DNA from: Isoetes taiwanensis
Taxonomy: Eukaryota > Streptophyta > Lycopodiopsida > Isoetales > Isoetaceae
Assembly: GCA_021234155.1 (NCBI GenBank)
Contig: JAJEKV010000062.1
Location: 1,904,602 to 1,968,601, forward strand
Direction: 5' to 3'
Length of the DNA stretch: 64,000 nt
Position 1 is the first letter of the stretch. Each line of letters opens with the position of its first letter. A program made the translations under genes and the position numbers. This document shows positions 1 to 64,000 of the stretch, one piece after another. Under the pieces are notes generated by a model. It did not search any database. It had not been told where the DNA came from and saw only the letters and a program-made list of their open reading frames with translations.

Positions 1-1
1 C

Positions 2-265
2 CAATTCCATTTTGGACATATCCCAGAATTAAAGCACTCCACAGGGTTTGATTGATTTTCGTAGCCATCTCTTCAAAAACAAAACAAGCATCTTCCATTC
101 TCCTGGCATACATGGTAATGGGAGCATTCGCAACGTAACCATCATAATGGAATCCTGCTTTAAAGATATGAGCATGCCTCGGGGAAGAAAATTTGAAGCA
201 CGTGAAGCGTCTTGCTGATGTAAAACCTTTGTTATATAGCCCTTCTCTATCATGTACAACCTCAA
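2..265 (-). pseudogene. PPR gene fragment (runs off the left edge)
   Basis: On the minus strand an open frame reads through PPR-type repeats, with the stretch FKAGFHYDGYVANAPITMY followed by ARRMEDACFVFEEMA and then LWSALILGYVQNG. In plant PLS-class pentatricopeptide repeat proteins the matching signature is a 'YVANALITMYAKCG..EDA..VF..M' pattern followed by a 'WSALI.GY.Q.G' repeat start. About three residues that would hold the usual CGS are missing after MYA, so the repeat is shortened. PPR proteins bind organellar RNA and act in editing, splicing or stability. No start codon or targeting peptide is visible and the frame leaves the window, so it is either part of a damaged gene continuing leftward or a fragment. 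The family call is firm; whether it is functional is unknown and I lean to relic. Confidence 0.7.
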
Positions 266-494
266 AACTCCTGTAATATAACCTGGTCAGCTTGTTTACC
301 GACACTCAGTGTGGAATGCTAGACTGCTTCAGCATCTATGAGGGCCGCTGGAGTAATTTAGTATTGTTTTTCTTCTTGCCTAGTATCTTTTGCAGTTCTC
401 ACAACATTCAAAGGAACAACCTATTATTGTAACATTCTACCACCACGCAACACAAGAGGAATAGCACCTCTTTTCCTGGATCTTAGAAACGAAT

Positions 495-690
495 TTAATA
501 ATTGCCATTCCATGCCTGTTGTGCCCGCTGTTGCTGGTATGCTGCAACTTGAGTTGCACGAGCACTTCCACCTCCCAGTGTTTGTGGCTGATGATGTGCA
601 CTTGGAGAAGGTCCAGACTGTGACAAGTGATAAATACTTGTGAATGTAGCACCAGGATGGGCATGCGCATCTGCAGACTGTTGCGTGTGT
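495..690 (-). CDS. Gln/His/Ser-rich C-terminal exon, gene not recognised
   Basis: A minus-strand frame encodes a low-complexity Q/H/S/A-rich tail that ends QQQRAQQAWNGNY before TAA at 495-497. A stop lies in frame at about 707, and an acceptor-like CAG sits in the first codons of the open stretch, so this would be a terminal exon. Such tails are common in plant RNA-binding and transcription-cofactor proteins, but no domain is visible and I do not assign a family. Upstream exons were not found before the RlmN-like relic. It may be a genuine last exon or a chance frame. Nothing recognisable lies in 740-1,640. Confidence 0.3.
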
Positions 691-1639
691 GTAAGTTGTA
701 GTAGGAATTAGGTTGCAATGCAGTTGCCCTCACATCTTCAGAGAATAGTTGGATCCAGCCCTCTTCGTGACAACATAATATTACAGAAAAGAGAAATTAT
801 TTTAAAAAGGTGCACAATTATTTTATCTGCTAACTTGAAACATGCATATTGCTTTCTTTTCAAAGTCACCAACATTATATATGTAGTAGAGTTGGTTGCA
901 TTTACAGATGGGATACTTGTGTATCCTGGCGGGGGCATAACGTCCATACCTGTAGCAACAGAAAATCGTTGCCAATTACCCGCGACTGCACCTGTTTAGT
1001 ATTAAAGGAAGGGGCTTCCAGAGGACTTCATAGATGCAAAAACAGGCATATACACATTCAGGAAGAGAATTAAATACATTACAAAAATCATAAATGCTGT
1101 CACATTTGAAATACATGTTCATAAGACTGTTTTTGACAACGGAACACTGCCTCAAGAGGATTCTAGAATTGTAAAGTTATGCTGTCTGCATCTAGTATAC
1201 ATAATCACGCCTTCAGCAGCAAATAGATATTAAAATTACACGACAAAACTATACCTCCCCCTTTATGCTTTGTTGCTCTGATTGCATTGACCGGAAGGAA
1301 TCTGTAGAACTTGCAAGAACTTGAAGGGGAGAAACTCCAGGAATGAATGAATAAAAATACAGATAATTGCATTTACCTTGTTTGGGAAACTTCAATTCAA
1401 TCAAACACCACGTGCTATTTTTGTCTATAAAAGACAAAATAGGAAAAATCATTAGAAATATCCATTAGACAGGAGCAATGATGGAGCTCAAAAGCTGGTT
1501 TTCCTTGCCAAGAACCTCTGCTTACCATATTTCATGTCTGTTGATGCCACATGAGCCAATTCAGTGTTGCTTCATTTTTTTTTAGCTTCAAAATATGACT
1601 ATCCTTTGAGGGCATTTCCTCACAGTACCATAAGGTCCA

Positions 1640-3050
1640 TCACGCACTGGCACCAAATCGAAATAGAAAGTCATCAGCCCAAATAGACATAATGTATTTC
1701 ACCGTGTATTTGGCTGCTGTTGCGCGTCCACTCGAGAGAGGTACAAAAACAAATGCTGCTCCTTTTGCCAGCCATAATCGATGCTGGGGGGACATAAAGG
1801 GCATCTTTGAAACTGCCCAACGTGATGCATTCATGTCCAGGCCACGGGTTTGACTAATGCATGGAACAGCCTTTAGCTTGCTTAAAGCTTCCACAAAAGC
1901 CAAAATCTATAGTGGAGAGAACAAACATTAATTAGAGGCCAGACTTCTTGATTTGACATGGTTAACTTAGACCATAACATATTCGATTGGATTATAAAGA
2001 ATGATTCACATGTGAGGAGAGTTTCCATTCATAGAGTAAATCAGCTTCTAATGATATGACTTGGCAGTTGGCATGATCGTCTCTCTTAATTGTTGATTTG
2101 GAGCATGCAAGCTGCCGGACACCTAATGTCTCATGCAAGCTAGTAGATGCATTAACATAAAATATGCAACGAATAAAGAAATGTGTACTGACCTCACTGT
2201 TAATGTAGACTCAAGCATGTGAGTTGCAAGTCTCTGAAATGTTTGGGACCACTTACAGTAAATATTGTTATCATCTGCTGACATATTTCTATGTCCTGCA
2301 AGAAGAATAAGTTAGGATAATTGTGCATGGGTAGACTGGCCTCCAAAGAATGAGGATGTTGTTGCAGAGCCATTTATTAGAAAGCAATGTATGGTGCACA
2401 TTAGCAAAGATGTGCTCAACTTACCTTGTTGAGTAAATGATGGCTTGCAAGTGCATTTTGCAAATTAAGCATTGGCTCTTCCATGCCCATGAAGACAACA
2501 TTTGAAACACAATGTTTAGATATCTCCTCAAGTACAAGTACCTGCAATGTAGCAAAGAAGAAAACCAGTAAGTACTATAAAGCATCTGAACATCCAATTG
2601 TATCCCGAGTGACAAGACAAATGCAGTTCTTTAAAACTGATAAAACAAACATAAATACTTCCAGACACCTGCTCTCAATAATTTCATGTGGTTTTACTTC
2701 CTTGTAAAGCCCCCTTTATGAACGATGGCACAAAATGCACAACGCAATGGGAAACCAACCCGAAAAATACTCCAACATGAGGCTCAACTAAAGAAGCATA
2801 CTTGTGAAGAAACACAAGCCATAATGTGAAGAAACACAAGCCATAAGGCATTCTATTATCTTGTAGCCTTAGCAAAATCTGAAGCGACACTTGTTGCATC
2901 AATAATCATTGAAATAACAGCAGCACTTCCAAGGACTATAATTTCTCAATTGACCTTAATGGTTCCATCCAATACTGTTTTCATATAGTGTACGGATGTC
3001 CGTCCAACTTCCCATCCTGCAGAAATAAGGGCATCCCTGAACTTTTTTGG
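1640..3050 (-). pseudogene. RlmN-type radical-SAM rRNA/tRNA methyltransferase, six-exon pseudogene
   Basis: RlmN enzymes methylate C2 of adenine in rRNA/tRNA using a CX3CX2C iron-sulfur cluster. Six minus-strand blocks match in order. Exon 1 (3,050-2,955) reads VPKKFRDALISAGWEVGR. Exon 2 (from 2,878) holds ILLRLQDNRM and then, in another frame near 2,758-2,727, VGFPLRCAFCAIVHKGGF. Exon 3 (2,541-2,425) carries NVVFMGMEEPMLNLQNA. Exon 4 (2,295-2,193) reads DIEICQQMITIFTV. Exon 5 (from 2,111) reads LHAPNQQLRETIMPTAKSY. Exon 6 (1,906-1,640) reads AFVEALSKLKAV and SQTRGLDMNA. Introns are GT..AG, and the exon 4-5 splice restores the S of SLHAPNQ in phase. Damage: the first cluster cysteine is Phe, GMGEP is GMEEP, a 21-bp duplication and frame change lie in exon 2, another frame change is in exon 4, exon 5 reaches a stop, and the GVND region is gone. 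The end after NASRWAV is unlike the family. Confidence 0.87.
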
Positions 3051-3545
3051 CACAAGTTCACAGAAGTGGAAGTTCTACCTGTAAGCCTCCTATAAACTGT
3101 CTTTTAGTGCTTGTAGATAGGGCTACATTAAGGATGGTCATAAAAGTGATCCTATTTGGCGTTATTCTGCTCAGCTGCAAGCAGAAAAACTCCTCTATAT
3201 CCTGCAACCATAGCAGTCCACGAGGAAATACTTCTATGATGTGCCATTATGAAAGATGTGCATGCATCCTCCAAACTGTGGCAGAATCCAATGCCAATTC
3301 AGATTCCAAGCTCATCATATGAAAGAAATATAACCATGTCAGGATTTACACTATCTAGCTGCATCTCTAGGGGTACTGATAAGGATAAGGAGCTTATGCT
3401 TGCTTTCCTAAATGACATGCCTCACACTTCAAGACTCAAGAAGTAAGCATGGCCTAGTATATAGCCATGCTTCATGGTCTTAGTAAGCTTGTTACTCAAG
3501 TAGAAGTAACCCGGTTCAGTAGAAGAAGCAGCAGACAGAAGGTTA
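3051..3545. other. Gap between RlmN-like and KLCR relics, nothing recognised
   Basis: Mixed-composition sequence with only short frames. Earlier exons of the RlmN-like pseudogene would be expected here on the minus strand, but I cannot point to any. Confidence 0.4.
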
Positions 3546-4318
3546 ATGGCACTTATTTGTAGTGGTAAGGGAGGCCATGAGACAGCATTGGAGTATTTGG
3601 TGTTGGCTAGCATGGCTCTTATTTCTAATGGGAAGGATGTGGATGCAGCATCAGTTCAAGTTTCTAGCGGAGACACACATGTAGCCCTTGGTCGTTATGA
3701 TGATGCTGTATTTTCTTACCAGAATGCTCTTACTGTTTTCAAATCTGCAAAAGGTGAGGACCATACATCTGTGGCTTCAGTCCATATCGGCCTTGCACAT
3801 GAAAACTGGAAGACAGAGAGAAGCGAGAACCTATTGTGAAAGTGCTTTAAAAATATATGGGAAGCATGGCACAAAACATGCAGTTGATGAGGTCATAAGT
3901 GGATTAACGGAGGTAGCATCACTTTATGAGGCTATCATAGACGAGCATGAACATGCATTGACTTTACTTAAGAGAGCCTTGAGTATTTTAGAAAGCTTAC
4001 CAGGTCAACAAAGTGTCGTTGCAGGCATCGAAGCACAAATGGGTGTGTTGTATTATGTGATGGGCAAGTTCAATGAAGAATATATGTCTTGCAAAAATGC
4101 CCTGCTAAAGGTCAGATCAGGATCCAAGAAAGATATGTCCACTGTCGGAATTTTGCTAAACCAGATGGTCTAGCTATTGTAAAACTACATGACATTGTGG
4201 AAGCAGCTGAGCTCTTTGAAGAAGCAAAATGCATTCTAGAACAAACATGTAGCTCTGACCATGCTGATACTCTTGATGTCTGCAGGAATCTGATAGCTAC
4301 ATATGATGCTCTTGGCAG
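3546..4318 (+). pseudogene. Kinesin-light-chain-related (KLCR) TPR gene, large exon, broken
   Basis: The translation matches the C-terminal TPR half of plant KINESIN LIGHT CHAIN-RELATED proteins: MALICSGKGGHETALEYLVL, then GDTHVALGRYDDAVFSYQ, then GLTEVASLYEAI, PGQQSVVAGIEAQMGVLYY, and finally AAELFEEAKCILEQ with DTLDVCRNLIATYDALGR. Each TPR is a 34-residue helical hairpin; KLCR proteins link microtubules, cellulose synthase complexes and the plasma membrane. The match needs two frame changes, near 3,815 and near 4,165, so the copy is not translatable as it stands. The exon ends at GCAG|GTAC at 4,318, at the equivalent of the family's AMGR position where an intron would fit; no following exon was found. 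The N-terminal TPR half is missing on the left, although the acceptor-like sequence before 3,546 may mark the exon start. Probably a truncated pseudogene; single-base assembly errors are the alternative. Confidence 0.8.
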
Positions 4319-4862
4319 GTACTATTCTGAACTAATGATACGTAGTCCTATTGCAAGCATACCTGTACTACAACCCAATCATTACATTCCATGACATACT
4401 GACACGTCTAACCATCAGATGCATAAGAAGCACAGAACGACTTACTCTTGTATTCAGAATCCGTGCAACGACGTTGAAAAATGTTTCGAATCTGTAATAT
4501 TATAGCCAAACATTCAATACATAAGCCATAGCCCTCAAAGAAAAGAAATTAGGTAAGCATGCATGCATGTCGTACCTACAGCCTCAACCGGCAAAAAGAT
4601 CACCTCTGCAGTGTGAAGCCCATGAGAAACTCTATGAAAATATTTCACAAATGACTTCATAATGTAGGTTTCCCTGCAAGATATTCCCATGATATTTGAT
4701 TAAGATTCTTTCCCATATAGATTAGCTTAGATGTGACACCTGAAAATGTAGCAAGGGTCCTGCTAAAGACCCTAACACGGCAATAAGACTCAAGAATCTA
4801 CAATTAAAAATTGCCTGCCTGCAACACCATTTAAAGAAATCACCATTCGCAAAATGCCCATT

Positions 4863-5126
4863 TCAATTGAATTTCAATAAATGAGAGCATAAAGTAAGGC
4901 TAAAAACCGTTTCACCTTCTTCAAGGTGTTGATTTTGTTGGTTCCGGCGTCGTTCTTCCGAACAAACGGTGGAACACTGCTCTTTTGCAAATGGGTCTTC
5001 ACGGTCAGAAGCAGCAACAAAATTGCCAAAACATCTCACGCCAAAACGTGGATCAGATTGACCCACGATCGGATCATAATGGAGCTTCTTAAAACAATAA
5101 TTTGTATTCAAAGAGCTCGATCCCAC
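4863..5126 (-). CDS. Short open frame with possible first exon, function unknown
   Basis: A minus-strand ATG frame of 87 codons starts MGSSSLNTNYCFKKLHYDP and contains a charged stretch EERRRNQQNQHLEEGE. The first 74 or so codons have coding-like composition, then a possible GT donor follows GETV and composition changes to T-rich. It could be the first exon of a minus-strand gene whose later exons lie in the decayed region to the left, but no family is recognised and there is no supporting downstream exon. A chance frame is equally possible. Confidence 0.22.
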   Translation of the reverse strand: MGSSSLNTNYCFKKLHYDPIVGQSDPRFGVRCFGNFVAASDREDPFAKEQCSTVCSEERRRNQQNQHLEEGETVFSLTLCSHLLKFN

Positions 5127-5359
5127 TATGGTGACTTGGGAGACATTAGTGTCAACAATGGAGAAAAGGCCTGTAGAGCCGAAATTTTTTACTGCTGATA
5201 AGTCAGAAACATGCTTACAGCAATTTGCACATGCAGGAGCAAGTTATGTATTTACCAAGAATGTAGATTATTGCTTCGTGTTCCAAGCTCAAGCTCTGCC
5301 TGAAAAGAGGGGTCCGACTCCAGGAGCCGTGAGAGGACAAACCGTCTACCGCCGATAAA

Positions 5360-8128
5360 TCGAAGGGATAAAAATAATTTAAAAAAATTAACGCCTAAGA
5401 TTGCGCACAAACTATCCTAAAACGCCTTTATTATTATAATAATATAATATAGAAGATAGATAGGAACTGGTATGGGATGACCATGTTACATTGTTGTGGA
5501 TCAATATCAATATTAGCCAAGTCTTTTGTCTATGCGGGTCTATGGTGAACGAAATATTCCTGGCATTGTATTATCAACATTTTGCCCAAAAAAATGACAT
5601 GGCATTTCCTATGGTTTCTATTGGATATATGGCCCGAAAAAAATGTTGCCATAATAAATATACAGTTTTCACAAGACATTCATTTATACAAGACGTATCA
5701 CATACTGCCATCATGTTGCAGCGTTGGAGGCCCTGCTTCAAGAGAACTACTGAAATGGTTATGCACCTTATGCCTTCCCTTCCCATTCTAATCTAAAAGG
5801 GTTGATTCAAACAAAGCCTTCACATCTGTGCCCTCGCGTAAAAGTGTGTTGAATGCAGATACACTAGAAATATATAGCCCACTCATAACCCTTCAACTAG
5901 GAAAATCTCACTAGCTATGTATTTTCTCGGAATAGCCATGGATTTTAAAGTGCGGGGAATGGGATCCCGAATCATTTCTGCCACTACCGTTAACACACTA
6001 AAACCGTTGGGCTGGAATTTAATTGGCATATTCAAATCAAATAGAAATTTATTGCGGAGGCCAAGGCTGCCGCGAACATTTCTCTTTCCAACTTCCATAT
6101 GTGGTAGTAAGTAATGGATGTGTGTCAATCTTGAAATACACAAGAAAACTTTGCGAATGCCTTGTGTCTTGGCTGCTGTGAACATATATATCACTAGAGG
6201 ATAGCATCGTAGGGGAATCAATATAATGGAATAGGGTAAACATCCTTTCAACATTATAGCATATGTTTGAGAAGCATGGAGCCATATGCTACAATGAGAG
6301 ATCACATGCATTTCACAATGCCAAACTGATAATCTATTCTCAAAATGCCACATTGTCCCCATTATGGTTCAAATTGTCATTAATTGTGGACCCAGATACA
6401 TATTTGGCAATGTCTGAGAAGATCGTGTCACCATTTTAAGTCTAGGCCTTGATATAAAAATTTGCTACAAGATTTCTTACAGATTCTACAGAAATAGAAA
6501 AATGAAGTGCATATATTTGAATATTTGACTTCATGCAGTAAATAAGTTTAAAAGATGGGCTATTATAAAAGAGCAAAAAAGAAACATATTACGTACATGT
6601 ATATTTTGCTTCTATTTTCTTTCTCCTATTCTTCGGTCTAATTAATCCTTTAAATTCAAGCAAATTCAAACAGCTAGGATTGCTCTATTGTCAGTGGAGA
6701 TGATTTGAGTTTTTCTCTACGCCATGTCTCTAAATCGATTGGCCCCTTTTGCAATTGAAGTTGGAGGCCATCACAAATGCTTATTCTAATTTCTTTCCTC
6801 CATGAGCTTGTGCTTGCATTTTGTAATTTATTTGCAACCTTATTGGATTGCACAATATCTCACCGTGCTTAGGGTTTAGTTATGCATAGCCTACTTCATG
6901 TTGGTTTTGAAGGCTACCCACAACACAATTTGCATCCCTCGGGTTAGATTGTGTTAATGTGAAAAAAAAAATTCTCCTATTTTTTGCTATCTAAATCCAC
7001 TAACTAATTTCTACAGTTTGCAAAATTTTAATTAGTTGTGAGATCTGGCTGCGTAGAGGAAGCTGCAGTTTTAATGGGTAGGGGTGGGGTTGCCTTCTTT
7101 CATGCATGCACCCTTTTACCCCCCCCCGGGTAACATATATTGCAGAACATTAAGATAAAAAATCAATGGATAAGATTTGTTTGCACTATAACATGGCCTA
7201 ACTACCACTATTTATGGGTGCATGTGCGCGATCGGTGGTCCGGAATAAAGGTGTCATAATTTCTTTTTCTCATCTCTATTTAGGACATGGATGCATGCAT
7301 CTAAAAGCTATTTGAAAGGGCTTTTTGGGGATGTAAAAGTTTGCCACGTTTGGATCTTCGAATTGGTGGATCGTGACACAAAGAGGCGAAGACAAACCAT
7401 TCGAAGATCGTTGTCTTATACAAGTTGATTCATTAGAAGGCGTGTAGAAGAATCCGTGAACCTGCTGTGAAGCCGCCTATGCATGAGAGGCATGATCACG
7501 AGAATTGTGATTGGATTTTTATCTGAAGAAGATAATCTCTGCTGAACGCGTTTATTCCTAGAGATTTTGTTACAGTTGATTTGGAGTTCGATTCAAGCGG
7601 TTTTAATTGCAATTCCCGGAGAGATATTGCAATTAAAACGTGTGACAGAATTTGACAATCTGAATATGGCATTTTGTTGAGCATCTCGGTGGATTATTTG
7701 CAAGAGAAGGGGGAAACTTGAGATCTGGCATATACTGGGCTCAATTCTCGGCTCACAAGCTCTGTTTGTTTTAACAAAAGACACAAAAAATTGAAGAAAG
7801 CATTGGCACAACCGGACACAATAGAAAGAAATGAACATAACTTCCATAATCTCCCTCAGAGCTACATCAACACATCTTGAATCAACCAATAAATTCGAAT
7901 TGTTAGTATTAGTTTCATTCCCAAATTTGTCAAACATCAAGTAAGAGATCGTTTATTCCAATGCCATGTTTCAAAGATTACTGGCAAATTTGGGCACATG
8001 AAAATTGCATGGCCTTTCATATTCTACCTTTGACAAGCAAATCTGCTTGAAATCGCATCTCCAACAACCATCTTTGTGGAAACATGTTCTGCGATGTCTA
8101 ACCTACTTTTTCCGGATCTCGCAGAGGC
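5360..8128. other. Intergenic stretch without recognisable genes
   Basis: This stretch is AT-rich with short frames on both strands and no family match I can defend. A run of A/T dinucleotides lies at about 5,430-5,460, and C- and A-homopolymers near 6,960 and 7,122. The right edge is the target-site duplication of the first LTR element. Confidence 0.5.
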
Positions 8129-8133
8129 AAAGC
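8129..8133. repeat. Target-site duplication AAAGC, left copy
   Basis: AAAGC directly precedes the TGTTTGGGG end of the LTR element; the same five bases follow its other end at 19,120-19,124. Five-base duplications are usual for Ty3/gypsy integration. Confidence 0.9.
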
Positions 8134-8701
8134 TGTTTGGGGTCTGGGTTCGGGAACTCCTGCAAGACAGCCCTCTGTGAGGACCCTTGGATCTAACAGG
8201 AGAATCCGGGGGGACTATGTCACGCGGGATTTGCAAGAAAAGAACAAGAAGAAGAAAACGGAACAGAAAAGAACAATGAGAGGAAAATGATATGCTTCTT
8301 TGATATCAATGATGAACATACATGAGCTCTCGCAATCGAGAGAAGACTGAAGAGAGACAAGACTCAAAACTCATCTAGCCCTCATATGCTAGCTCTACTC
8401 ATATATATAGTACAATGGCCTTTGGCCCAATATAGACACTGACCGATCTCGTGCCGACTCCCTCGAAGGAGGCCCGATTTGGTGTGAATGTTGGCGGTGG
8501 TTCTTGAAGTGCCTAGAATCACGCCGACGCCGACGCAGCGGTGACGGCCCCTCACTTGTCCGAGCCGGCGCCTCTTGATAGGCTGCCGCTTGGTCTTCAT
8601 GGGCCTTGGATGGCTGACCCGCGGTTGATCGCGGATCCTTGAGCTTGACCCGTCCGTCAGATGTGATGAATAGTCCCCGCATCAGAGGCACGTGACTAAC
8701 A
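8134..8701 (-). repeat. 3' LTR of element 1
   Basis: About 568 bp, closely similar to 18,583-19,119 and, reverse-complemented, to both LTRs of element 2. It contains a TATATATAG TATA-like run near 8,400 and the shared 'gagctctcgc' inverted motif near 8,325. Confidence 0.93.
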
Positions 8702-11700
8702 CTCCCCACCAAACGACATTCCGTGAAGAAAAGGAGGAAGTGTCTCCGAGGGCGGGAAGCCCTCGGCCTGAAAGTGATCCTCACGGGGAGTGAGGATTCG
8801 CACCATTATGGTAATCGCTAATGAGATCCCCTGGCTTTTTGAAGAGCGTGAGGAGTGTTGAGCCCAAGGGCGTGATCGGCGCCAATGAGAAAATGAGAGC
8901 GCACCATGTCTTCAAGGGCCGCGATGGGCTTCGGGAAGAAACAAACCGGAATTCGCGTGAGGAGGCAAAACCGAGACCGAAAGCACCGACGCCGGGCATT
9001 CGGATTGCAAAGAAAAGATGGACGCCGATTTGAGGAGCTGACCAGAGGCTTTTGAGAGCAAAGACAAACCCCCGCCGGTGGACCAAGGGTCGGGAGGTGG
9101 CAAAGATGTCGCAAGAAGGTGTCGAGGCCATAAATGGCATCCTTCGTCGCTGCCAACCACGCCGCGACATTGGCAATATAGATCCGTGTTTCAAGAGTGT
9201 CTAAGGTGGCATTATCCTCCCAAGCGATCGCCCGGACGAAGCTGGGATCCCACCGAGATCCGCCGAGATTTGAGGCGAGGGATCCCGCTGCGGGCCATCC
9301 ATGACCTTGGTCCGGCGGGAAGACGCCAATCGAAGTAAGAAAACCGGGGCGGAGGGGCACCCAGAGAGCAGCATATGGAGAGGGAGCCAGCCCGCGGGGG
9401 TCAGCCGAGCCCGCCCCCGAATTCACCGACAAGGGCGGGGATCTAGAGCCTTGCACCAACGATCCCACTCTAAGCGGAGCCGAGAGTAAACAGAGGGCTA
9501 TCCCAACCCGGGGAACCGCCTTTGCTATCCGTAAGAGCACGCAGCTTGATTGTAACCGCCAGGTGCTGCATGTAAACTTGTGCAAAGGGAAGATCCTGAT
9601 GTCCCGTGATACTTCCTTATTTGTTGCAGCCGCTTCAGCCTTGCCGAGAGGCAAATGATGAGCAAGCTCTCCAAGATGTACTCTTGATGAAGAGCATGTG
9701 TCCGGGTCATGATTAGACAGATAGGGTTGTTATCCAAAAGCAACCATTGAAGTGTGGGGTCACCCGAAAGTTCCGATGTGGCCCATCTCAAATTTGTCCT
9801 GTATCCGCATGATAGAAATCATGAAAAATGTATGCCATTGGTGAACAACTCAAGGTGATCATATCCGGATCGTCCACAAATGAATGAGATCAAAGACTAA
9901 AAGGGCACAAAATAAACCTTTGTCTTCACCGCAGAGTTTAGGCCGATCCGAAGAAAATCGCTGCGCAGGGGAACATCAACGGACCATCGTCGATGCCACT
10001 TCGTAAGAAAGAGGTGGCGGCGGCAACCACATAATCCGGATAACCGGAAGGAATAGGGTAGTCAACAAAGCAAAGTTGAGAGCAATGGTAATGTAGCCTT
10101 CAAGTTTTGTCCGAGCCGCATCGCCAGATCAATAGTTTGTACTAGCCGTTGTTGTTCGAGGTCACGGATCCTCGCGTGGTCCTTTCTAACGTAAGGCGGT
10201 TCCGGTCACGGACCCGCTTTCGGTGAAGTGTTAACCTCAGGGAGGAGGCTTGCCTGTGGGCATTGAGTCGGCAGACGGCAATCTCCGCCATCAAGAAGTT
10301 TTCGCTTCAACCTCCGTAGTTTGATCTTGGAGGGATGTTAGCCGAGAAGTTCAGCGTGGAGAGCCGAGCCGCCAAAGAGGCAATCTGAACGCCACGCCTG
10401 TAAGGTGTTGAACTTGAGTAACCGTAATTTTCACAAAGCTCGAGTACAAAGCGTTGAGTTTAGCAATATCTTTCTCCTTGTCACTAAGGAGGGTGTCTTT
10501 GGACTTGTGTTGCTCCAATAAGGCCCAAGTTCGGATTGAAGCCGAGCCCGCTGATCCGCAAGTAGGCTGGTCCGATCCTCGCACTTTTGAGATCTATGCG
10601 GCCCTGTAAGAGAGCCCCATGCTTTTCTTGAAGTTGGGCTTCCAAAGTTTGAACTTGTGCGATTGCGACTCGAAGGTTACTTGGCCAACCACATCCGAGG
10701 CCGTCAGGCGGTGAACCCCATTCATAAGAGCTTCTTGGGATTCTTGTAACTTTAGAACAAAGCAGTTTGAGCATCCCGGCCGACATCGATACAACAAATG
10801 ACGAGGGTGCTGTGGTGGTGGAGCCGGCTGTTGCCTTGTTTGTGACGTTTGGGGACACATGATGAGGACTAGAGTGCTTGGTTTCGTGAGAGGAGGAGGA
10901 GACAAAGTGACATCGCGGTGTTGAAGGTTGACATGACGTAAGAAGAAGGGCGTGAAGTGCCAACTTGATGAGTCTTAGGGAAGGGACCGCTGAGTGGAAT
11001 TCCCGAGAATGAGAGTTTGTGGGAGGAAAGTAATGACAGATGAGGGCTTGAAGATGGCCTCCCACGGAAGTTTCGAGAGGGAGAAGTGGCAGCCCTCAAG
11101 ACGGGTCTACTTCTTGGAGAAGACGGTAGAACAAAGAATTGGGGCCAATCAATGTGGTGGGTTGAGCGAGTAGCAGTGATGACTACGATATTATAGAAAA
11201 GGTTTATTGATATGGGTGTTCTTGATAGAATACCCAAGGTACTTGGCGCCTACGTAAACTTAACAAAAGTTTCATGGGGCTTGTCAATATTTGTGAGGCG
11301 ATGCACGCTTGCATGATAAGCGTGTGCACCAAACTCGGTGACATCAAGATCCCTGTATGGCGCATCAAGATAAACAAGGGGTTTGCAAAGGAATATGGAA
11401 TACCTCGGAAATTAGGTGTTGAGTCGCCGAAATGGTGGTGCCATCGACCACCGTGGTGTATCCATGCGGGCTGTTGACGATGTTAGCGATGAACCGCTTA
11501 ACCGGTCGATTTGGAGCCGAAGTTCCATTTGAGAGAATCAGAGTTTCGCGCTGCTCGCGACCGCAGACGATTCGGGCCAACAAGGGCTTCACGGAAAGTG
11601 GGCGCTAAGAAAGAGACAGACTCTAAAAGAGCCGATTCCTCGGGCAAGAGCTTGAAGTGTAGAAAATTTTGGTGCAGCCATGGCAAAGATTGGCGGAAAA

Positions 11701-12060
11701 GAACAAGTGATTCCAAGGCGAGGACTAAAAGCAAAGAACGGAGGACGAAAAGCGCAGAGACGAAAAGGTTTAGGGGCGCAAAGGTGGGCTTAAGGGGCAT
11801 GATAAGGGCTTAAGCCGCAACCGCTGATGGTGCAGGTGTCTAAAGATGCCAAGGAGGTGATTGAGAGGCAAAATTTGGCTAAGTCCCCAAACAACTAAGG
11901 GAGAAGGAATGAACGGTGGAGATGAGGCGTGAGAGAATGATGGGATGTGACAGTGGCCAAAGGACACACATTAATGTTCGACGGGCGTGAAAAGAAGGAA
12001 TGGCATTTAATGTCCGTCAACTCGGTGGGATATCATTAAAAGGAATGTGTCGAAGGTACC
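8702..12060 (-). other. Element 1: extra same-sense region between integrase and 3' LTR
   Basis: About 3.4 kb between the end of pol and the 3' LTR, GC-richer than the flanks and conserved with 34,690-38,163 of element 2. Several frames in the sense orientation are similar between the two copies, which suggests that a third open reading frame once existed here. In Athila-type plant elements this position holds an envelope-like frame; I see no membrane or other feature that proves that identity, so function is left open. It is broken in several places. Confidence 0.6.
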
Positions 12061-12611
12061 ATGGCTAGATATGCGGCGGGAGAAAAGATGCTCGGTTTAG
12101 AAACGGCCTTGCATTGCAAACACGTTGGCGATTTATGTGATTGGTCCACGCCGACAAGGACTTCCTCGATTGGCTATATAAGACTAACCGAGTAAACGAA
12201 GGCATCCGATGGCGTTGAAGATGGTCTGCCGCTGGTTTGAACGAGGATCGCACTATGCCCTTAACCGCCGAGTGGATTACCCGCAAGATGAATTGTCCGG
12301 ACCTTCGGGCGCTGCCACAATCGCGGGCGTGAGAATGGACGGCTGGTGTCTTGGGATGGTTGAACATCCCGACCCAAGACCAACGGATGGAGGTGGTTCC
12401 CGCACCTTGATTGGGATCTGGAAAGCGAACCTCTACCACATCTTGCGCATCACCCGCTCCAAACCCGGAGTAGAGGGTTTTTCTTCTTAGGACGTAGTAG
12501 ATAGGGCTCTGAGCCCGTTTTTGTATATAGGGCAGTGCCCATAGCGGAAATAGCTGGGCTGCGCCCACATTTTGTAAAAAATTCCACCTATAATATAAAT
12601 ATGCCGCTGGT

Positions 12612-13810
12612 TTAGTCACTATCTGTTGTGTGCGTGTCTGGAACAACATCTGTTTGTGGATGTGCACTTTCTGTTGTATGAAATGTTTTGAGGCGAAAGC
12701 CATTAACCAGTGTAGGTAATGGAGTGCCATCTAACTCAGCCAGTTGAAAAACGCTGGGTCGAACCACTTGAACAATTTGATAAGGGCCAAGCCAACGAAA
12801 CTTAAGTTTACCCGAAAAAGTTTTGTACCGAGAATCATAAAGAAGAACCAAATCTCCTTCGTTGAATGTTTTTGTCTTCAGCCGTTTGTCATGTAAGGAT
12901 TTTTGCAACTGTTGTCCATGAAGAACACGAATATAAGCATCTCTTCTAAGTTCATCCAACTGTTCCAATTGATAAACCCTTTCTTTGAGTGCAGCAGGCG
13001 GATTATGGGCAGTAGCCAGTTGAAAACGGAGTGTTGGAAGTATGTATTCAAACGGCATGAGAGCTTCTTGACCATAAACCAATTTGAAAGGGTGTGACTC
13101 AGTAGCTATTTTGAAACAAGTATTGTAAGCCCAAAGAACAAGAGGGAAGTTTGTTTTGCCAATCGTCGCGAGAAGCATCACAAATTTTCTTGAGAATTGT
13201 GACCGTGAGTTTTGTTTGTGCTTTCGCCAAACCATTCCCTTGAGGATAGTAAGGTGTGCTCTTGTGATGATGTATCGAGGAGATAATCCGCCAGCTCCTT
13301 GATGGTATGATTGATAAAATGGACACCACGATCATTGACCAGCTCCGTGGGGCAAATTAATCGCGTGATGATTTGTTGATAGAGGACCTTGGCCGTCCGG
13401 GCCGTTGTTATCCGGAAGCGCAAGCTTCCGCCCATTTGGTAGCGAGTCGGTGAGAAAGAATGTAGCGGGCACGGGTGTGCCACGCAGAGGATCGATGGGT
13501 CCCACAAAATCCATTCCCCATTTGGCCGGGAGGGAAGTGGGCGTGGCGACCGGCGCCAAGGGAAGAGCGCCACGGGCCGTGGGCGCCCCACGCCGGCAAG
13601 CATCACACGCAAGCGGCGCATGGCGTCTTTGAAGAGCGTGGGCCAAAAATAACCAGCAAGAAGGATTTTGCGTGCCGTAGTGTCACCATGAAAATGACCA
13701 CCACCGAGCCCTTCATGGGCTTCTCGGACAATATCTGGGACCTCATGAGGGAGAACACAGCGTCGAAGAATGGTATCCTTACCCTTTTTGTAAAGATGGC
13801 CTGCAACCAT
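12612..13810 (-). pseudogene. Element 1 integrase (fossil)
   Basis: Integrase part of pol, recognised by the zinc-binding HEAHEGLGGGHFHGDTT/CDACRR motif, the catalytic-core start MGMDFVGPI-like (GMDFVGPIDP) and the C-terminal strand LVLLYDSRYKTFSGKLKFRW. No chromodomain follows. It integrates the cDNA in live relatives. This copy is broken. Confidence 0.88.
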
Positions 13811-13979
13811 GGTGTAGTCACGGACCTCGCGGAGAAATTGATGTCGACGGGATTGTCGCCATTTGGAGAGGCGTGGCGTCCTCGGTGGAAGAGCGCTGTG
13901 AGGAGATCTTCACGAAAGTCATGGAACCAATGTGGTGTTGCCGTGACCGAAAAGAGTTGAGCATCGGGAAAGGCGCCCC

Positions 13980-15180
13980 GAGACTCCAAAGAGAGGGATC
14001 ATCTGTGTGGATGCGTGAAAGATAATCCGGGACAACATGAGATTTGCCGGCCTTGTGAACAATTTCAAAAGGTGCAAATTCTTGCAGAAGTAGGACCCAA
14101 CGTGCAATGCGGCCCGTGGGCGTGGATTTGTTGATCAAGTAAAGAAGTGCCTGGTGGTCAACAAAGAATTTGATTTGACTGCCCAAAAGATAGTGACGTG
14201 AGCGTTGGACGCATGAAAAATTAAACCCAAGGCTTCTCGCCTCGTGGCGAGTAGTAGTTGCGTTCAATTAATTGAGTTTTTAATTTGGCGTAAGCGGTTT
14301 GGTTTGTCGGTTGTGCGATCATATTCTTGAGAAAGAACAGCTCAATAGCAAAGGCCGAGACATCGACATGGACATGAAAGGGCTTGTCCCATTGAGGAGG
14401 AACAAGAAAGGGGCTCGAGTAAGCAAGAGCTTCAACCTGTTGAAAGACAAAGATCCGCTGGGAATTCCAAGCCTGTGTGGATTCATCACCCGTGAGTTTA
14501 TGAATGGGATCCGCAATGGCTGCGAAGTTCAGGGAATGAAGGTGGAGTAATAATTGACCTTACCCAAGAAAGAGCGTGTTTCCTTTATATTGGCTGGTGC
14601 TTGAGCCTTGAGCACACAGCTGATTTTGGCAGGATCCGTGGTGATACCTGCTTTGCTGACCACATGTCCCAACAGAACACCTGAAGTGACACAAAAGGTG
14701 CATTTCTCGGGATTGAGACTAATGCCGGACTCATCACATTTCTGAAAGACAAGTTCCAATTTATCCAAATGGTCAGCCATGGAACTGTAGGCAGAGAAGT
14801 CATCTTGAAAAATTTGCAAGAAGGGATTTTCCTTCATAAAATCCTGAAAAACGGAGAGCATGATACGTTGAAACGTGGATGGAGAGTTTGATAATCCAAA
14901 AGGAACCACCTTGTAGGCAAAAGTGCCCTACGGGGTGGTGAAGGTAGTCTTGAGTTGATCAGATTCTTTGATTGAGATCTGATTGTAGCCAGAAAAACCA
15001 TCCATGAAGGAGTACATCTCATGTCCAGCAACCTCTTCCAGAACCTGGTCTGTGAAGGGAAGGGGAAAATGATCACGCTCCGTGGCCTGATTGAGTTTTC
15101 GGTAGTCCACACAAACGCGGATCTTACCATTGTGTTTGAGTGCAATGACGATGGGGCTCACCCCACTCAGCATTGTTTGA
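13980..15180 (-). pseudogene. Element 1 reverse transcriptase and RNase H (fossil)
   Basis: Reverse transcriptase blocks include VCVDYRKLNQATERDHFPLP, FMDGFSGYNQI and VVPFGLSNSPSTFQRIM-like sequence (MVPFGLSNSPSTFQR), followed by the LNPEKCTFC/GHVVSKAGI region. The RNase H part follows with IKFFVDHQALLYLINK. Family: Ty3/gypsy. This copy is broken. Confidence 0.92.
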
Positions 15181-15728
15181 CCTCATAGATCAAAACTGCA
15201 GAAAGGAGTTTGTCAATTTTCGCCTTTGACGCGATCACGGTAATTGGGGTTGAGCAGATCGTCGTTGCTAGATCCGGGCGTGCATCAGACTTGGTAGGAA
15301 TGGTGAGTTCCCCCAAGGTTTTGTTGATCCCCCGAAGATCTCTGTAGCTCCAGGCGAAAATGTGTTTGAACTTTTGAAAAGCGCGGACGGCCCTATTACG
15401 ATAGGGTGTGGGAAGATTGGCGCAATCGGACAGCCGATTGTTGCCCACGCCCACAATCTTACGCCGTGGAGTCCGAATATGGGGATAACTTCCATGTCCC
15501 GGACAATATGAGTGAGGAGGTTGAAGCATAACAGGGATGCGTGGCGCTCTGCGTGGTGAAAAAGAGAGGTTCGAAGTTTCCTCAAGCTGCAGGTTGCTTC
15601 ATGACAAGTGGTACTTCCACGTGAGTCGCGGGGAGGTTCGGGCCCAAAAGTGATCAACACGTTGGATTCCATTGCAAGGAGCCGTAAGGGTCAAGCAAAG
15701 CAGCCCACAGTACGGTCCCGATCAAGAG

Positions 15729-16772
15729 TCATTTCTCCCCAAGGATCGATAGGAATTTGGGGATGACAGAGGCGCACGCAGGTGGAGCCTGAACTTGATA
15801 AATATTCTGGGCGTCCTCAGAGTCGGTGTCGGAGAGAGAGGGTTCAGCATTGTCGACGGAAATGATTTTGCCGGTTTCCAAGTCCATGGTGGCATTGAGG
15901 TGACCATCAGTGATGACTAACTGATCCGTGGCCCAGTAATGAATGCTCTTGGCCTGGCGGAGAAAAGGTCTGCCGACCAACATTTCATAATCACCTGGAT
16001 CTTCTCCAGCCTTCCAAACACCAAATTCCAAGGGGAATCTGAGATCACCTATGTTGATGTGAAGAAGAGGCGTGACGCCTTGAGGTCTCGTGATATGGCC
16101 ATTGGCCAATTTGATGTCATATGGGGCACGATAGAGTTGTTTGATGCCCATTTGTTTGCGGAGTTTATCCGTGATGAGATTGACCGCGCTACCTCCGTCA
16201 ATTTGAACATGATTGACTTGTTGATTGCCCACCGTGGCATGGACCGTGGGAGTAGAGATAGCAACAGCCCCAACCAAAACAGTCGGGAGTGGTAACTGGT
16301 CCTTGAGAGCAGGACAGAGTTTCAAAATTGTAGCCAAGCTTAAAGGAATTTTGATTTTGGCTAGCTCCTCTTGGAGTTCCAGAGGCACATGAGAAAAAGG
16401 ATCGGCTGGATCCACAGGTGCAGGAGTGCATGGTAAGGAAGCAGCAACTTCTTTGAGTAGGTCAACCTCCGCAGCGATATTGGGATATATCTGAGAGCGT
16501 GGAGGTTGAGACGTGGAAGGTGCGTCTTGTCGTTGGTGAGCTCTCGTGGTGGCATGGACATTAGCCAACGTGCGGCCTTCAGCAGCTTGCATGAGGTTCA
16601 AAATGCTTTGGCGAACTTTAGGCATGACATTCGGCATGAGTTTCTCCAAGTCCGGTGCAAAATGGACCTTTTTGTCTTCTGCATGAGGAATGGCGTCGAC
16701 TGCAAAGGCAGGTTGCGTGCCATTAGGAATAATGGTTAAGGGACGTGACGCCCTGGTCTGGCGTGAAACCAA
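15729..16772 (-). pseudogene. Element 1 protease-containing polyprotein segment (fossil)
   Basis: A long stretch downstream of gag with an aspartic-protease-like core, VQIDGGSAVNLIT, and flanking strands such as HVQ and FPLEFGVW. In Ty3/gypsy elements this retropepsin cuts the Gag-Pol polyprotein; here the Gly-rich 'DGGS' variant of the active site is seen, as in some Tat-like plant elements. The element as a whole is dead. Confidence 0.75.
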
Positions 16773-18350
16773 ACCAACCCAATTTGATGGTCGGTTGGAG
16801 GATTAAGAGCCTGAAAAATTTCTTCCTGTGCTTGTTGATCCATTTGAGGTTGATTGGCAGGAGCAGGTTGATAGCGTGATTGCTGAGGCGCGCGAGGTGG
16901 CTTCCGAAGAACTGGACGCGGGCCTTGTTTGCCATTAGCAATCCAGAGTTGGTAAGCCGTGAGGCGGACTGATGTGGTCTGATTAGTGCCAGGAAGCTGC
17001 ACCTGAACTTGGGGAAGTTGAGGACACGCGATGGTGGTATGACCCCATTCTTGACAGTGATAACACTGAGCTTTCGAAGGATCAAAAGGAGAACGTGTGT
17101 TGGGTCCCCGTTGTTGCTCCTGTTGCTGATAGAGTTGATTGGGTTGCGTCTGTAGTGGTGGCTGCTGATATGGCGATTGGTGCTTTGAGGTGTTGTTTGC
17201 ACTTGATAAACCATCTTGTTGCGAAAGGTGTAGGATGAGTGCGAGTGCATTCTTAGTGGCATGATTGCACATGTTGCGGCGTTTACAATGAGGCGGGCCA
17301 TTGGTGGAGTTGCACTCATTCGCCAAGTGGCCTTGATATTTGCAAGATATGGCACCGGATCGATCAAGGCCGTGGATTGGCGTGTTGAGGTTGAACAGCC
17401 CTGGGGAACCATGACGGGTGGAATGAAAGGGAGCTCCTGAAGAGCCACGCCATGCGGGGAAACATTGGAAAGTGATTGACAAGATCGATAGGCCTGCTCC
17501 AAAGTCTTGGTAGCGCAGTATTCGAGTCATGAGTCCGATAGCCGGAGGAAGTCCTTGGAGAAACCAGACCAAGATCCGGCTCTCATGGGGTACTCCTTGA
17601 GTTTGCCGGCGAGAATGTGAAGACGGTCGCAAAATCCCCGCAGACTGTGGGCTCTTGTTGAAGGTCATTGAGTTGCTTGAGATGAAGTTGATCATCATCC
17701 GTGGTCCCATAGTGAGAAAAAAAAGCGGTTTTCATTTCGGACCAATCTTGTTTCAGTGGCTTTTGTTGGACATGAGCCATTGATGAGGGAGCCACGCAAT
17801 GTGGTGGAAAAGTTGTGGAATTTCAGTTGAGGTTGCGCATGACCATTCGGGACAGCCCGAGCCTCAAATTCTTCCATGTGGGCCCGAGCACTTTGGTCTA
17901 AAGGTTTGCCTTCGTGTTGCCAAAGGTGGGATAAGTCACTTAAGGGTCCGAAGGTAGAGGTAAAAGTGCCGGGCTGGACGGAACATGATAGTGAGGATAT
18001 TGAGGTGGAGTTGGAGGGGTATGGTACGAAAAAGACCACTGGAAAGGGGTGGCTGAGGTGGGGGTACTTTGGAGGTGCCTGATCATTGGGTTTGAGGTCC
18101 GTAAGATTGTAAGCAGGGAAGAGCGGTGGGAAAGGTAGGGAAGGGAAAATCCTCCGGGAGGAGCAAAAGAGACATGTGGATATCCCCTGTCTACCCGTGG
18201 GAGATGATGGTTGTGAAGTGAGGCGAGGCGTGGGGCGTAAGAGTGATGGATGAAGGCATGTTCTGGGGTAAGGTTGAGTGTGGAGCCGGATAGGGCTCCC
18301 TGCTAGTGATGAGGAGATCGAGGTCCGGAGCAATGTTTGCACGCTTGAGG
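16740..18350 (-). pseudogene. Element 1 gag (fossil)
   Basis: Gag region upstream of the protease. It carries CCHC zinc knuckles, the clearest being CYHCQEWGHTTIACP, with a second CKYQGHLANEC type, in a Gln- and Pro-rich setting typical of nucleocapsid. Broken. Confidence 0.8.
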
Positions 18351-18582
18351 TGGAGAATTTGGACGAGACATGACACGAGGGGTGGGTGGCACCGACCGAG
18401 CCCTAGACCGAATGTGGCCTCCCTCAATGTCATAAGCGATCCATACATGTCGCAACAGCTTCAGATTGATGATGGCGCCCAATCGAGACGCCCGTCTGGG
18501 AAAGAAGTTCTTCGGGCGTGAAGTTTTTACGTGACATGGCGATGTAAGAAGGGAAAAACGAATCAGAACCCGTGGCGGGCGG

Positions 18583-19119
18583 TGTTTGGGGGTCCGTCGT
18601 GAGGACCCTTGGATCTAACAGAGAATCCGGGGACTATGTCACGGGATTTGCAAGAAAAGAACAAGAAGAAGAAACGGAACAGAAAAAAGAACAATGAGAG
18701 GAAAATGATATGCTTCTTTGATATCAATGATGAACATACATGAGCTCTCGCTAATCGAGAGAAGACCGAAGAGAGACAAGACTCAAAACTCATCTAGCCC
18801 CTCATATGCTAGCTCTACTCATATATATAGTACAATGGCCTTTTGGCCCAATATAGACACTCGACTGATCACCGAGTTGCGACTCACGGAAGGAGGCCTG
18901 ATTTGCGGAATGTTGGCGGTGTCTCTTGAAGTGCCTAGAATCACCTGAGGCCGACGGGCGGTGGACGGCCCCTCACTTGTGCGGCGCCTCTTGATAGGCT
19001 TCTTTGCTTGGTCTTCAGGGGCCTTGGATGGCTGACCCGTGGTTGACTGCGGATCCTTGAGCTTGACCTGGTCCGTCGTATGCATGAATAGTCCTGTACC
19101 AGGAGGCACAGGACTAACA
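18583..19119 (-). repeat. 5' LTR of element 1
   Basis: About 537 bp, the partner of 8,134-8,701. The sequence just inside it (18,560-18,582) is the primer-binding position. Followed by target duplication AAAGC at 19,120-19,124. Confidence 0.92.
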
Positions 19120-19171
19120 AAAGCATCACTTGAAACGGCTTCGTAAGAAGGGCAGCATCGCAAGAACGGGG

Positions 19172-19433
19172 CGCAAGGGCAAAGGTATGCTGGTGGGGTA
19201 CGAAAAAACGCCACCCCAGCACTTAGATCAGCACCATGCACCTACTATTCTAACATAGTATTCCACTTGTCATTCATTGGAGCTGTTATATGTTTCTACT
19301 GATTACCTAATTACCATGTGCTAGTACCAGTAACACCCTAAACAAGCTGCCATACAGGGTGCTATATAAGTGCGGTTAGCATGTGTCCAGATGCCTGCTT
19401 TTGTACCCCACCAGCATACTTTTGCCCGCAAGC
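19172..19433. repeat. Small inverted-repeat (MITE-like) element
   Basis: The arms 19,172-19,207 and 19,399-19,433 are near-perfect inverted repeats; the core is GGTATGCTGGTGGGGTAC on the left and GTACCCCACCAGCATAC on the right. The interior of about 190 bp is AT-rich and non-coding. The arrangement fits a short non-autonomous DNA transposon or a foldback, lying between LTR element 1 and element A. Confidence 0.6.
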
Positions 19434-19446
19434 CAAATCCATTTTT

Positions 19447-19468
19447 GGGTAAAAGCATGAAAGGGTGT
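19447..19468 (+). repeat. Element A terminal inverted repeat, left
   Basis: GGGTAAAAGCATGAAAGGG and the following TGT, matched exactly in inverted orientation at 39,751-39,772. Confidence 0.65.
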
Positions 19469-19701
19469 CTATAAATGTAGCCCTTTTTGTACATATACAT
19501 ATGTACCGAATGCACATTTTTGGAATAACTGTCATCATGACCAGCTAGTAACTGCCATGATTAATGGCTATCCACTACTCTGAACCCGCAATTATCGGAT
19601 TTTGAAATTCTTTCCCAAATTCTTTCTTGGTTTGCCTCTCGTTCACTATCCCGCCCATGCCTTCTCTGCTTGAATTCCGATCACGAATTCTTCATCTAGC
19701 T

Positions 19702-20850
19702 ATGGCCCCAAAACGCCCCCAGATGAGTGCTTGCTCATCACCACGGTAAAAGCAAGATGCAGTGCTTCCGGAGTGGAATTTTACCTCCAAGGAGTTTACG
19801 TTTGGGTTCGAGGTGATCAAGCCAAAGACCTCCGTGATAAACATGCAGAGGCCCACATACCCAACCTAGAGATGGTTATGAACGAGGTATGGGGTGAAGC
19901 TCCAAAAAGCAGACGAGGATTCAAGGAAGGGAGAATCGAAGCGCATGGAAAGATGATTTTTTAAATATTATGAATTGGTTTATGGCAAGAAACAAAAGTT
20001 ACAAACCATTATATTTCAACCTATTTTGCCAGAGCATTTGCTCTTCACTTGAAGGGACGGCTTGTTGATTGGATGGACGTGGCTAGGACCGCCAAAGATC
20101 TTGCCAAAACCCTCATTTCAGACGTTACAGGGGACCCTACAACAGGTAAATCCTCAACTATCAAACAGGACATCGTATTCTTGTGAGAATATTAGAGCCC
20201 TGGGTTATTCTAGATCGGATGTTGACACAATAAAGCGATTACTTAAGCATGGATTGGAGGAGAAAAACTAACCTATTGAATGAAGTAGAAACACTTTGGA
20301 AGAAAAAGGAGGGATGCATTGAAGGTCATCACCGGATTGAGGGTAGAAAAGGATATGCTATCCGAAGATCTGCAGCAGATCTGCCAGAAAATAGATGAGA
20401 CAAAACAGGAAGTTGACAAATTGTCCCAGGATCCTGCTGGAAATCAAGTTATGTTCGGAGTGTTGAAGTACAAGTTGGAAGACTTGGTTATGAGTAGACA
20501 TGATAAAAACAAAGACTCTTCTAAGCTAGAAATTGTTTTAGTGAAGCAACTAAAGACATTGAAAGGCATGAAATCTCAATTGAACAAGCAAAGGAAAAAA
20601 CTTAATTGCATTGAATTGGTTCAGCAAAGGCATTCCGATTTTGGATTTCATGGGGGAAGCGGGACCTATTGTTACGCACGGGAGGCCCTACCCAGTAGGA
20701 GCTACTTCTATAGAGCAGTTCATCACATTAGGTTCATGTACTGTTGTGGCCAAGGCTTTGGCAAAACTGGTTTGTTGTTGCTAGCTCCATGCGGAGATGC
20801 TTATTGCCTCTTACGCTTGTGTTATCCGGTCCATGAAAGATGAATTGCAT
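19702..20850 (+). pseudogene. Element A rightward gene, 5' part with coiled coil
   Basis: A start MAPKRPQMSACSSPR opens at 19,702 and soon meets a stop; fragments such as LPEWNFTSKEFTFGFEVIKP follow in neighbouring frames. From about 20,319 to 20,640 a long charged heptad-like region (MKVITGLRVEKDMLSEDL, then KIDETKQEVDKLSQD) predicts a coiled coil. I do not recognise the protein family. The position, ahead of a Ulp1-like segment in the same orientation inside a transposon, suggests the N-terminal part of a transposon-borne Ulp1-like protein. Frame changes and stops make it a relic. Confidence 0.4.
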
Positions 20851-21009
20851 AAAAGGTTGCATCCGGGATGAGGGCATTCGAATTCACTTGGTTTCCCTAT
20901 TTGTGAAGGTATGCATTGCTCTCAACTAATTTAAACTTATATTTCTCTTCATTCATATTTGTTATTGTAATCTGCATAGTTCTACATGTATGGCTTTCAG
21001 TGCATTGCT

Positions 21010-21420
21010 ATTCCTTGTACATGTATAACTTTTAGTGTACGTCTGTAAGCAGAGGTACATAGGCATATATTTGCTTGTTTATTGATGCTTTTATTTTTGA
21101 GCTTGGACTGCAGTTGTATCAGTTGTACATGTCTCTAATAGAGTCTACATCTGCAAATAGATGTACATGCATTTATCTTTAGAGTGCATATGTAGATGGA
21201 TTCATAAGTATGTGCATTTTTTACATATATGTGCTTTTTTTTGGGCATAGATCTACATTCCCTAACTGGATACCTGGGTACATCTGGGTACATCTGGGTA
21301 TATTGAGGTACCTCTATGTACATTGAGGAACATGTACATGTACATTTGGCTATAGTTAAATGTAATTCACGTACATTTGGTACATTTTATGTACATGAAA
21401 TGTACATGCTTGTGAGAATG
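21010..21420. repeat. TGTACAT-rich repeat cluster, left
   Basis: Many copies of the self-complementary core TGTACA and of near forms such as GGTACAT lie here, including direct repeats of 'ctgggtacat'. A matching cluster lies at 27,230-27,570. Such subterminal repeat clusters are typical transposase-binding regions in DNA transposons, which is inference here. Confidence 0.55.
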
Positions 21421-21636
21421 TACGAGATATTTCTCATTAGTTACATTTTTCATGTTCTTTTTATGTCTATTGAAATTTAGATCATTTGTTTGTTTGCGAG
21501 ATGAGGTATTTCCTATCCGAAGCGGCTTTGATGGTGATGTTCTTGAGCCATGCATCGACTCTCTTTACGATTTTCTTGAGCATAATAACAAGGGCCGAAT
21601 CATGTAGACCCTCAACCTTCCAGCTCCGGATCACCA

Positions 21637-22320
21637 ATGACATTTTCAACGGTGCCCATTAGAACCATCACGAACAAAGTGCCTCCTCGAACATGGCAAA
21701 GTGAAGTTGAGGAAATTGAGAGGATGGCACTTGAGAAAGCTAAAAGCGATTCGCGGTGCAGAGCCTTCAATGATGGCACCAATGAAACTCTTTCATCACC
21801 AAGTGCTAAATTAGTAATTGAGAAGCTAAGAAAGATTCACTCTGCCTCGGCATCATCTGCGGTCCCCGCCTGGACACGCATGGAAAAAGCTACAAAGGAC
21901 CACAGATCAGATTTTAACCGGGGAGATACGGGGAAGAGGAAGCCGGAGTTGGTAGTTGAGTCCACTCCAAAGAGGAGGCAAAAGAATCTTTGGTGATGGC
22001 ACTCAAAAAAGAAAAAAAAAATAGGCAAAATCTCCAGCAACAAAAAATGTCCTCAGAAAGAAAATCTTCGGGCAAAAAAGTGCCACCACCACCTAGAAAG
22101 AGGTATGTCCAAGATGAACTAATTTTGTTAAACATCTCAGATTTATGGTAATTAACCACATTTTTTTTGTACATAGGACACGATCCGCGGCCGTGAAGGA
22201 AGCCGATCCCGATCCTTACGAAGTCGGAACGGAAGAGGAAGAGGATCTACAAGCAAATATTGATGTGATAACAAATAAGGTGGCTAGGTCCTAAGAAGAT
22301 CTTTGAAGCGGTGATGAATT
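21637..22320 (+). pseudogene. Element A rightward gene, basic/acidic linker exons
   Basis: A 119-codon frame (MTFSTVPIRTITNKVPPRTW at its start, KRKPELVVESTPKRRQK near the end) contains a nuclear-localisation-like basic stretch. It is followed after a likely intron (about 22,100-22,174, acceptor at the ACATAG before 22,178) by an acidic segment with DPDPYEVGTEEEEDLQ. Such linkers precede the protease domain in many transposon Ulp1 proteins. No enzymatic motif is visible in this part. Confidence 0.4.
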
Positions 22321-22699
22321 TACAAGGTGAGTAATATACAATTGATTACAATAGATATATTCTTTTGCTAATCTTTGTTGTTTCCTTGTACGGTTTAGTG
22401 AACCGACTGAAAAGGTTGGTTCCATTCACTCCTTATAGGGATTTGTCCTCCTAAGCTGCACCCTCTATCTTTCAAAGTGATGTTTGACGAAGTTCTCACT
22501 GGAAGGCGGACTTGACCTCTAAGATGGTAGATGTCTATATGGGAGGTAGGCTAGCATTTCAACATATTTATGTTATTTCATTCCCTAAGTCACTCATCTT
22601 ATGTATTAATATGTATCTGGATTTGTGTGCGGTACCTTTGTAGCGATCTTCCATCGATTGGAAACACAAGTTTTTACGGGTTCGTAGGACACCTTCGAA

Positions 22700-22895
22700 T
22701 TTTGTGAATTCCCTCAAGAGCGGGCGGATGCACGAGAACACAAACATAAAGGAAGGGCTGGATGGCATTTTGATTGCAAGATGCCAATACATATTTGTTC
22801 CAATTACGCAAGGCCCAAATGTGGCATTGGCAATACTTGTGTTTGCTGGTCCTTTGAAAAGCTCTTTTCCATCTATAGCTAGCCCAAGTATCTGA
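22700..22895 (+). pseudogene. Ulp1 (C48)-like protease segment
   Basis: The frame reads ILIARCQYIFVPITQGPNVALAILVFAGPL. C48 cysteine proteases of the Ulp1/SENP family have the pattern '..IFVPIN...HWSLAI..FPG', where HW carries the catalytic histidine. Here the HW position reads NV, so the catalytic histidine is lost or shifted. Further segments toward 24,386 (for example MTNAARWHIERVEQILAANY) may be the domain's remainder, but the Asp/Cys motifs were not found. Ulp1-like domains are common passengers in plant MULE and CACTA elements. Family call moderate; activity excluded. Confidence 0.5.
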
Positions 22896-24194
22896 ATCCT
22901 CTCTCTGTCAAAGGCTATGTACCCGATGCTAAAGTGGTCCAGAAGTAAGTATGAGTTTTCTGTTTTGTTTTATGATTTGATTATTCTCATATTGCAATTT
23001 CTTATGCTTGATTTATTCTCACATTGCAATTTTGCCGGGGTTTCATAAGCTTGTGATCAATAACATGATGCTTTCGGATCAACGGCTTAAACCATGGTAG
23101 GAAGAACTTTGATGCTCTCGTGTTCTGTCCTAAAATGCGAGAAACTAGTACCAGCAACCCTTGCATGTACATTGTGGCTTACATGCACAAATTCATAGAT
23201 CTTAGTGGTTGATGCACCAAGCTCCATTTTTGTAAGTAGAACATGTTATTTTCCTATTAGTTATTTGTTGGTATAGTCCTCTAATACTTGTGCACCATGC
23301 AAATGACACCGGTTGGTTCAGCGATGCCTATGCCAAGTCACGGAGGGATCATCTAATGGACAAGGCATTAATTGTAGAAGGCGAGATGAATATACAAGCA
23401 GTTGTTCCTACAGGGGGTAGATAGTCCCTTTGACTTGTTTGTAAATTACAGTTTTGTATGAGCCATGCTCAGAGCTTCTTTGTACTCAATAAGTAATGAA
23501 AAAATTAATTTATTTGTCTCACTTTTTGTGCAAATAACAATCGTGTAATTATCAATGTGTTTTCTCAATTGTGTGTCCTAAATGTAATTATAAATTGTGA
23601 ATCTCAAGTGTTTTCTTGCTGACAGTGAATCATCTAATTAGGAGAAAGCTCATTATCTTTGACTTAAATTACGTGTTGGGCAAGAGTGTGCACAAGAATG
23701 AAAATATTAACTCAAGATACCAGCAGATCCGGAAAGATGAGCTTCAATTTAATATAGGAAGCGTGTTTTTTCTCTGCGGGCCGAGGTTAGCATCCTTTGT
23801 TAGCATTTGTAAGAGAAGGGTTTGATGTTGCCATCCGGTCTTCACTCACTTCTAAAATCTTCAACCAATTGTGGAACATATTTGTGATGCTTTTTCCATA
23901 AAGCTGAAGTTTGTTTCGGCCGGGGAGCGGTGTTGGACTCTGCCACACAAACACCCTCTTGAACCTCAAAAGGGGTTGTTTGTGAAACCATTAGGCGTGG
24001 TATGGAAAGAGTACCCAGTACTATGGACATACTGATTACGATCGACGACGAAAGATACAAATCCACTTTGATCACGTGAGGAAGCTACATATGTCCTTTC
24101 TCTTGACACCGATATTAGTTGCGGTGACATTGCTTGTCATGGAGCTCATTCCATGGCTTAATGGATTCAAAATGGCGAAGATGGTATAGTTTAT

Positions 24195-24386
24195 GTGAAA
24201 GAGCATCCAATGACTAATGCGGCGAGATGGCATATCGAGCGGGTGGAACAGATTTTGGCGGCAAACTATGGCAGCAACTTGGGTGCTCTGCTGCCTAAAT
24301 TTAGTCAATATACTGAACAAGGAATGGACAAAGCGCCATCATGTTATTGGCCTCTCGACCCCGCCCATTGTTGGTACAGACTTTGA
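24195..24386 (+). pseudogene. Element A rightward gene, 3' terminal frame
   Basis: An open frame, MKEHPMTNAARWHIERVEQI through to WPLDPAHCWYRL and a stop, lies in line with the preceding rightward relic and looks like a conserved C-terminus. Family unknown. A further rightward frame at 24,717-24,953 (MKGILAANHLHNPW, later ALEDMSSTSRRAGRHDAIVI) may also be a coding remnant, of unknown origin. Confidence 0.3.
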
Positions 24387-25149
24387 CTGATGTACAAATT
24401 CAAATGTTATGAATATATGTATCAAAGTTTTTGTTCATTGCACTTGAGTACTACGTTCTTCTTGTCTTTCTTATTGGTACAATTATGAGTGTGCATACAT
24501 AATTAAGTGATCTTCATTTGCTTTGTAGATGAATAATTTGAAACACAAAAGACTATTAAGAAACTAAGAGATAGAGTTCTGCTGCACCCAGAGGTAATAC
24601 AAACCAACACAAGCTGCAAGTACATAGGGTTGGGGACCGATTATCGCCTCTATACTGCTGTTCCTGAACTTTAGGAAAAGGTTGAGCAAATTGAAAATTA
24701 TGAGGAATGAGCAACCATGAAAGGTATATTGGCAGCAAATCACTTGCACAACCCTTGGGGGAAGGCACGTGTCCTGGAAGATGCAGGCCATGTAGGATGG
24801 AAAGGTTTGCCAGTGGCACGTGCTATAGAAACCACATGGACTACTGCTTTAGAGGATATGTCTTCAACCTCTCGGCGGGCTGGAAGACATGATGCAATAG
24901 TCATAAGATTTCAGGCTCCTACTGACATTTTGAAGCTTGGTCATGAATTATGAGCCATGCTCATTTTCGGGTGTGTTGTATTTATGTCCACAATATAAAT
25001 ATATCAACCATTTGTACATGAAAACCTGTCCATTTCTTATCTTTGCCATGAAACCATTTTTAATGTTTATGCAATTCAACTTTCTTGTGTTCAATTCTAA
25101 TCAACTTACACTTAACAAATTTTTATAATATTTCTGGAATGTACAACAG

Positions 25150-25189
25150 ATGTACATAAGATGTACATTGTTGTACATCTTATGTACAT
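25150..25189. terminator. Perfect 18-bp hairpin between convergent genes
   Basis: The arms ATGTACATAAGATGTACA and its exact complement are separated by TTGT. It sits between the 3' ends of the two convergent element A genes. It could be a transcription end or insulator structure, or just an expansion of the TGTACAT repeats; the perfect match of both arms in an otherwise decayed element is notable. Confidence 0.5.
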
Positions 25190-25539
25190 TGATGTACATA
25201 ATGCACTTCTGAAGTAGTCCAGTTCTTCAGTTCTTATAACAAAGTATTACAATATTTCAGGAAAGTACTACAGATCTGACTTAGTCCATGTCATCTACAA
25301 TTGCTGGAAGTTGTGATAACAATGTCTCATGGACTTCATCTGGCAAGTGAAATCTTCGCGGCTTGCCCCCTTCGACTTGTGTTTTACTTTCTTGAATGGG
25401 ATTCGAACCCCAATCACGATTCTCCGCGGTACCAAAACATTCTTAGTAGGAAGGCGGTTTATACTTATTGTGGCAACACAGGATTAGTTCATAATATTGT
25501 CCTTCAATGACACTAGTGCCGCCAGAGTATTCATTTCCA

Positions 25540-27080
25540 TAGTCATCAATTGAATCTTCTTCCAATGCATGCTTTTCCCCGGGTGCACATGAGAACATAG
25601 TATGAAACACCTTCCACATTGTGCAGTCTTGCAAAAGACACAAATACATCTGAAAGCTTGACCCTACGATTGTCATCTAAACCAGCCTTCGTCCTCTGCA
25701 TACAAAACATCCACATCATTTTCAGCTTCAACACGAGAGGCAATATGATCCGTGGGCTCCAAACTTTTAGAGACCATTCTCCACAATGTTTAATGTTCTC
25801 ACAATTCAACCAATTGAAGTTAATGCAAGCATCACAAAAGCACGAGAGTGGTACGCATAGCAACTTTGTTGGATCTGCTGGGTTTATAGTTGACTGAGAA
25901 TGTATCTGCTGAGTACCAGGTAAAGTCTTGCAATTGAATGCTTCTTCGCACTTTTGTTCACATCTGTTTTCCAACCTCCCAAAACACCCTTTTCACAACT
26001 CGATTCCTTGGCCCTTAAAAGCGCACAAAATTTTTTTACACTTTTTGTCAGCGGCATGCCATTTTGTTTTCTCCGCTTCGCTCTCAAGCCACAACTTTGC
26101 TATACCAGCCTCGCCATCATGTGTGCCTTTCCATGGCGGATCCAAAGAAATTCCATATCACTTTCGAATTTTATTTTCAACATGGTATCTCTGATTCCAT
26201 ACCATGCCCGTCTTGATTTGAATTGAGATGCACAACCATCCGACCACACATAATGAAGGTTTATGTGTCCACCTCCATTATTCTTAAGCCACCCCAAATG
26301 CAATTTAAAACCATGTTGCACAAAATGAGTGTCATGCTTCACATCATCATCGAAACATAGAAATGCTTTGTTTTTTAAGCTTACCTTCTATTTTCATCAT
26401 TGAAATATGGACCAAAATACTAATTTGATCGAGGATTCCAATGCTTTCGGATTGCACTTACGTCTCGGTTTCAATGTGTAGTTTTACGCAAAGTCAACAA
26501 ATGACAACACACTATTATCAGGGAGTTTCTCAACACATCTTTTTAAACTGTTTGCTCTGCCGATTGTCTTTGTAAAGTTATGATCGTAAACTTAGCAAGC
26601 TGATTTTTCATGTTCTTTAACAAAAGCAGATGCTTTGTCATTTCGATCAACTAATCTAAGCCTATACGGATGTACCTTTTTGGATGGCTCATTGACATAT
26701 GCATATACTTGCGGTCCACATTCTCAATTCCATCTTCCTCGTTTGGACGGATGTCTAATTTCTTCACTCCACATTCATCACATTCGCCTTTGATGCATTT
26801 TAGTTTATGCCATTCATCTGTCACATATTTCTCAGAAACTGTTGGACCGCCACAAGATACTAACATTATAAAAAGTCTTCTTGTTTGCTTGATATACTCC
26901 ATTGTTTTTCTTTGGGATGCCCGGAGACAACTGCGGCCGGCAAAGTGCAATTAACATGTAGGGATCTCCTCATATCATTGAAGGCCTTTGCATGCAGATC
27001 TGCTTGCTCATGTTTGACACAACAACATGTGTTTCTCTCCTTCAACTTCCTTATGCAATCGGGTTTCAGATACTTTCGAG
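25540..27080 (-). pseudogene. Element A leftward transposase-like gene, 3' portion
   Basis: Minus-strand frames contain a Cys-rich segment, IKGECDECGVKKLDIRP, and then LHYVWSDGCASQFKSRRAWY followed by FLWIRHGKAHMMA. The pattern 'SDGC..QFK.R.....' followed by 'G.GKG..DG' is the second-Asp to third-acid region of a widespread uncharacterised eukaryotic DDE transposase-like family; here GHGKG reads RHGKA. More frames toward 25,540 (RVKLSDVFVSFARLHNVE) continue it. The 5' portion lies beyond LTR element 2 at 38,753-39,571. Frames change repeatedly, so it is a relic. Call rests on motif shape only. Confidence 0.5.
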
Positions 27081-27229
27081 TCGAAGGCTAATTTTGGTAT
27101 CGGGATTACGATATACAAACCTGTTGATAAAGCTCGGACTGCAATAATAAAAAAGCATTAAAGACCATGTTAGCAAAATGATGTCGGCAACCCGGATGCC
27201 AAAAGAGTATTGAACTATACTATTGTACA

Positions 27230-27570
27230 ATTAATGTATGTTCTATGTACATAAAATGTCCATCCAACAGTTCCACTGATCTGTTACTGTACATCTAATG
27301 TACATCTAATGTACATCAGTACATCTAATGTGACCAAGCGGTTCCTTAATCGAACATCCAATGTACATCCAATGTACATCCAATGTACATCTAATTAATG
27401 TTCCAATATTAGTACATCACATTAATGTTACAATATTAGTACAACTAATGTACATATGTCTGATTTGTTTGGCTTCATTACCTGAAAGTACACTAAAATG
27501 TAAAATGATGTAATTTTGATATTCAAGTACATGTAAATGCATTTTGCATGGACATGTAAGTGTTAATGGA
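27230..27570. repeat. TGTACAT-rich repeat cluster, right
   Basis: Direct repeats of 'ctaatgtacat' and 'ccaatgtacat' lie here, about eight copies with a period of 10-12 bases. It matches the composition of 21,010-21,420. It lies inside the leftward gene region, perhaps in an intron. Confidence 0.6.
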
Positions 27571-27712
27571 TGTACATCTAAAAAGTACCTAATAGCACAT
27601 CACTGCAAGATTTCTGCTACTATGTAAACAATGTATAAATGTAAACAATGTAAAATGCAATACATTTCATGAAAACCATGTGTATTCATTAACAGGTCAC
27701 TTGGAACAGAAC

Positions 27713-27717
27713 TAGAA
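27713..27717. repeat. Target-site duplication TAGAA, left copy
   Basis: TAGAA precedes the TGTTAGTCC end of LTR element 2 and recurs at 38,748-38,752 directly after it. Confidence 0.9.
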
Positions 27718-28285
27718 TGTTAGTCCTGTGCCTCCTGGTACAGGACTATTCATGCATACGACAGACCAGGTCAAGCTCAAGGATCCTCAGTCAGCCACGG
27801 GTCAGCCATCAAAGGCTCAGCAGAAGACCAAGCAGCAGACCACGCAGTCAAAGCCTATCAAGAGGCGCCGCTCAGACAAGTGACGGCCCGTCACCGCGCG
27901 CGTCAGCGTCAGCATGATTCTAGGCACTTAAAGAGGCACCGCCAACATTCACCGCGTCAGGGCCTCCTTCCGAGTCGGCACAGAGATCGATCGAGTGTCT
28001 ATATTGGGCCCAAGGCCATTGTACTATATATATGACTAGAGCTCGCACATGAGCTCTAGATGAGTTTTGAGTCTTGTCTCCTTTCGGTTTTCTCTCTATT
28101 GCGAGAGCTCATGTATGTTCATCATTGATATCAAGGAAGCTTATCATTTTCCTCTCAATTGTTTTTGTTTTCTTCTTCTTCTTCTCTTCTTGCAAATCGC
28201 GTGACATAGTCCTCCGGACTCTCTGTTAGATCCACGGGTCCTCCACAGGGTGTCTTCAGGGAGTTCCCGAACCGGACCCCAAACT
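27718..28285 (+). repeat. 5' LTR of element 2
   Basis: It begins TGTTAGTCCTGTGCC and ends in CCCCAAACT. It contains the TATATATATG run near 28,026 and is the partner of 38,164-38,747. Confidence 0.93.
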
Positions 28286-28489
28286 TTGGCTGCCGGGGTG
28301 CGATTCCATCCTACTGTACGCCGCCATGTCGTAGTAGAAATTTCACATGGGAAGAACTCCTTTCGAACGGCCTCTCTCTGCTTGGGCGCCATCGGTCGGG
28401 AAACTGTTTGCGACATGTATGGATCTGCTTATGACATAGAGGAGGCCATCTTGGTCTAGGGACTCGGTCGGCGCCACCAACCCCTGCGT

Positions 28490-30190
28490 GTCTGTCTGCG
28501 TCGGTTCCCGCCCCAAAGCGTGCAAACATTGCTCACAACCTCGAGTCCCCTCATCACTACTCCGGGGAGCCTTATCGGGCTCAACCTTCTCAACCGTACT
28601 TTCATACCCCCTGAACATGCCTACATCCATCATTCTTCGGGCCATCGCCTCTTCCTTCACAACCATCATCTCCCCGGGTGGGCAAGGATATCCACCCGTC
28701 TCTTTTTGCGCCTACCCGGGAATATCCTTTCCCTCACGTTTCCCAGCGCCCTTCACATTTTACAACCTTACGGATCTCAAAACCAATGCTCCGGCCACTT
28801 GGTTTCTCAAACGCGGTCACCCCTTCGCCGGGGTCCGCCGGGCACCATGCCACATCCAACTCAACCTCAATATCCTCACTATCTTTGCCTTCCCGGTCCC
28901 GGCCAAGCACTTTCACATCTACCTTTCGGACTCGAAACCGACTTATCCCACCTTTGGCAACACGAAAGGCAAACCCTTAGACCAAAGTGCTCGGGCCCAC
29001 ATGGAAGAATTTGAGGCTCTAGCTGTCCTAAATGGTCATGCGCAACCTCAACTGAAATTCCACATCTTTTCCACCACCTGGCGTGGCTCTCCTCATCAAT
29101 GGCTCATGTCCAACAAAAGCCATTGGAAACAAGACTGGTCGAAATGAGAACCGCTTTTACGTCTCATTATGGGACCACGGATGATGATCAACTTCATCTC
29201 AAGCAACTCAATGAACTTCAACAAGAGCCCCGGAGTCTCCGCCTCGGGGATTTTATGGATCGACTTCACATTACGCTAAGTAAGCTCAAGGAGTACCCCA
29301 CATGAGCCGATTTTGGTCCGTTTCTCCAAGGACTTCCTCCGCCTATTCGACTCATGATGAATACTGCGTCCCAAGACTTTGGAGCAGGCTATCGACCTTG
29401 TCAATCACTCGATCCAATGTTTCCTCCCGAGGCATGGCTCTTCAAGAGCTCCCGTTCATTCCACTCATCATGGTTCCACGCAGGCGGTCGTTCAGCCTCA
29501 ACACGCTAATCCACAGCCAAGTCCGGATCCGGTGCCATATTTGCAAATACCAAGGCCATTTGGCAAATGAGTGCAACTCCACCAATGGGCCGCCTCATTG
29601 CAAGCGATGCAACATGTGCAATCATGCCACGGAAGAGTGCACTCGCACTCATCCCACACCGTTCAAGCAACAAAATGGTTTATCAAGTGCAAACCACACC
29701 TCAAAGAACAATCGCACTATCGGTACCACCACCGGGTGCAAACCCACTCAACTCTATAGAACAGAGCAACAGCGGGGATCCAACCCACGTACTCCTTTTG
29801 ATCCTTCTAAAGGTCGGTGTTATCACCGTCAAGAATGGGGTCATACCACCACCGGCGTGTCCTCAACTTCCACAAGTTGGTAAACTTCTTGGCACAAATC
29901 AGACCACCTCGGTCCGCCTCACGGCTTACCAACTCTGGATTGCTAATGGCAAACAAGGCCCGAGACCAGTTCTTAAGAAGCCACCAAGAGCGCCTCAGCA
30001 ATCCCGCTATCAACCAGCTCTAGCAAATCAACCTCAGCTGGATCAACAAGCACAAGAGGAAATTTTTCAGGCACTTAATCCTCCAGTCCAGCCGTCAAAT
30101 TGGGTTGGTTTAGTTTCACGCTGCACCAAAGCATCACGTCCCTTGACCATTATTCGAATGGCACGCGAACCCGCCTTTTGCGGTTGACAC
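28490..30190 (+). pseudogene. Element 2 gag (fossil)
   Basis: Gag region with zinc-knuckle sequences CHICKYQGHLANEC and CNMCNHATEECTRTH and a Gln/Pro-rich stretch, collinear with element 1 gag. Broken. Confidence 0.8.
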
Positions 30191-30219
30191 CATTCCTCAT
30201 GAGGACGAAAAAAGGTTCA

Positions 30220-31170
30220 CTTTGCACCGACTTGAGAAGCTCATGCCACATGTCATGCCAAAAAGTTCGCCAAAGCATTTTGAACCTCATGCAAGGCTGC
30301 TTGAAGGCCGCACATTGGCAAATGTTCATGCCACCACCGAGCTCAACAAAGACAAGATCCACCTTCCACATCTCAACCTCAACGCTCTCGGGCGTATCCC
30401 AATATTGCTGCAGAGGTTGACTTACTCAAAGAAGTTGCTGCTTCACTACCACGCACTCCAAAGACCGGTGGAACCAAAGCAGATCCTTTTCTCATGTGCC
30501 TCTAGAACTCCAAGAGGAGCTAGCCAAGATCAAAATTCCTTTAAGCTTGGCAACCATTTTGAAACTCCGTCACGCTCTCAAGGACCGGTTACCACTTCAA
30601 ACTGTTTTAGTTGGGGCCGTGGCTACCTCTACACCCACGGTCCATGCCACGGTGGGTAATCGACAAGTCAACCATGTTCAAATAGATGGAGGTAGCCTTG
30701 ATCAATCTCATCACGGATAAACTCCGCAAAACAAATGGGCATCACACAACTCTTTCGTGCCCCATATGACATCAAGTTGGCTAATGGCCATATCACGCGA
30801 CCTCAAGGCGTCACACCTCTTCTTCACATCAACATAGGTGATCTCCGCTTCCCCATGGAATTTGGAGTTTGGAAAGTTTGGCGAAGATCCGGTGACTATG
30901 AAATGTTGGTGTGAGACCTTTTCTCCCGCCGGGCCAAGAGTATCCATTCTTGGGCCACGGACCCAGTTAGTCATCAACGATGGTCATCTCAATGCCACCA
31001 TGGACTTGCAAGCGGTCCGGGATCATTTACATTTGAACATCACGGAACCCTCTCTCGGAACCGCAGTCTCGAAGAAGCTCGGGAATATTTATCAAGTTCG
31101 GAGCTCCACTGCGAAGTGCGCCTCGTCATCCTACCCGAATATCGCGATCCTTGAGAGAAATGACTCTTGA
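30220..31170 (+). pseudogene. Element 2 protease region (fossil)
   Basis: Collinear with the protease segment of element 1; NRQVNHVQIDGGS marks the retropepsin active-site strand. Broken. Confidence 0.7.
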
Positions 31171-31699
31171 TCGGGACCCAGCCATGGGGCGCTTTGCTTG
31201 ACCCTTACGGCTCCTTGCAATCGAATCCAACGTGTTGATCGCTTTTCGGATGCCGAACCTCACGCAACTCTGTTGATGTACACGCCGTCATGAAGCAACC
31301 TCTGGCTTTGGATGAAACCGAAAGCAACCCCTCTTTTCACCCACGTTAAAGTGACACGCATCCGGTTATGCTCCAACCTCTGCACACATTGTCCGGATAA
31401 TCAAGTAATACCCCATATTCGGACTCGAAGTCGAGATCGTGGGCGTGGGCAACAATCAACTGTCGCAAGCATTGCCAAATCTTCCGCCCCTTATCGTAAC
31501 GGGGCCGTCAAGCCGTTCAAAAAAATTCAAACACATTTTCGCACGGAGTTACAGAGATCTTCGGGAATCAACAAAAGCTTGGGGAACTCACCATTCCTAC
31601 CAAATCGATGCACGACCGGTTTAGCAAGCGGCGATCTACCGGCTCAACCCTAATTACCGCGGATCGCGTCAAGGCGTAAAATTGACAAACTCCTTGCTG

Positions 31700-32940
31700 C
31701 GGGGTTTGATCTATGAGGTCAAACATTCTCGAATGGGTGAGCCCCATCGTCATTGCCCTCAAACACAATGGTAAGATCCGGCGTCGTGTGGACTCTAGGA
31801 AACTCAATCCGGGCCACGGGCGTGATCATTTTCCACTTCCCTTCACGCACTGGGTCCGGAAGAGGTGGTCGGACATGAGATGTACTCCTTCATGGATGGT
31901 TTTTTACGGCTACAACGATCTCAATCAAAGAATCTGATCAACTCAAGACTACTTTCACCACCCCATGGGGTACTTTTGCCTACAAGGTGGTTCCTTTTGG
32001 ATTATCCAACTCTCCATCAACGTTTCAACGCATCATGCTCTCAGTTTTTCATGATTTCATGAAGGAAAATCCCTTCTTGCAAATTTTTCAAGATGACTTC
32101 TCTGCCCTACTGGGTTCCATGGGTGACCATTTGGATAAATTGGAACTCGTCTTCCAGAAATGTGATGAGTCCGGCATTAGTCTCAATCCTGAGAAATGCA
32201 CCTTTTGCGTCACCTCCGGTGTTCTGTTAGGCCATGTTGTCAGAAGCAAAGCAGGTATCACCACAGATCCTGCCAAAATCGGTTGTGTGCTCAAGGCTCA
32301 AGCACCCAGCCAATATCAAGGAGACACTCTTTCCCCGGTAAGGTCAATTATTACTCCACCTTCATACGGACTAGCAGCCATTGCGGATCCCATTCATAAA
32401 CTCACGGGTGGCGAATCCACCGGGCTTGGAATTCCTGTGCGGATCTTCGCTTCCAACGGTGAAGCTTTTGCTTACTCGCACCGGTTCTTGTTCCTCCTCA
32501 ATGGGACAAGCCCTTTCATGTTCATGTAGATGTCGGCGTTTGCTATTGGAGCTGTTCTTTCTCAAGAATATGATGCGCTGCCCGACAAACCAAATCGCTA
32601 CGCCGCCCGAAAACTCAATTCAATTGGCGCAAACTATTCCCGCCACGGGCGTGAAGCTTTGGGTCTCATTTTACGTGTCCAACGCTTGGCCACTACCTTT
32701 TGGGCAGTCAAATCAAGTTCTTTGTGGACCACCAAGCACTCCTTTATTTGATCAACAAGTCCACGCCCACGGGCGCATTGCTCGTTGGGTCCTTCTTCTC
32801 CAAGAATTTGCCCTTTTGAAATTGTTCATAAGGCCGGCCAAATCTCATGTCGTCCCCGGATTATCTTTCACGATCCACACGGATGATCCCTCAACCGGAG
32901 TCTCGAGACGCCTTTCACGATGCTCGGCTCTTTTTTAGTC
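31700..32940 (+). pseudogene. Element 2 reverse transcriptase and RNase H (fossil)
   Basis: The reverse transcriptase is recognised from MVPFGLSNSPSTFQR, FLQIFQDDFSAL and SLNPEKCTFCVTSGVLLGHV, and the RNase H region follows to about 32,940. Ty3/gypsy. Broken. Confidence 0.9.
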
Positions 32941-33059
32941 ACCGGCAACACCACATTGGTTCCATGATTTTGTGATACCTCCTCGAGGTGCTCTTCCACC
33001 GGAAGACAAGGGCGCTCTCTCGCCAAGCGACAATCCGCCGCCATCAATTTCTCAGAGAG

Positions 33060-34230
33060 GTCCGTGACTACACCATGGTTGCGGGACATCTCTACAAAAA
33101 GGGTATGGGACACCATCCTTCGATATTTTGTGTTCTACCTCATGAAGTTCGATACCACCGAGAAGCTCATCAAGGGCTAGGTGGTGGTCATTTTCATGGT
33201 GACACCACGCACGCAAAATCCCTTCTAGCCGGGTATTATTGGCCCACGCTCTTCAAAGATGCTCACGCCCCACGCCCGTGTGGACGCTTGCCGGGCGGGT
33301 GGGACGCCCTACGGCCCGTGGCGCTCTTCCCTTGCCGGCCGGTCGCCCACTTCCCTTCAAAGCAAATGGGGAATGGACTTTGTGGGACCTATAGATCCTC
33401 CTGGCGGCACACCCGCGTCGTTACATTCGGTTCTCACCGACCACGCTACCAAATGGGGGAAGCTTGTGCACTTCCGCACAACAACTGCGGCAACCACGAC
33501 TAGGGTCCTCTATCAACAAATTATCACGCGATTGACCGCCCCGCTGAGCTGGTCGGTGACCGTGGTGTCCATTTCATCAATCATACTATCAAGGAGGCCG
33601 GATTATCTCCCGATACACATCATCACAAGAGCACACCTTACTATCCTCAAGGTAATGGTTTTGGTAAAGCACGAACAAAACTTCGGTCACCATTCTCAAG
33701 AAAATTTGTGACGCTTCCCGCCTGGTGGCGGACAAAACTTCCCTCTTGTTCTTTGGGCCTACAATACTTGTTTCAAGATTGCTACCGGTCACACTCCTTT
33801 TAAATTGGTTTATGGTGAGGGAAGCTCTCATGCCGTTTGAATACATCCTTCCAACCCTCCGTTTTTTCAACGGCGGCTCACGCTCATAATCCACCTGCCA
33901 CTCAAAGAAAGGGTCTATCAATTAGAACAGTTGGATGAACTTCAAAGGGATGCTTATATTCGGTGTTCTTCATGGACAGCGATTTGCAAAAATCTTTACA
34001 TGACAAAAGCGTCGAAGACAAAAACATTCAAAGAAGGCGATTTGGTTCTTCTTTATGATTCCGTGTACAAAAATTTTTCGGGTAAACTCAAGTTTCGTTG
34101 GCTTGGCCCTTATCAAATTGTTCAAGTGGTTAGAGACAAAGCGTTTTCCAATGGCGAGTTAGATGGCACTCCATTACCTACATTGGTTAATGGTTTTCGT
34201 CTCAAAAAACATTTCATCACACGATGTTAA
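33060..34230 (+). pseudogene. Element 2 integrase (fossil)
   Basis: Zinc-binding GGGHFHGDTTHAK-type segment, core start WGMDFVGPIDPPGG, and C-terminal FSGKLKFRWLGPYQIVQVV. Broken. Confidence 0.87.
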
Positions 34231-34689
34231 AAAATCAACAAAGCGAATACAGTCAAGAAGCAAACACCGCAAACAAAGTGACTAGCAAGGCGGCATATTA
34301 TATTATAGTGGAGATTCTTTTACAAAATGTGGGCGCTGACCCGGCTATTTCGCTTATGGGCACCGCCATATATAAAAACGGGCTCGAGCCCTATCTACTA
34401 AGTCCTAAGAGGAAAAACCCTCTACTCGGGGTTGGGGAGAGGTGATGCGGAGGAGATGGTAGAGGTTCTTTCGGGATCCCAGCGAAGGTGCAGAACCACC
34501 TCCATCCTGTTGGTCTTGGTCGGGATGTTCAGCCATCCGGCACACCACCGTCCATTCGAATACCCGCGGTTGTGGCGGCGCCGAAGGTCGAACAATTCAT
34601 CTTGCGGGTAATCCACTCGGCGGTTAGGTGGGCATAGTGCGTCCCTCGTTCAAACCGGCGGCAGCCATCTTTGGCGCCATCGGATGCCT

Positions 34690-37600
34690 TCGTTTGCTCC
34701 GGTTTGTCTTATATAATGGCCGAGGAACTCCTTGTCGGCGTGGACCAATCAGAAATTAGCCAGCGTGTTTTGCAATGCAAGGCTCTTTCTAAGCGAGAAT
34801 CTTTTCTCGCCTTAAATCTAGCTGGGGTACTCTCGACACATTCGTTTTCATGATATCCACCGAAGTTGCTGTATTAAATGCCCTTGCTTCTTTTCATACC
34901 GTCAACAATTAATATGTGTCCTTTGGCCACTGTCACATCAATCCTTCTCTCCGTCTCATCCTCACCGTTCATTGCTTCTCCCTTACGATTTTGAGGGAAT
35001 GACCAAATTTTTGCCTCTCAATACACTCCTTGGCATCTTTTCGACACACGGCACCATCAGCGGCTCGGTTTCACTCTCTTCATACCTCTTAAGCCTCCGG
35101 TTGTAAGCCCTAAAACCTTTTAGTTCCTCTGCGCCTTTGTCCTCCAGGTGCTTGGCTTTCGTCCTCGCCTTTGAATCACTCTTCGTTTACGCAAATCGTT
35201 ACCATGGCTGCCCCAAGATTTTCTACACTTCAAACTCTTGCTCCCAAGGATCAGGGCTCTTTTTGCGTCGTATCCTTCTTGAATACCCACTTAAAGGTGA
35301 AGCCCTTGTTGGCCCAAATAAAAAGTCATTTGAGCGACAAAAGCTTTTCTGAATTCTCTCAAATGGAACTTAGGCTCCCAATCGACCAGCTGCGCCCGGT
35401 TCATCGCCAATATCGTTAACGACCATGAGGATACACCAATTGTGGTTGATGGCACCACCATTTCACTGACTCAACATTTGATCTCGAGGTATTTCATATT
35501 CCCTTGCAAACCCCTTGTTTATCATGGTGCGCCATCACGGGATCTAGATGTCACGAGTTTGGTGCACCTCCTTATCATGCCAATGTGCATCGTCGACCAA
35601 TATCGACAAGCCTCACGAAACCTTTGTTAAGTTTACGTGGCGCCAGAAGTTCCTTGGGTATTCTATCAAGAACACCCATATCAATAAGCCCTTCTATAAC
35701 ATGGCCATCTTTGCTACACACTCCAACCGCCACATAGATTGGCCCCAATTGATGTTCTATCGTCTTCTTCAAGAAGTGGACCGCCTTCCGGTGCCACTTC
35801 CATTTTAAAGTTTACGTGGGAGGCCACCTTCAAGCCCTCATCCGTCATTACTTCCCTCCCACACCACAAAATTCTCATAATTCCACTCGAGAGGTCCCTT
35901 CCAGCGACTAACCGAAGGCGGGGCACTTCCGCCCTTCTTCCTTGGTCATGTCCAAAGTCCGCAGACACCCATGTCACTTTGTCTCCTCCTCGCTGCACCA
36001 TCCGGTTCACACCATCTTTCCCAAACATCACAAACGGGCAACGGCCGGCTCCACCACCACAACACCCTCGTCGGTTGTTGTATCATTATCGGCCGGGATG
36101 CTCAAGCTGCTTTGCTCTCAAGTTACAAGAATCCCAAGACGCTCTTATGGAGAGGGGTTCAACGGGCACTAGAGGCCTCGATGCGGTACACCGGGACCTT
36201 CAAGGCACGCCCTTTGCCCAAGTTGCAACTTTGGAGGCCAAACTTCAAGACAAACCGGGCTCTCTTACAGGCTCATACCAGATCTCAAAAGTGCACCGGG
36301 GATCAAGTCGGCCAACTTGCAGGATCAGCGGGCTCGGCTCAATCAGAAATTCAGACTTTATTGGAGCACAACAAGTCCAAAGCGACTCTCACGGGTACCA
36401 AGGGCTAGATATTGCCAAGCTCAGCGCCTTGTACTCGAACTTTGTGAAAATTTCAGCACTCAAGTTCAAAACCTTACGAGCGGGACGCTCAAATTGCCTC
36501 CTTGGCGGCTCGGCTTTCTACACGGACCTCTCGGCTCACCTCTCTTCAAGATCGCTTACGAGGTGCGAGAAGCGAAGATACTTGATGGCCGGAGATTGCG
36601 TGCCGTCTCAACACTCGGGGAAATCCTCCTCCCAGTCAACACTTTCGAAAGCGGGTCCGTGACCAATCCACTTCTTGCTAGAAAAGGACAACCCGGGATG
36701 CGTGATCTTGAACAATAGGCTGCGACAAGCTATTGATCTGGCGATGAGGCTCAAGCAAAACTTGACGCCCATACCGCCATTATTAACGAGAATGCTGTTG
36801 ACTTCCCGGTTCCTTCACCGCTATCGATTATGTGGTTGCTGCCGCCACCTCTTCCTTCGAGAAGTGGCATCGCGGCGGATGGACTGTGGATATTCCCCCG
36901 AAACACCTTTGCCATTTTTCTTGGTTGGCGAACTCTCCATTGAAGACAAAGGGGTTGTCTTTGTGCCCTTGTGGTCTTTGATCTCATACACCGTGCCGAT
37001 CCGGACTTTATCACCTTCAGAGTTGTTCAGCCCATGGCTTACATATTTCATGATTTCTATCCGGGTGATACGGGAACACCGGAAATGGGCCACGCCCGAC
37101 TCTTTCGGGGTGACCCCAGCGTGCAATGGTTGCCGGGATAACAATCCATATCTTGCGAATCATGCTCGGACCCAAACTCTTCATCGAGTACATGCACGAA
37201 GTTTGCCAATCATTTATCTCTCGGGCAAGCGGAAGCGGCTAAATGAATAAGGAAGTATCTAGGACATCAGAGGATCTTCCCTATGCACAAATTTATATCA
37301 CGACACCTCGCAGGTTATAATCAATTACGGGCTCGTTGGATAGCAAGGCGGTCCCCACGGGATGGGATAGCCCTCCCTGTCAACTCTCAACTCTGCTTCT
37401 CTTTGGGATCGTTGGTGTCAAGCTCTTGATCCGGATCTTGTCGATCAATTCGGGGAGACCTTTCAAGAACCCGCCCACGGGCATGGTTCCTTCTCCCTAT
37501 GCTTCCAGGCGTACCTCCGCCCGGGGTTCTGACTTTCGATTGGCGCCTCCCTTTTGGACCAAGGTCATGGATGGTCATGCGGATGGACTCCACCTCGGAT

Positions 37601-38163
37601 CTCGCCGGATCTCCGTTGGGATCCACGTTTTGTTAAGCCGCTCACATTGGGAAGAAGGTGCCACTCACGGATACCACCGCAATTGGATCTATATTGCTAA
37701 TGGCGTGGTTGGCAAACGGCGGATGCGCTTCATGGTCTTGACACCTTCTTGCGGCATACCACCACCTCCCACGATCCCCGATCCATCTTCAGCGCGGTTT
37801 TTTGTGCTGCTCTTAAATGCATTTTGTTCGGCTCCTTAAATCGGCGGCCCCATTTTTCTTTGCAATCCGAATGCGATTAATCGGTGCCTTTGGCCTCCGG
37901 ACACGCCTCCTCATGGAATGTCGGTACATTTCTTCGGCGCCCATGCGCCCTTGAAGACATGGTGCGATCCGCTTTCTTATTGATGCGAGATCCGCCCTTG
38001 GCCACAACACTCCTCCACGCTCTTCAAACACGCCGGGATCTCATTGCCCATTACCATAATGGTGCGTCCTCACTCGCGTGAGGATCACTTTTCAGACAGA
38101 TGGCTTCCGCCCTCGAGAAACCCTTCCTCCTTTCTTCACTCCGAGTGTCGGTTGGTGGGGGAG
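34690..38163 (+). other. Element 2: extra same-sense region between integrase and 3' LTR
   Basis: About 3.5 kb homologous to 8,702-12,060 of element 1. Sense frames such as MAAPRFSTLQTLAPKDQGSF lie here and have counterparts in the sister copy. Position matches the extra frame of Athila-like elements; identity unknown. Broken. Confidence 0.6.
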
Positions 38164-38747
38164 TGTTAGTCCCTGCGGCCTCACGGTACGGGACTATTCA
38201 TGCATACGACATGAGACCAGGTCAAGCTCAAGGATCCTCGGTCAGCCGGGTCAGCCATCAAAGGCTCGTGAGGAAGACCAAGCCCGGCGGACCACGCAAA
38301 TCAAAGCCTATCAAGAAGCGGCCACAGACAAGTGGGACGGCCCGTCCCGTAGCGTCGGCGTCGGCATGATTCTAGGCACTTAAAGAGGCACCGCCAACAT
38401 TCACCTGCAAATCAGGCCTCCTTTCAGGAGTGGGCACCGAGATCGGTCGAGTGTCTATATTGGGCCCAAGGCCATTGTACTATATATATGACTAGAGCTC
38501 GCACATGAGCTCTAGATGAGTTTTGAGTCTTGTCTCCTTTCAGTTTTTCTCTCTATTGCGAGAGCTCATGTATGTTCATCATTGATATCAAGGAAGCTTA
38601 TCATTTTCCTCTCAATTGTTTTGTTTTCTTCTTCTTCTTCTCTTCTTGCAAATCCCGCGTGACATAGTCCCCCGGACTCTCCTGTAAAATCCACGGGTCC
38701 TCACAGAGGGCTGTCTTCCAGGAGTTCCCGAACCCAGACCCCAAACA
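38164..38747 (+). repeat. 3' LTR of element 2
   Basis: About 584 bp, starting TGTTAGTCCC and ending CCCCAAACA; followed by the target duplication TAGAA at 38,748-38,752. Confidence 0.93.
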
Positions 38748-38752
38748 TAGAA

Positions 38753-39571
38753 TGTACAGAAGAAAGTCATGAAAGAATTTTGGAAGAAAACATAATCTCC
38801 AAAACTGAATTGATTCAATTACAAGAGCAAACCTGTGAGATATCAAGGTATTGTATTGCTTAGTGTTCTCCTCTTCATGACATCTCTAACCTTTGGTGAA
38901 ACTTTGGTATTGTCAAGCCAAAATTCACGAACCTGACATTTGATTGAATCATCGATTCTATTTGATCTTGGCATCCTTCACCTTAAAAGCCCATACATTT
39001 GCTCCACTTAATGACATTATCTTCCTTCTTCTTTGCAGCTTTGGATAAATTTCTTGGGTCGTATCTTTAGCAATTTTGAAGAAACATTCTTGTTTATATC
39101 TTCTTTTTTTCTAACAATCATTGATAACGATTGAATGTTTTGCGACCAATTTATCTTTGCTATTAGCGGACTTTACTTCTTGAAGCCCATCTTTCAAGTT
39201 TCGATCATTGATTTCATAACAATAACTTCGGAAGGATTTCCAATTACAGGTTCGAAAACAGGAAAAAGCCTGTCATCTTGCAACAAACGATCACAAAAAA
39301 CTAATCTTTGATCTGGACGAAGCGTTTGCCAGCAACTGAGGATGCAATCCACCGACCTGTCAACACGCTTCTTTATTTGTTTTGTGGCATAACACTGGCC
39401 AATGTCGGCATACTTGCGCTTAGAACCATCACTTCCATTGGAATTCTCACCCTCCATGAACAGATTGAAATTGATTTGTATTTCTTGTAGATTCAATTGG
39501 CATGTGTTTGCCGAATTCGATTTGTTGTTAGATCTGAAAGGGGAATTTGGAAAGGGAGGGGACGGATCCAT
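38753..39571 (-). pseudogene. Element A leftward gene, 5' portion
   Basis: From an ATG at 39,571 the minus-strand frame reads MDPSPPFPNSPFRSNN, then a basic, Ser/Asn-rich section (NSNGSDGSKRKYADIGQ) and DCILSCWQTLRPDQRLVFC, and ends at 39,194; further pieces in line (KDGLQEVKSANSKDKLVAKH, SGANVWAFKVKDAK) reach the LTR element 2 junction. This is the N-terminal part of the transposase-like gene whose 3' portion lies at 25,540-27,080. A basic Ser/Asn-rich N-terminus is common in eukaryotic transposases. The 11-kb insertion and internal stops make it dead. Confidence 0.45.
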
Positions 39572-39750
39572 TCGAATTGGTTCGGTGGTTGGTTCGGGTG
39601 GTTAACCAAGAATTTCGGGGGGAATGTCAGGGATGATCTTGCAATCATTGCATATCTGACACAAAACGACAAACCATTGTATCTTGATGTACATCTAAAA
39701 TGTACCCCAAAAAAGCACAAATTCGTCCTTCAATTCAGTACGATGTACGT

Positions 39751-39772
39751 ACACCCTTTCATGCTTTTACCC
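39751..39772 (-). repeat. Element A terminal inverted repeat, right
   Basis: Exact inverted partner of 19,447-19,468, followed by TTTTT as on the left flank. Confidence 0.65.
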
Positions 39773-40148
39773 TTTTTCCTCTTTTTTCCCTCGGAAAGCT
39801 ACATGCCATTTTTTGGAGAAAGCATCAATCAAGAATATGCTGAAAGCATATCTCTATCACAATTATATATGTTAGGTAACTCTCATCCTAACCATTCAAT
39901 ATGCATATTTTACTCACATATTTAAATCTGAAACTCGCGTATTTTTTGTATACGTAAATAATAGTTAGATGTCGTTTTGTCCCCACCACTAGTCATGATC
40001 TGCCAGGAGGACGATTTTCTTTTCCTAAACTGACCTTTATTGTTCGTCTTATTTTCATTTCTATTCTATCGTGCATTTTATTTTTATGAGTGGTATTTTA
40101 TTTTCCTCAATGACATTCTTGGCCATGTTTACTAGAATGGCAAAAATC

Positions 40149-42876
40149 TTACAGCTTACTCCTTTGAGATTGAAGCCGTGTTTGTAGCAACTTTGGAATC
40201 ATAGTCTTTGCCTGATCCATTTTGTCGTGAATGATACATACATAGTCTCGAGGATGCCTGTGGGATAACAGTCTCCATGACCAGTACTGGGTGCGACATG
40301 ATTGCTGCTCTAGTCTATGTGCCCTTCTCTGATCATGCAATATTCTCCTTTCAGCCTCATCCTTGGTCTTCAACAGCTTCGTGCGGATAACCTCGCAAGT
40401 GTCACACTTCGAGAATGCAACCTTCTTAGCAATACTGACGTCCTTGAAGCTACGTCTCCACGTCCTATGAAATCCTGTCGGAGATACCTTCTTGCCTGTG
40501 AGTGCCATCACTTCAGCGTTGACCTCTTCGAGAATGCATGTCTTCGTAAACATAGCAGGCAACTTCCTCACGTTTTCTCGAATCCCATCATCATTCCTCC
40601 TGCTACGGTGGGTAAGGATTCACAATTTTCCTTCACAAACATGGAAAAAACAGCCTCTGAGGCCAAGGTCGCCGCACGTGCTTTCATCGTGCCTGAATTG
40701 CCATGCTCAGCCTTTCGCGCACCGGAGCGGAATTCTGCCTTCCACTTGAGATACCCCGACTTTGAAATCCCAAGACCAAGGTACCAAGCTCTCTCACAGA
40801 CACTGACGCCTTGCAAGACTAGCCGATGGACCCTTCTACCCTTCATATTGTTGCCTAACATATCATACACAAAAGTGGTCCTGTCACTCGATTTCATGGC
40901 GAAGAAATCCTTTTGCATGTTTATAGCTTGATCCCTACTGAATTTCTCACAACATCTCTGTTTGCAACACATGGTCTTCCTATACCTCAAGATGGCTTCA
41001 TTGGTTGTTAGCCGATCTATCTTTGGAGGCTTTGATGCTTTCTTTGGCTGACGAGAATGGAAGGTGTATTTACGCTTCTCGTACTACGGATGCTTCTCAA
41101 GCTCCGAGCTGCCCTGGCTCGACGTCGTATCATGCTGTTCCACTGGCGCCGCACTTAAAATCTCCGACACCTTCACTCCACAAACCCTAACTAGATCATT
41201 ATTTCACCTTAAAAGCATGCCCGCTTTAGGTACTGTCAAACATGCGACGACAGGAAGTTCATCTACGGGAGGGGGAAAGCCTTCCGAATGAACACTCCTA
41301 CGGTCTTCATACCCAAAAGCGGTCACATCTTGCATCGTGCGGACCCGGTGAAGGATATAAATCCCCATTTGCGGGGATGGCGACACACAAAGTGAAAAAT
41401 TTCGCAGTCAGTCTCTAGTAGTGTGTACCTAGTTAGCGACATAGTGTCTCTGTTGCTTCCCACTCGCTGTCTTTTGGATGCTGATGGCACGTCCACGACA
41501 TTGGAGTCGTGAACATCACTTTCCCTCCAGAGAATGAAGGTAGGGCCTCACCTAAGGTTCTTGCATCTGGCGTAGGCCAACAGAGAACATGATGCCCCTC
41601 AAACACGGCTAGAACACCAACACTCACAACTCCATCTGGGATGTCTTTAAAATGGCATCAATCCCTGGCTCCTATGGCTCCTTTGGCAACTACCCGACCG
41701 TCTTTGAATAGGTACACCTCCTGCACAAAAGAAATGAATCAGTTTTAGAGCAAAGTTGTAGCAGATTGTCCTTAGCAGGTGAAATTGGGCGGGCGCCCAA
41801 TTTGCTCCCTGTTGTAATGGTCCTTAGCAGGTGAATTTGTTCACATGCCCAATTTCCTCCCTGCTAAAGTCGTCCCTGGCAGTTGAAATTGGGTGGGCGC
41901 CCAATTTGCTCCCTGTTGTAGTGGTCCTCAACGGATCAAATTGGGCACCCGCCCAATTTGTTCCCAGTTGTAGTCATCCTTGGCAGGTGAAATTGGACAC
42001 CCGCCCAATTTGCTCCTTGCTGTAGTCGTCCCTGGCAATTGAAGTCGGGCGCCCAATTTGCTCCCTGTTGTAGTGGTCTTCAGGAGTTGAATTTGGGCAC
42101 CCACCCAATTTGCTCCCTATAGTGATGGTCTTTAGCAGTCGAAATTGGGCACTCGCCCAATTTGTTCCCTGTTGCAGTGTTCCTTAGCAGATGAAATTGG
42201 GCGGGCGCCCAATTTGCTCCTTGTTGTAGTGGTCCTTAGCAGTTGTAATTGGGCACCCGCCCAATTTGCTCTCTGTTGCAGTGTTCCTTAGAAGGTGAAA
42301 TTGGGCAGGTGCCCAATTTGCTCCTTGTTGTAGTGGTCTTTAGCAGTTCTAATTGGGCACCCGCCCAATTTGCTCTCTGTTGCAGTGTTCCTTAGCAGGT
42401 GAAATTGGGCAGGCGCCCAATTTGCTCCTTGTTGTAGTGGTCTTTAGCAGTTCTAATTGGGCACCCGCCCAATTTGCCAGTACAGGAGGTCTATCTGCCC
42501 ATACATAGTTACTCAGGAATCAAACTAGGCACCCAACCTACTTGGCCCTGCACATCTACCTGGGTATGAAATTGAGCAAGGAACCCGATTTGCTAACCCA
42601 GCTGGAATTTAATTTGGCCATTCGCATCTACCTGGAATGTCTAATTGGGTTGTAACCAGGATAGCTTCTATGCTACCCCAGCTAGAATCTAGACTACATC
42701 AGTTATGTTGGGGGGACCGCACATGCATCTCTCAAATTTCTATTTATTTCTCAAATCTTCTCATCAATAATGTTCTATACCAATCCAGGCATCTTAATAT
42801 CAGCGCATGCAACCCACAGTGGCAAGAATAAACGTATAAACCAAAAGAAATTTACCTTTGGTGAAGCGCACGCCAT
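40149..42876 (-). pseudogene. Element B leftward transposase-like gene, broken
   Basis: ATG at 42,876 opens a 7-codon exon (MACASPK) ending AAAG|GTAAAT at 42,856. Intron 1 (41,721-42,855) holds palindrome array 1; exon 2 starts after TGTGCAG at 41,720 in the same phase and reads EVYLFKDGRVVAKGAIGARD, a TGA in place of one codon (41,658-41,660), then CHFKDIPDGVVSVGVLAVF to 41,433. This recalls the DUF8039-type domain of plant CACTA proteins (weak). From about 41,115 to 40,149 lies a transposase-like protein: KTMCCKQRCCEKF, VSVCERAWYLGLGISKSGYL, KKVAFSKCDTCEVIRTKL and CIIHDKMDQAKTMIPKL. That order (Cys pair, 'VC..aw...lGIS', 'C..C', then D.MDQ.K) is seen in a broad uncharacterised eukaryotic DDE-like family. 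One frame change lies near 40,570. The part with the remaining catalytic residues is absent after 40,149. Confidence 0.55.
41776..42480. repeat. Palindrome array 1: 14 units, about 52 bp each
   Basis: Fourteen copies of the inverted repeat AAATTGGGC / 4-base spacer / GCCCAATTT begin at 41,782, 41,834, 41,885, 41,938, 41,991 and so on to 42,454. Filler is 'tgctccctgttgtagtggtc'-like. Spacers alternate between GGGC and ACCC types while the arms stay conserved. Each arm contains CCAAT in one orientation (NF-Y-like, by sequence only). The array lies wholly within intron 1 of the leftward gene. Confidence 0.95.
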
Positions 42877-42959
42877 CTGCCCAAGAATGTGAGAGAACGA
42901 AATGGCTTAGCCACTCTGCTTCCTTGAGAGTAATTCAAAATTCAAATCTCCCACGAGAG

Positions 42960-43130
42960 TTTGATTGGGCGGGCGGGCGCGTAATATAAATTCAAATTCA
43001 AATTCGGACGGGCCCGTAATTCAAATTGGGGCGGGACCGTAATTTTAAATTCAAAATCGGGGGGGCGGCCCGTAATATAAATTTAAAATTGGGCGGGCCC
43101 CGTGAGAATTCCAAATTTAAAATTTAAATT
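42960..43130. repeat. GC/AT-alternating repeats in the divergent intergenic region
   Basis: Four or five imperfect copies of a GGGCGGGC/CCGTAAT block followed by ATAAATTCAAATT-like sequence lie here. They share the GGGCGGGC core with the palindrome arrays but lack complete arms. They sit 90-250 bp upstream of the leftward ATG, where a promoter should be. Confidence 0.6.
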
Positions 43131-43659
43131 CCACGACGTCTATATTAATTTAAAAATCCGCATTTAATGTTTCGGGCACATTTATTGCAAAAGTCTATTT
43201 TTATTGTTATTTGTTTCGGTCTATATTTAGTTAAAAAGGTCTATGTTTAAGGCTCTTCATTTGCATGGCTGCCACTTGTCATTCACCTGTTCAATCTCAC
43301 CGCCCATTCCTTTTCGCTTGCTCATTCATTCCTTTCCGACAACCGTTGCCTGTAGTCTTATTCTCTGAGGATCACGATACGCCTATCGTCTTCAAAGTGA
43401 TTGCGCCTCCCATCATATCTTCTAAGCGCTGTCTCTGAGCATCCAAGCGCCACTGCTTTTCATGGAACATCGACCCTCGAAGGCAGGAAATGGTACTGTT
43501 TTTTTGTTCAGCTTTAGTTTATTATATTACTGCAGGCGATAAGCCACTGGCCATTTGCATTCTTGCCCTAAATGAAATTCTCAGCTATCCTACATCCTTC
43601 ATTTTTGGTTTCTATGCTTCTAAACCCTCTGGCGCGCACCTCTGGCCGCTTTGTTGTTA

Positions 43660-43860
43660 CTAAGTACCTCAGAAGTTGTGTCCTCTGCACCAAAAACCCT
43701 CGGCCCATTGCATCTTTCTAAGTACCTCAGAGGCTGTGTCCTCTGCACCAAATAACCCTCTGGCCCATTGCATCTTTCTAAGTACCTCAGAAGCTGTGTC
43801 CTCTGCACCAAATAACCCTCTGGCGCATCTTTTTAAGTACCACAGAAGCTGTTTCCATGC
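43660..43860. repeat. Four-copy tandem repeat, about 56-60 bp
   Basis: Units begin AAGTACCTCAGAAGCTGTGT at about 43,661, 43,718, 43,778 and 43,834. The filler then grades into that of palindrome array 2. Confidence 0.85.
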
Positions 43861-43869
43861 ATCCATACA

Positions 43870-44400
43870 CCCTCTGCGGGTGCCGAAAAGCTGTTTCCAT
43901 GCTTCTAAATGTCCTTTGGGGTGGCAAATTGCGCGGGCGCCCAATTTGGGACCCTTTTGCCTCTCTCCGTTCTTCCAAACCTCCTCCGGTGCGGCAAATT
44001 GGGGGGACGCCCAATTTGTCAAACTCGCCTCCGTTCCTGCTTCCATTGCACTCCTCTGGGGTGGCAAATCGGGCGGGCTCCCAATTTGGCACCCTCTTGC
44101 CTATTTCCCTGCTTCCAAATGTCCTCTGGGGTGGCAAATTGGGTGGACGCCCAATTTGATGTCCTCTTGCCACATTCCGTGCTTCCAAACCTCCTCCGGT
44201 GGGGCAAATCGGGCGGGCGCCCAATTTGTCACCCTCTTGCCTCTATTCCTGCTTCCGAATGTCCTCTGGGTGGGGCAAATTGGGCGCACGCCCAATTTGA
44301 TCTCCTCTTGCCTCATTCCGTGTCTCCAAACCTCCTCTGGTGGGGCAAATTGGGCGGGCGCCCAATTTCGCACCCTTTTGCCTCTTTTCGTGCTTTCAAA
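43870..44400. repeat. Palindrome array 2: 7 units, about 70 bp each
   Basis: Copies of the AAATTGGGC/GCCCAATTT inverted repeat begin at 43,926, 43,997, 44,066, 44,136, 44,206, 44,277 and 44,347. The filler ('tgcttccaaacctcctccgg') is unrelated to arrays 1 and 3. The array ends about 115 bp before the acceptor TTATGCAG at 44,472-44,479 that precedes the rightward ATG, so it is probably in a 5'-UTR intron; the donor was not pinned down. Confidence 0.93.
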
Positions 44401-44484
44401 CCCCCTATAGGGGGCATCCCTTACCTTGTTTTAATGCTTGCATACACTACTAATGGGATTAATGAATGATGTTATGCAGCACCC

Positions 44485-46089
44485 ATGGCCAGAACTAAGC
44501 AAACTGCACGTGTACCTGGAGCTGGCCCTCCGTTGGCACAGGCATTTGCTGCAGCAAAGGAAGCAGATTCAAGCATTCAGTTCAATGGTATTGAAGTCGT
44601 CCCAGAGCTAATGACTACTGTAGCCGATAAGTTTTCATGGTGCATAGAGGTAGGCCCAATCCACCCTGGCTCTAGCACAAATCATCTCAAGGATCTGTGC
44701 TTGTACTTTGCTGAGCCCGGGACTCGGAGGACACAGAATGCTGGCATAGCAATTGACATGACTGTGAGCACTGAGGTTGCCAACGAGATAGATGTTGTCG
44801 TGGAAGACGTGCTTGATAAGTCATTTCAAGGATACAGGTTACCCTTTGAAACTTACAATCCTCAGCTAATGCATGCAAGCATCACTGAGGCTCCACATTC
44901 GTCTCAAGCCAAGGGCTGGGTCTTGGCTTCTTATGAAAGCCTTGAGAGATCTGGACTGACTAAACAGGGAGATATTATTGATGGATTTAATACAGTTAGA
45001 CAGTGTATACTCAATCACAAACAAAATCGATCAAAGGCCCTTTATACAGAATATCATGGAAAGAGCCAACCAAAGGTCTATGACACGGCGTGGTTGAAGT
45101 CACGTTATGGACAAGCAAGAAAGAGTGATGGACAGAAAGGCACAGAGAAGCCCACAGCCGTGTCATCAGAAAAATTAAATGTTCCTAAGAAGAAAAGATC
45201 AGAAACACCAACGCCAAAACTAATTCTTGGTGGTATGGGAAGAACATCACGTAGCCGGGACTTGAGCATTCGATCACAGGAGGTATCTGAGCAGTCCCCA
45301 CTAGAAAAGCAACTAAAAAAACGAAGTCGGCACGAGGCAATAGCTTCCTCGTCTAAGAAAAGAAGAGACTCGACTCCACCATATACATCAGGTGGATCCT
45401 ATGGGGGGAGTGAGATTGAGACAGGCTTACAGGAAGATGACAGACGAATTGTTAAGTGCTCCACATCTGGCGGGGCCTTGACCCAGGAAAGCAGACGTGA
45501 GCTGTCACAAAGTGCATTGATCAACATTAAACACAGAGAAAGGATTTATCCTCTTGGAGTTGAATTCGAAATAGAGGTGGATATATTTAAAATGCATCAA
45601 GCACCTGCAAATATGACCTGCAGGGTCATCAGTCCTAAACATGTAGATACCCTATATGAATCATTTATTAATGTCCAGATGCATCCACCTTGTGCGGATG
45701 TTGTACCCTTTGATCCAGACACTGGGCATGCACTCAAGTGGAAGAAGGCCAGCGATTTAGACAATGCAGAATTCTGGATTATAAATGGCAATCACACTAC
45801 TGCAGTTGCCCAAATTCTTGTTAATCAGGCCTTGAAATGGCCAGCAGAAAGGGCACATTTGAAAGATCTTATCTTTTTCTTCTACGCTAAAAGAAAATGT
45901 CGCGTGCTAGCAGGGAATCTCACTTTAACTGAATATGTGAAGGTCAGCCAGGAGAGCAACGACATCACCAAGGATACCATTCATCAGGATGTCTACTTCG
46001 AGCAAATACAGCAGCTAAGGAACCAATGGGCATTGTATGGAAAGCCGAAGAAAGGAAAGCGTGGACTATCCCAAGATAGGGCATATTTA
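44485..46089 (+). CDS. Histone H3-tail mimic, NLS and candidate ParB-like domain, exon 1 (535 codons)
   Basis: The ATG has strong context (CACCCATGG) just after an acceptor-like TTATGCAG. The N-terminus MARTKQTAR is identical to histone H3 through R8; the next residue is Val instead of K9, and the H3 match ends. Basic nuclear-localisation signals follow at residues 234-238 (PKKKR) and about 278-296 (KKRSRHEAIASSSKKRR). From about residue 345 to 475 lies a compact domain: EFEIEVDIF, CRVISPKHVDTLYESF, ADVVPFDPDTG and FWIINGNHTTAVAQIL (near 434). That strand-helix layout ending in 'NGNH..A.A' resembles the ParB/Srx-like N-terminal domain ('i.p..v..L..Si......P..v....' then 'dG.HR..A'), a family call by eye only. 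A basic segment (GKPKKGKRGLSQDRAYL) ends the exon at TTA|GTAAGT. The frame is intact throughout, unlike nearby relics. Confidence 0.75.
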
Positions 46090-46779
46090 GTAAGTCACTT
46101 CTATTTGTTCATGCAGTATGTTTTCCTCATCAAATTGGGCGGGCGCCCAATTTGGGATGCCCCCATGTGCACTCAGCATGTTAGGCTGCATCTCCTTGGC
46201 TATCAAATTGGGCGGGCGCCCAATTTGGGATGCCCCCATGTCCACTCAGCAGGTTAGGCTGAATCTCCTTGGCTATCAAATTGGGCGGGCGCCCAATTTG
46301 GGATGCCCACATGTTCACTCAGCACGTTAGGCTGCATCTCCTTGGCTATCAAATTGGGCGGGCGCCCAATTTGGGATGCCCCCCATATCCACTCTCAAAG
46401 ACGTTAGTGCAGATCTCCTTGGCTATCAAATTGGGGGGCGCCCAATCTGGGATGCCCCCCATGTCCACTCAGCACGTTAGGCTGCATCTCCTTGGCTATC
46501 AAATTGGGTGGGCGCCCAATTTGGGATGCCCACATGTTCACTCAGCACGTTAGTCTGCATCTCCTTGGCTATCAAATTGGGCGGGCGCCCAATTTGGGAT
46601 GCCCACATCTTCACTCAGCACGTTAGTCTGCATCTCCTTGGCTATCAAATTGGGCGGGCGCCCAATTTGGGATGCCCCTCATGTGCATTGCCCCCCCATG
46701 TGCATTGCATGTTAGCTTGTGCATTGCTCAATTTTGAGACCATATATTTCAGATATGCTAAGTTCACTATGTTGTGCAG
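46090..46779 (+). other. Intron 1 of the H3-mimic gene, filled by palindrome array 3
   Basis: Donor GTAAGT at 46,090 and acceptor TTGTGCAG ending at 46,779, both in phase 0, join AYL to DWLAIAKQ. Reading on from the donor gives only translated repeat (from 46,118 to a stop at 46,255), so splicing is the better model. Confidence 0.8.
46125..46690. repeat. Palindrome array 3: 8 units, 73 bp each
   Basis: Inverted repeats begin at 46,132, 46,205, 46,278, 46,351, 46,428, 46,501, 46,574 and 46,647. Filler is 'gcatctccttggctatc' and 'gggatgccc'. It is the most regular of the three arrays, so probably the youngest. Confidence 0.95.
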
Positions 46780-47620
46780 GATTGGCTCGCTATAGCGAAG
46801 CAGACTTTGAATAAACTTAGCATGCGAGATTACGATTACTTCGTGTATTTGGATGACGAAACTTGGAATATGTGCCTGCAAGTGGCTCAGTTGTTCTATG
46901 AAGATCAACTAAAAGATGAATTAGGTGAAACGATAGTGGTTAAGGACCGGCTAAGAATGTTCACGAATAACAAGTGCCGACCTTTAAAGTCCATGCATCC
47001 AATGGATTTGCAAAGACTCTTGACAGAGATCATGACAGGCGCCACGTACATCAAGACCACCAAAAATTACACTGGAAGGCGTGTCATGAAAATCCGTGCG
47101 GGGGAACTGAAGAAGATTGGCACTAAAATTTGATGTTAATGTTCGCCAACAGTGTAGGTGATTGGGTTGATAGCCGCAAGGAGGCAGAAAAGCTTAACCT
47201 TCCAAAGGCTCTTATCCTAAAGGTTAATGAATATCTGCGTGGGCCGGTGGAAGAGGGATCTAAATCATTCAAATGCTACCGTGTCAGTCCTCTGGGGATG
47301 TCAGTTGATGTGGTTAATACCTCTGCTCGGTTTATCGGATGTGATTTCAGAAATATCAGGAAATGGAGCATGGAAGAATACCAGAAGTTTTTGGACCAGA
47401 TCAGTGTGCTAACGGACCAGCAACTATATTGGATCACGATCTTTATCGCTCCAGATCATTTGAGTGAATGCTTGTCCGCCATGAAGACTATAGACGGAGG
47501 TGGTAGTGTATGGGTGGGTGCGTACCAGGATCCAAAAAAGAGAAACCCTTCCTCTCGTGTTCGTGCGCGGACCCTTTGTTACGGTAATATGCGTGGCGGA
47601 GACCAGCGGTACCACCGCTA
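46780..47620 (+). CDS. H3-mimic gene, exon 2 region (one frame change)
   Basis: Exon 2 reads DWLAIAKQTLNKLSMRDYDY and ends in a TGA at 47,131. An overlapping frame at 47,130-47,627 continues with coding-like sequence: FANSVGDWVDSRKEAEKLNL, SFKCYRVSPLGMSVDVV, QQLYWITIFIAPDHLSECL and GGSVWVGAYQDPKKRN. The change of frame near 47,133 is either a one-base indel or an unrecognised short intron. The middle portion has the feel of a helical protein with a methyltransferase-like 'D.V....' strand, but no catalytic DPPY-type motif is clear. An in-frame TGA follows RYHRYA, and the frame then stays open as LNLCFNDADHPQEYSKF to NMV at about 47,754. So the 3' half is decayed or carries errors. Confidence 0.55.
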
Positions 47621-47825
47621 TGCATGACTGAATCTATGCTTCAACGACGCGGACCATCCTCAAGAGTATTCGAAGTTTCCGCAGCACTTGAAAGAAGTGG
47701 AGGACATAGAGAAGAACCTCCCCGATCATGAGTGCGCAGCAGATAACATGGTTTAAACTTGTGTCTCTGTCCATTTCTTTTCAATACCACTTATAACGGT
47801 TGTCTACTTTCCTTCATCATACTGG

Positions 47826-48062
47826 TTGTATCGGCCTTGGGGTGATAAGAGTGCGGGAGGAGGCGCGGGTGCTCTTTTGCCACATCAATTGGATTCCAGG
47901 ACATGCACATACCTAGTGCGGAAATTTATGCTAGAGGGTTGCAATGTCCTTGATTTCTTCTCCGGAGGATCGTTTAGCCGTGCAGCTTTGTGCGAAGGGT
48001 ATAAAGCTATCACGTGTTTGAATTTTTTGCCTTTGAGATTGATGAGAATATGCACCCCTTAA
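47826..48062 (+). CDS. SAM-methyltransferase-like segment of the H3-mimic gene
   Basis: This frame reads GGGAGALLPHQLDSRTCTYL, then NVLDFFSGGSFSRAALCEG. 'VLD.F.G.G....A....G' is motif I, the SAM-binding loop of class I DNA methyltransferases. Amino-methyltransferases of phages and bacteria often have it after the catalytic motif. In a neighbouring frame FEIDENMHPLN follows, which may be the motif II acid. The segment lies 70 bp after the previous open frame in the same orientation and probably is a later exon of the same gene. Catalytic motif IV was not identified, so substrate (adenine or cytosine, DNA or other) is open. This fold assignment is moderate. Confidence 0.5.
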   Translation: MYRPWGDKSAGGGAGALLPHQLDSRTCTYLVRKFMLEGCNVLDFFSGGSFSRAALCEGYKAITCLNFLPLRLMRICTP

Positions 48063-48144
48063 ACTTGTTGATTTTTATCAACTCAGTAATACTAGACGAG
48101 AGAAGAAATCTTGAGAGCTTGTGCTTTGCAAAAAATAGCGAGCT

Positions 48145-48750
48145 TTGCAAAAAAAAAAGAAAGCAAGTGGCTCCAAGGCATCGACAGTAGCGACCGCTAC
48201 TCCACCTCCTTGTCCATTCCCTGCACAAACAGTGCAGGAGTTGCAATCCACTCTCCGGATATCTAAGGATTTTGTCACAGACCATTTGAGAAAGGTGGGA
48301 GGTTTTGGAGCAAAGGACATGTCTTTCTTTAGAAAGAAGGAGAACATTAATGCATTGGCGGGCACTGCACTAGTGTGCACCCAAGATCTGGTCGAGGGTA
48401 GCTCGAAGTTTACGCAGCTATTCCTCAAGGACCAAGAACCTTCTGTTGTATTGGAGACACAAGAGGCTCAACCTGTGGACCCACTACCATCAGAGCAAGA
48501 AAAGGAGGTTGGGGTTGAGGTCGAAAAGGAGCTTGAGGTTGTGAAAGAGGCTGACGTTGAGGACGAGGAAGTTGAGAAGGGGGATGAGGTTCAAATGGAC
48601 GATGAGGTTGAGAATGAGGGTGTTGACGCTACACTAACCTCTGAAGAATTCCTGGCCCAGATGGAGCTCCTGAAGCAAGCGGCACAGGGAGGGGGAGAAC
48701 AAAGTGAATTTGGTCACACCTCTATGTCAGTTGAAGGGGTGGACCCTTAA
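48145..48750 (+). CDS. Basic-then-acidic C-terminal exon of the H3-mimic gene (likely)
   Basis: Open frame of about 200 codons: KKKKASGSKASTVATATPPP, then TLRISKDFVTDHLRKVGGF and ALVCTQDLVEGSSKFTQLF, then a run rich in Glu/Asp/Val (VEDEEVEKGDEVQMDDEVEN) ending SMSVEGVDP at 48,750. The acidic tail resembles histone-chaperone or activation-domain tails, but no domain is recognised. It has the same orientation as the preceding exons and lies before the single palindrome copy, so I take it as the last exon; it could be a separate small gene. Confidence 0.45.
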   Translation: MQKKKKASGSKASTVATATPPPCPFPAQTVQELQSTLRISKDFVTDHLRKVGGFGAKDMSFFRKKENINALAGTALVCTQDLVEGSSKFTQLFLKDQEPSVVLETQEAQPVDPLPSEQEKEVGVEVEKELEVVKEADVEDEEVEKGDEVQMDDEVENEGVDATLTSEEFLAQMELLKQAAQGGGEQSEFGHTSMSVEGVDP

Positions 48751-48790
48751 GTATTTTATGTTGTCATAGGATCTGTTTTGCAAGTTAGCG

Positions 48791-48825
48791 GGGTGCAAAT
48801 TGGGCGGGCGCCCAATTTTGCACCC
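48791..48825. repeat. Single extended palindrome copy, 3' of the gene
   Basis: The 22-bp core at 48,797-48,818 is extended on both sides: GGGTGC before it and (T)GCACCC after it, so the inverted repeat spans about 35 bp with one extra base. It is the only isolated copy found, about 40 bp after the likely stop codon. Confidence 0.9.
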
Positions 48826-49069
48826 TCTGTACCTCAATATATATGTTTTTAGAATCAAATTGAGTGAAATAACTTATGTACATGAACCAAGAAAATAAAG
48901 ACATGTCTAATATTTTTGGTATTACTTTCCAGTGTTTCTAATATTAATTAACCAACAGTTTGGTATTCTTTTAGATAAAGAAAATACATAGGTCTTACAG
49001 GACATGGCTAATTCAACACAAACATACTAGATAATAGACAACATATAATATAAAAGACCAAAGCTTCAG

Positions 49070-49567
49070 TCAATGCCCAGTTCAACCTGAATAAGATCCC
49101 CCAGATCGAACTCATCAATATGACTTCGACTGTACAGATCCAGCCAGTCATCCAAATCTTTGAGAGAGTGACCACTGCTGACGACGAGCTTGGTTACCAA
49201 ACCTTCGCATTGTCTTCTTTGTTTCTTGTAAAGCTTCTTAAACAGAGGTCGGAACGTGTTGTGTATCCCAAACGTCCTCCATTTTCAGCAGCCTTTTCAG
49301 TGCCTTTGCCCTGTAAATACATCATTTCAATGATATGAGGCAGTCCTCCAGCTCCACCCTACTGAGTTCTTCCTCGTCGCCATCCTTTACCAACCCATCC
49401 CCTTTGAGGAGCTTCGTGAGTTGGGCGCTAACTTCTCTCGTTCGGTTCTGGTTCATCTCGTTTTGTACCTCCACCTGCAACTGATTCGCATGGGCTAAGA
49501 TTGCCTCACTAATATGAGACTGCATTTCGGTGATGGTGTGTCCATGTCTGCGCCTCGTGTCGACCAT
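49070..49567 (-). pseudogene. Small acidic helical protein gene, element B third gene
   Basis: ATG at 49,567 opens MVDTRRRHGHTITEMQSHIS and continues LQVEVQNEMNQNRTREVSAQ and DEEELSRVELEDCLISLK to a stop near 49,322. A TTTACAG acceptor follows at about 49,315. Downstream pieces, KALKRLLKMEDVWDTQ then FRPLFKKLYKKQRRQCEGLV and DDWLDLYSRSHIDEFDLGDL, run to TGA at 49,070, with one frame change near 49,260. It is predicted helical and charged; no family is recognised. It ends 320 bp beyond the H3-mimic gene, tail to tail, so it may belong to the same mobile locus. Confidence 0.5.
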
Positions 49568-49917
49568 TCTGAGTGACCTGAAATGAATCTAAGAGACCGA
49601 ATGAAGGTGCTTGCACGAAGAGATAGAATGAAGAGACTGGATGAAGGGACCTCCTATCTCACCTACTTGCACGATTCCCGAAATTGTGGCTCATTTTAAT
49701 AACAAGAAATGACGAAATCTAAAAATTCGCATTGGGTTCCACAGCCTGCCATGTCAACTACCCGCACGGAATCCGAGTTTTTTTTTAACCTCAGCACAAA
49801 ATTATGTCACTATTTTCAACAAAATACCCTATATTCTTACGACTGGCGATCATTTGAGATATTTATGGACTTGTGGAAAGTCCATAAATAATGAAACTGT
49901 GCTTAACATAGAAATTC

Positions 49918-50019
49918 GGAAGGGTTTCTATGGAAATTAGGAAGGGTTTCCGAAAACCCTTCCTGGTTTTAATGAAAGCCGGAAGGGTTTCCACGGAAAA
50001 TGGGAAGGGTTTCCATGGA
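49918..50019. repeat. GGAAGGGTTTCC repeat cluster
   Basis: Four direct copies of GGAAGGGTTTCCatgga begin at 49,918, 49,941, 49,980 and 50,003, and one inverted copy lies at about 49,955-49,966. The cluster abuts the poly-T of the LINE and may mark the right edge of element B. Confidence 0.75.
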
Positions 50020-51478
50020 TTTTTTTTTTTTTTGAAGTTAAGAGATGTTATTTCCATTAATTAATAAAAGCCATACATATATGTATCTAATGAGAGTGGA
50101 GTCAACCTCATTAGTTACATCTTAAGTGTAATGAAATAAAACTTAAAATGTTGCTGTAAAGTTTTCCTTAGGTGAACCAGTTGCAGACCAACTGCAAAAA
50201 GAGCTCAATGAAGTAATATTTCCATGTAGGAATAATCAAAGTACTGCCTAGCCCCCCTTTAAGGAGCTGATATGTGAGCATGAAGGAGACATCATAGTTG
50301 GCCATTCGATTCCAAAATTCCTGCAAGAACAAAATTGCTTTCCAAGTGCTTGAGCAAAAAGTTAGACAAAAGCAAAATTTATTGCTGAGCATAAGCAATT
50401 ATCAGGATATTAAGTAGCTGAAGCTCAAGATTGTGATGGTAAATAGAAATGATGGCTAGGCTAGACGAGTTGGTGAATGCATGATTTGATCAAAGATGAA
50501 GTTGTAGACCCAATAGAAACCTGAGTCAGTCCCAAACTTGTAACTGTTATACTCAGAACCATTTTCCATAAAGAGCTAGTGGATGTCTTCTTTTTCCATC
50601 AGAATAAGCAGAGTGCCATAAAGATCAACCAGCATCTTGTGAGAATAGTATAATTCTCTGTACCTACTTAGCTGCCTATCTGTTAATGAAAAGTGGTACA
50701 TGAACAAGAAGCTGAACATGCAATACATCTGCACGACTTCTCTGCAGTAGATCTTAGCCCATGATGCTTCATTACTATTGCATCTGACTTTATATAGCTT
50801 GATTTTATCTGAAGTTGCATCTGGCCCTGAAGGCTCTAAGTTGGAAACCCCTGTGCTGTTGCAGTATAGTGTCGCTTCTTGATAGGTCAGCATGGTGTCA
50901 AACTTGTTCCTGCCTTCCCCTCCCAGGAACTCCAGATATTCTATCAAAATCATCAGAGAAGGATGCATTAGAATGGATGGCATTGAGGAAGGAATTAAAC
51001 AAATTAAAAACACCAATGAAGTTACCAATAGCATCCCATTTCCTGTCATACTTGTCTCCAAATTTACTTTTGTGAGCAGTTACATAACCTTCCAAATCTA
51101 ACTGGAAATTCATCTTAATCCAGAAAATAGAGACATTCTTTTTACCATACACAATCCTATTTCTAGCCTTCCAAATGTTCCACAGGGCAGTGAACATAAT
51201 AGTGTTAAGAAAGGCATCATTATTTTGGATGTGTTGGAGCAAGTTTCCCTGATTGTGAACAGAGAAGTATTGTCTAAATTTACTATAGAACCAACACCAG
51301 AAGTCAGCAATTTTTGGACACATGAAGATGTATTGCAGAGTTTCATCTTGGGAGCAATTCAATTGGCAGGCTGGAAGAACAGTCGAAATTCTTTCAGATA
51401 GGGAGACAAGATTAGAAAGACTTTTGTGAGCAATCAACCATATAAAACAAGGTGCTGCGCACGGAGGGTTGCCCTCCG
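50020..51478 (-). mobile_element. LINE (non-LTR retrotransposon), 3' fragment
   Basis: On the minus strand 50,898-51,437 encodes the zinc-binding C-terminal part of a plant LINE ORF2: CSQDETLQYIFMCPKIADFW followed by FTALWNIWKARNRIVYGKK, the zf-RVT pattern 'C..C....E....H.f..C......W'. The first Cys-X2-Cys is read as PACQLNC. Upstream, FIWLIAHKSL extends to about 51,478. After the stop at about 50,896 comes roughly 860 bp of 3' sequence ending in a 14-base poly(A) (poly-T at 50,020-50,033 on the plus strand). The endonuclease and reverse transcriptase are missing, a normal 5'-truncated insertion. Confidence 0.75.
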
Positions 51479-51940
51479 TGACTCGAGGGTGAAGTGGCTT
51501 AAATCATACTTCAAAGTCATGATTCACAATCAATCAAAAATGCTACTTCAAAACAATACAATACTTGATACTTGATTCTTGTTTTCAACAAGAATTTGAC
51601 CCTTGATCCCTAAAATATTATTCTAGGTCTGGAAAGGGCCAACTCAAGCCTACGCAATTTACCTCTTGCAGATTGAACTCCTCCTTGTTTCTCTGATCAA
51701 TAACTCAAATGCCTGCAGCCTTTGGCAGCCCCAATGCCACATTATCATCTAATAATCTTATGTACAGGCTGCATCCTTATCCTTACAACTCCTCCTCAGC
51801 CTGTACCTACTTGTGCTTTACACTAGTTTAAATTCCGTCAACACCTTACTGAGCATATCTACTTGCTTTGATACCACTGTTAGTTCTCAATAAATAGCCT
51901 AATCATAGTCATATCCCTCAAGAAATCACACAGGATCTCC

Positions 51941-52240
51941 GTGCATATTCACACGGGGGGTTACTCCGGGCAACGAGAGCTGTCGGATGGGCATATTTGC
52001 CCTTTATTCCAAGATCTGGACCGTATATAACAATCCTCGTTTGTAGGGTATGCATGTACAAGTTTTTGTATACTGTATATTAAGGTTTGCAAAATACTAT
52101 AAGTTTGAGAGAATGTACTTAATGGTGTTAATTTTGTACATGTATTGTAAATATATTTTGAGGCTCTCATTTGCCGGAGTAACCCCCCGTGTGAATATGC
52201 ACCCAAACCAAAGGGGGTTTGAAGGGGGATTTAATTTAAA
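51941..52240. mobile_element. MITE copy 1, with long terminal inverted repeats
   Basis: The left arm GTGCATATTCACACGGGG and onward (51,941-51,990) is inverted at 52,160-52,202. The right arm continues into CCAAACCAAAGGGGGTTTG and a T-rich edge, whereas the outermost left part is missing. Interior about 170 bp, AT-rich, non-coding, similar throughout to copy 2. Confidence 0.8.
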
Positions 52241-52979
52241 GGTAATGTAATGGTTTAATGTAATGGTTTAATTTAATTTAATATAATGGTTTTTGTTATA
52301 GGTTAAAATTTTTTGCCCCTTCTGGCAAAAAAGAACAAACAACGTGACTTCACACTTGGATGAGTTCGTTAAGTTTAACCTACTCATTATGAACAACAGT
52401 TTAGTAAAGTAAAACTAATGGCAAACGATATTTGTCATTATTGGGGCTTGTGCTTTTTTAGTCCCAATTTGCTAGAGGAGCTACTTGCAAATGAGAAGGC
52501 TTCCTATTGTGAAATGTAAATATGAAGCACAACAAAATTGGAACCAAGTATGTATATATGTGTAATCCATAGTTTTAACAAATGACTGAATATATTCTCC
52601 ACCATCCCCATTGGGCTGCATAAAAAACATCATCATGTACTCCCCGTGAGTAGAAAGCAAAGTAATAGCCCTTTGTTGTCCAAGAAGCATGGAATATATT
52701 TTGTCCAACACACAATGGCTTCACAGGTTGCCTCTTGTCCCTATGGTAAATGCTAATGGATTGAAAAGCCATGCTACTGCAGATAAGATAACATGTATTG
52801 CTTTTTCGTTCATGCCATGTAACTTTAGCAAGGCATAAATAAAATTGCCCACCAATAGGTGCATTATGTCACCTAATCGCTTGTCTTAAATCTATGGAAG
52901 AAACCTAGGAAAATATTTGTTGAGTAATTAGATACCAGCTGATGAGAAAAGAAGCTTTCCGCAGGATCGATGCCACCAT

Positions 52980-53975
52980 TCATTTCCCATATGAGTCAAT
53001 AAGAGCATTTCCAACAAGCATATCTGAATCCAAGTTTCTGCATATAGCATAAGAATGAATCCACTTTGTCCCTGACAAGACTTCTGTGTTTGTGAACATG
53101 CCAACGATACTGACACAGGTGACATTATTTGGCATAAGACCTTCTGCCTCCATCTCAGGTAAAATATGAATTGTCTCCTTGGGATTTCCTTGCCAGCAAA
53201 ACGATGATAGGATTGAATTCCATGAAACCAGATTCCTCCCCTGCATTTTATCAAAAATTCTGTGACCTTCTTCCGACCATCCGCATATGTTGTACAAGTT
53301 CATAAGGGCAGTTGCTAGAACAATACCTGAATCAAGGCCGGACTTTAATGCAGGAGTGTATACGTTTGCCTTGTGCCAATGCCTCTTCAGAAATGCATGC
53401 TTCCACCACACTGGAATAGGTTACCTTGTCTGGCAGTATGCCTTCCGGTACATTTCGGAAAGTATGATAATGCTTTCCGCCATCCCCGGGTTTGAATAAA
53501 ATACAATCATTGAGGTCCACGAAACTATGTTCTTATTTTGCATTCTACAAAAAAAGCTTTCTACGTATTCCAGAACACCTAATTTGCTATACATATTGAG
53601 GATTGCATTCCCAACAAAAGTCACTAATTATAATGTAAGCATGGAAAAACTTGCCTTTTGCAAGACTCCCAAATCTCGTGCATGCATCCAAAATGGTCCC
53701 AAATGCAGGCTTATCTGGGATCACCTCATCAAGCTGCATTTGATGGAAAAGTTCAACAGCATCCTTGGCAAGCCCATGTCGACAATAAATCCCCAACATA
53801 ATTGTCCAGGAAAAAACGTTCCGTTGGCTCAGTTTCTGAAACACCATATTTGCTTCATGCATATCTCCACAGTTGCCATACATCATAGCCAAATGATTTC
53901 CACAAACATATCTTTCACAAGGCCACTACGAACGACGTGAGCATGAATGTGTTTGCCTTTAGGTAAACTGTGGGT
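52980..53975 (-). pseudogene. PLS-class PPR protein pseudogene
   Basis: Minus-strand pieces in order: PKGKHIHAHVVRSGLVKDMF from about 53,970; then MMYGNCGDMHEANMVFQKL, RNVFSWTIMLGIYCRHGLA and LDEVIPDKPAFGTILDACT to 53,587; then GNAILNMYSKLGVLEYVESF and NIVSWTSMIVFYSNPGM; then LATALMNLYNICGWSEEGH, RNLVSWNSILSSFCWQGNP and VGNALIDSYGK, ending at 52,980. These are consecutive L, S and P repeats of about 31-36 residues. Each piece is in a different frame, so at least three frame changes break it. PPR proteins bind organellar RNA. No C-terminal E/DYW domain was found. An upstream frame to 54,210 may be a former first exon. Confidence 0.85.
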
Positions 53976-54467
53976 ATTGCTTAGCTTCATTTTCTTCGGC
54001 TTCACCCTCTCTTATTATGGCCTCTGAAACATCAGTTTCACCTGAAAAGATTGTAAACCTGTAAGATCGGCAACCTGCAAAGATGGCAGAATACGGAGCC
54101 CCTGGATCCGCTGACAAATATCTTGCTTTGACGCCTTGACCCGAGAAGAGATGATGCATTGGATAAATGTTCCTCGGCCAAGATGCCCGGGTCGCAATGC
54201 AAAGCAACAAAGGATGAACCCGTCAAACCGATTAACCCTGTATCAGACCAAATCCGGAGGCAACCAGACTTGGTATGCAAGAACTAACCCGACATAGCCA
54301 CGAAGCAAATTAGGCCCATAACCCCTCAAACCCTAAAATGGGTTCTCTCGAGCCTTGCATGTCGAGCAGAATGTGATAAAATAAGAAAAATACAATATAA
54401 TAACGAAATATATGATATTTGGATCTAAACCATTGGATGTAGGCATCAAAATTAGTTCAGGTGTATG

Positions 54468-54592
54468 CGCACTCTAGATATACTAATTAGTATGGCTCAT
54501 CAAATACATCCACGAAATCATATAAAAACCTTAGGAAAAAAAGTACAAAAATACAAAAGAAACCCCCTGTTATTATGCTACATATATCTAAC
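54468..54592. repeat. Dispersed repeat, copy 1
   Basis: About 120 bp containing GCACTCTAGAT, ACGAAATCATA and CCCCCTGTTATTATGCTAC, repeated at 56,048-56,165. It abuts MITE copy 2. Confidence 0.75.
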
Positions 54593-54618
54593 ACACAAAC
54601 CATTATATCTAACACTCT

Positions 54619-54950
54619 AAAATTAAATCCCCCTTCAAACCCCCTTTGGTTTGGGTGCATATTCACACGGGGGGTGACTCCGGGCAACGAGAGCTGTTGG
54701 ATAGGTATATTCACCCCTTATTCCTTAATCTACACCGTATATAAAGTTCCTCGTTTGTGGGGTATGCAAGTACAAAATTTGCTATACTGTATAACAAGAT
54801 TCACAAAATACTATAAGATTTCAAGCGGAATACTATATGGTGTTGATTTCAGACGCAAAAAAATACAATTATGAGGGCTCTCGCCGCCCTACGCCACCCC
54901 GTGTGAATATACACCCAAACCAAAGGGGGTTTAAGGGGGATTTTAATTTA
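54619..54950. mobile_element. MITE copy 2, complete
   Basis: About 330 bp. The left terminus TTAAATCCCCCTTCAAACCC and GGGTGCATATTCACACGG is inverted at the right terminus (54,895-54,950). The interior resembles copy 1 (for example 'gtatataaagttcctcgtttg'). The termini are long, about 55-75 bp. Non-autonomous; superfamily unknown. Both copies are followed within 170 bp by AAAATTTTTTGCCCCTTC, so a larger repeat may have carried them. Confidence 0.82.
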
Positions 54951-55789
54951 AATGTGTTGGACCCAATGGTTGTGTTAATTAATGTCAATGGTAGTTATGT
55001 GTTGGTTGTTAATGTCAATGGTTGTTATGTGTTGGTTGTTATGTGTTGGGGATTTAATTTTATATGTTGGATGTTAATGGTTTGTGTTGCAAAAAATTTT
55101 TTGCCCCTTCGGGGGCCTTAGGGACGCCACCCCCTCCCCACCCCAAGTGTGACAAAAAATTTTAGAATTCAAACCAGAAAAAACTAGAATTCATTTGAGG
55201 CTTTCATCACTGTAGCTTTTAAATTTCATCACAATAAAACAAATAGAACATAAGTAAAAGTTACCATAAAGATAGAGCAGATTGATCCCATTATTCTCGA
55301 AAGTCATAAAGTTTGCAACACCCATACACAAACATTTTTCAACTGGAATTTAACAGTGACCTTTGGCCTCCATGGATTCTTGTAGTGAGAAACTAAAGTG
55401 GAAACTTTTCTCGCTTGTTAGCACAAGGATCTAGAAGCCTTGGAATTTGCTTAATAAGCGCCTCAAAATCTAAAAATGCATGGTAATTTTTTTGCAAGCT
55501 TCATTCGGAATGAGCCATAAAACAATATCCAATAAGCGCAATCCTATATTAATCAATTTGGTAGGATGTGAAAGCCTACCAAACCCGGCCGAAACTTTGC
55601 TGTTTTAGCATAGATAACTTAACCAAACATATCCATATCATACATTATCAAAAGATCTCGGAGAGAGCTTTCCAACGAAAATAAAAATCATCAAAAGCAG
55701 AGCTCGATCAAAAGTTATGATAAGAAATGTGTTGTCGGGAAAACCGCACTACATGCGCCCTTCAAGCCCTTCATGTGCCCATTATGCAC

Positions 55790-56012
55790 CACACACACAA
55801 AAAGAGGGCTTTGTTGTGAGCCATTGGTTGTTGACCATTTATGCGCCACACAAAAAAAAAAAAAGTTTTGTTGTGAGCCATTGGTTGTTGACCATTATGC
55901 ACCACACGCATAAAAAAGGGCTTTTGTTGTGAGCCATTGGTTGTTGACCATTATGCACCACACGCACAAAAAAAGGGCTTTTATTGTGAGCCATTGGTTG
56001 TTGACCATTGAA
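55790..56012. repeat. Four-copy tandem repeat, about 57 bp
   Basis: Units with GTGAGCCATTGGTTGTTGAC begin at 55,816, 55,873, 55,929 and 55,986, separated by A-rich runs of different length. Confidence 0.9.
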
Positions 56013-56047
56013 AAAAAAAAAGGCTAAAATCAATGGCTCAGAAATGG

Positions 56048-56165
56048 TGCACTCTAGATGTACGCATTAGTACATCCATTTGAATACATCACGAAATCAT
56101 AGGAAAACCTTAGTGAAAAGCGTACAAAAACACAAAGAAAACCCCCTGTTATTATGCTACATATT
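56048..56165. repeat. Dispersed repeat, copy 2
   Basis: Second copy of the 54,468-54,592 sequence, same orientation. The stretch 56,170-57,340 holds nothing recognisable beyond A- and T-runs. Confidence 0.72.
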
Positions 56166-57347
56166 AATATAATATATATCCATCTGTCCTAACCTTTAGC
56201 TTCCAGAACGACTTCCAAGAATAAGTGGTAGGCTCTACATTTTTTACACTTCTATAAGACTGCCTCAGTTTCTTCCAGCTAGGTGTCGACGACAAAAAGC
56301 GCAAACACTTACACCAAGTCAGACCTCTAGTTAAAAAAAAAAAAAAAAGGCACATTGGGAAACCTTTCTAACAAAGGCCAGCCAAAAAAAGCATATACCA
56401 AGTTCTTAATGCACCAGATGCCCCTTGTCATGTGTAAGACTCTTACAATTCAAAGTGGTGTGAGAGGAGTATCATCAGAATGTTCAGTTAAACATGCAAT
56501 TTTGCCTATGAAAATTTTGGTCAAATTTCAACAAGTTCAATGCTATTATTACGTCCTAGACTTTGATGCACACAGCAACATGAATGCAGAGACACCACTA
56601 GACATTATAAACTATTATTTACAATTTTGGTGTTCGGTTACGTGGACAACTGTTTTGTTCGAATTAAAAAATAACACAAACATGCATTTTACATCTATAT
56701 CGAACATTGTGTAGGCCACGTCTGAACGCTCCAATTGTTCATTTTAGAATAGATAGACGTGAACTAACTCCTTAAACATGATAATACAGTTCATTCCATG
56801 TTGCTTTCAATATGCACATGTACTATAGGAGAGGGACATTGTAATAAGAAAATAGCACTAGCATCACACCACTTATCACAGATCCTGAAGCTGGGTCGCG
56901 TGGTTGAGAACACAAAAATTCGCCACCACATGGAAAAAACTTATAATGATTTTGGATTCAAAACATAAATATGGGATAAGATACAAAAGGCAGTAAATCA
57001 TGCAGTAAAAACTAACTATTTTTTCTTTTACATTTAAAATAACGTAATATAAATTAATACTTGACATCCCAAAGACTTTCGATTGCCCACGAAGGTGGGC
57101 AATTTTCTAGTAGTAATATAAAGTGGAGAATATAGTGGGAATCCTATGGTGGTTGATGTCAACATCTATGTATCATATGGGCAACAAGGCAATGGTGCTG
57201 GGGCCATCGGTTATCCCGGATGCCCATACCTATACATCCATCCACCGGTATCCCATTCTGGCTAGCATCCATCCAATGGGTTTTTCATTTTATTCTAAGT
57301 CGCCATCTTAGAGTATTTCATAAATCGAATACCCATAAAAACCATTA

Positions 57348-57605
57348 TTATGCAATTGATATTAGTTGGCTTAATGAAGAACTAGATGAAAAAATTGTAA
57401 CTAAGGAATTAGAACATGTATTTTTAGCCTTTTGACTGTTTAAAACTGTAGCAGACAAATCCACCTCCAATTCAGTTCCCTGAATATCTACTTCTACTAT
57501 GTTGACATGATCATGACATTTGACAGGATGTTGAACTTTCATACAATGCTCAACATTATCTTTCTGATGGCCAAATCTACTTTTACAACAGGGACTTTTG
57601 AGCAT
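57348..57605 (-). pseudogene. Second repeat of the HMA tail, other frame
   Basis: This frame reads SPCCKSRFGHQKDNVEHCMK, KVQHPVKCHDHVNIVEV and LEVDLSATVLNSQKA. It duplicates the end of the preceding exon (KVQHSVKCYDHANMV, MELDLPTTVLNAQKS), so the ATPase tail once had at least two tandem modules of about 55 residues with CC and His clusters. It is in a different frame from 57,583-58,115, separated by one frame change near 57,600. Confidence 0.7.
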
Positions 57606-58115
57606 TCAAAACCGTAGTAGGTAAGTCCAGCTCCATCACAGCTTCCTGAGTATCGACCATGTTAGCATGATCATAGCATTTGACAGAATGTTGAACTTTC
57701 ACACAATCTTTCTGCCCTTCTTGGTTCTCTCCGTTATGCCCCTTCACATGATTATGTCTATGGTCATCACATTGGTGCTCAGCCTGATTTTCATAAGTAG
57801 CATGATTATTGTGATTTCCATGCTTATGACCATCGTGATTCCCATCATGACCACCACACTGCGAATGGTCATGCTTACGCTTGTGACAGTCATGGGACTG
57901 GCAATGACTTGAGCTACAATTCTTTTGGTGTCTTCTTCGTAAAAGCAACATGCTATTAAAGGTGACAGCAATACATGTGCCAACATCTGCAAGAACTGCT
58001 GCCCATAGAGAAACATATCCCACAGTCGCAAGCACTATAATGATAATTTTTGTAATCAACGACAATGATACATTTTGAATGATTTTAGCACGGCACCTTG
58101 CCGCAAAAGCCAAAG
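57583..58115 (-). pseudogene. Zn/Cd P1B-ATPase (HMA2/3/4 type), last exon
   Basis: After an acceptor GTTGCAG at 58,116 the minus strand reads ALAFAARCRAKIIQNVSLSL, then VGYVSLWAAVLADVGTCIAV and FNSMLLLRR. This is the conserved end of plant heavy-metal ATPases (family pattern 'LAR.A..KI.ENV..S..TK', '..WAAVLADVGTCL.VI.NSMLLL'), the last two membrane helices. These pumps export Zn2+/Cd2+ using ATP, in the plasma membrane or tonoplast. The cytosolic tail follows, rich in His and Cys (HCQSHDCHKRKHDHSQCGG and HDGNHDGHKHGNHNN), a metal-binding region, and the frame ends at 57,583. No upstream ATPase exons (HMA domain, CPC, DKTG) were found to 59 kb, so this is probably a fragment. Confidence 0.82.
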
Positions 58116-58299
58116 CTGCAACTAGGAGGACATGTAGGAAAGGGAACTCTGGAAAGTATTGCAAGGACACCTAAATACCAGTACTGGCTCCTAATCCCAC
58201 TGCATAGGCTAGACATTTCCCACAAAATGTTGAATTGGGAGTATGGATGCCATTGTTGGCAAAGAAACAACAAACAAGGTTTAAAATGAAACACACTTA

Positions 58300-59445
58300 T
58301 TTAAGAAGTGCGTTTGAAAGATTCCTTCTAAAAATTTACAAAATTCTAAAATACCCCTAAAAAGGACTCTTTTACTATCTTGTGTCTAAAGATTTATAAA
58401 ACTGCTTATGAAAACAGACATTTTAGGAAGACTTAACATTAAGGAGAAGAACAACAAAGAAAAATATCTCATTTTAGAGGGGAAAAGGACCACTACGAAA
58501 GCCAAAGATTTATTATGGGGCAAATTCATATGATAAAATTAGACGCTTTTGTATCTTATCCCTTAGAACATTTATATTGGCTGTTATAGAAGACAAAAAA
58601 TTTGTTATTTCACAACCATTTTGGCTAAACATCCTAATTGACCTTAAAAGACATTGGGAGACAGTTGAACAAACTGCTTGAATGAAAAATAATTGTTTTT
58701 GCATCATATGGTATTACAAATGGTAATACATCCATGAAATCATGCAGTTAGTTGAAGTTCCAACTGACGATGCCGTATAAATTTATACCGAGGAAACAGA
58801 AGTTGAAGTAGTGAAGCTCTGTGATTACATGGCCTTTTTTGTTGTTCTCGGAGATGTATTTATCATGTCTTTGGGCTTGCACAATACCAATCCACAATAT
58901 AGTGATGTTGAGAAGATAGTCAAGCTCCTTGTCAATGTTGAGAGTCTTCAAAGATAATTCCATCATCCTCAGAAGTGATATGCCATCGCGCATTTCTCCA
59001 CGAGAAGTATTTGTCTATCTTGCTTTTTTTTTTGTCTGTTTGCAAAGAAATAGGTAAACTTTTTTGGGGTTGCTACTCCTCGCACCCCTATGGACAAACT
59101 ACGTAGTTTCCTTCTTGTTGAACACATGTGTCTCCATAACATTTTGGGGTCCTTTGCCTTTAGTAGCAGGTTTTTGAGCCTAAAGTGAAGTTAGCATGTG
59201 TAGAGAAAAAAAAAAAGTAAAAATAACAACGGGATTCGACTAATTTATGCTCTAACATTGCATTACAAGGTCAGAGAATTTAGAACTATTTTAGAACTTT
59301 TTGAACTAAAAAAACTAAGAAAACTGCATAAAATTATCCCTTAAGTGTGTTATTTCAACAATATTAAGTTGCAAAAACCTTTGGGAGCAAGAAAGACCCC
59401 ACAAGATTTTGCACGATATAAACTTATACTCATGGACTACATATT
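58300..59445. other. No recognisable gene
   Basis: This stretch is AT-rich with short frames only. A GTATAAATTTATAC palindrome at about 58,776-58,789 recurs near 59,552. Confidence 0.5.
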
Positions 59446-59474
59446 TTATGTATATATATATTTATATATACATC

Positions 59475-59508
<34 letters not shown>

Positions 59509-59700
59509 ATATATATACGTTCACATATTTGTATATATAAAAAAAAAAGGGTATAAATTTATACCGCAGGAAGTCTCTCGGTATAGATTTATACCGCAAG
59601 ACTTCTTTTTTTTTTTCGGATATATATATATGTAAATATATATGTTATATATATATTATATATTTATATAATATACATATATATATATCTGTTATATATA
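59446..59700. repeat. (TA)n microsatellite with GGTATAAATTTATACC palindromes
   Basis: Runs of TATATA alternate with two palindromic units, GGTATAAATTTATACC near 59,549 and GGTATAGATTTATACC near 59,580, each followed by GCA(A/G)GA..TC. TA-repeats and palindromes of this sort are prone to expansion and fork stalling. Confidence 0.8.
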
Positions 59701-59710
59701 TACAATTATA

Positions 59711-59909
59711 TAAGTGTACCAAATGTATATAGAGATTTTTGGTGTCATGGCACTTGACCGCGTCGGATCGAGATCAGGACGGCTTTGGTGGAGCCACCTC
59801 AATCCACCCCAAGTGTACCAAATGTATATAGAGATTTTGGTGTCGCCGCCTGGACCGTCCAGATCTGAGATCCGACGGCCCTGGTGGAGCCACCTCAATC
59901 CACCCCAAG
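59711..59909. repeat. Two-copy tandem repeat, about 98 bp
   Basis: The unit AAGTGTACCAAATGTATATA ... GGTGGAGCCACCTCAATCC occurs twice, at 59,711 and 59,809. A third partial motif, TTATTTGG(G/A)GCTTTTGAT, is at 59,922 and 60,052. The rest of 59,930-62,250 shows no gene I recognise. Confidence 0.85.
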
Positions 59910-62251
59910 CACCCCCCCTTATTTGGGGCTTTTGATCTGGGCCGTCGAATGTGCAAGATGAATGGCCTAGATGTCGCCACCTAAATTTAGAGCAATAAAT
60001 GCCACATGATGAGGTGGCAACAATATTTAATTGCATTTAATGCGAATGCCCTTTATTTGGAGCTTTTGATTCAAGCCGTCGATATTAGGGATTTGATCTT
60101 GGCCGTATAAAAAGATCATCGAAATTAAATGCAAGGTAGGAGGTGGCGGCACATAATATGTTGTGGTTTTTTTTTTTTTTTCATTTTTTTGCCCTAGTGT
60201 TTTCCAAAACTTTGCTAATGACGTGCCATACTTTCGGCTCCTTCTGAACCATGGTCGGATTCTTTCCGGCCATTGGCCGCCCATCTCCGGTGTCTTTTTT
60301 AACATCTAAATCGGTTGTTCGAGTGGCTGCATCATTTCCGCTTATGAGCTCTGGCTGTGGCAGAACTAGGGAAGCATAACAGGATTTGTTTATGGAGCTT
60401 AGAAACTAGATCTTGCCTTCAATTTTCGGCCTCAGCTTCTGCTTTAAGGATCGTCTTCGGGGATTTCATCCACAAGCTTCAGCTAATTTAACTTCAGGGA
60501 TGAACCATTTCATATTTGGGCTTTAATATCTTTGCAAAACGGGGGATTCAGGTCTCAGAATATCCACATTCTGGCAGCCACTAGAGGATCTGTTTAATGG
60601 TTTAGCCGAAAAGAGGTATTTTGGCTTTGACGTGTCGTTTTGCCTTATCAAAGTCGTTGATGACTGTTGCCAGATTTTTGGCCCACAGAGCCTTGCTCAT
60701 GGTGATAACATGCCAGTCGGATATGCTGGATGCAAATTTGGATACATGGCTTTAGGTGATTTATGACTCTTATATCCAATCTATATTCTGGGTTTTAGAG
60801 TCGATGATGTCAAAAGGCTGTGGCTCGGGCATGCCAGGATGTGAATCTAACGTTCCATAGATTTCTATAACTAGCTCGGGCATGCCAAGGATGCTGAAAA
60901 GCTTGATATGAAGGCTAGAGCAAAGGTTCAGCGGATAAGAAGGATAGCTATGGTAAGGCATTGGTTTTGCTTTGGTTTTCCTTTTGTACACACGGTTGTA
61001 CAGTTGCACAAGTTTATTGTATGCCTCTATCTAAGGGATTGCAAAGTTTATTGTGTGGTATCATATGTAGGGAATTGGAGAAATTGCAACTACAGAAATA
61101 AGAATGGCAGCTAATGAACACTGGAATGATGGAGGACTTGAAGTGCGTAATCTCCAAACCTGATTTAATGAATAAAATAGAATTTATGGAATGCATAACT
61201 ATATACTTCCATTTTTTTCTGACCGGCTTGCATTCCAACATTTTCAGGTCTGAAACAGATCTTCCTCTTTGTTGCCCCGTACGTAAAGCTTATTTTCTTA
61301 TCGTAATCTTTGTGCTGATTCTTCTATGCTGGACTTGCATTTTCGACCTCTTTCTAGTTGTGAGCTGCCCTGTTATGCTACATGCTGAGGTTTAGGGTTA
61401 CAAAGATCCAAAATCCCTAAGGTACGTTGCCTATCTATCACTACAATTGTCAACTACCTTCATAGGCTTATTAGTCAGGTATCCTGGATCTTGCATTTAT
61501 TGATACGATGCAAGGGAGGTTGAGCTTGCTCAAGCTTTGCTACAGACTCCATAAATAGGCATTTGAATATATAGCCAGGAGCATCAGATAGATGTGCTTC
61601 TGGAATTGTAGGCCGCAATCTGTAAGAGGGCGTTTAATGATGCTAAAGTTTCTGTCTTGTCCACTGTTATTCTATGTCCTTATAGTGCTACTTGTGCCAT
61701 TTCCGAAATGTAGTTACACGTCAAAAACAGAGCTACGGTTAGGAAGTTATCGATCTTCAAAGTTGCTGCTGTAAATTTGTGACAACAGAAGTTCAATACA
61801 AGTTTTAAGTGATTTGAGCTTCAATTTTGGAAAACATGCCTCTAACACACTTTGTAGGGCAACTTGTGTCGTTTCCAAAATGTATTTACACTTGAAAACA
61901 GAGCTACAAGTTGGGAAGTTATAGCTCTTCAAATTTGCTGTTGTAAATCTGTGTGACAGTAGAATGTCATAGCATCAAAGCCAAAATCAGATTTTGTTGG
62001 CAACTAGATGTGGGCCATAATTTCTGTATGATTCAAGCATGCCCTCTTTTTTTCATGCAAGCATGGTAGAGATTGCTCCTTGCCTAACCATAGTGATCTT
62101 CATGCAGGTGCAGACATGGAACTACTTCATTTATGAAGTTCAGCCATGCTTAATATGTTTTCTTAACCTACAAGTTTGGAAGCTTAGATCTCAGATTCAT
62201 GCTGCTGTTCATCAACATAGGTCTTCTCTCATTCCATAAACTTCTTTGCAG

Positions 62252-62992
62252 GCCACTTTGGAAGGAAATCTATTATATATGGCTGGTCAGCTTGCTCTTG
62301 ATCCTCCAACAATGGTATTGATTTCTGGCGGTGCATTGTGAGATGTCAACAACACTCAAGAACTGTGATGCAGTAGCGCAAGCTTTTGGCATTACATTAG
62401 CTTCTAATGCAGCTTCTCTTGTCATATACTGGTCTTTAATGACAACTGCAGAAGAAAGAAGAGAAATAGAAGGGGAATTACATAACTATTTTGGAATTGC
62501 ACCAGAGCTTCTGTCTATGCTTGTCTTATTTGTGCAAGTTTCATCTTTGCTGAAAGCGTAAGTCTCTACTTTTTTGCATATAATTGGTATCCTCTCTTTA
62601 GCAGTTTGCTTCTTTTCTACACAGGGCTATGGTTGAAGTGAAACCACTGCTTTGGTGTCCAGCATTGACAGATGAAACAGAAGATGTAAAGAATGGTTAT
62701 CCAGTAAAGAATTTGTTGACATGCACTAAAAAGCGTGTAATAGACCACATAGAAGCAAGCTTTACTTGCCCTACATCAAATAGCATTATGGTGTATGGAA
62801 AGTTTTCTCAAGCTTTGATCTCTTTTAGCTGCAAAGATTGGACAAGAGTCATTACCTCCAATCTTCGAGATAGGCAACTTAAAGTTGAAGATTCACCTTC
62901 CAATGTTGAAGTTCAGAAGGCAATTCTATGTGGCTTAAACATGCTTACAGAAGTTCTTACAGATGCAAATCTATCTTGGTTGGATGTTTTGG
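62252..62992 (+). pseudogene. Diphthine-ammonia ligase (DPH6-like), C-terminal exons
   Basis: DPH6 amidates diphthine to diphthamide on elongation factor 2 in the cytosol. Plant DPH6 proteins carry RidA/YjgF-like domains after the ligase domain. After an acceptor CTTTGCAG the exon reads ATLEGNLLYMAGQLALDPPT and then, in another frame from 62,333, STTLKNCDAVAQAFGITLAS to LLKA at 62,557 (donor GTAAGT). The next exon (62,625-62,992) joins in phase as AMVEVKPLLWCPALTDE and continues to MLTEVLTDANLSWLDVL, with donor GTAAGC. This matches the family order 'AT...YMAGQLGLDPPTM', '.AL.N.EAVA..F', 'VEVKP.L'. The ligase domain and last exons are missing. One frame change near 62,330 breaks the RidA-like domain. 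Confidence 0.82.
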
Positions 62993-63235
62993 TAAGCTTA
63001 CAGATTTATTAAAAAAAATATTATCTCTCTCTCTCATTGTTGTGTCAATTTTATTGGTTTGGGCTATGCTGAAATGGATCGTATATCTTACTCAATGTAT
63101 CTTCTTTGGAACTTCCTCCACGTAAGTCATCTGAGTTAAATATGCTTTTGAATCTGCCCGCAATCAATCCTGTGCATTTCTTGGAGCTCTTGCTTTACTG
63201 CACTGGAAGCGATAAAGCTCCCATCTCAACGATGC

Positions 63236-63395
63236 CTTACACTTTGACATTTATGAGGGAATGCCTAAACCAGATGTTTCATGGAATTCTCTGATTGCTG
63301 GCAGTGGACAGGTAAATAAAGCTCTGAAAATTTTTAGGGAAATGCCAAATTCAAATACTGCCTTCATTATTGCCTTATTTCTGGCTATGAGACTT
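63236..63395 (+). pseudogene. PPR repeat fragment
   Basis: A plus-strand frame reads MPKPDVSWNSLIAGSGQVNK and then ALKIFREMPNSN, one PPR repeat boundary with the 'PDVSWNSLIAG' signature and the 'AL.IF.EM' helix. The repeat is shortened. No neighbours of the same kind were found within 62-64 kb, so it is a relic. From 63,400 to the end no gene is recognised. Confidence 0.65.
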
Positions 63396-64000
63396 TGCAT
63401 GTATTCCAAAAGATGCCTTCACTGAGAACCGTGGAGATTGTAGGAGGAAGCTCGATGTGAGTGCTGGGTACTTTATACTACGTGATTGTTTTAATATGTG
63501 TTTTGCAGGTGTGTAGAATATAAGACAGCATAATAAGGCAGTCTTTAATATTTGTGACAAGATCAAGGAGTTAGTCTTTTGTGGAGCATCCCAGTCTTCT
63601 CCTTCTTGCAGCTGTTATAGCAGTTCAACTGGTATAAATCTCACTAGCTTCAAGATAATCTAGAGACATGCTAAAAGGTATTCTATGTTTGCAGGTTGCC
63701 ACGTTGATTGCAGTCTATGCAAAGAGGGGTTTTGCCTTCGTGAAAGGTATAAGTTGGGGTTGGTGTCGCTTTATTTGATTATACAACTTAGTCACATATA
63801 TGCCACTTCATCCAATTAAAGGAAACTTCAAAGAAAACTTCACTTTGAGATCTAAAAATAATCTTAGGCATATATTTCCCAAATTGGTAGCAATAATGCT
63901 TTAAAATAAAGAAAATGTGTTTGTTATTGGTGCAATATTTCTAAGTTCAATCAGGTTGTTGCTTTTGTTGCTCAACAATCTGCCAATTTGGATATATCAC

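Follow-up and report, generated by a model that had tools for sequence, protein, structure and literature searches.

The window (the whole stretch of 64,000 nucleotides of Isoetes taiwanensis DNA that was analysed, in contig C1070) carries the codons for an exact histone H3 tail at 44485-44511 on the plus strand. These codons, ATGGCCAGAACTAAGCAAACTGCACGT, encode MARTKQTAR, which is identical to H3 from Met through R8, and V replaces K9. The sequence-only reading had described both the identity and the departure at K9, and both are borne out. The tail codons are the sole match in the window to a degenerate tail pattern with up to three mismatches allowed, while shuffled windows give a mean of 0.02 matches (one match in 2 of 100 shuffles). 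Across the genome (1.658 Gb in 1110 contigs were scanned) the pattern has 904 + 984 = 1,888 exact matches and a backwards-read control has 0, so that a chance origin of the tail is ruled out by the shuffles and by the genome count.

Exon 1 of the gene spans 44480..46089 on the plus strand, with the acceptor ttatgcag directly in front of it, the ATG at 44485, 535 codons and the donor gtaagt. The ATG had been credited with a strong context, which holds for the G at +4 but not for the C at -3. The exon had also been called intact; 44485-46089 is indeed stop-free and ends in the gtaagt donor, but the gene is broken further downstream. The exon 2 remnant (46780..47742, plus strand) is about 92 bases of coding sequence short near 47124 in comparison with other copies, which shifts the frame; an in-frame TGA follows at 47625, and the donor GT is gone from 47743. 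The exon 3 remnant (47818..48750, plus strand) contains an amino-methyltransferase-like motif, VLDFFSGGSFSRAALCEGYKA, and an acidic C-terminus; the acceptor is lost and the frame is broken near 48010. The losses around intron 2 are judged against four copies for the donor and against three copies showing an acceptor for the acceptor. None of the five copies read across all exons, the window copy included, is fully open, and current activity is therefore doubtful.

The MARTKQTAR gene belongs to a DNA transposon of high copy number, here called family C, and is its accessory gene; the transposase is of the DUF7869 type. With 81 of 4664 candidates scored, a genome search with exon 1 gives at least 94 matches, whose identity is 50-100%; the exon belongs to a dispersed repeat family, which rules out a single host gene. 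The window copy of the element extends over 40188..49904 as judged by blastn homology to two complete relatives, C301 and C1063; it is truncated on the left and decayed, and its longer non-array pieces are about 79-96% identical to these relatives. Both complete relatives have 25-bp terminal inverted repeats (92%) at their two ends, 11.6 and 12.2 kb apart, and they are flanked by candidate target-site duplications that differ in length, CCATT (5 bp) in one case and TTTT (4 bp) in the other. The window copy retains the right end only, at 49880..49904, which reads AAGCACAGTTTCATTATTTATGGAC on the minus strand. The transposase gene and the MARTKQTAR gene lie on opposite strands, and transcription of the latter is directed away from the former. 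A probable first transposase exon, read from the sequence, encodes MACASPK at 42856..42876 (minus strand) and is followed by a GT donor. The transposase body, recognized by homology to C1063, is decayed and truncated and occupies 40188..41720 (minus strand), the window copy being cut at 40188; over 40188-41865 it is 93.6% identical in DNA to C1063. The C1063 transposase is a 997-codon open frame, of which the first ~57 codons are intron read-through, and its C-terminal part contains DUF7869 (PF25273, E 2.7e-35). This domain is carried by 28 proteins among the 7993 database candidates scored. A third open frame of the element, at 49322..49567 on the minus strand, has 81 codons in the window and is a 173-codon open frame in C301. 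This small frame is present in two relatives, and lies at 9297-9815 of locus L089 on the strand-turned locus. Directly beyond the right end of the transposon, a cluster of GGAAGGGTTTCC repeats occupies 49918-50014 and holds 5 of the 9 matches in the window (at most one mismatch; 0.33 expected for the whole window).

Three tandem arrays with a common palindromic core, AATTGGGC(N4)GCCCAATT, lie inside the element. The first has a 52-bp unit (41768..42477) and is located in the transposase intron, the second has a 70-bp unit (43894..44406) and is located in the intron before the tail exon, and the third has a 73-bp unit (46129..46684) and is located in intron 1. A single copy of the palindromic motif (48792..48826) follows the accessory gene. 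All 46 AATTGGGC matches of the window fall within the element and 0 fall in its exons. Four relatives show 56, 54, 15 and 33 matches, none of them in exons (with approximated exon limits), and the background in 199 kb of 50 other loci is 10 matches compared with ~6 expected.

The product of the accessory gene is a non-histone protein, as the sequence-only reading had proposed. A tblastn search with the genome's own H3 (E <= 0.01) finds no H3 fold in the window, nor in L011 and L015 of family C, and on this ground a true H3 gene or a hidden H3 fold in the window gene was rejected. Searches of the profile libraries with the protein gave nothing that passed a curated cut-off, and no domain of VANC-like or DNA-binding type was found. 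The protein database yielded no homologue of exon 1 (lengths near 535, top candidates scored) and none of residues 350-945 of a read-through, and the viral contigs yielded none of exon 1 or exon 2. Single-sequence structure prediction for the window exon 1 is uninformative (pLDDT 35). A ParB-like domain proposed by eye in exon 1 ('FWIVNGNHTTA') had no profile support and was dropped. Exon 3 shows weak matches to PF01555 (E 0.018, on a joined piece with X and under the curated cut-off), to PF03602 (E 0.023, also under the curated cut-off) and to two PHROG DNA methyltransferases (E 0.006; PHROGs have no curated cut-off). With exons 2 and 3 joined, a single PHROG methylase is left at E 0.022. Where the catalytic (D/N/S)PP(Y/F/W) (DPPY) site is expected, the copies read GCDFR, the position being judged by eye.

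The tail is kept in many diverged copies of the family. The N-termini of 40 copies were picked by exon 1 homology, a non-random sample in which 30 align from residue 1 and 10 from residues 4-18. The tail is exact in 16 of them, has one change in 6 and two changes in 4, and is shifted, stopped or otherwise disrupted in 14. Many copies down to ~50% N-terminal identity keep the tail with synonymous changes, and the tail is therefore not the coincidence that homologues lacking it would have made it, despite the 14 disrupted copies. Several broken copies have one disrupted reading in common (GKN*TNRDACTG in L061 and L086), which is inherited or recurrent. The main set for pN/pS comprises 29 undisrupted N-termini, read from the downstream homology: 26 of the 40 copies, L011 and L015, which were added through the tail pattern itself, and the window. 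Over tail codons 2-9 of these related copies, pS is 0.71 and pN is 0.07, a ratio of 0.095. This is the lowest of 91 sliding eight-codon windows (rank 1; the copies are not independent); codons 10-30 give 0.54 and codons 31-100 give 0.40. Retaining the five disrupted copies with an alignment from residue 1, which makes 34 sequences, raises the tail ratio to 0.20 and moves it to rank 7 of 91. A stricter set of 23, for which an ATG and 95 stop-free codons were required, gives 0.10 for the tail and 0.50 and 0.36 for the next stretches. It consists of 27 of 43 sequences minus L071, L080, L082 and L083, which do not follow the reading frame of the family; before these four are dropped, the tail ratio is 0.28. 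All eight tail codons occur in synonymous forms in the stricter set, T6 in one copy only. ARTKQTAR has been under strong purifying selection within family C, with other residues at the K9 position: among the 29 undisrupted copies, residue 9 is V in 18, M in 5, L in 3, A in 2, I in 1 and K in 0.

The tail also stands at many other places in the genome. We inspected 48 tail loci, a non-random sample taken from the first 49 places listed of the 1,888. Canonical H3 accounts for 2 and family C for 2; a further 38 show an H3 fold after the tail, and in the last 6 no such fold is seen in the fetched stretch. By tblastn with the genome's own H3 (E <= 0.01), the fold is found in 36 of the 44 loci that are neither canonical nor family C, and in L008 it matches Pfam Histone at 6e-22. 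The genome's own H3 as query returns 15 full-length copies at 99-100% and, after a gap, 135 matches at 72-89%, mostly covering residues ~25-135, with open frames of up to 567 codons (150 scored of 9124 candidates; H3 genes with introns are matched only piecewise in this search). The H3-derived high-copy loci (L028 with L097 and L098 on contig C63, L008, L047 and 35 more of the 48 inspected) start with the exact tail and continue into a divergent H3 fold, often with some 250-300 charged residues between the two. Residue 9 in the 38 H3-fold loci is K in 26, I in 5, V in 4 and E, T and M in 1 each. A second frame (MATADFGRWYSAS... in L037) lies downstream of the H3-fold ORF in L013, L017, L028, L037 and L047, and two versions of it have no Pfam match.

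One of these loci, L028, demonstrably sits within a Ty3/gypsy-type LTR element. It is situated between 1.6 kb direct repeats that are 93.9% identical, and gag-, protease-, reverse-transcriptase- and chromodomain-like frames (domain names by reading) follow its H3-fold frame. Since family C and the L028 LTR element both carry the tail, two unrelated transposon classes have an H3 tail at an ORF start, the second class being represented by this single locus. The sequence ARTKQTARVP of family C also occurs in L013, L014 and L038, which hints at an exchange of the tail between element classes. Among the 44 loci that are neither canonical nor family C, an in-frame stop precedes any in-frame ATG in 37. 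A same-frame upstream ATG is present in the other 7, in 6 of them as the codon just before, and A or G stands at -3 of the tail ATG in 43. Because of these upstream stops and the -3 context, the tail looks like the true start in the 44 loci, unless introns intervene.

The start of the family C protein is less simple. A conserved short exon (43462..43492, plus strand) lies upstream of the 70-bp array in the window. It encodes MEHRPSKAGN plus one base, has the phase-1 donor GTACTG and joins in frame with MARTKQTAR through the acceptor at 44480. The mini-exons of L089-L092 read MENRPLKEGK, MEKRPLKEGK, MESRPTK and MASRPTTGGK, all with phase-1 GTA donors and in frame with MARTKQTAR. A scan of 17 copies finds an M[EAD].RP equivalent in 11 and none in L102, L106, L107, L108, L109 and L112; the scan required RP near the start, so the conservation of RP there is by construction. 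The 11 do not include the MWRP candidates of L101, L103 and L109, whose donors are GTG. The distance from the acceptor to the tail ATG is 5 or 8 nt, and the frame is kept in all 11 copies with a mini-exon. The first AUG may thus be located in the mini-exon, 9-13 residues before the tail Met, and in the window the mRNA probably has an AUG ahead of the tail ATG. The tail had been placed at the start of the protein. Its ATG does open exon 1, but a protein start there is not established, and the conserved in-frame mini-exon counts in part against it.

Because an in-frame mini-exon is present in 11 of 17 copies, the tail is possibly internal to the product of the first AUG. It would then belong to a protein started at M[EAD].RP and be conserved for nuclear import, DNA contact or enzyme recognition without a free N-terminus. 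We regard this as a real but rather doubtful possibility. The phase-1 junction and the spacing that keeps the frame are in its favor. However, an ATG was not required of the 29 undisrupted copies and is nevertheless found at codon 1 in all of them, which is unexpected inside a protein, and 42 of the 94 exon 1 matches (window included) start at query residue 1 and 0 at residue 2 or 3. The context of the two AUGs also speaks against an internal tail: position -3 of the upstream AUG is a pyrimidine in 10 of 11 copies, whereas that of the tail AUG is A or G in 10 of 17 and C or T in the remaining 7, which include the window subfamily. So does the start-like context of the tail in the 44 other loci (upstream stops in 37, A or G at -3 in 43). 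Exposure of ARTKQTAR at the N-terminus is plausible and would need leaky scanning or an internal promoter. A short isoform from the second AUG would expose Ala1, and a longer isoform with the M[EAD].RP exon would not.

The reading that we prefer, tentatively and with somewhat less than even confidence, is that the accessory protein is a VANC-like anti-silencing protein that presents an H3 tail without K9. By carrying the tail, the element may imitate chromatin and so deal with the host silencing machinery. The protein would recognize, probably in dimeric form, the palindromic arrays carried by its family, and this binding would bring to the element many H3 tails that lack a methylatable K9. 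Enzymes or readers of H3K4 would then be engaged by the ARTK segment. Once methylated, the tails could act as a platform that mimics active chromatin; alternatively, they could be decoys that draw off H3K4 demethylases and silencing factors that read K4me0. It is a bolder and rather unlikely extension that both element classes adopted the tail and build imitation chromatin as a general counter-defence, K4-readable in both and K9-unsilenceable in family C.

The comparison with VANC comes from the VANDAL transposons of Arabidopsis. Like family C, these DNA transposons encode an accessory protein next to their transposase and carry short motifs repeated in tandem within introns and upstream regions, with variation among copies (PMC5735166). 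The targets of VANC21 themselves form tandem arrays of a motif at such intronic and upstream places (PMC5735166). The two systems differ in the type of transposase, which is DUF7869 in family C. For the accessory protein, the family libraries searched gave no VANC-like match, and its binding to the motif is a prediction. A term search of the text of the VANC paper found neither H3K4 nor H3K9 (PMC5735166).

The same tail could work in the opposite direction, as the methyltransferase-like region could equally mean that silencing is recruited. By analogy with CHARM, the tail and this domain would recruit or activate host DNA methyltransferases at the element, as pro-silencing or self-restraint, which we consider improbable. 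CHARM joins an H3 tail to Dnmt3l in mammalian cells, and it resembles family C in that the protein bearing the H3 tail has a domain of methyltransferase type (PMC11875203). Its N-terminal H3 tail fusion can activate DNMT3A through the ADD domain (PMC11875203). The weak DNA-methylase signals of exon 3 (PF01555, PF03602 and the two PHROGs) fit such a role. However, both Pfam scores are under the curated cut-offs, joining exons 2 and 3 leaves one PHROG methylase at E 0.022, GCDFR stands where DPPY is expected (by eye), and an element would gain little from recruiting silencing. CHARM is engineered and uses a mammalian ADD mechanism (PMC11875203), whereas the domain in family C is only weakly methyltransferase-like. 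A role in targeting, in which the tail would hold the transposition complex to chromatin readers and thereby steer the choice of insertion sites, is similarly improbable: both element classes with the tail do insert into the genome, but the opposite-strand transposase frame of family C has no tail and the motif arrays suggest that binding takes place on the element. Least probable is an H3 start acquired by accident and carried without a role, as the 14 disrupted tails among 40 copies and the mostly truncated, RIP-inactivated H3 captured by hAT in Pseudocercospora fijiensis (PMC6710886) might suggest. Against it stand the 1,888 genome matches with 0 in the control and a tail pN/pS that, in undisrupted copies, is lower than anywhere else in the first ~100 codons, synonymous change being near saturation.

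Histone-tail mimics are familiar from the SNAG domain of SNAIL and from influenza NS1, in which a short H3-like segment is located on a non-histone protein. The family C tail differs from these in having nine H3-identical residues including Met, in being encoded by a transposon and in the replacement of K9. Capture of H3 by transposons is itself documented. The hAT transposons of Dothideomycete fungi have captured H3; the copies of P. fijiensis are mostly third-exon fragments inactivated by RIP, and P. tritici-repentis has putatively functional copies (PMC6710886). There, too, a DNA transposon amplifies H3-derived coding sequence (PMC6710886). Family C differs in carrying the tail alone, under purifying selection and on an unrelated protein, and of the H3-fold versions in Isoetes taiwanensis, one is shown to be in an LTR element. 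In the PMC literature searched, no plant transposon with an H3-tail protein was found. The word 'histone' is absent from the main text of a 2026 review on gene capture by plant transposons (PMC13317346).

How transposons survive under plant silencing is an open question, and few counter-defence proteins are known. An exact H3 tail that is kept while K9 is dropped, together with palindrome arrays that look like binding sites, makes a specific model of chromatin imitation testable. That two element classes contain H3-derived segments points to repeated origins of the trick or to its exchange.

Elsewhere in the window, two related gypsy-type elements (by reading) lie in inverted orientation at 8134-19119 and 27715-38747. 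They are 80.5% identical over 11 kb, and each has paired terminal repeats. Two further frames are perhaps host genes: one at 3688-4173 (plus strand) with weak tetratricopeptide matches, and a histidine-rich one at 57583-58170 (minus strand) with a weak match to a ZIP transporter.
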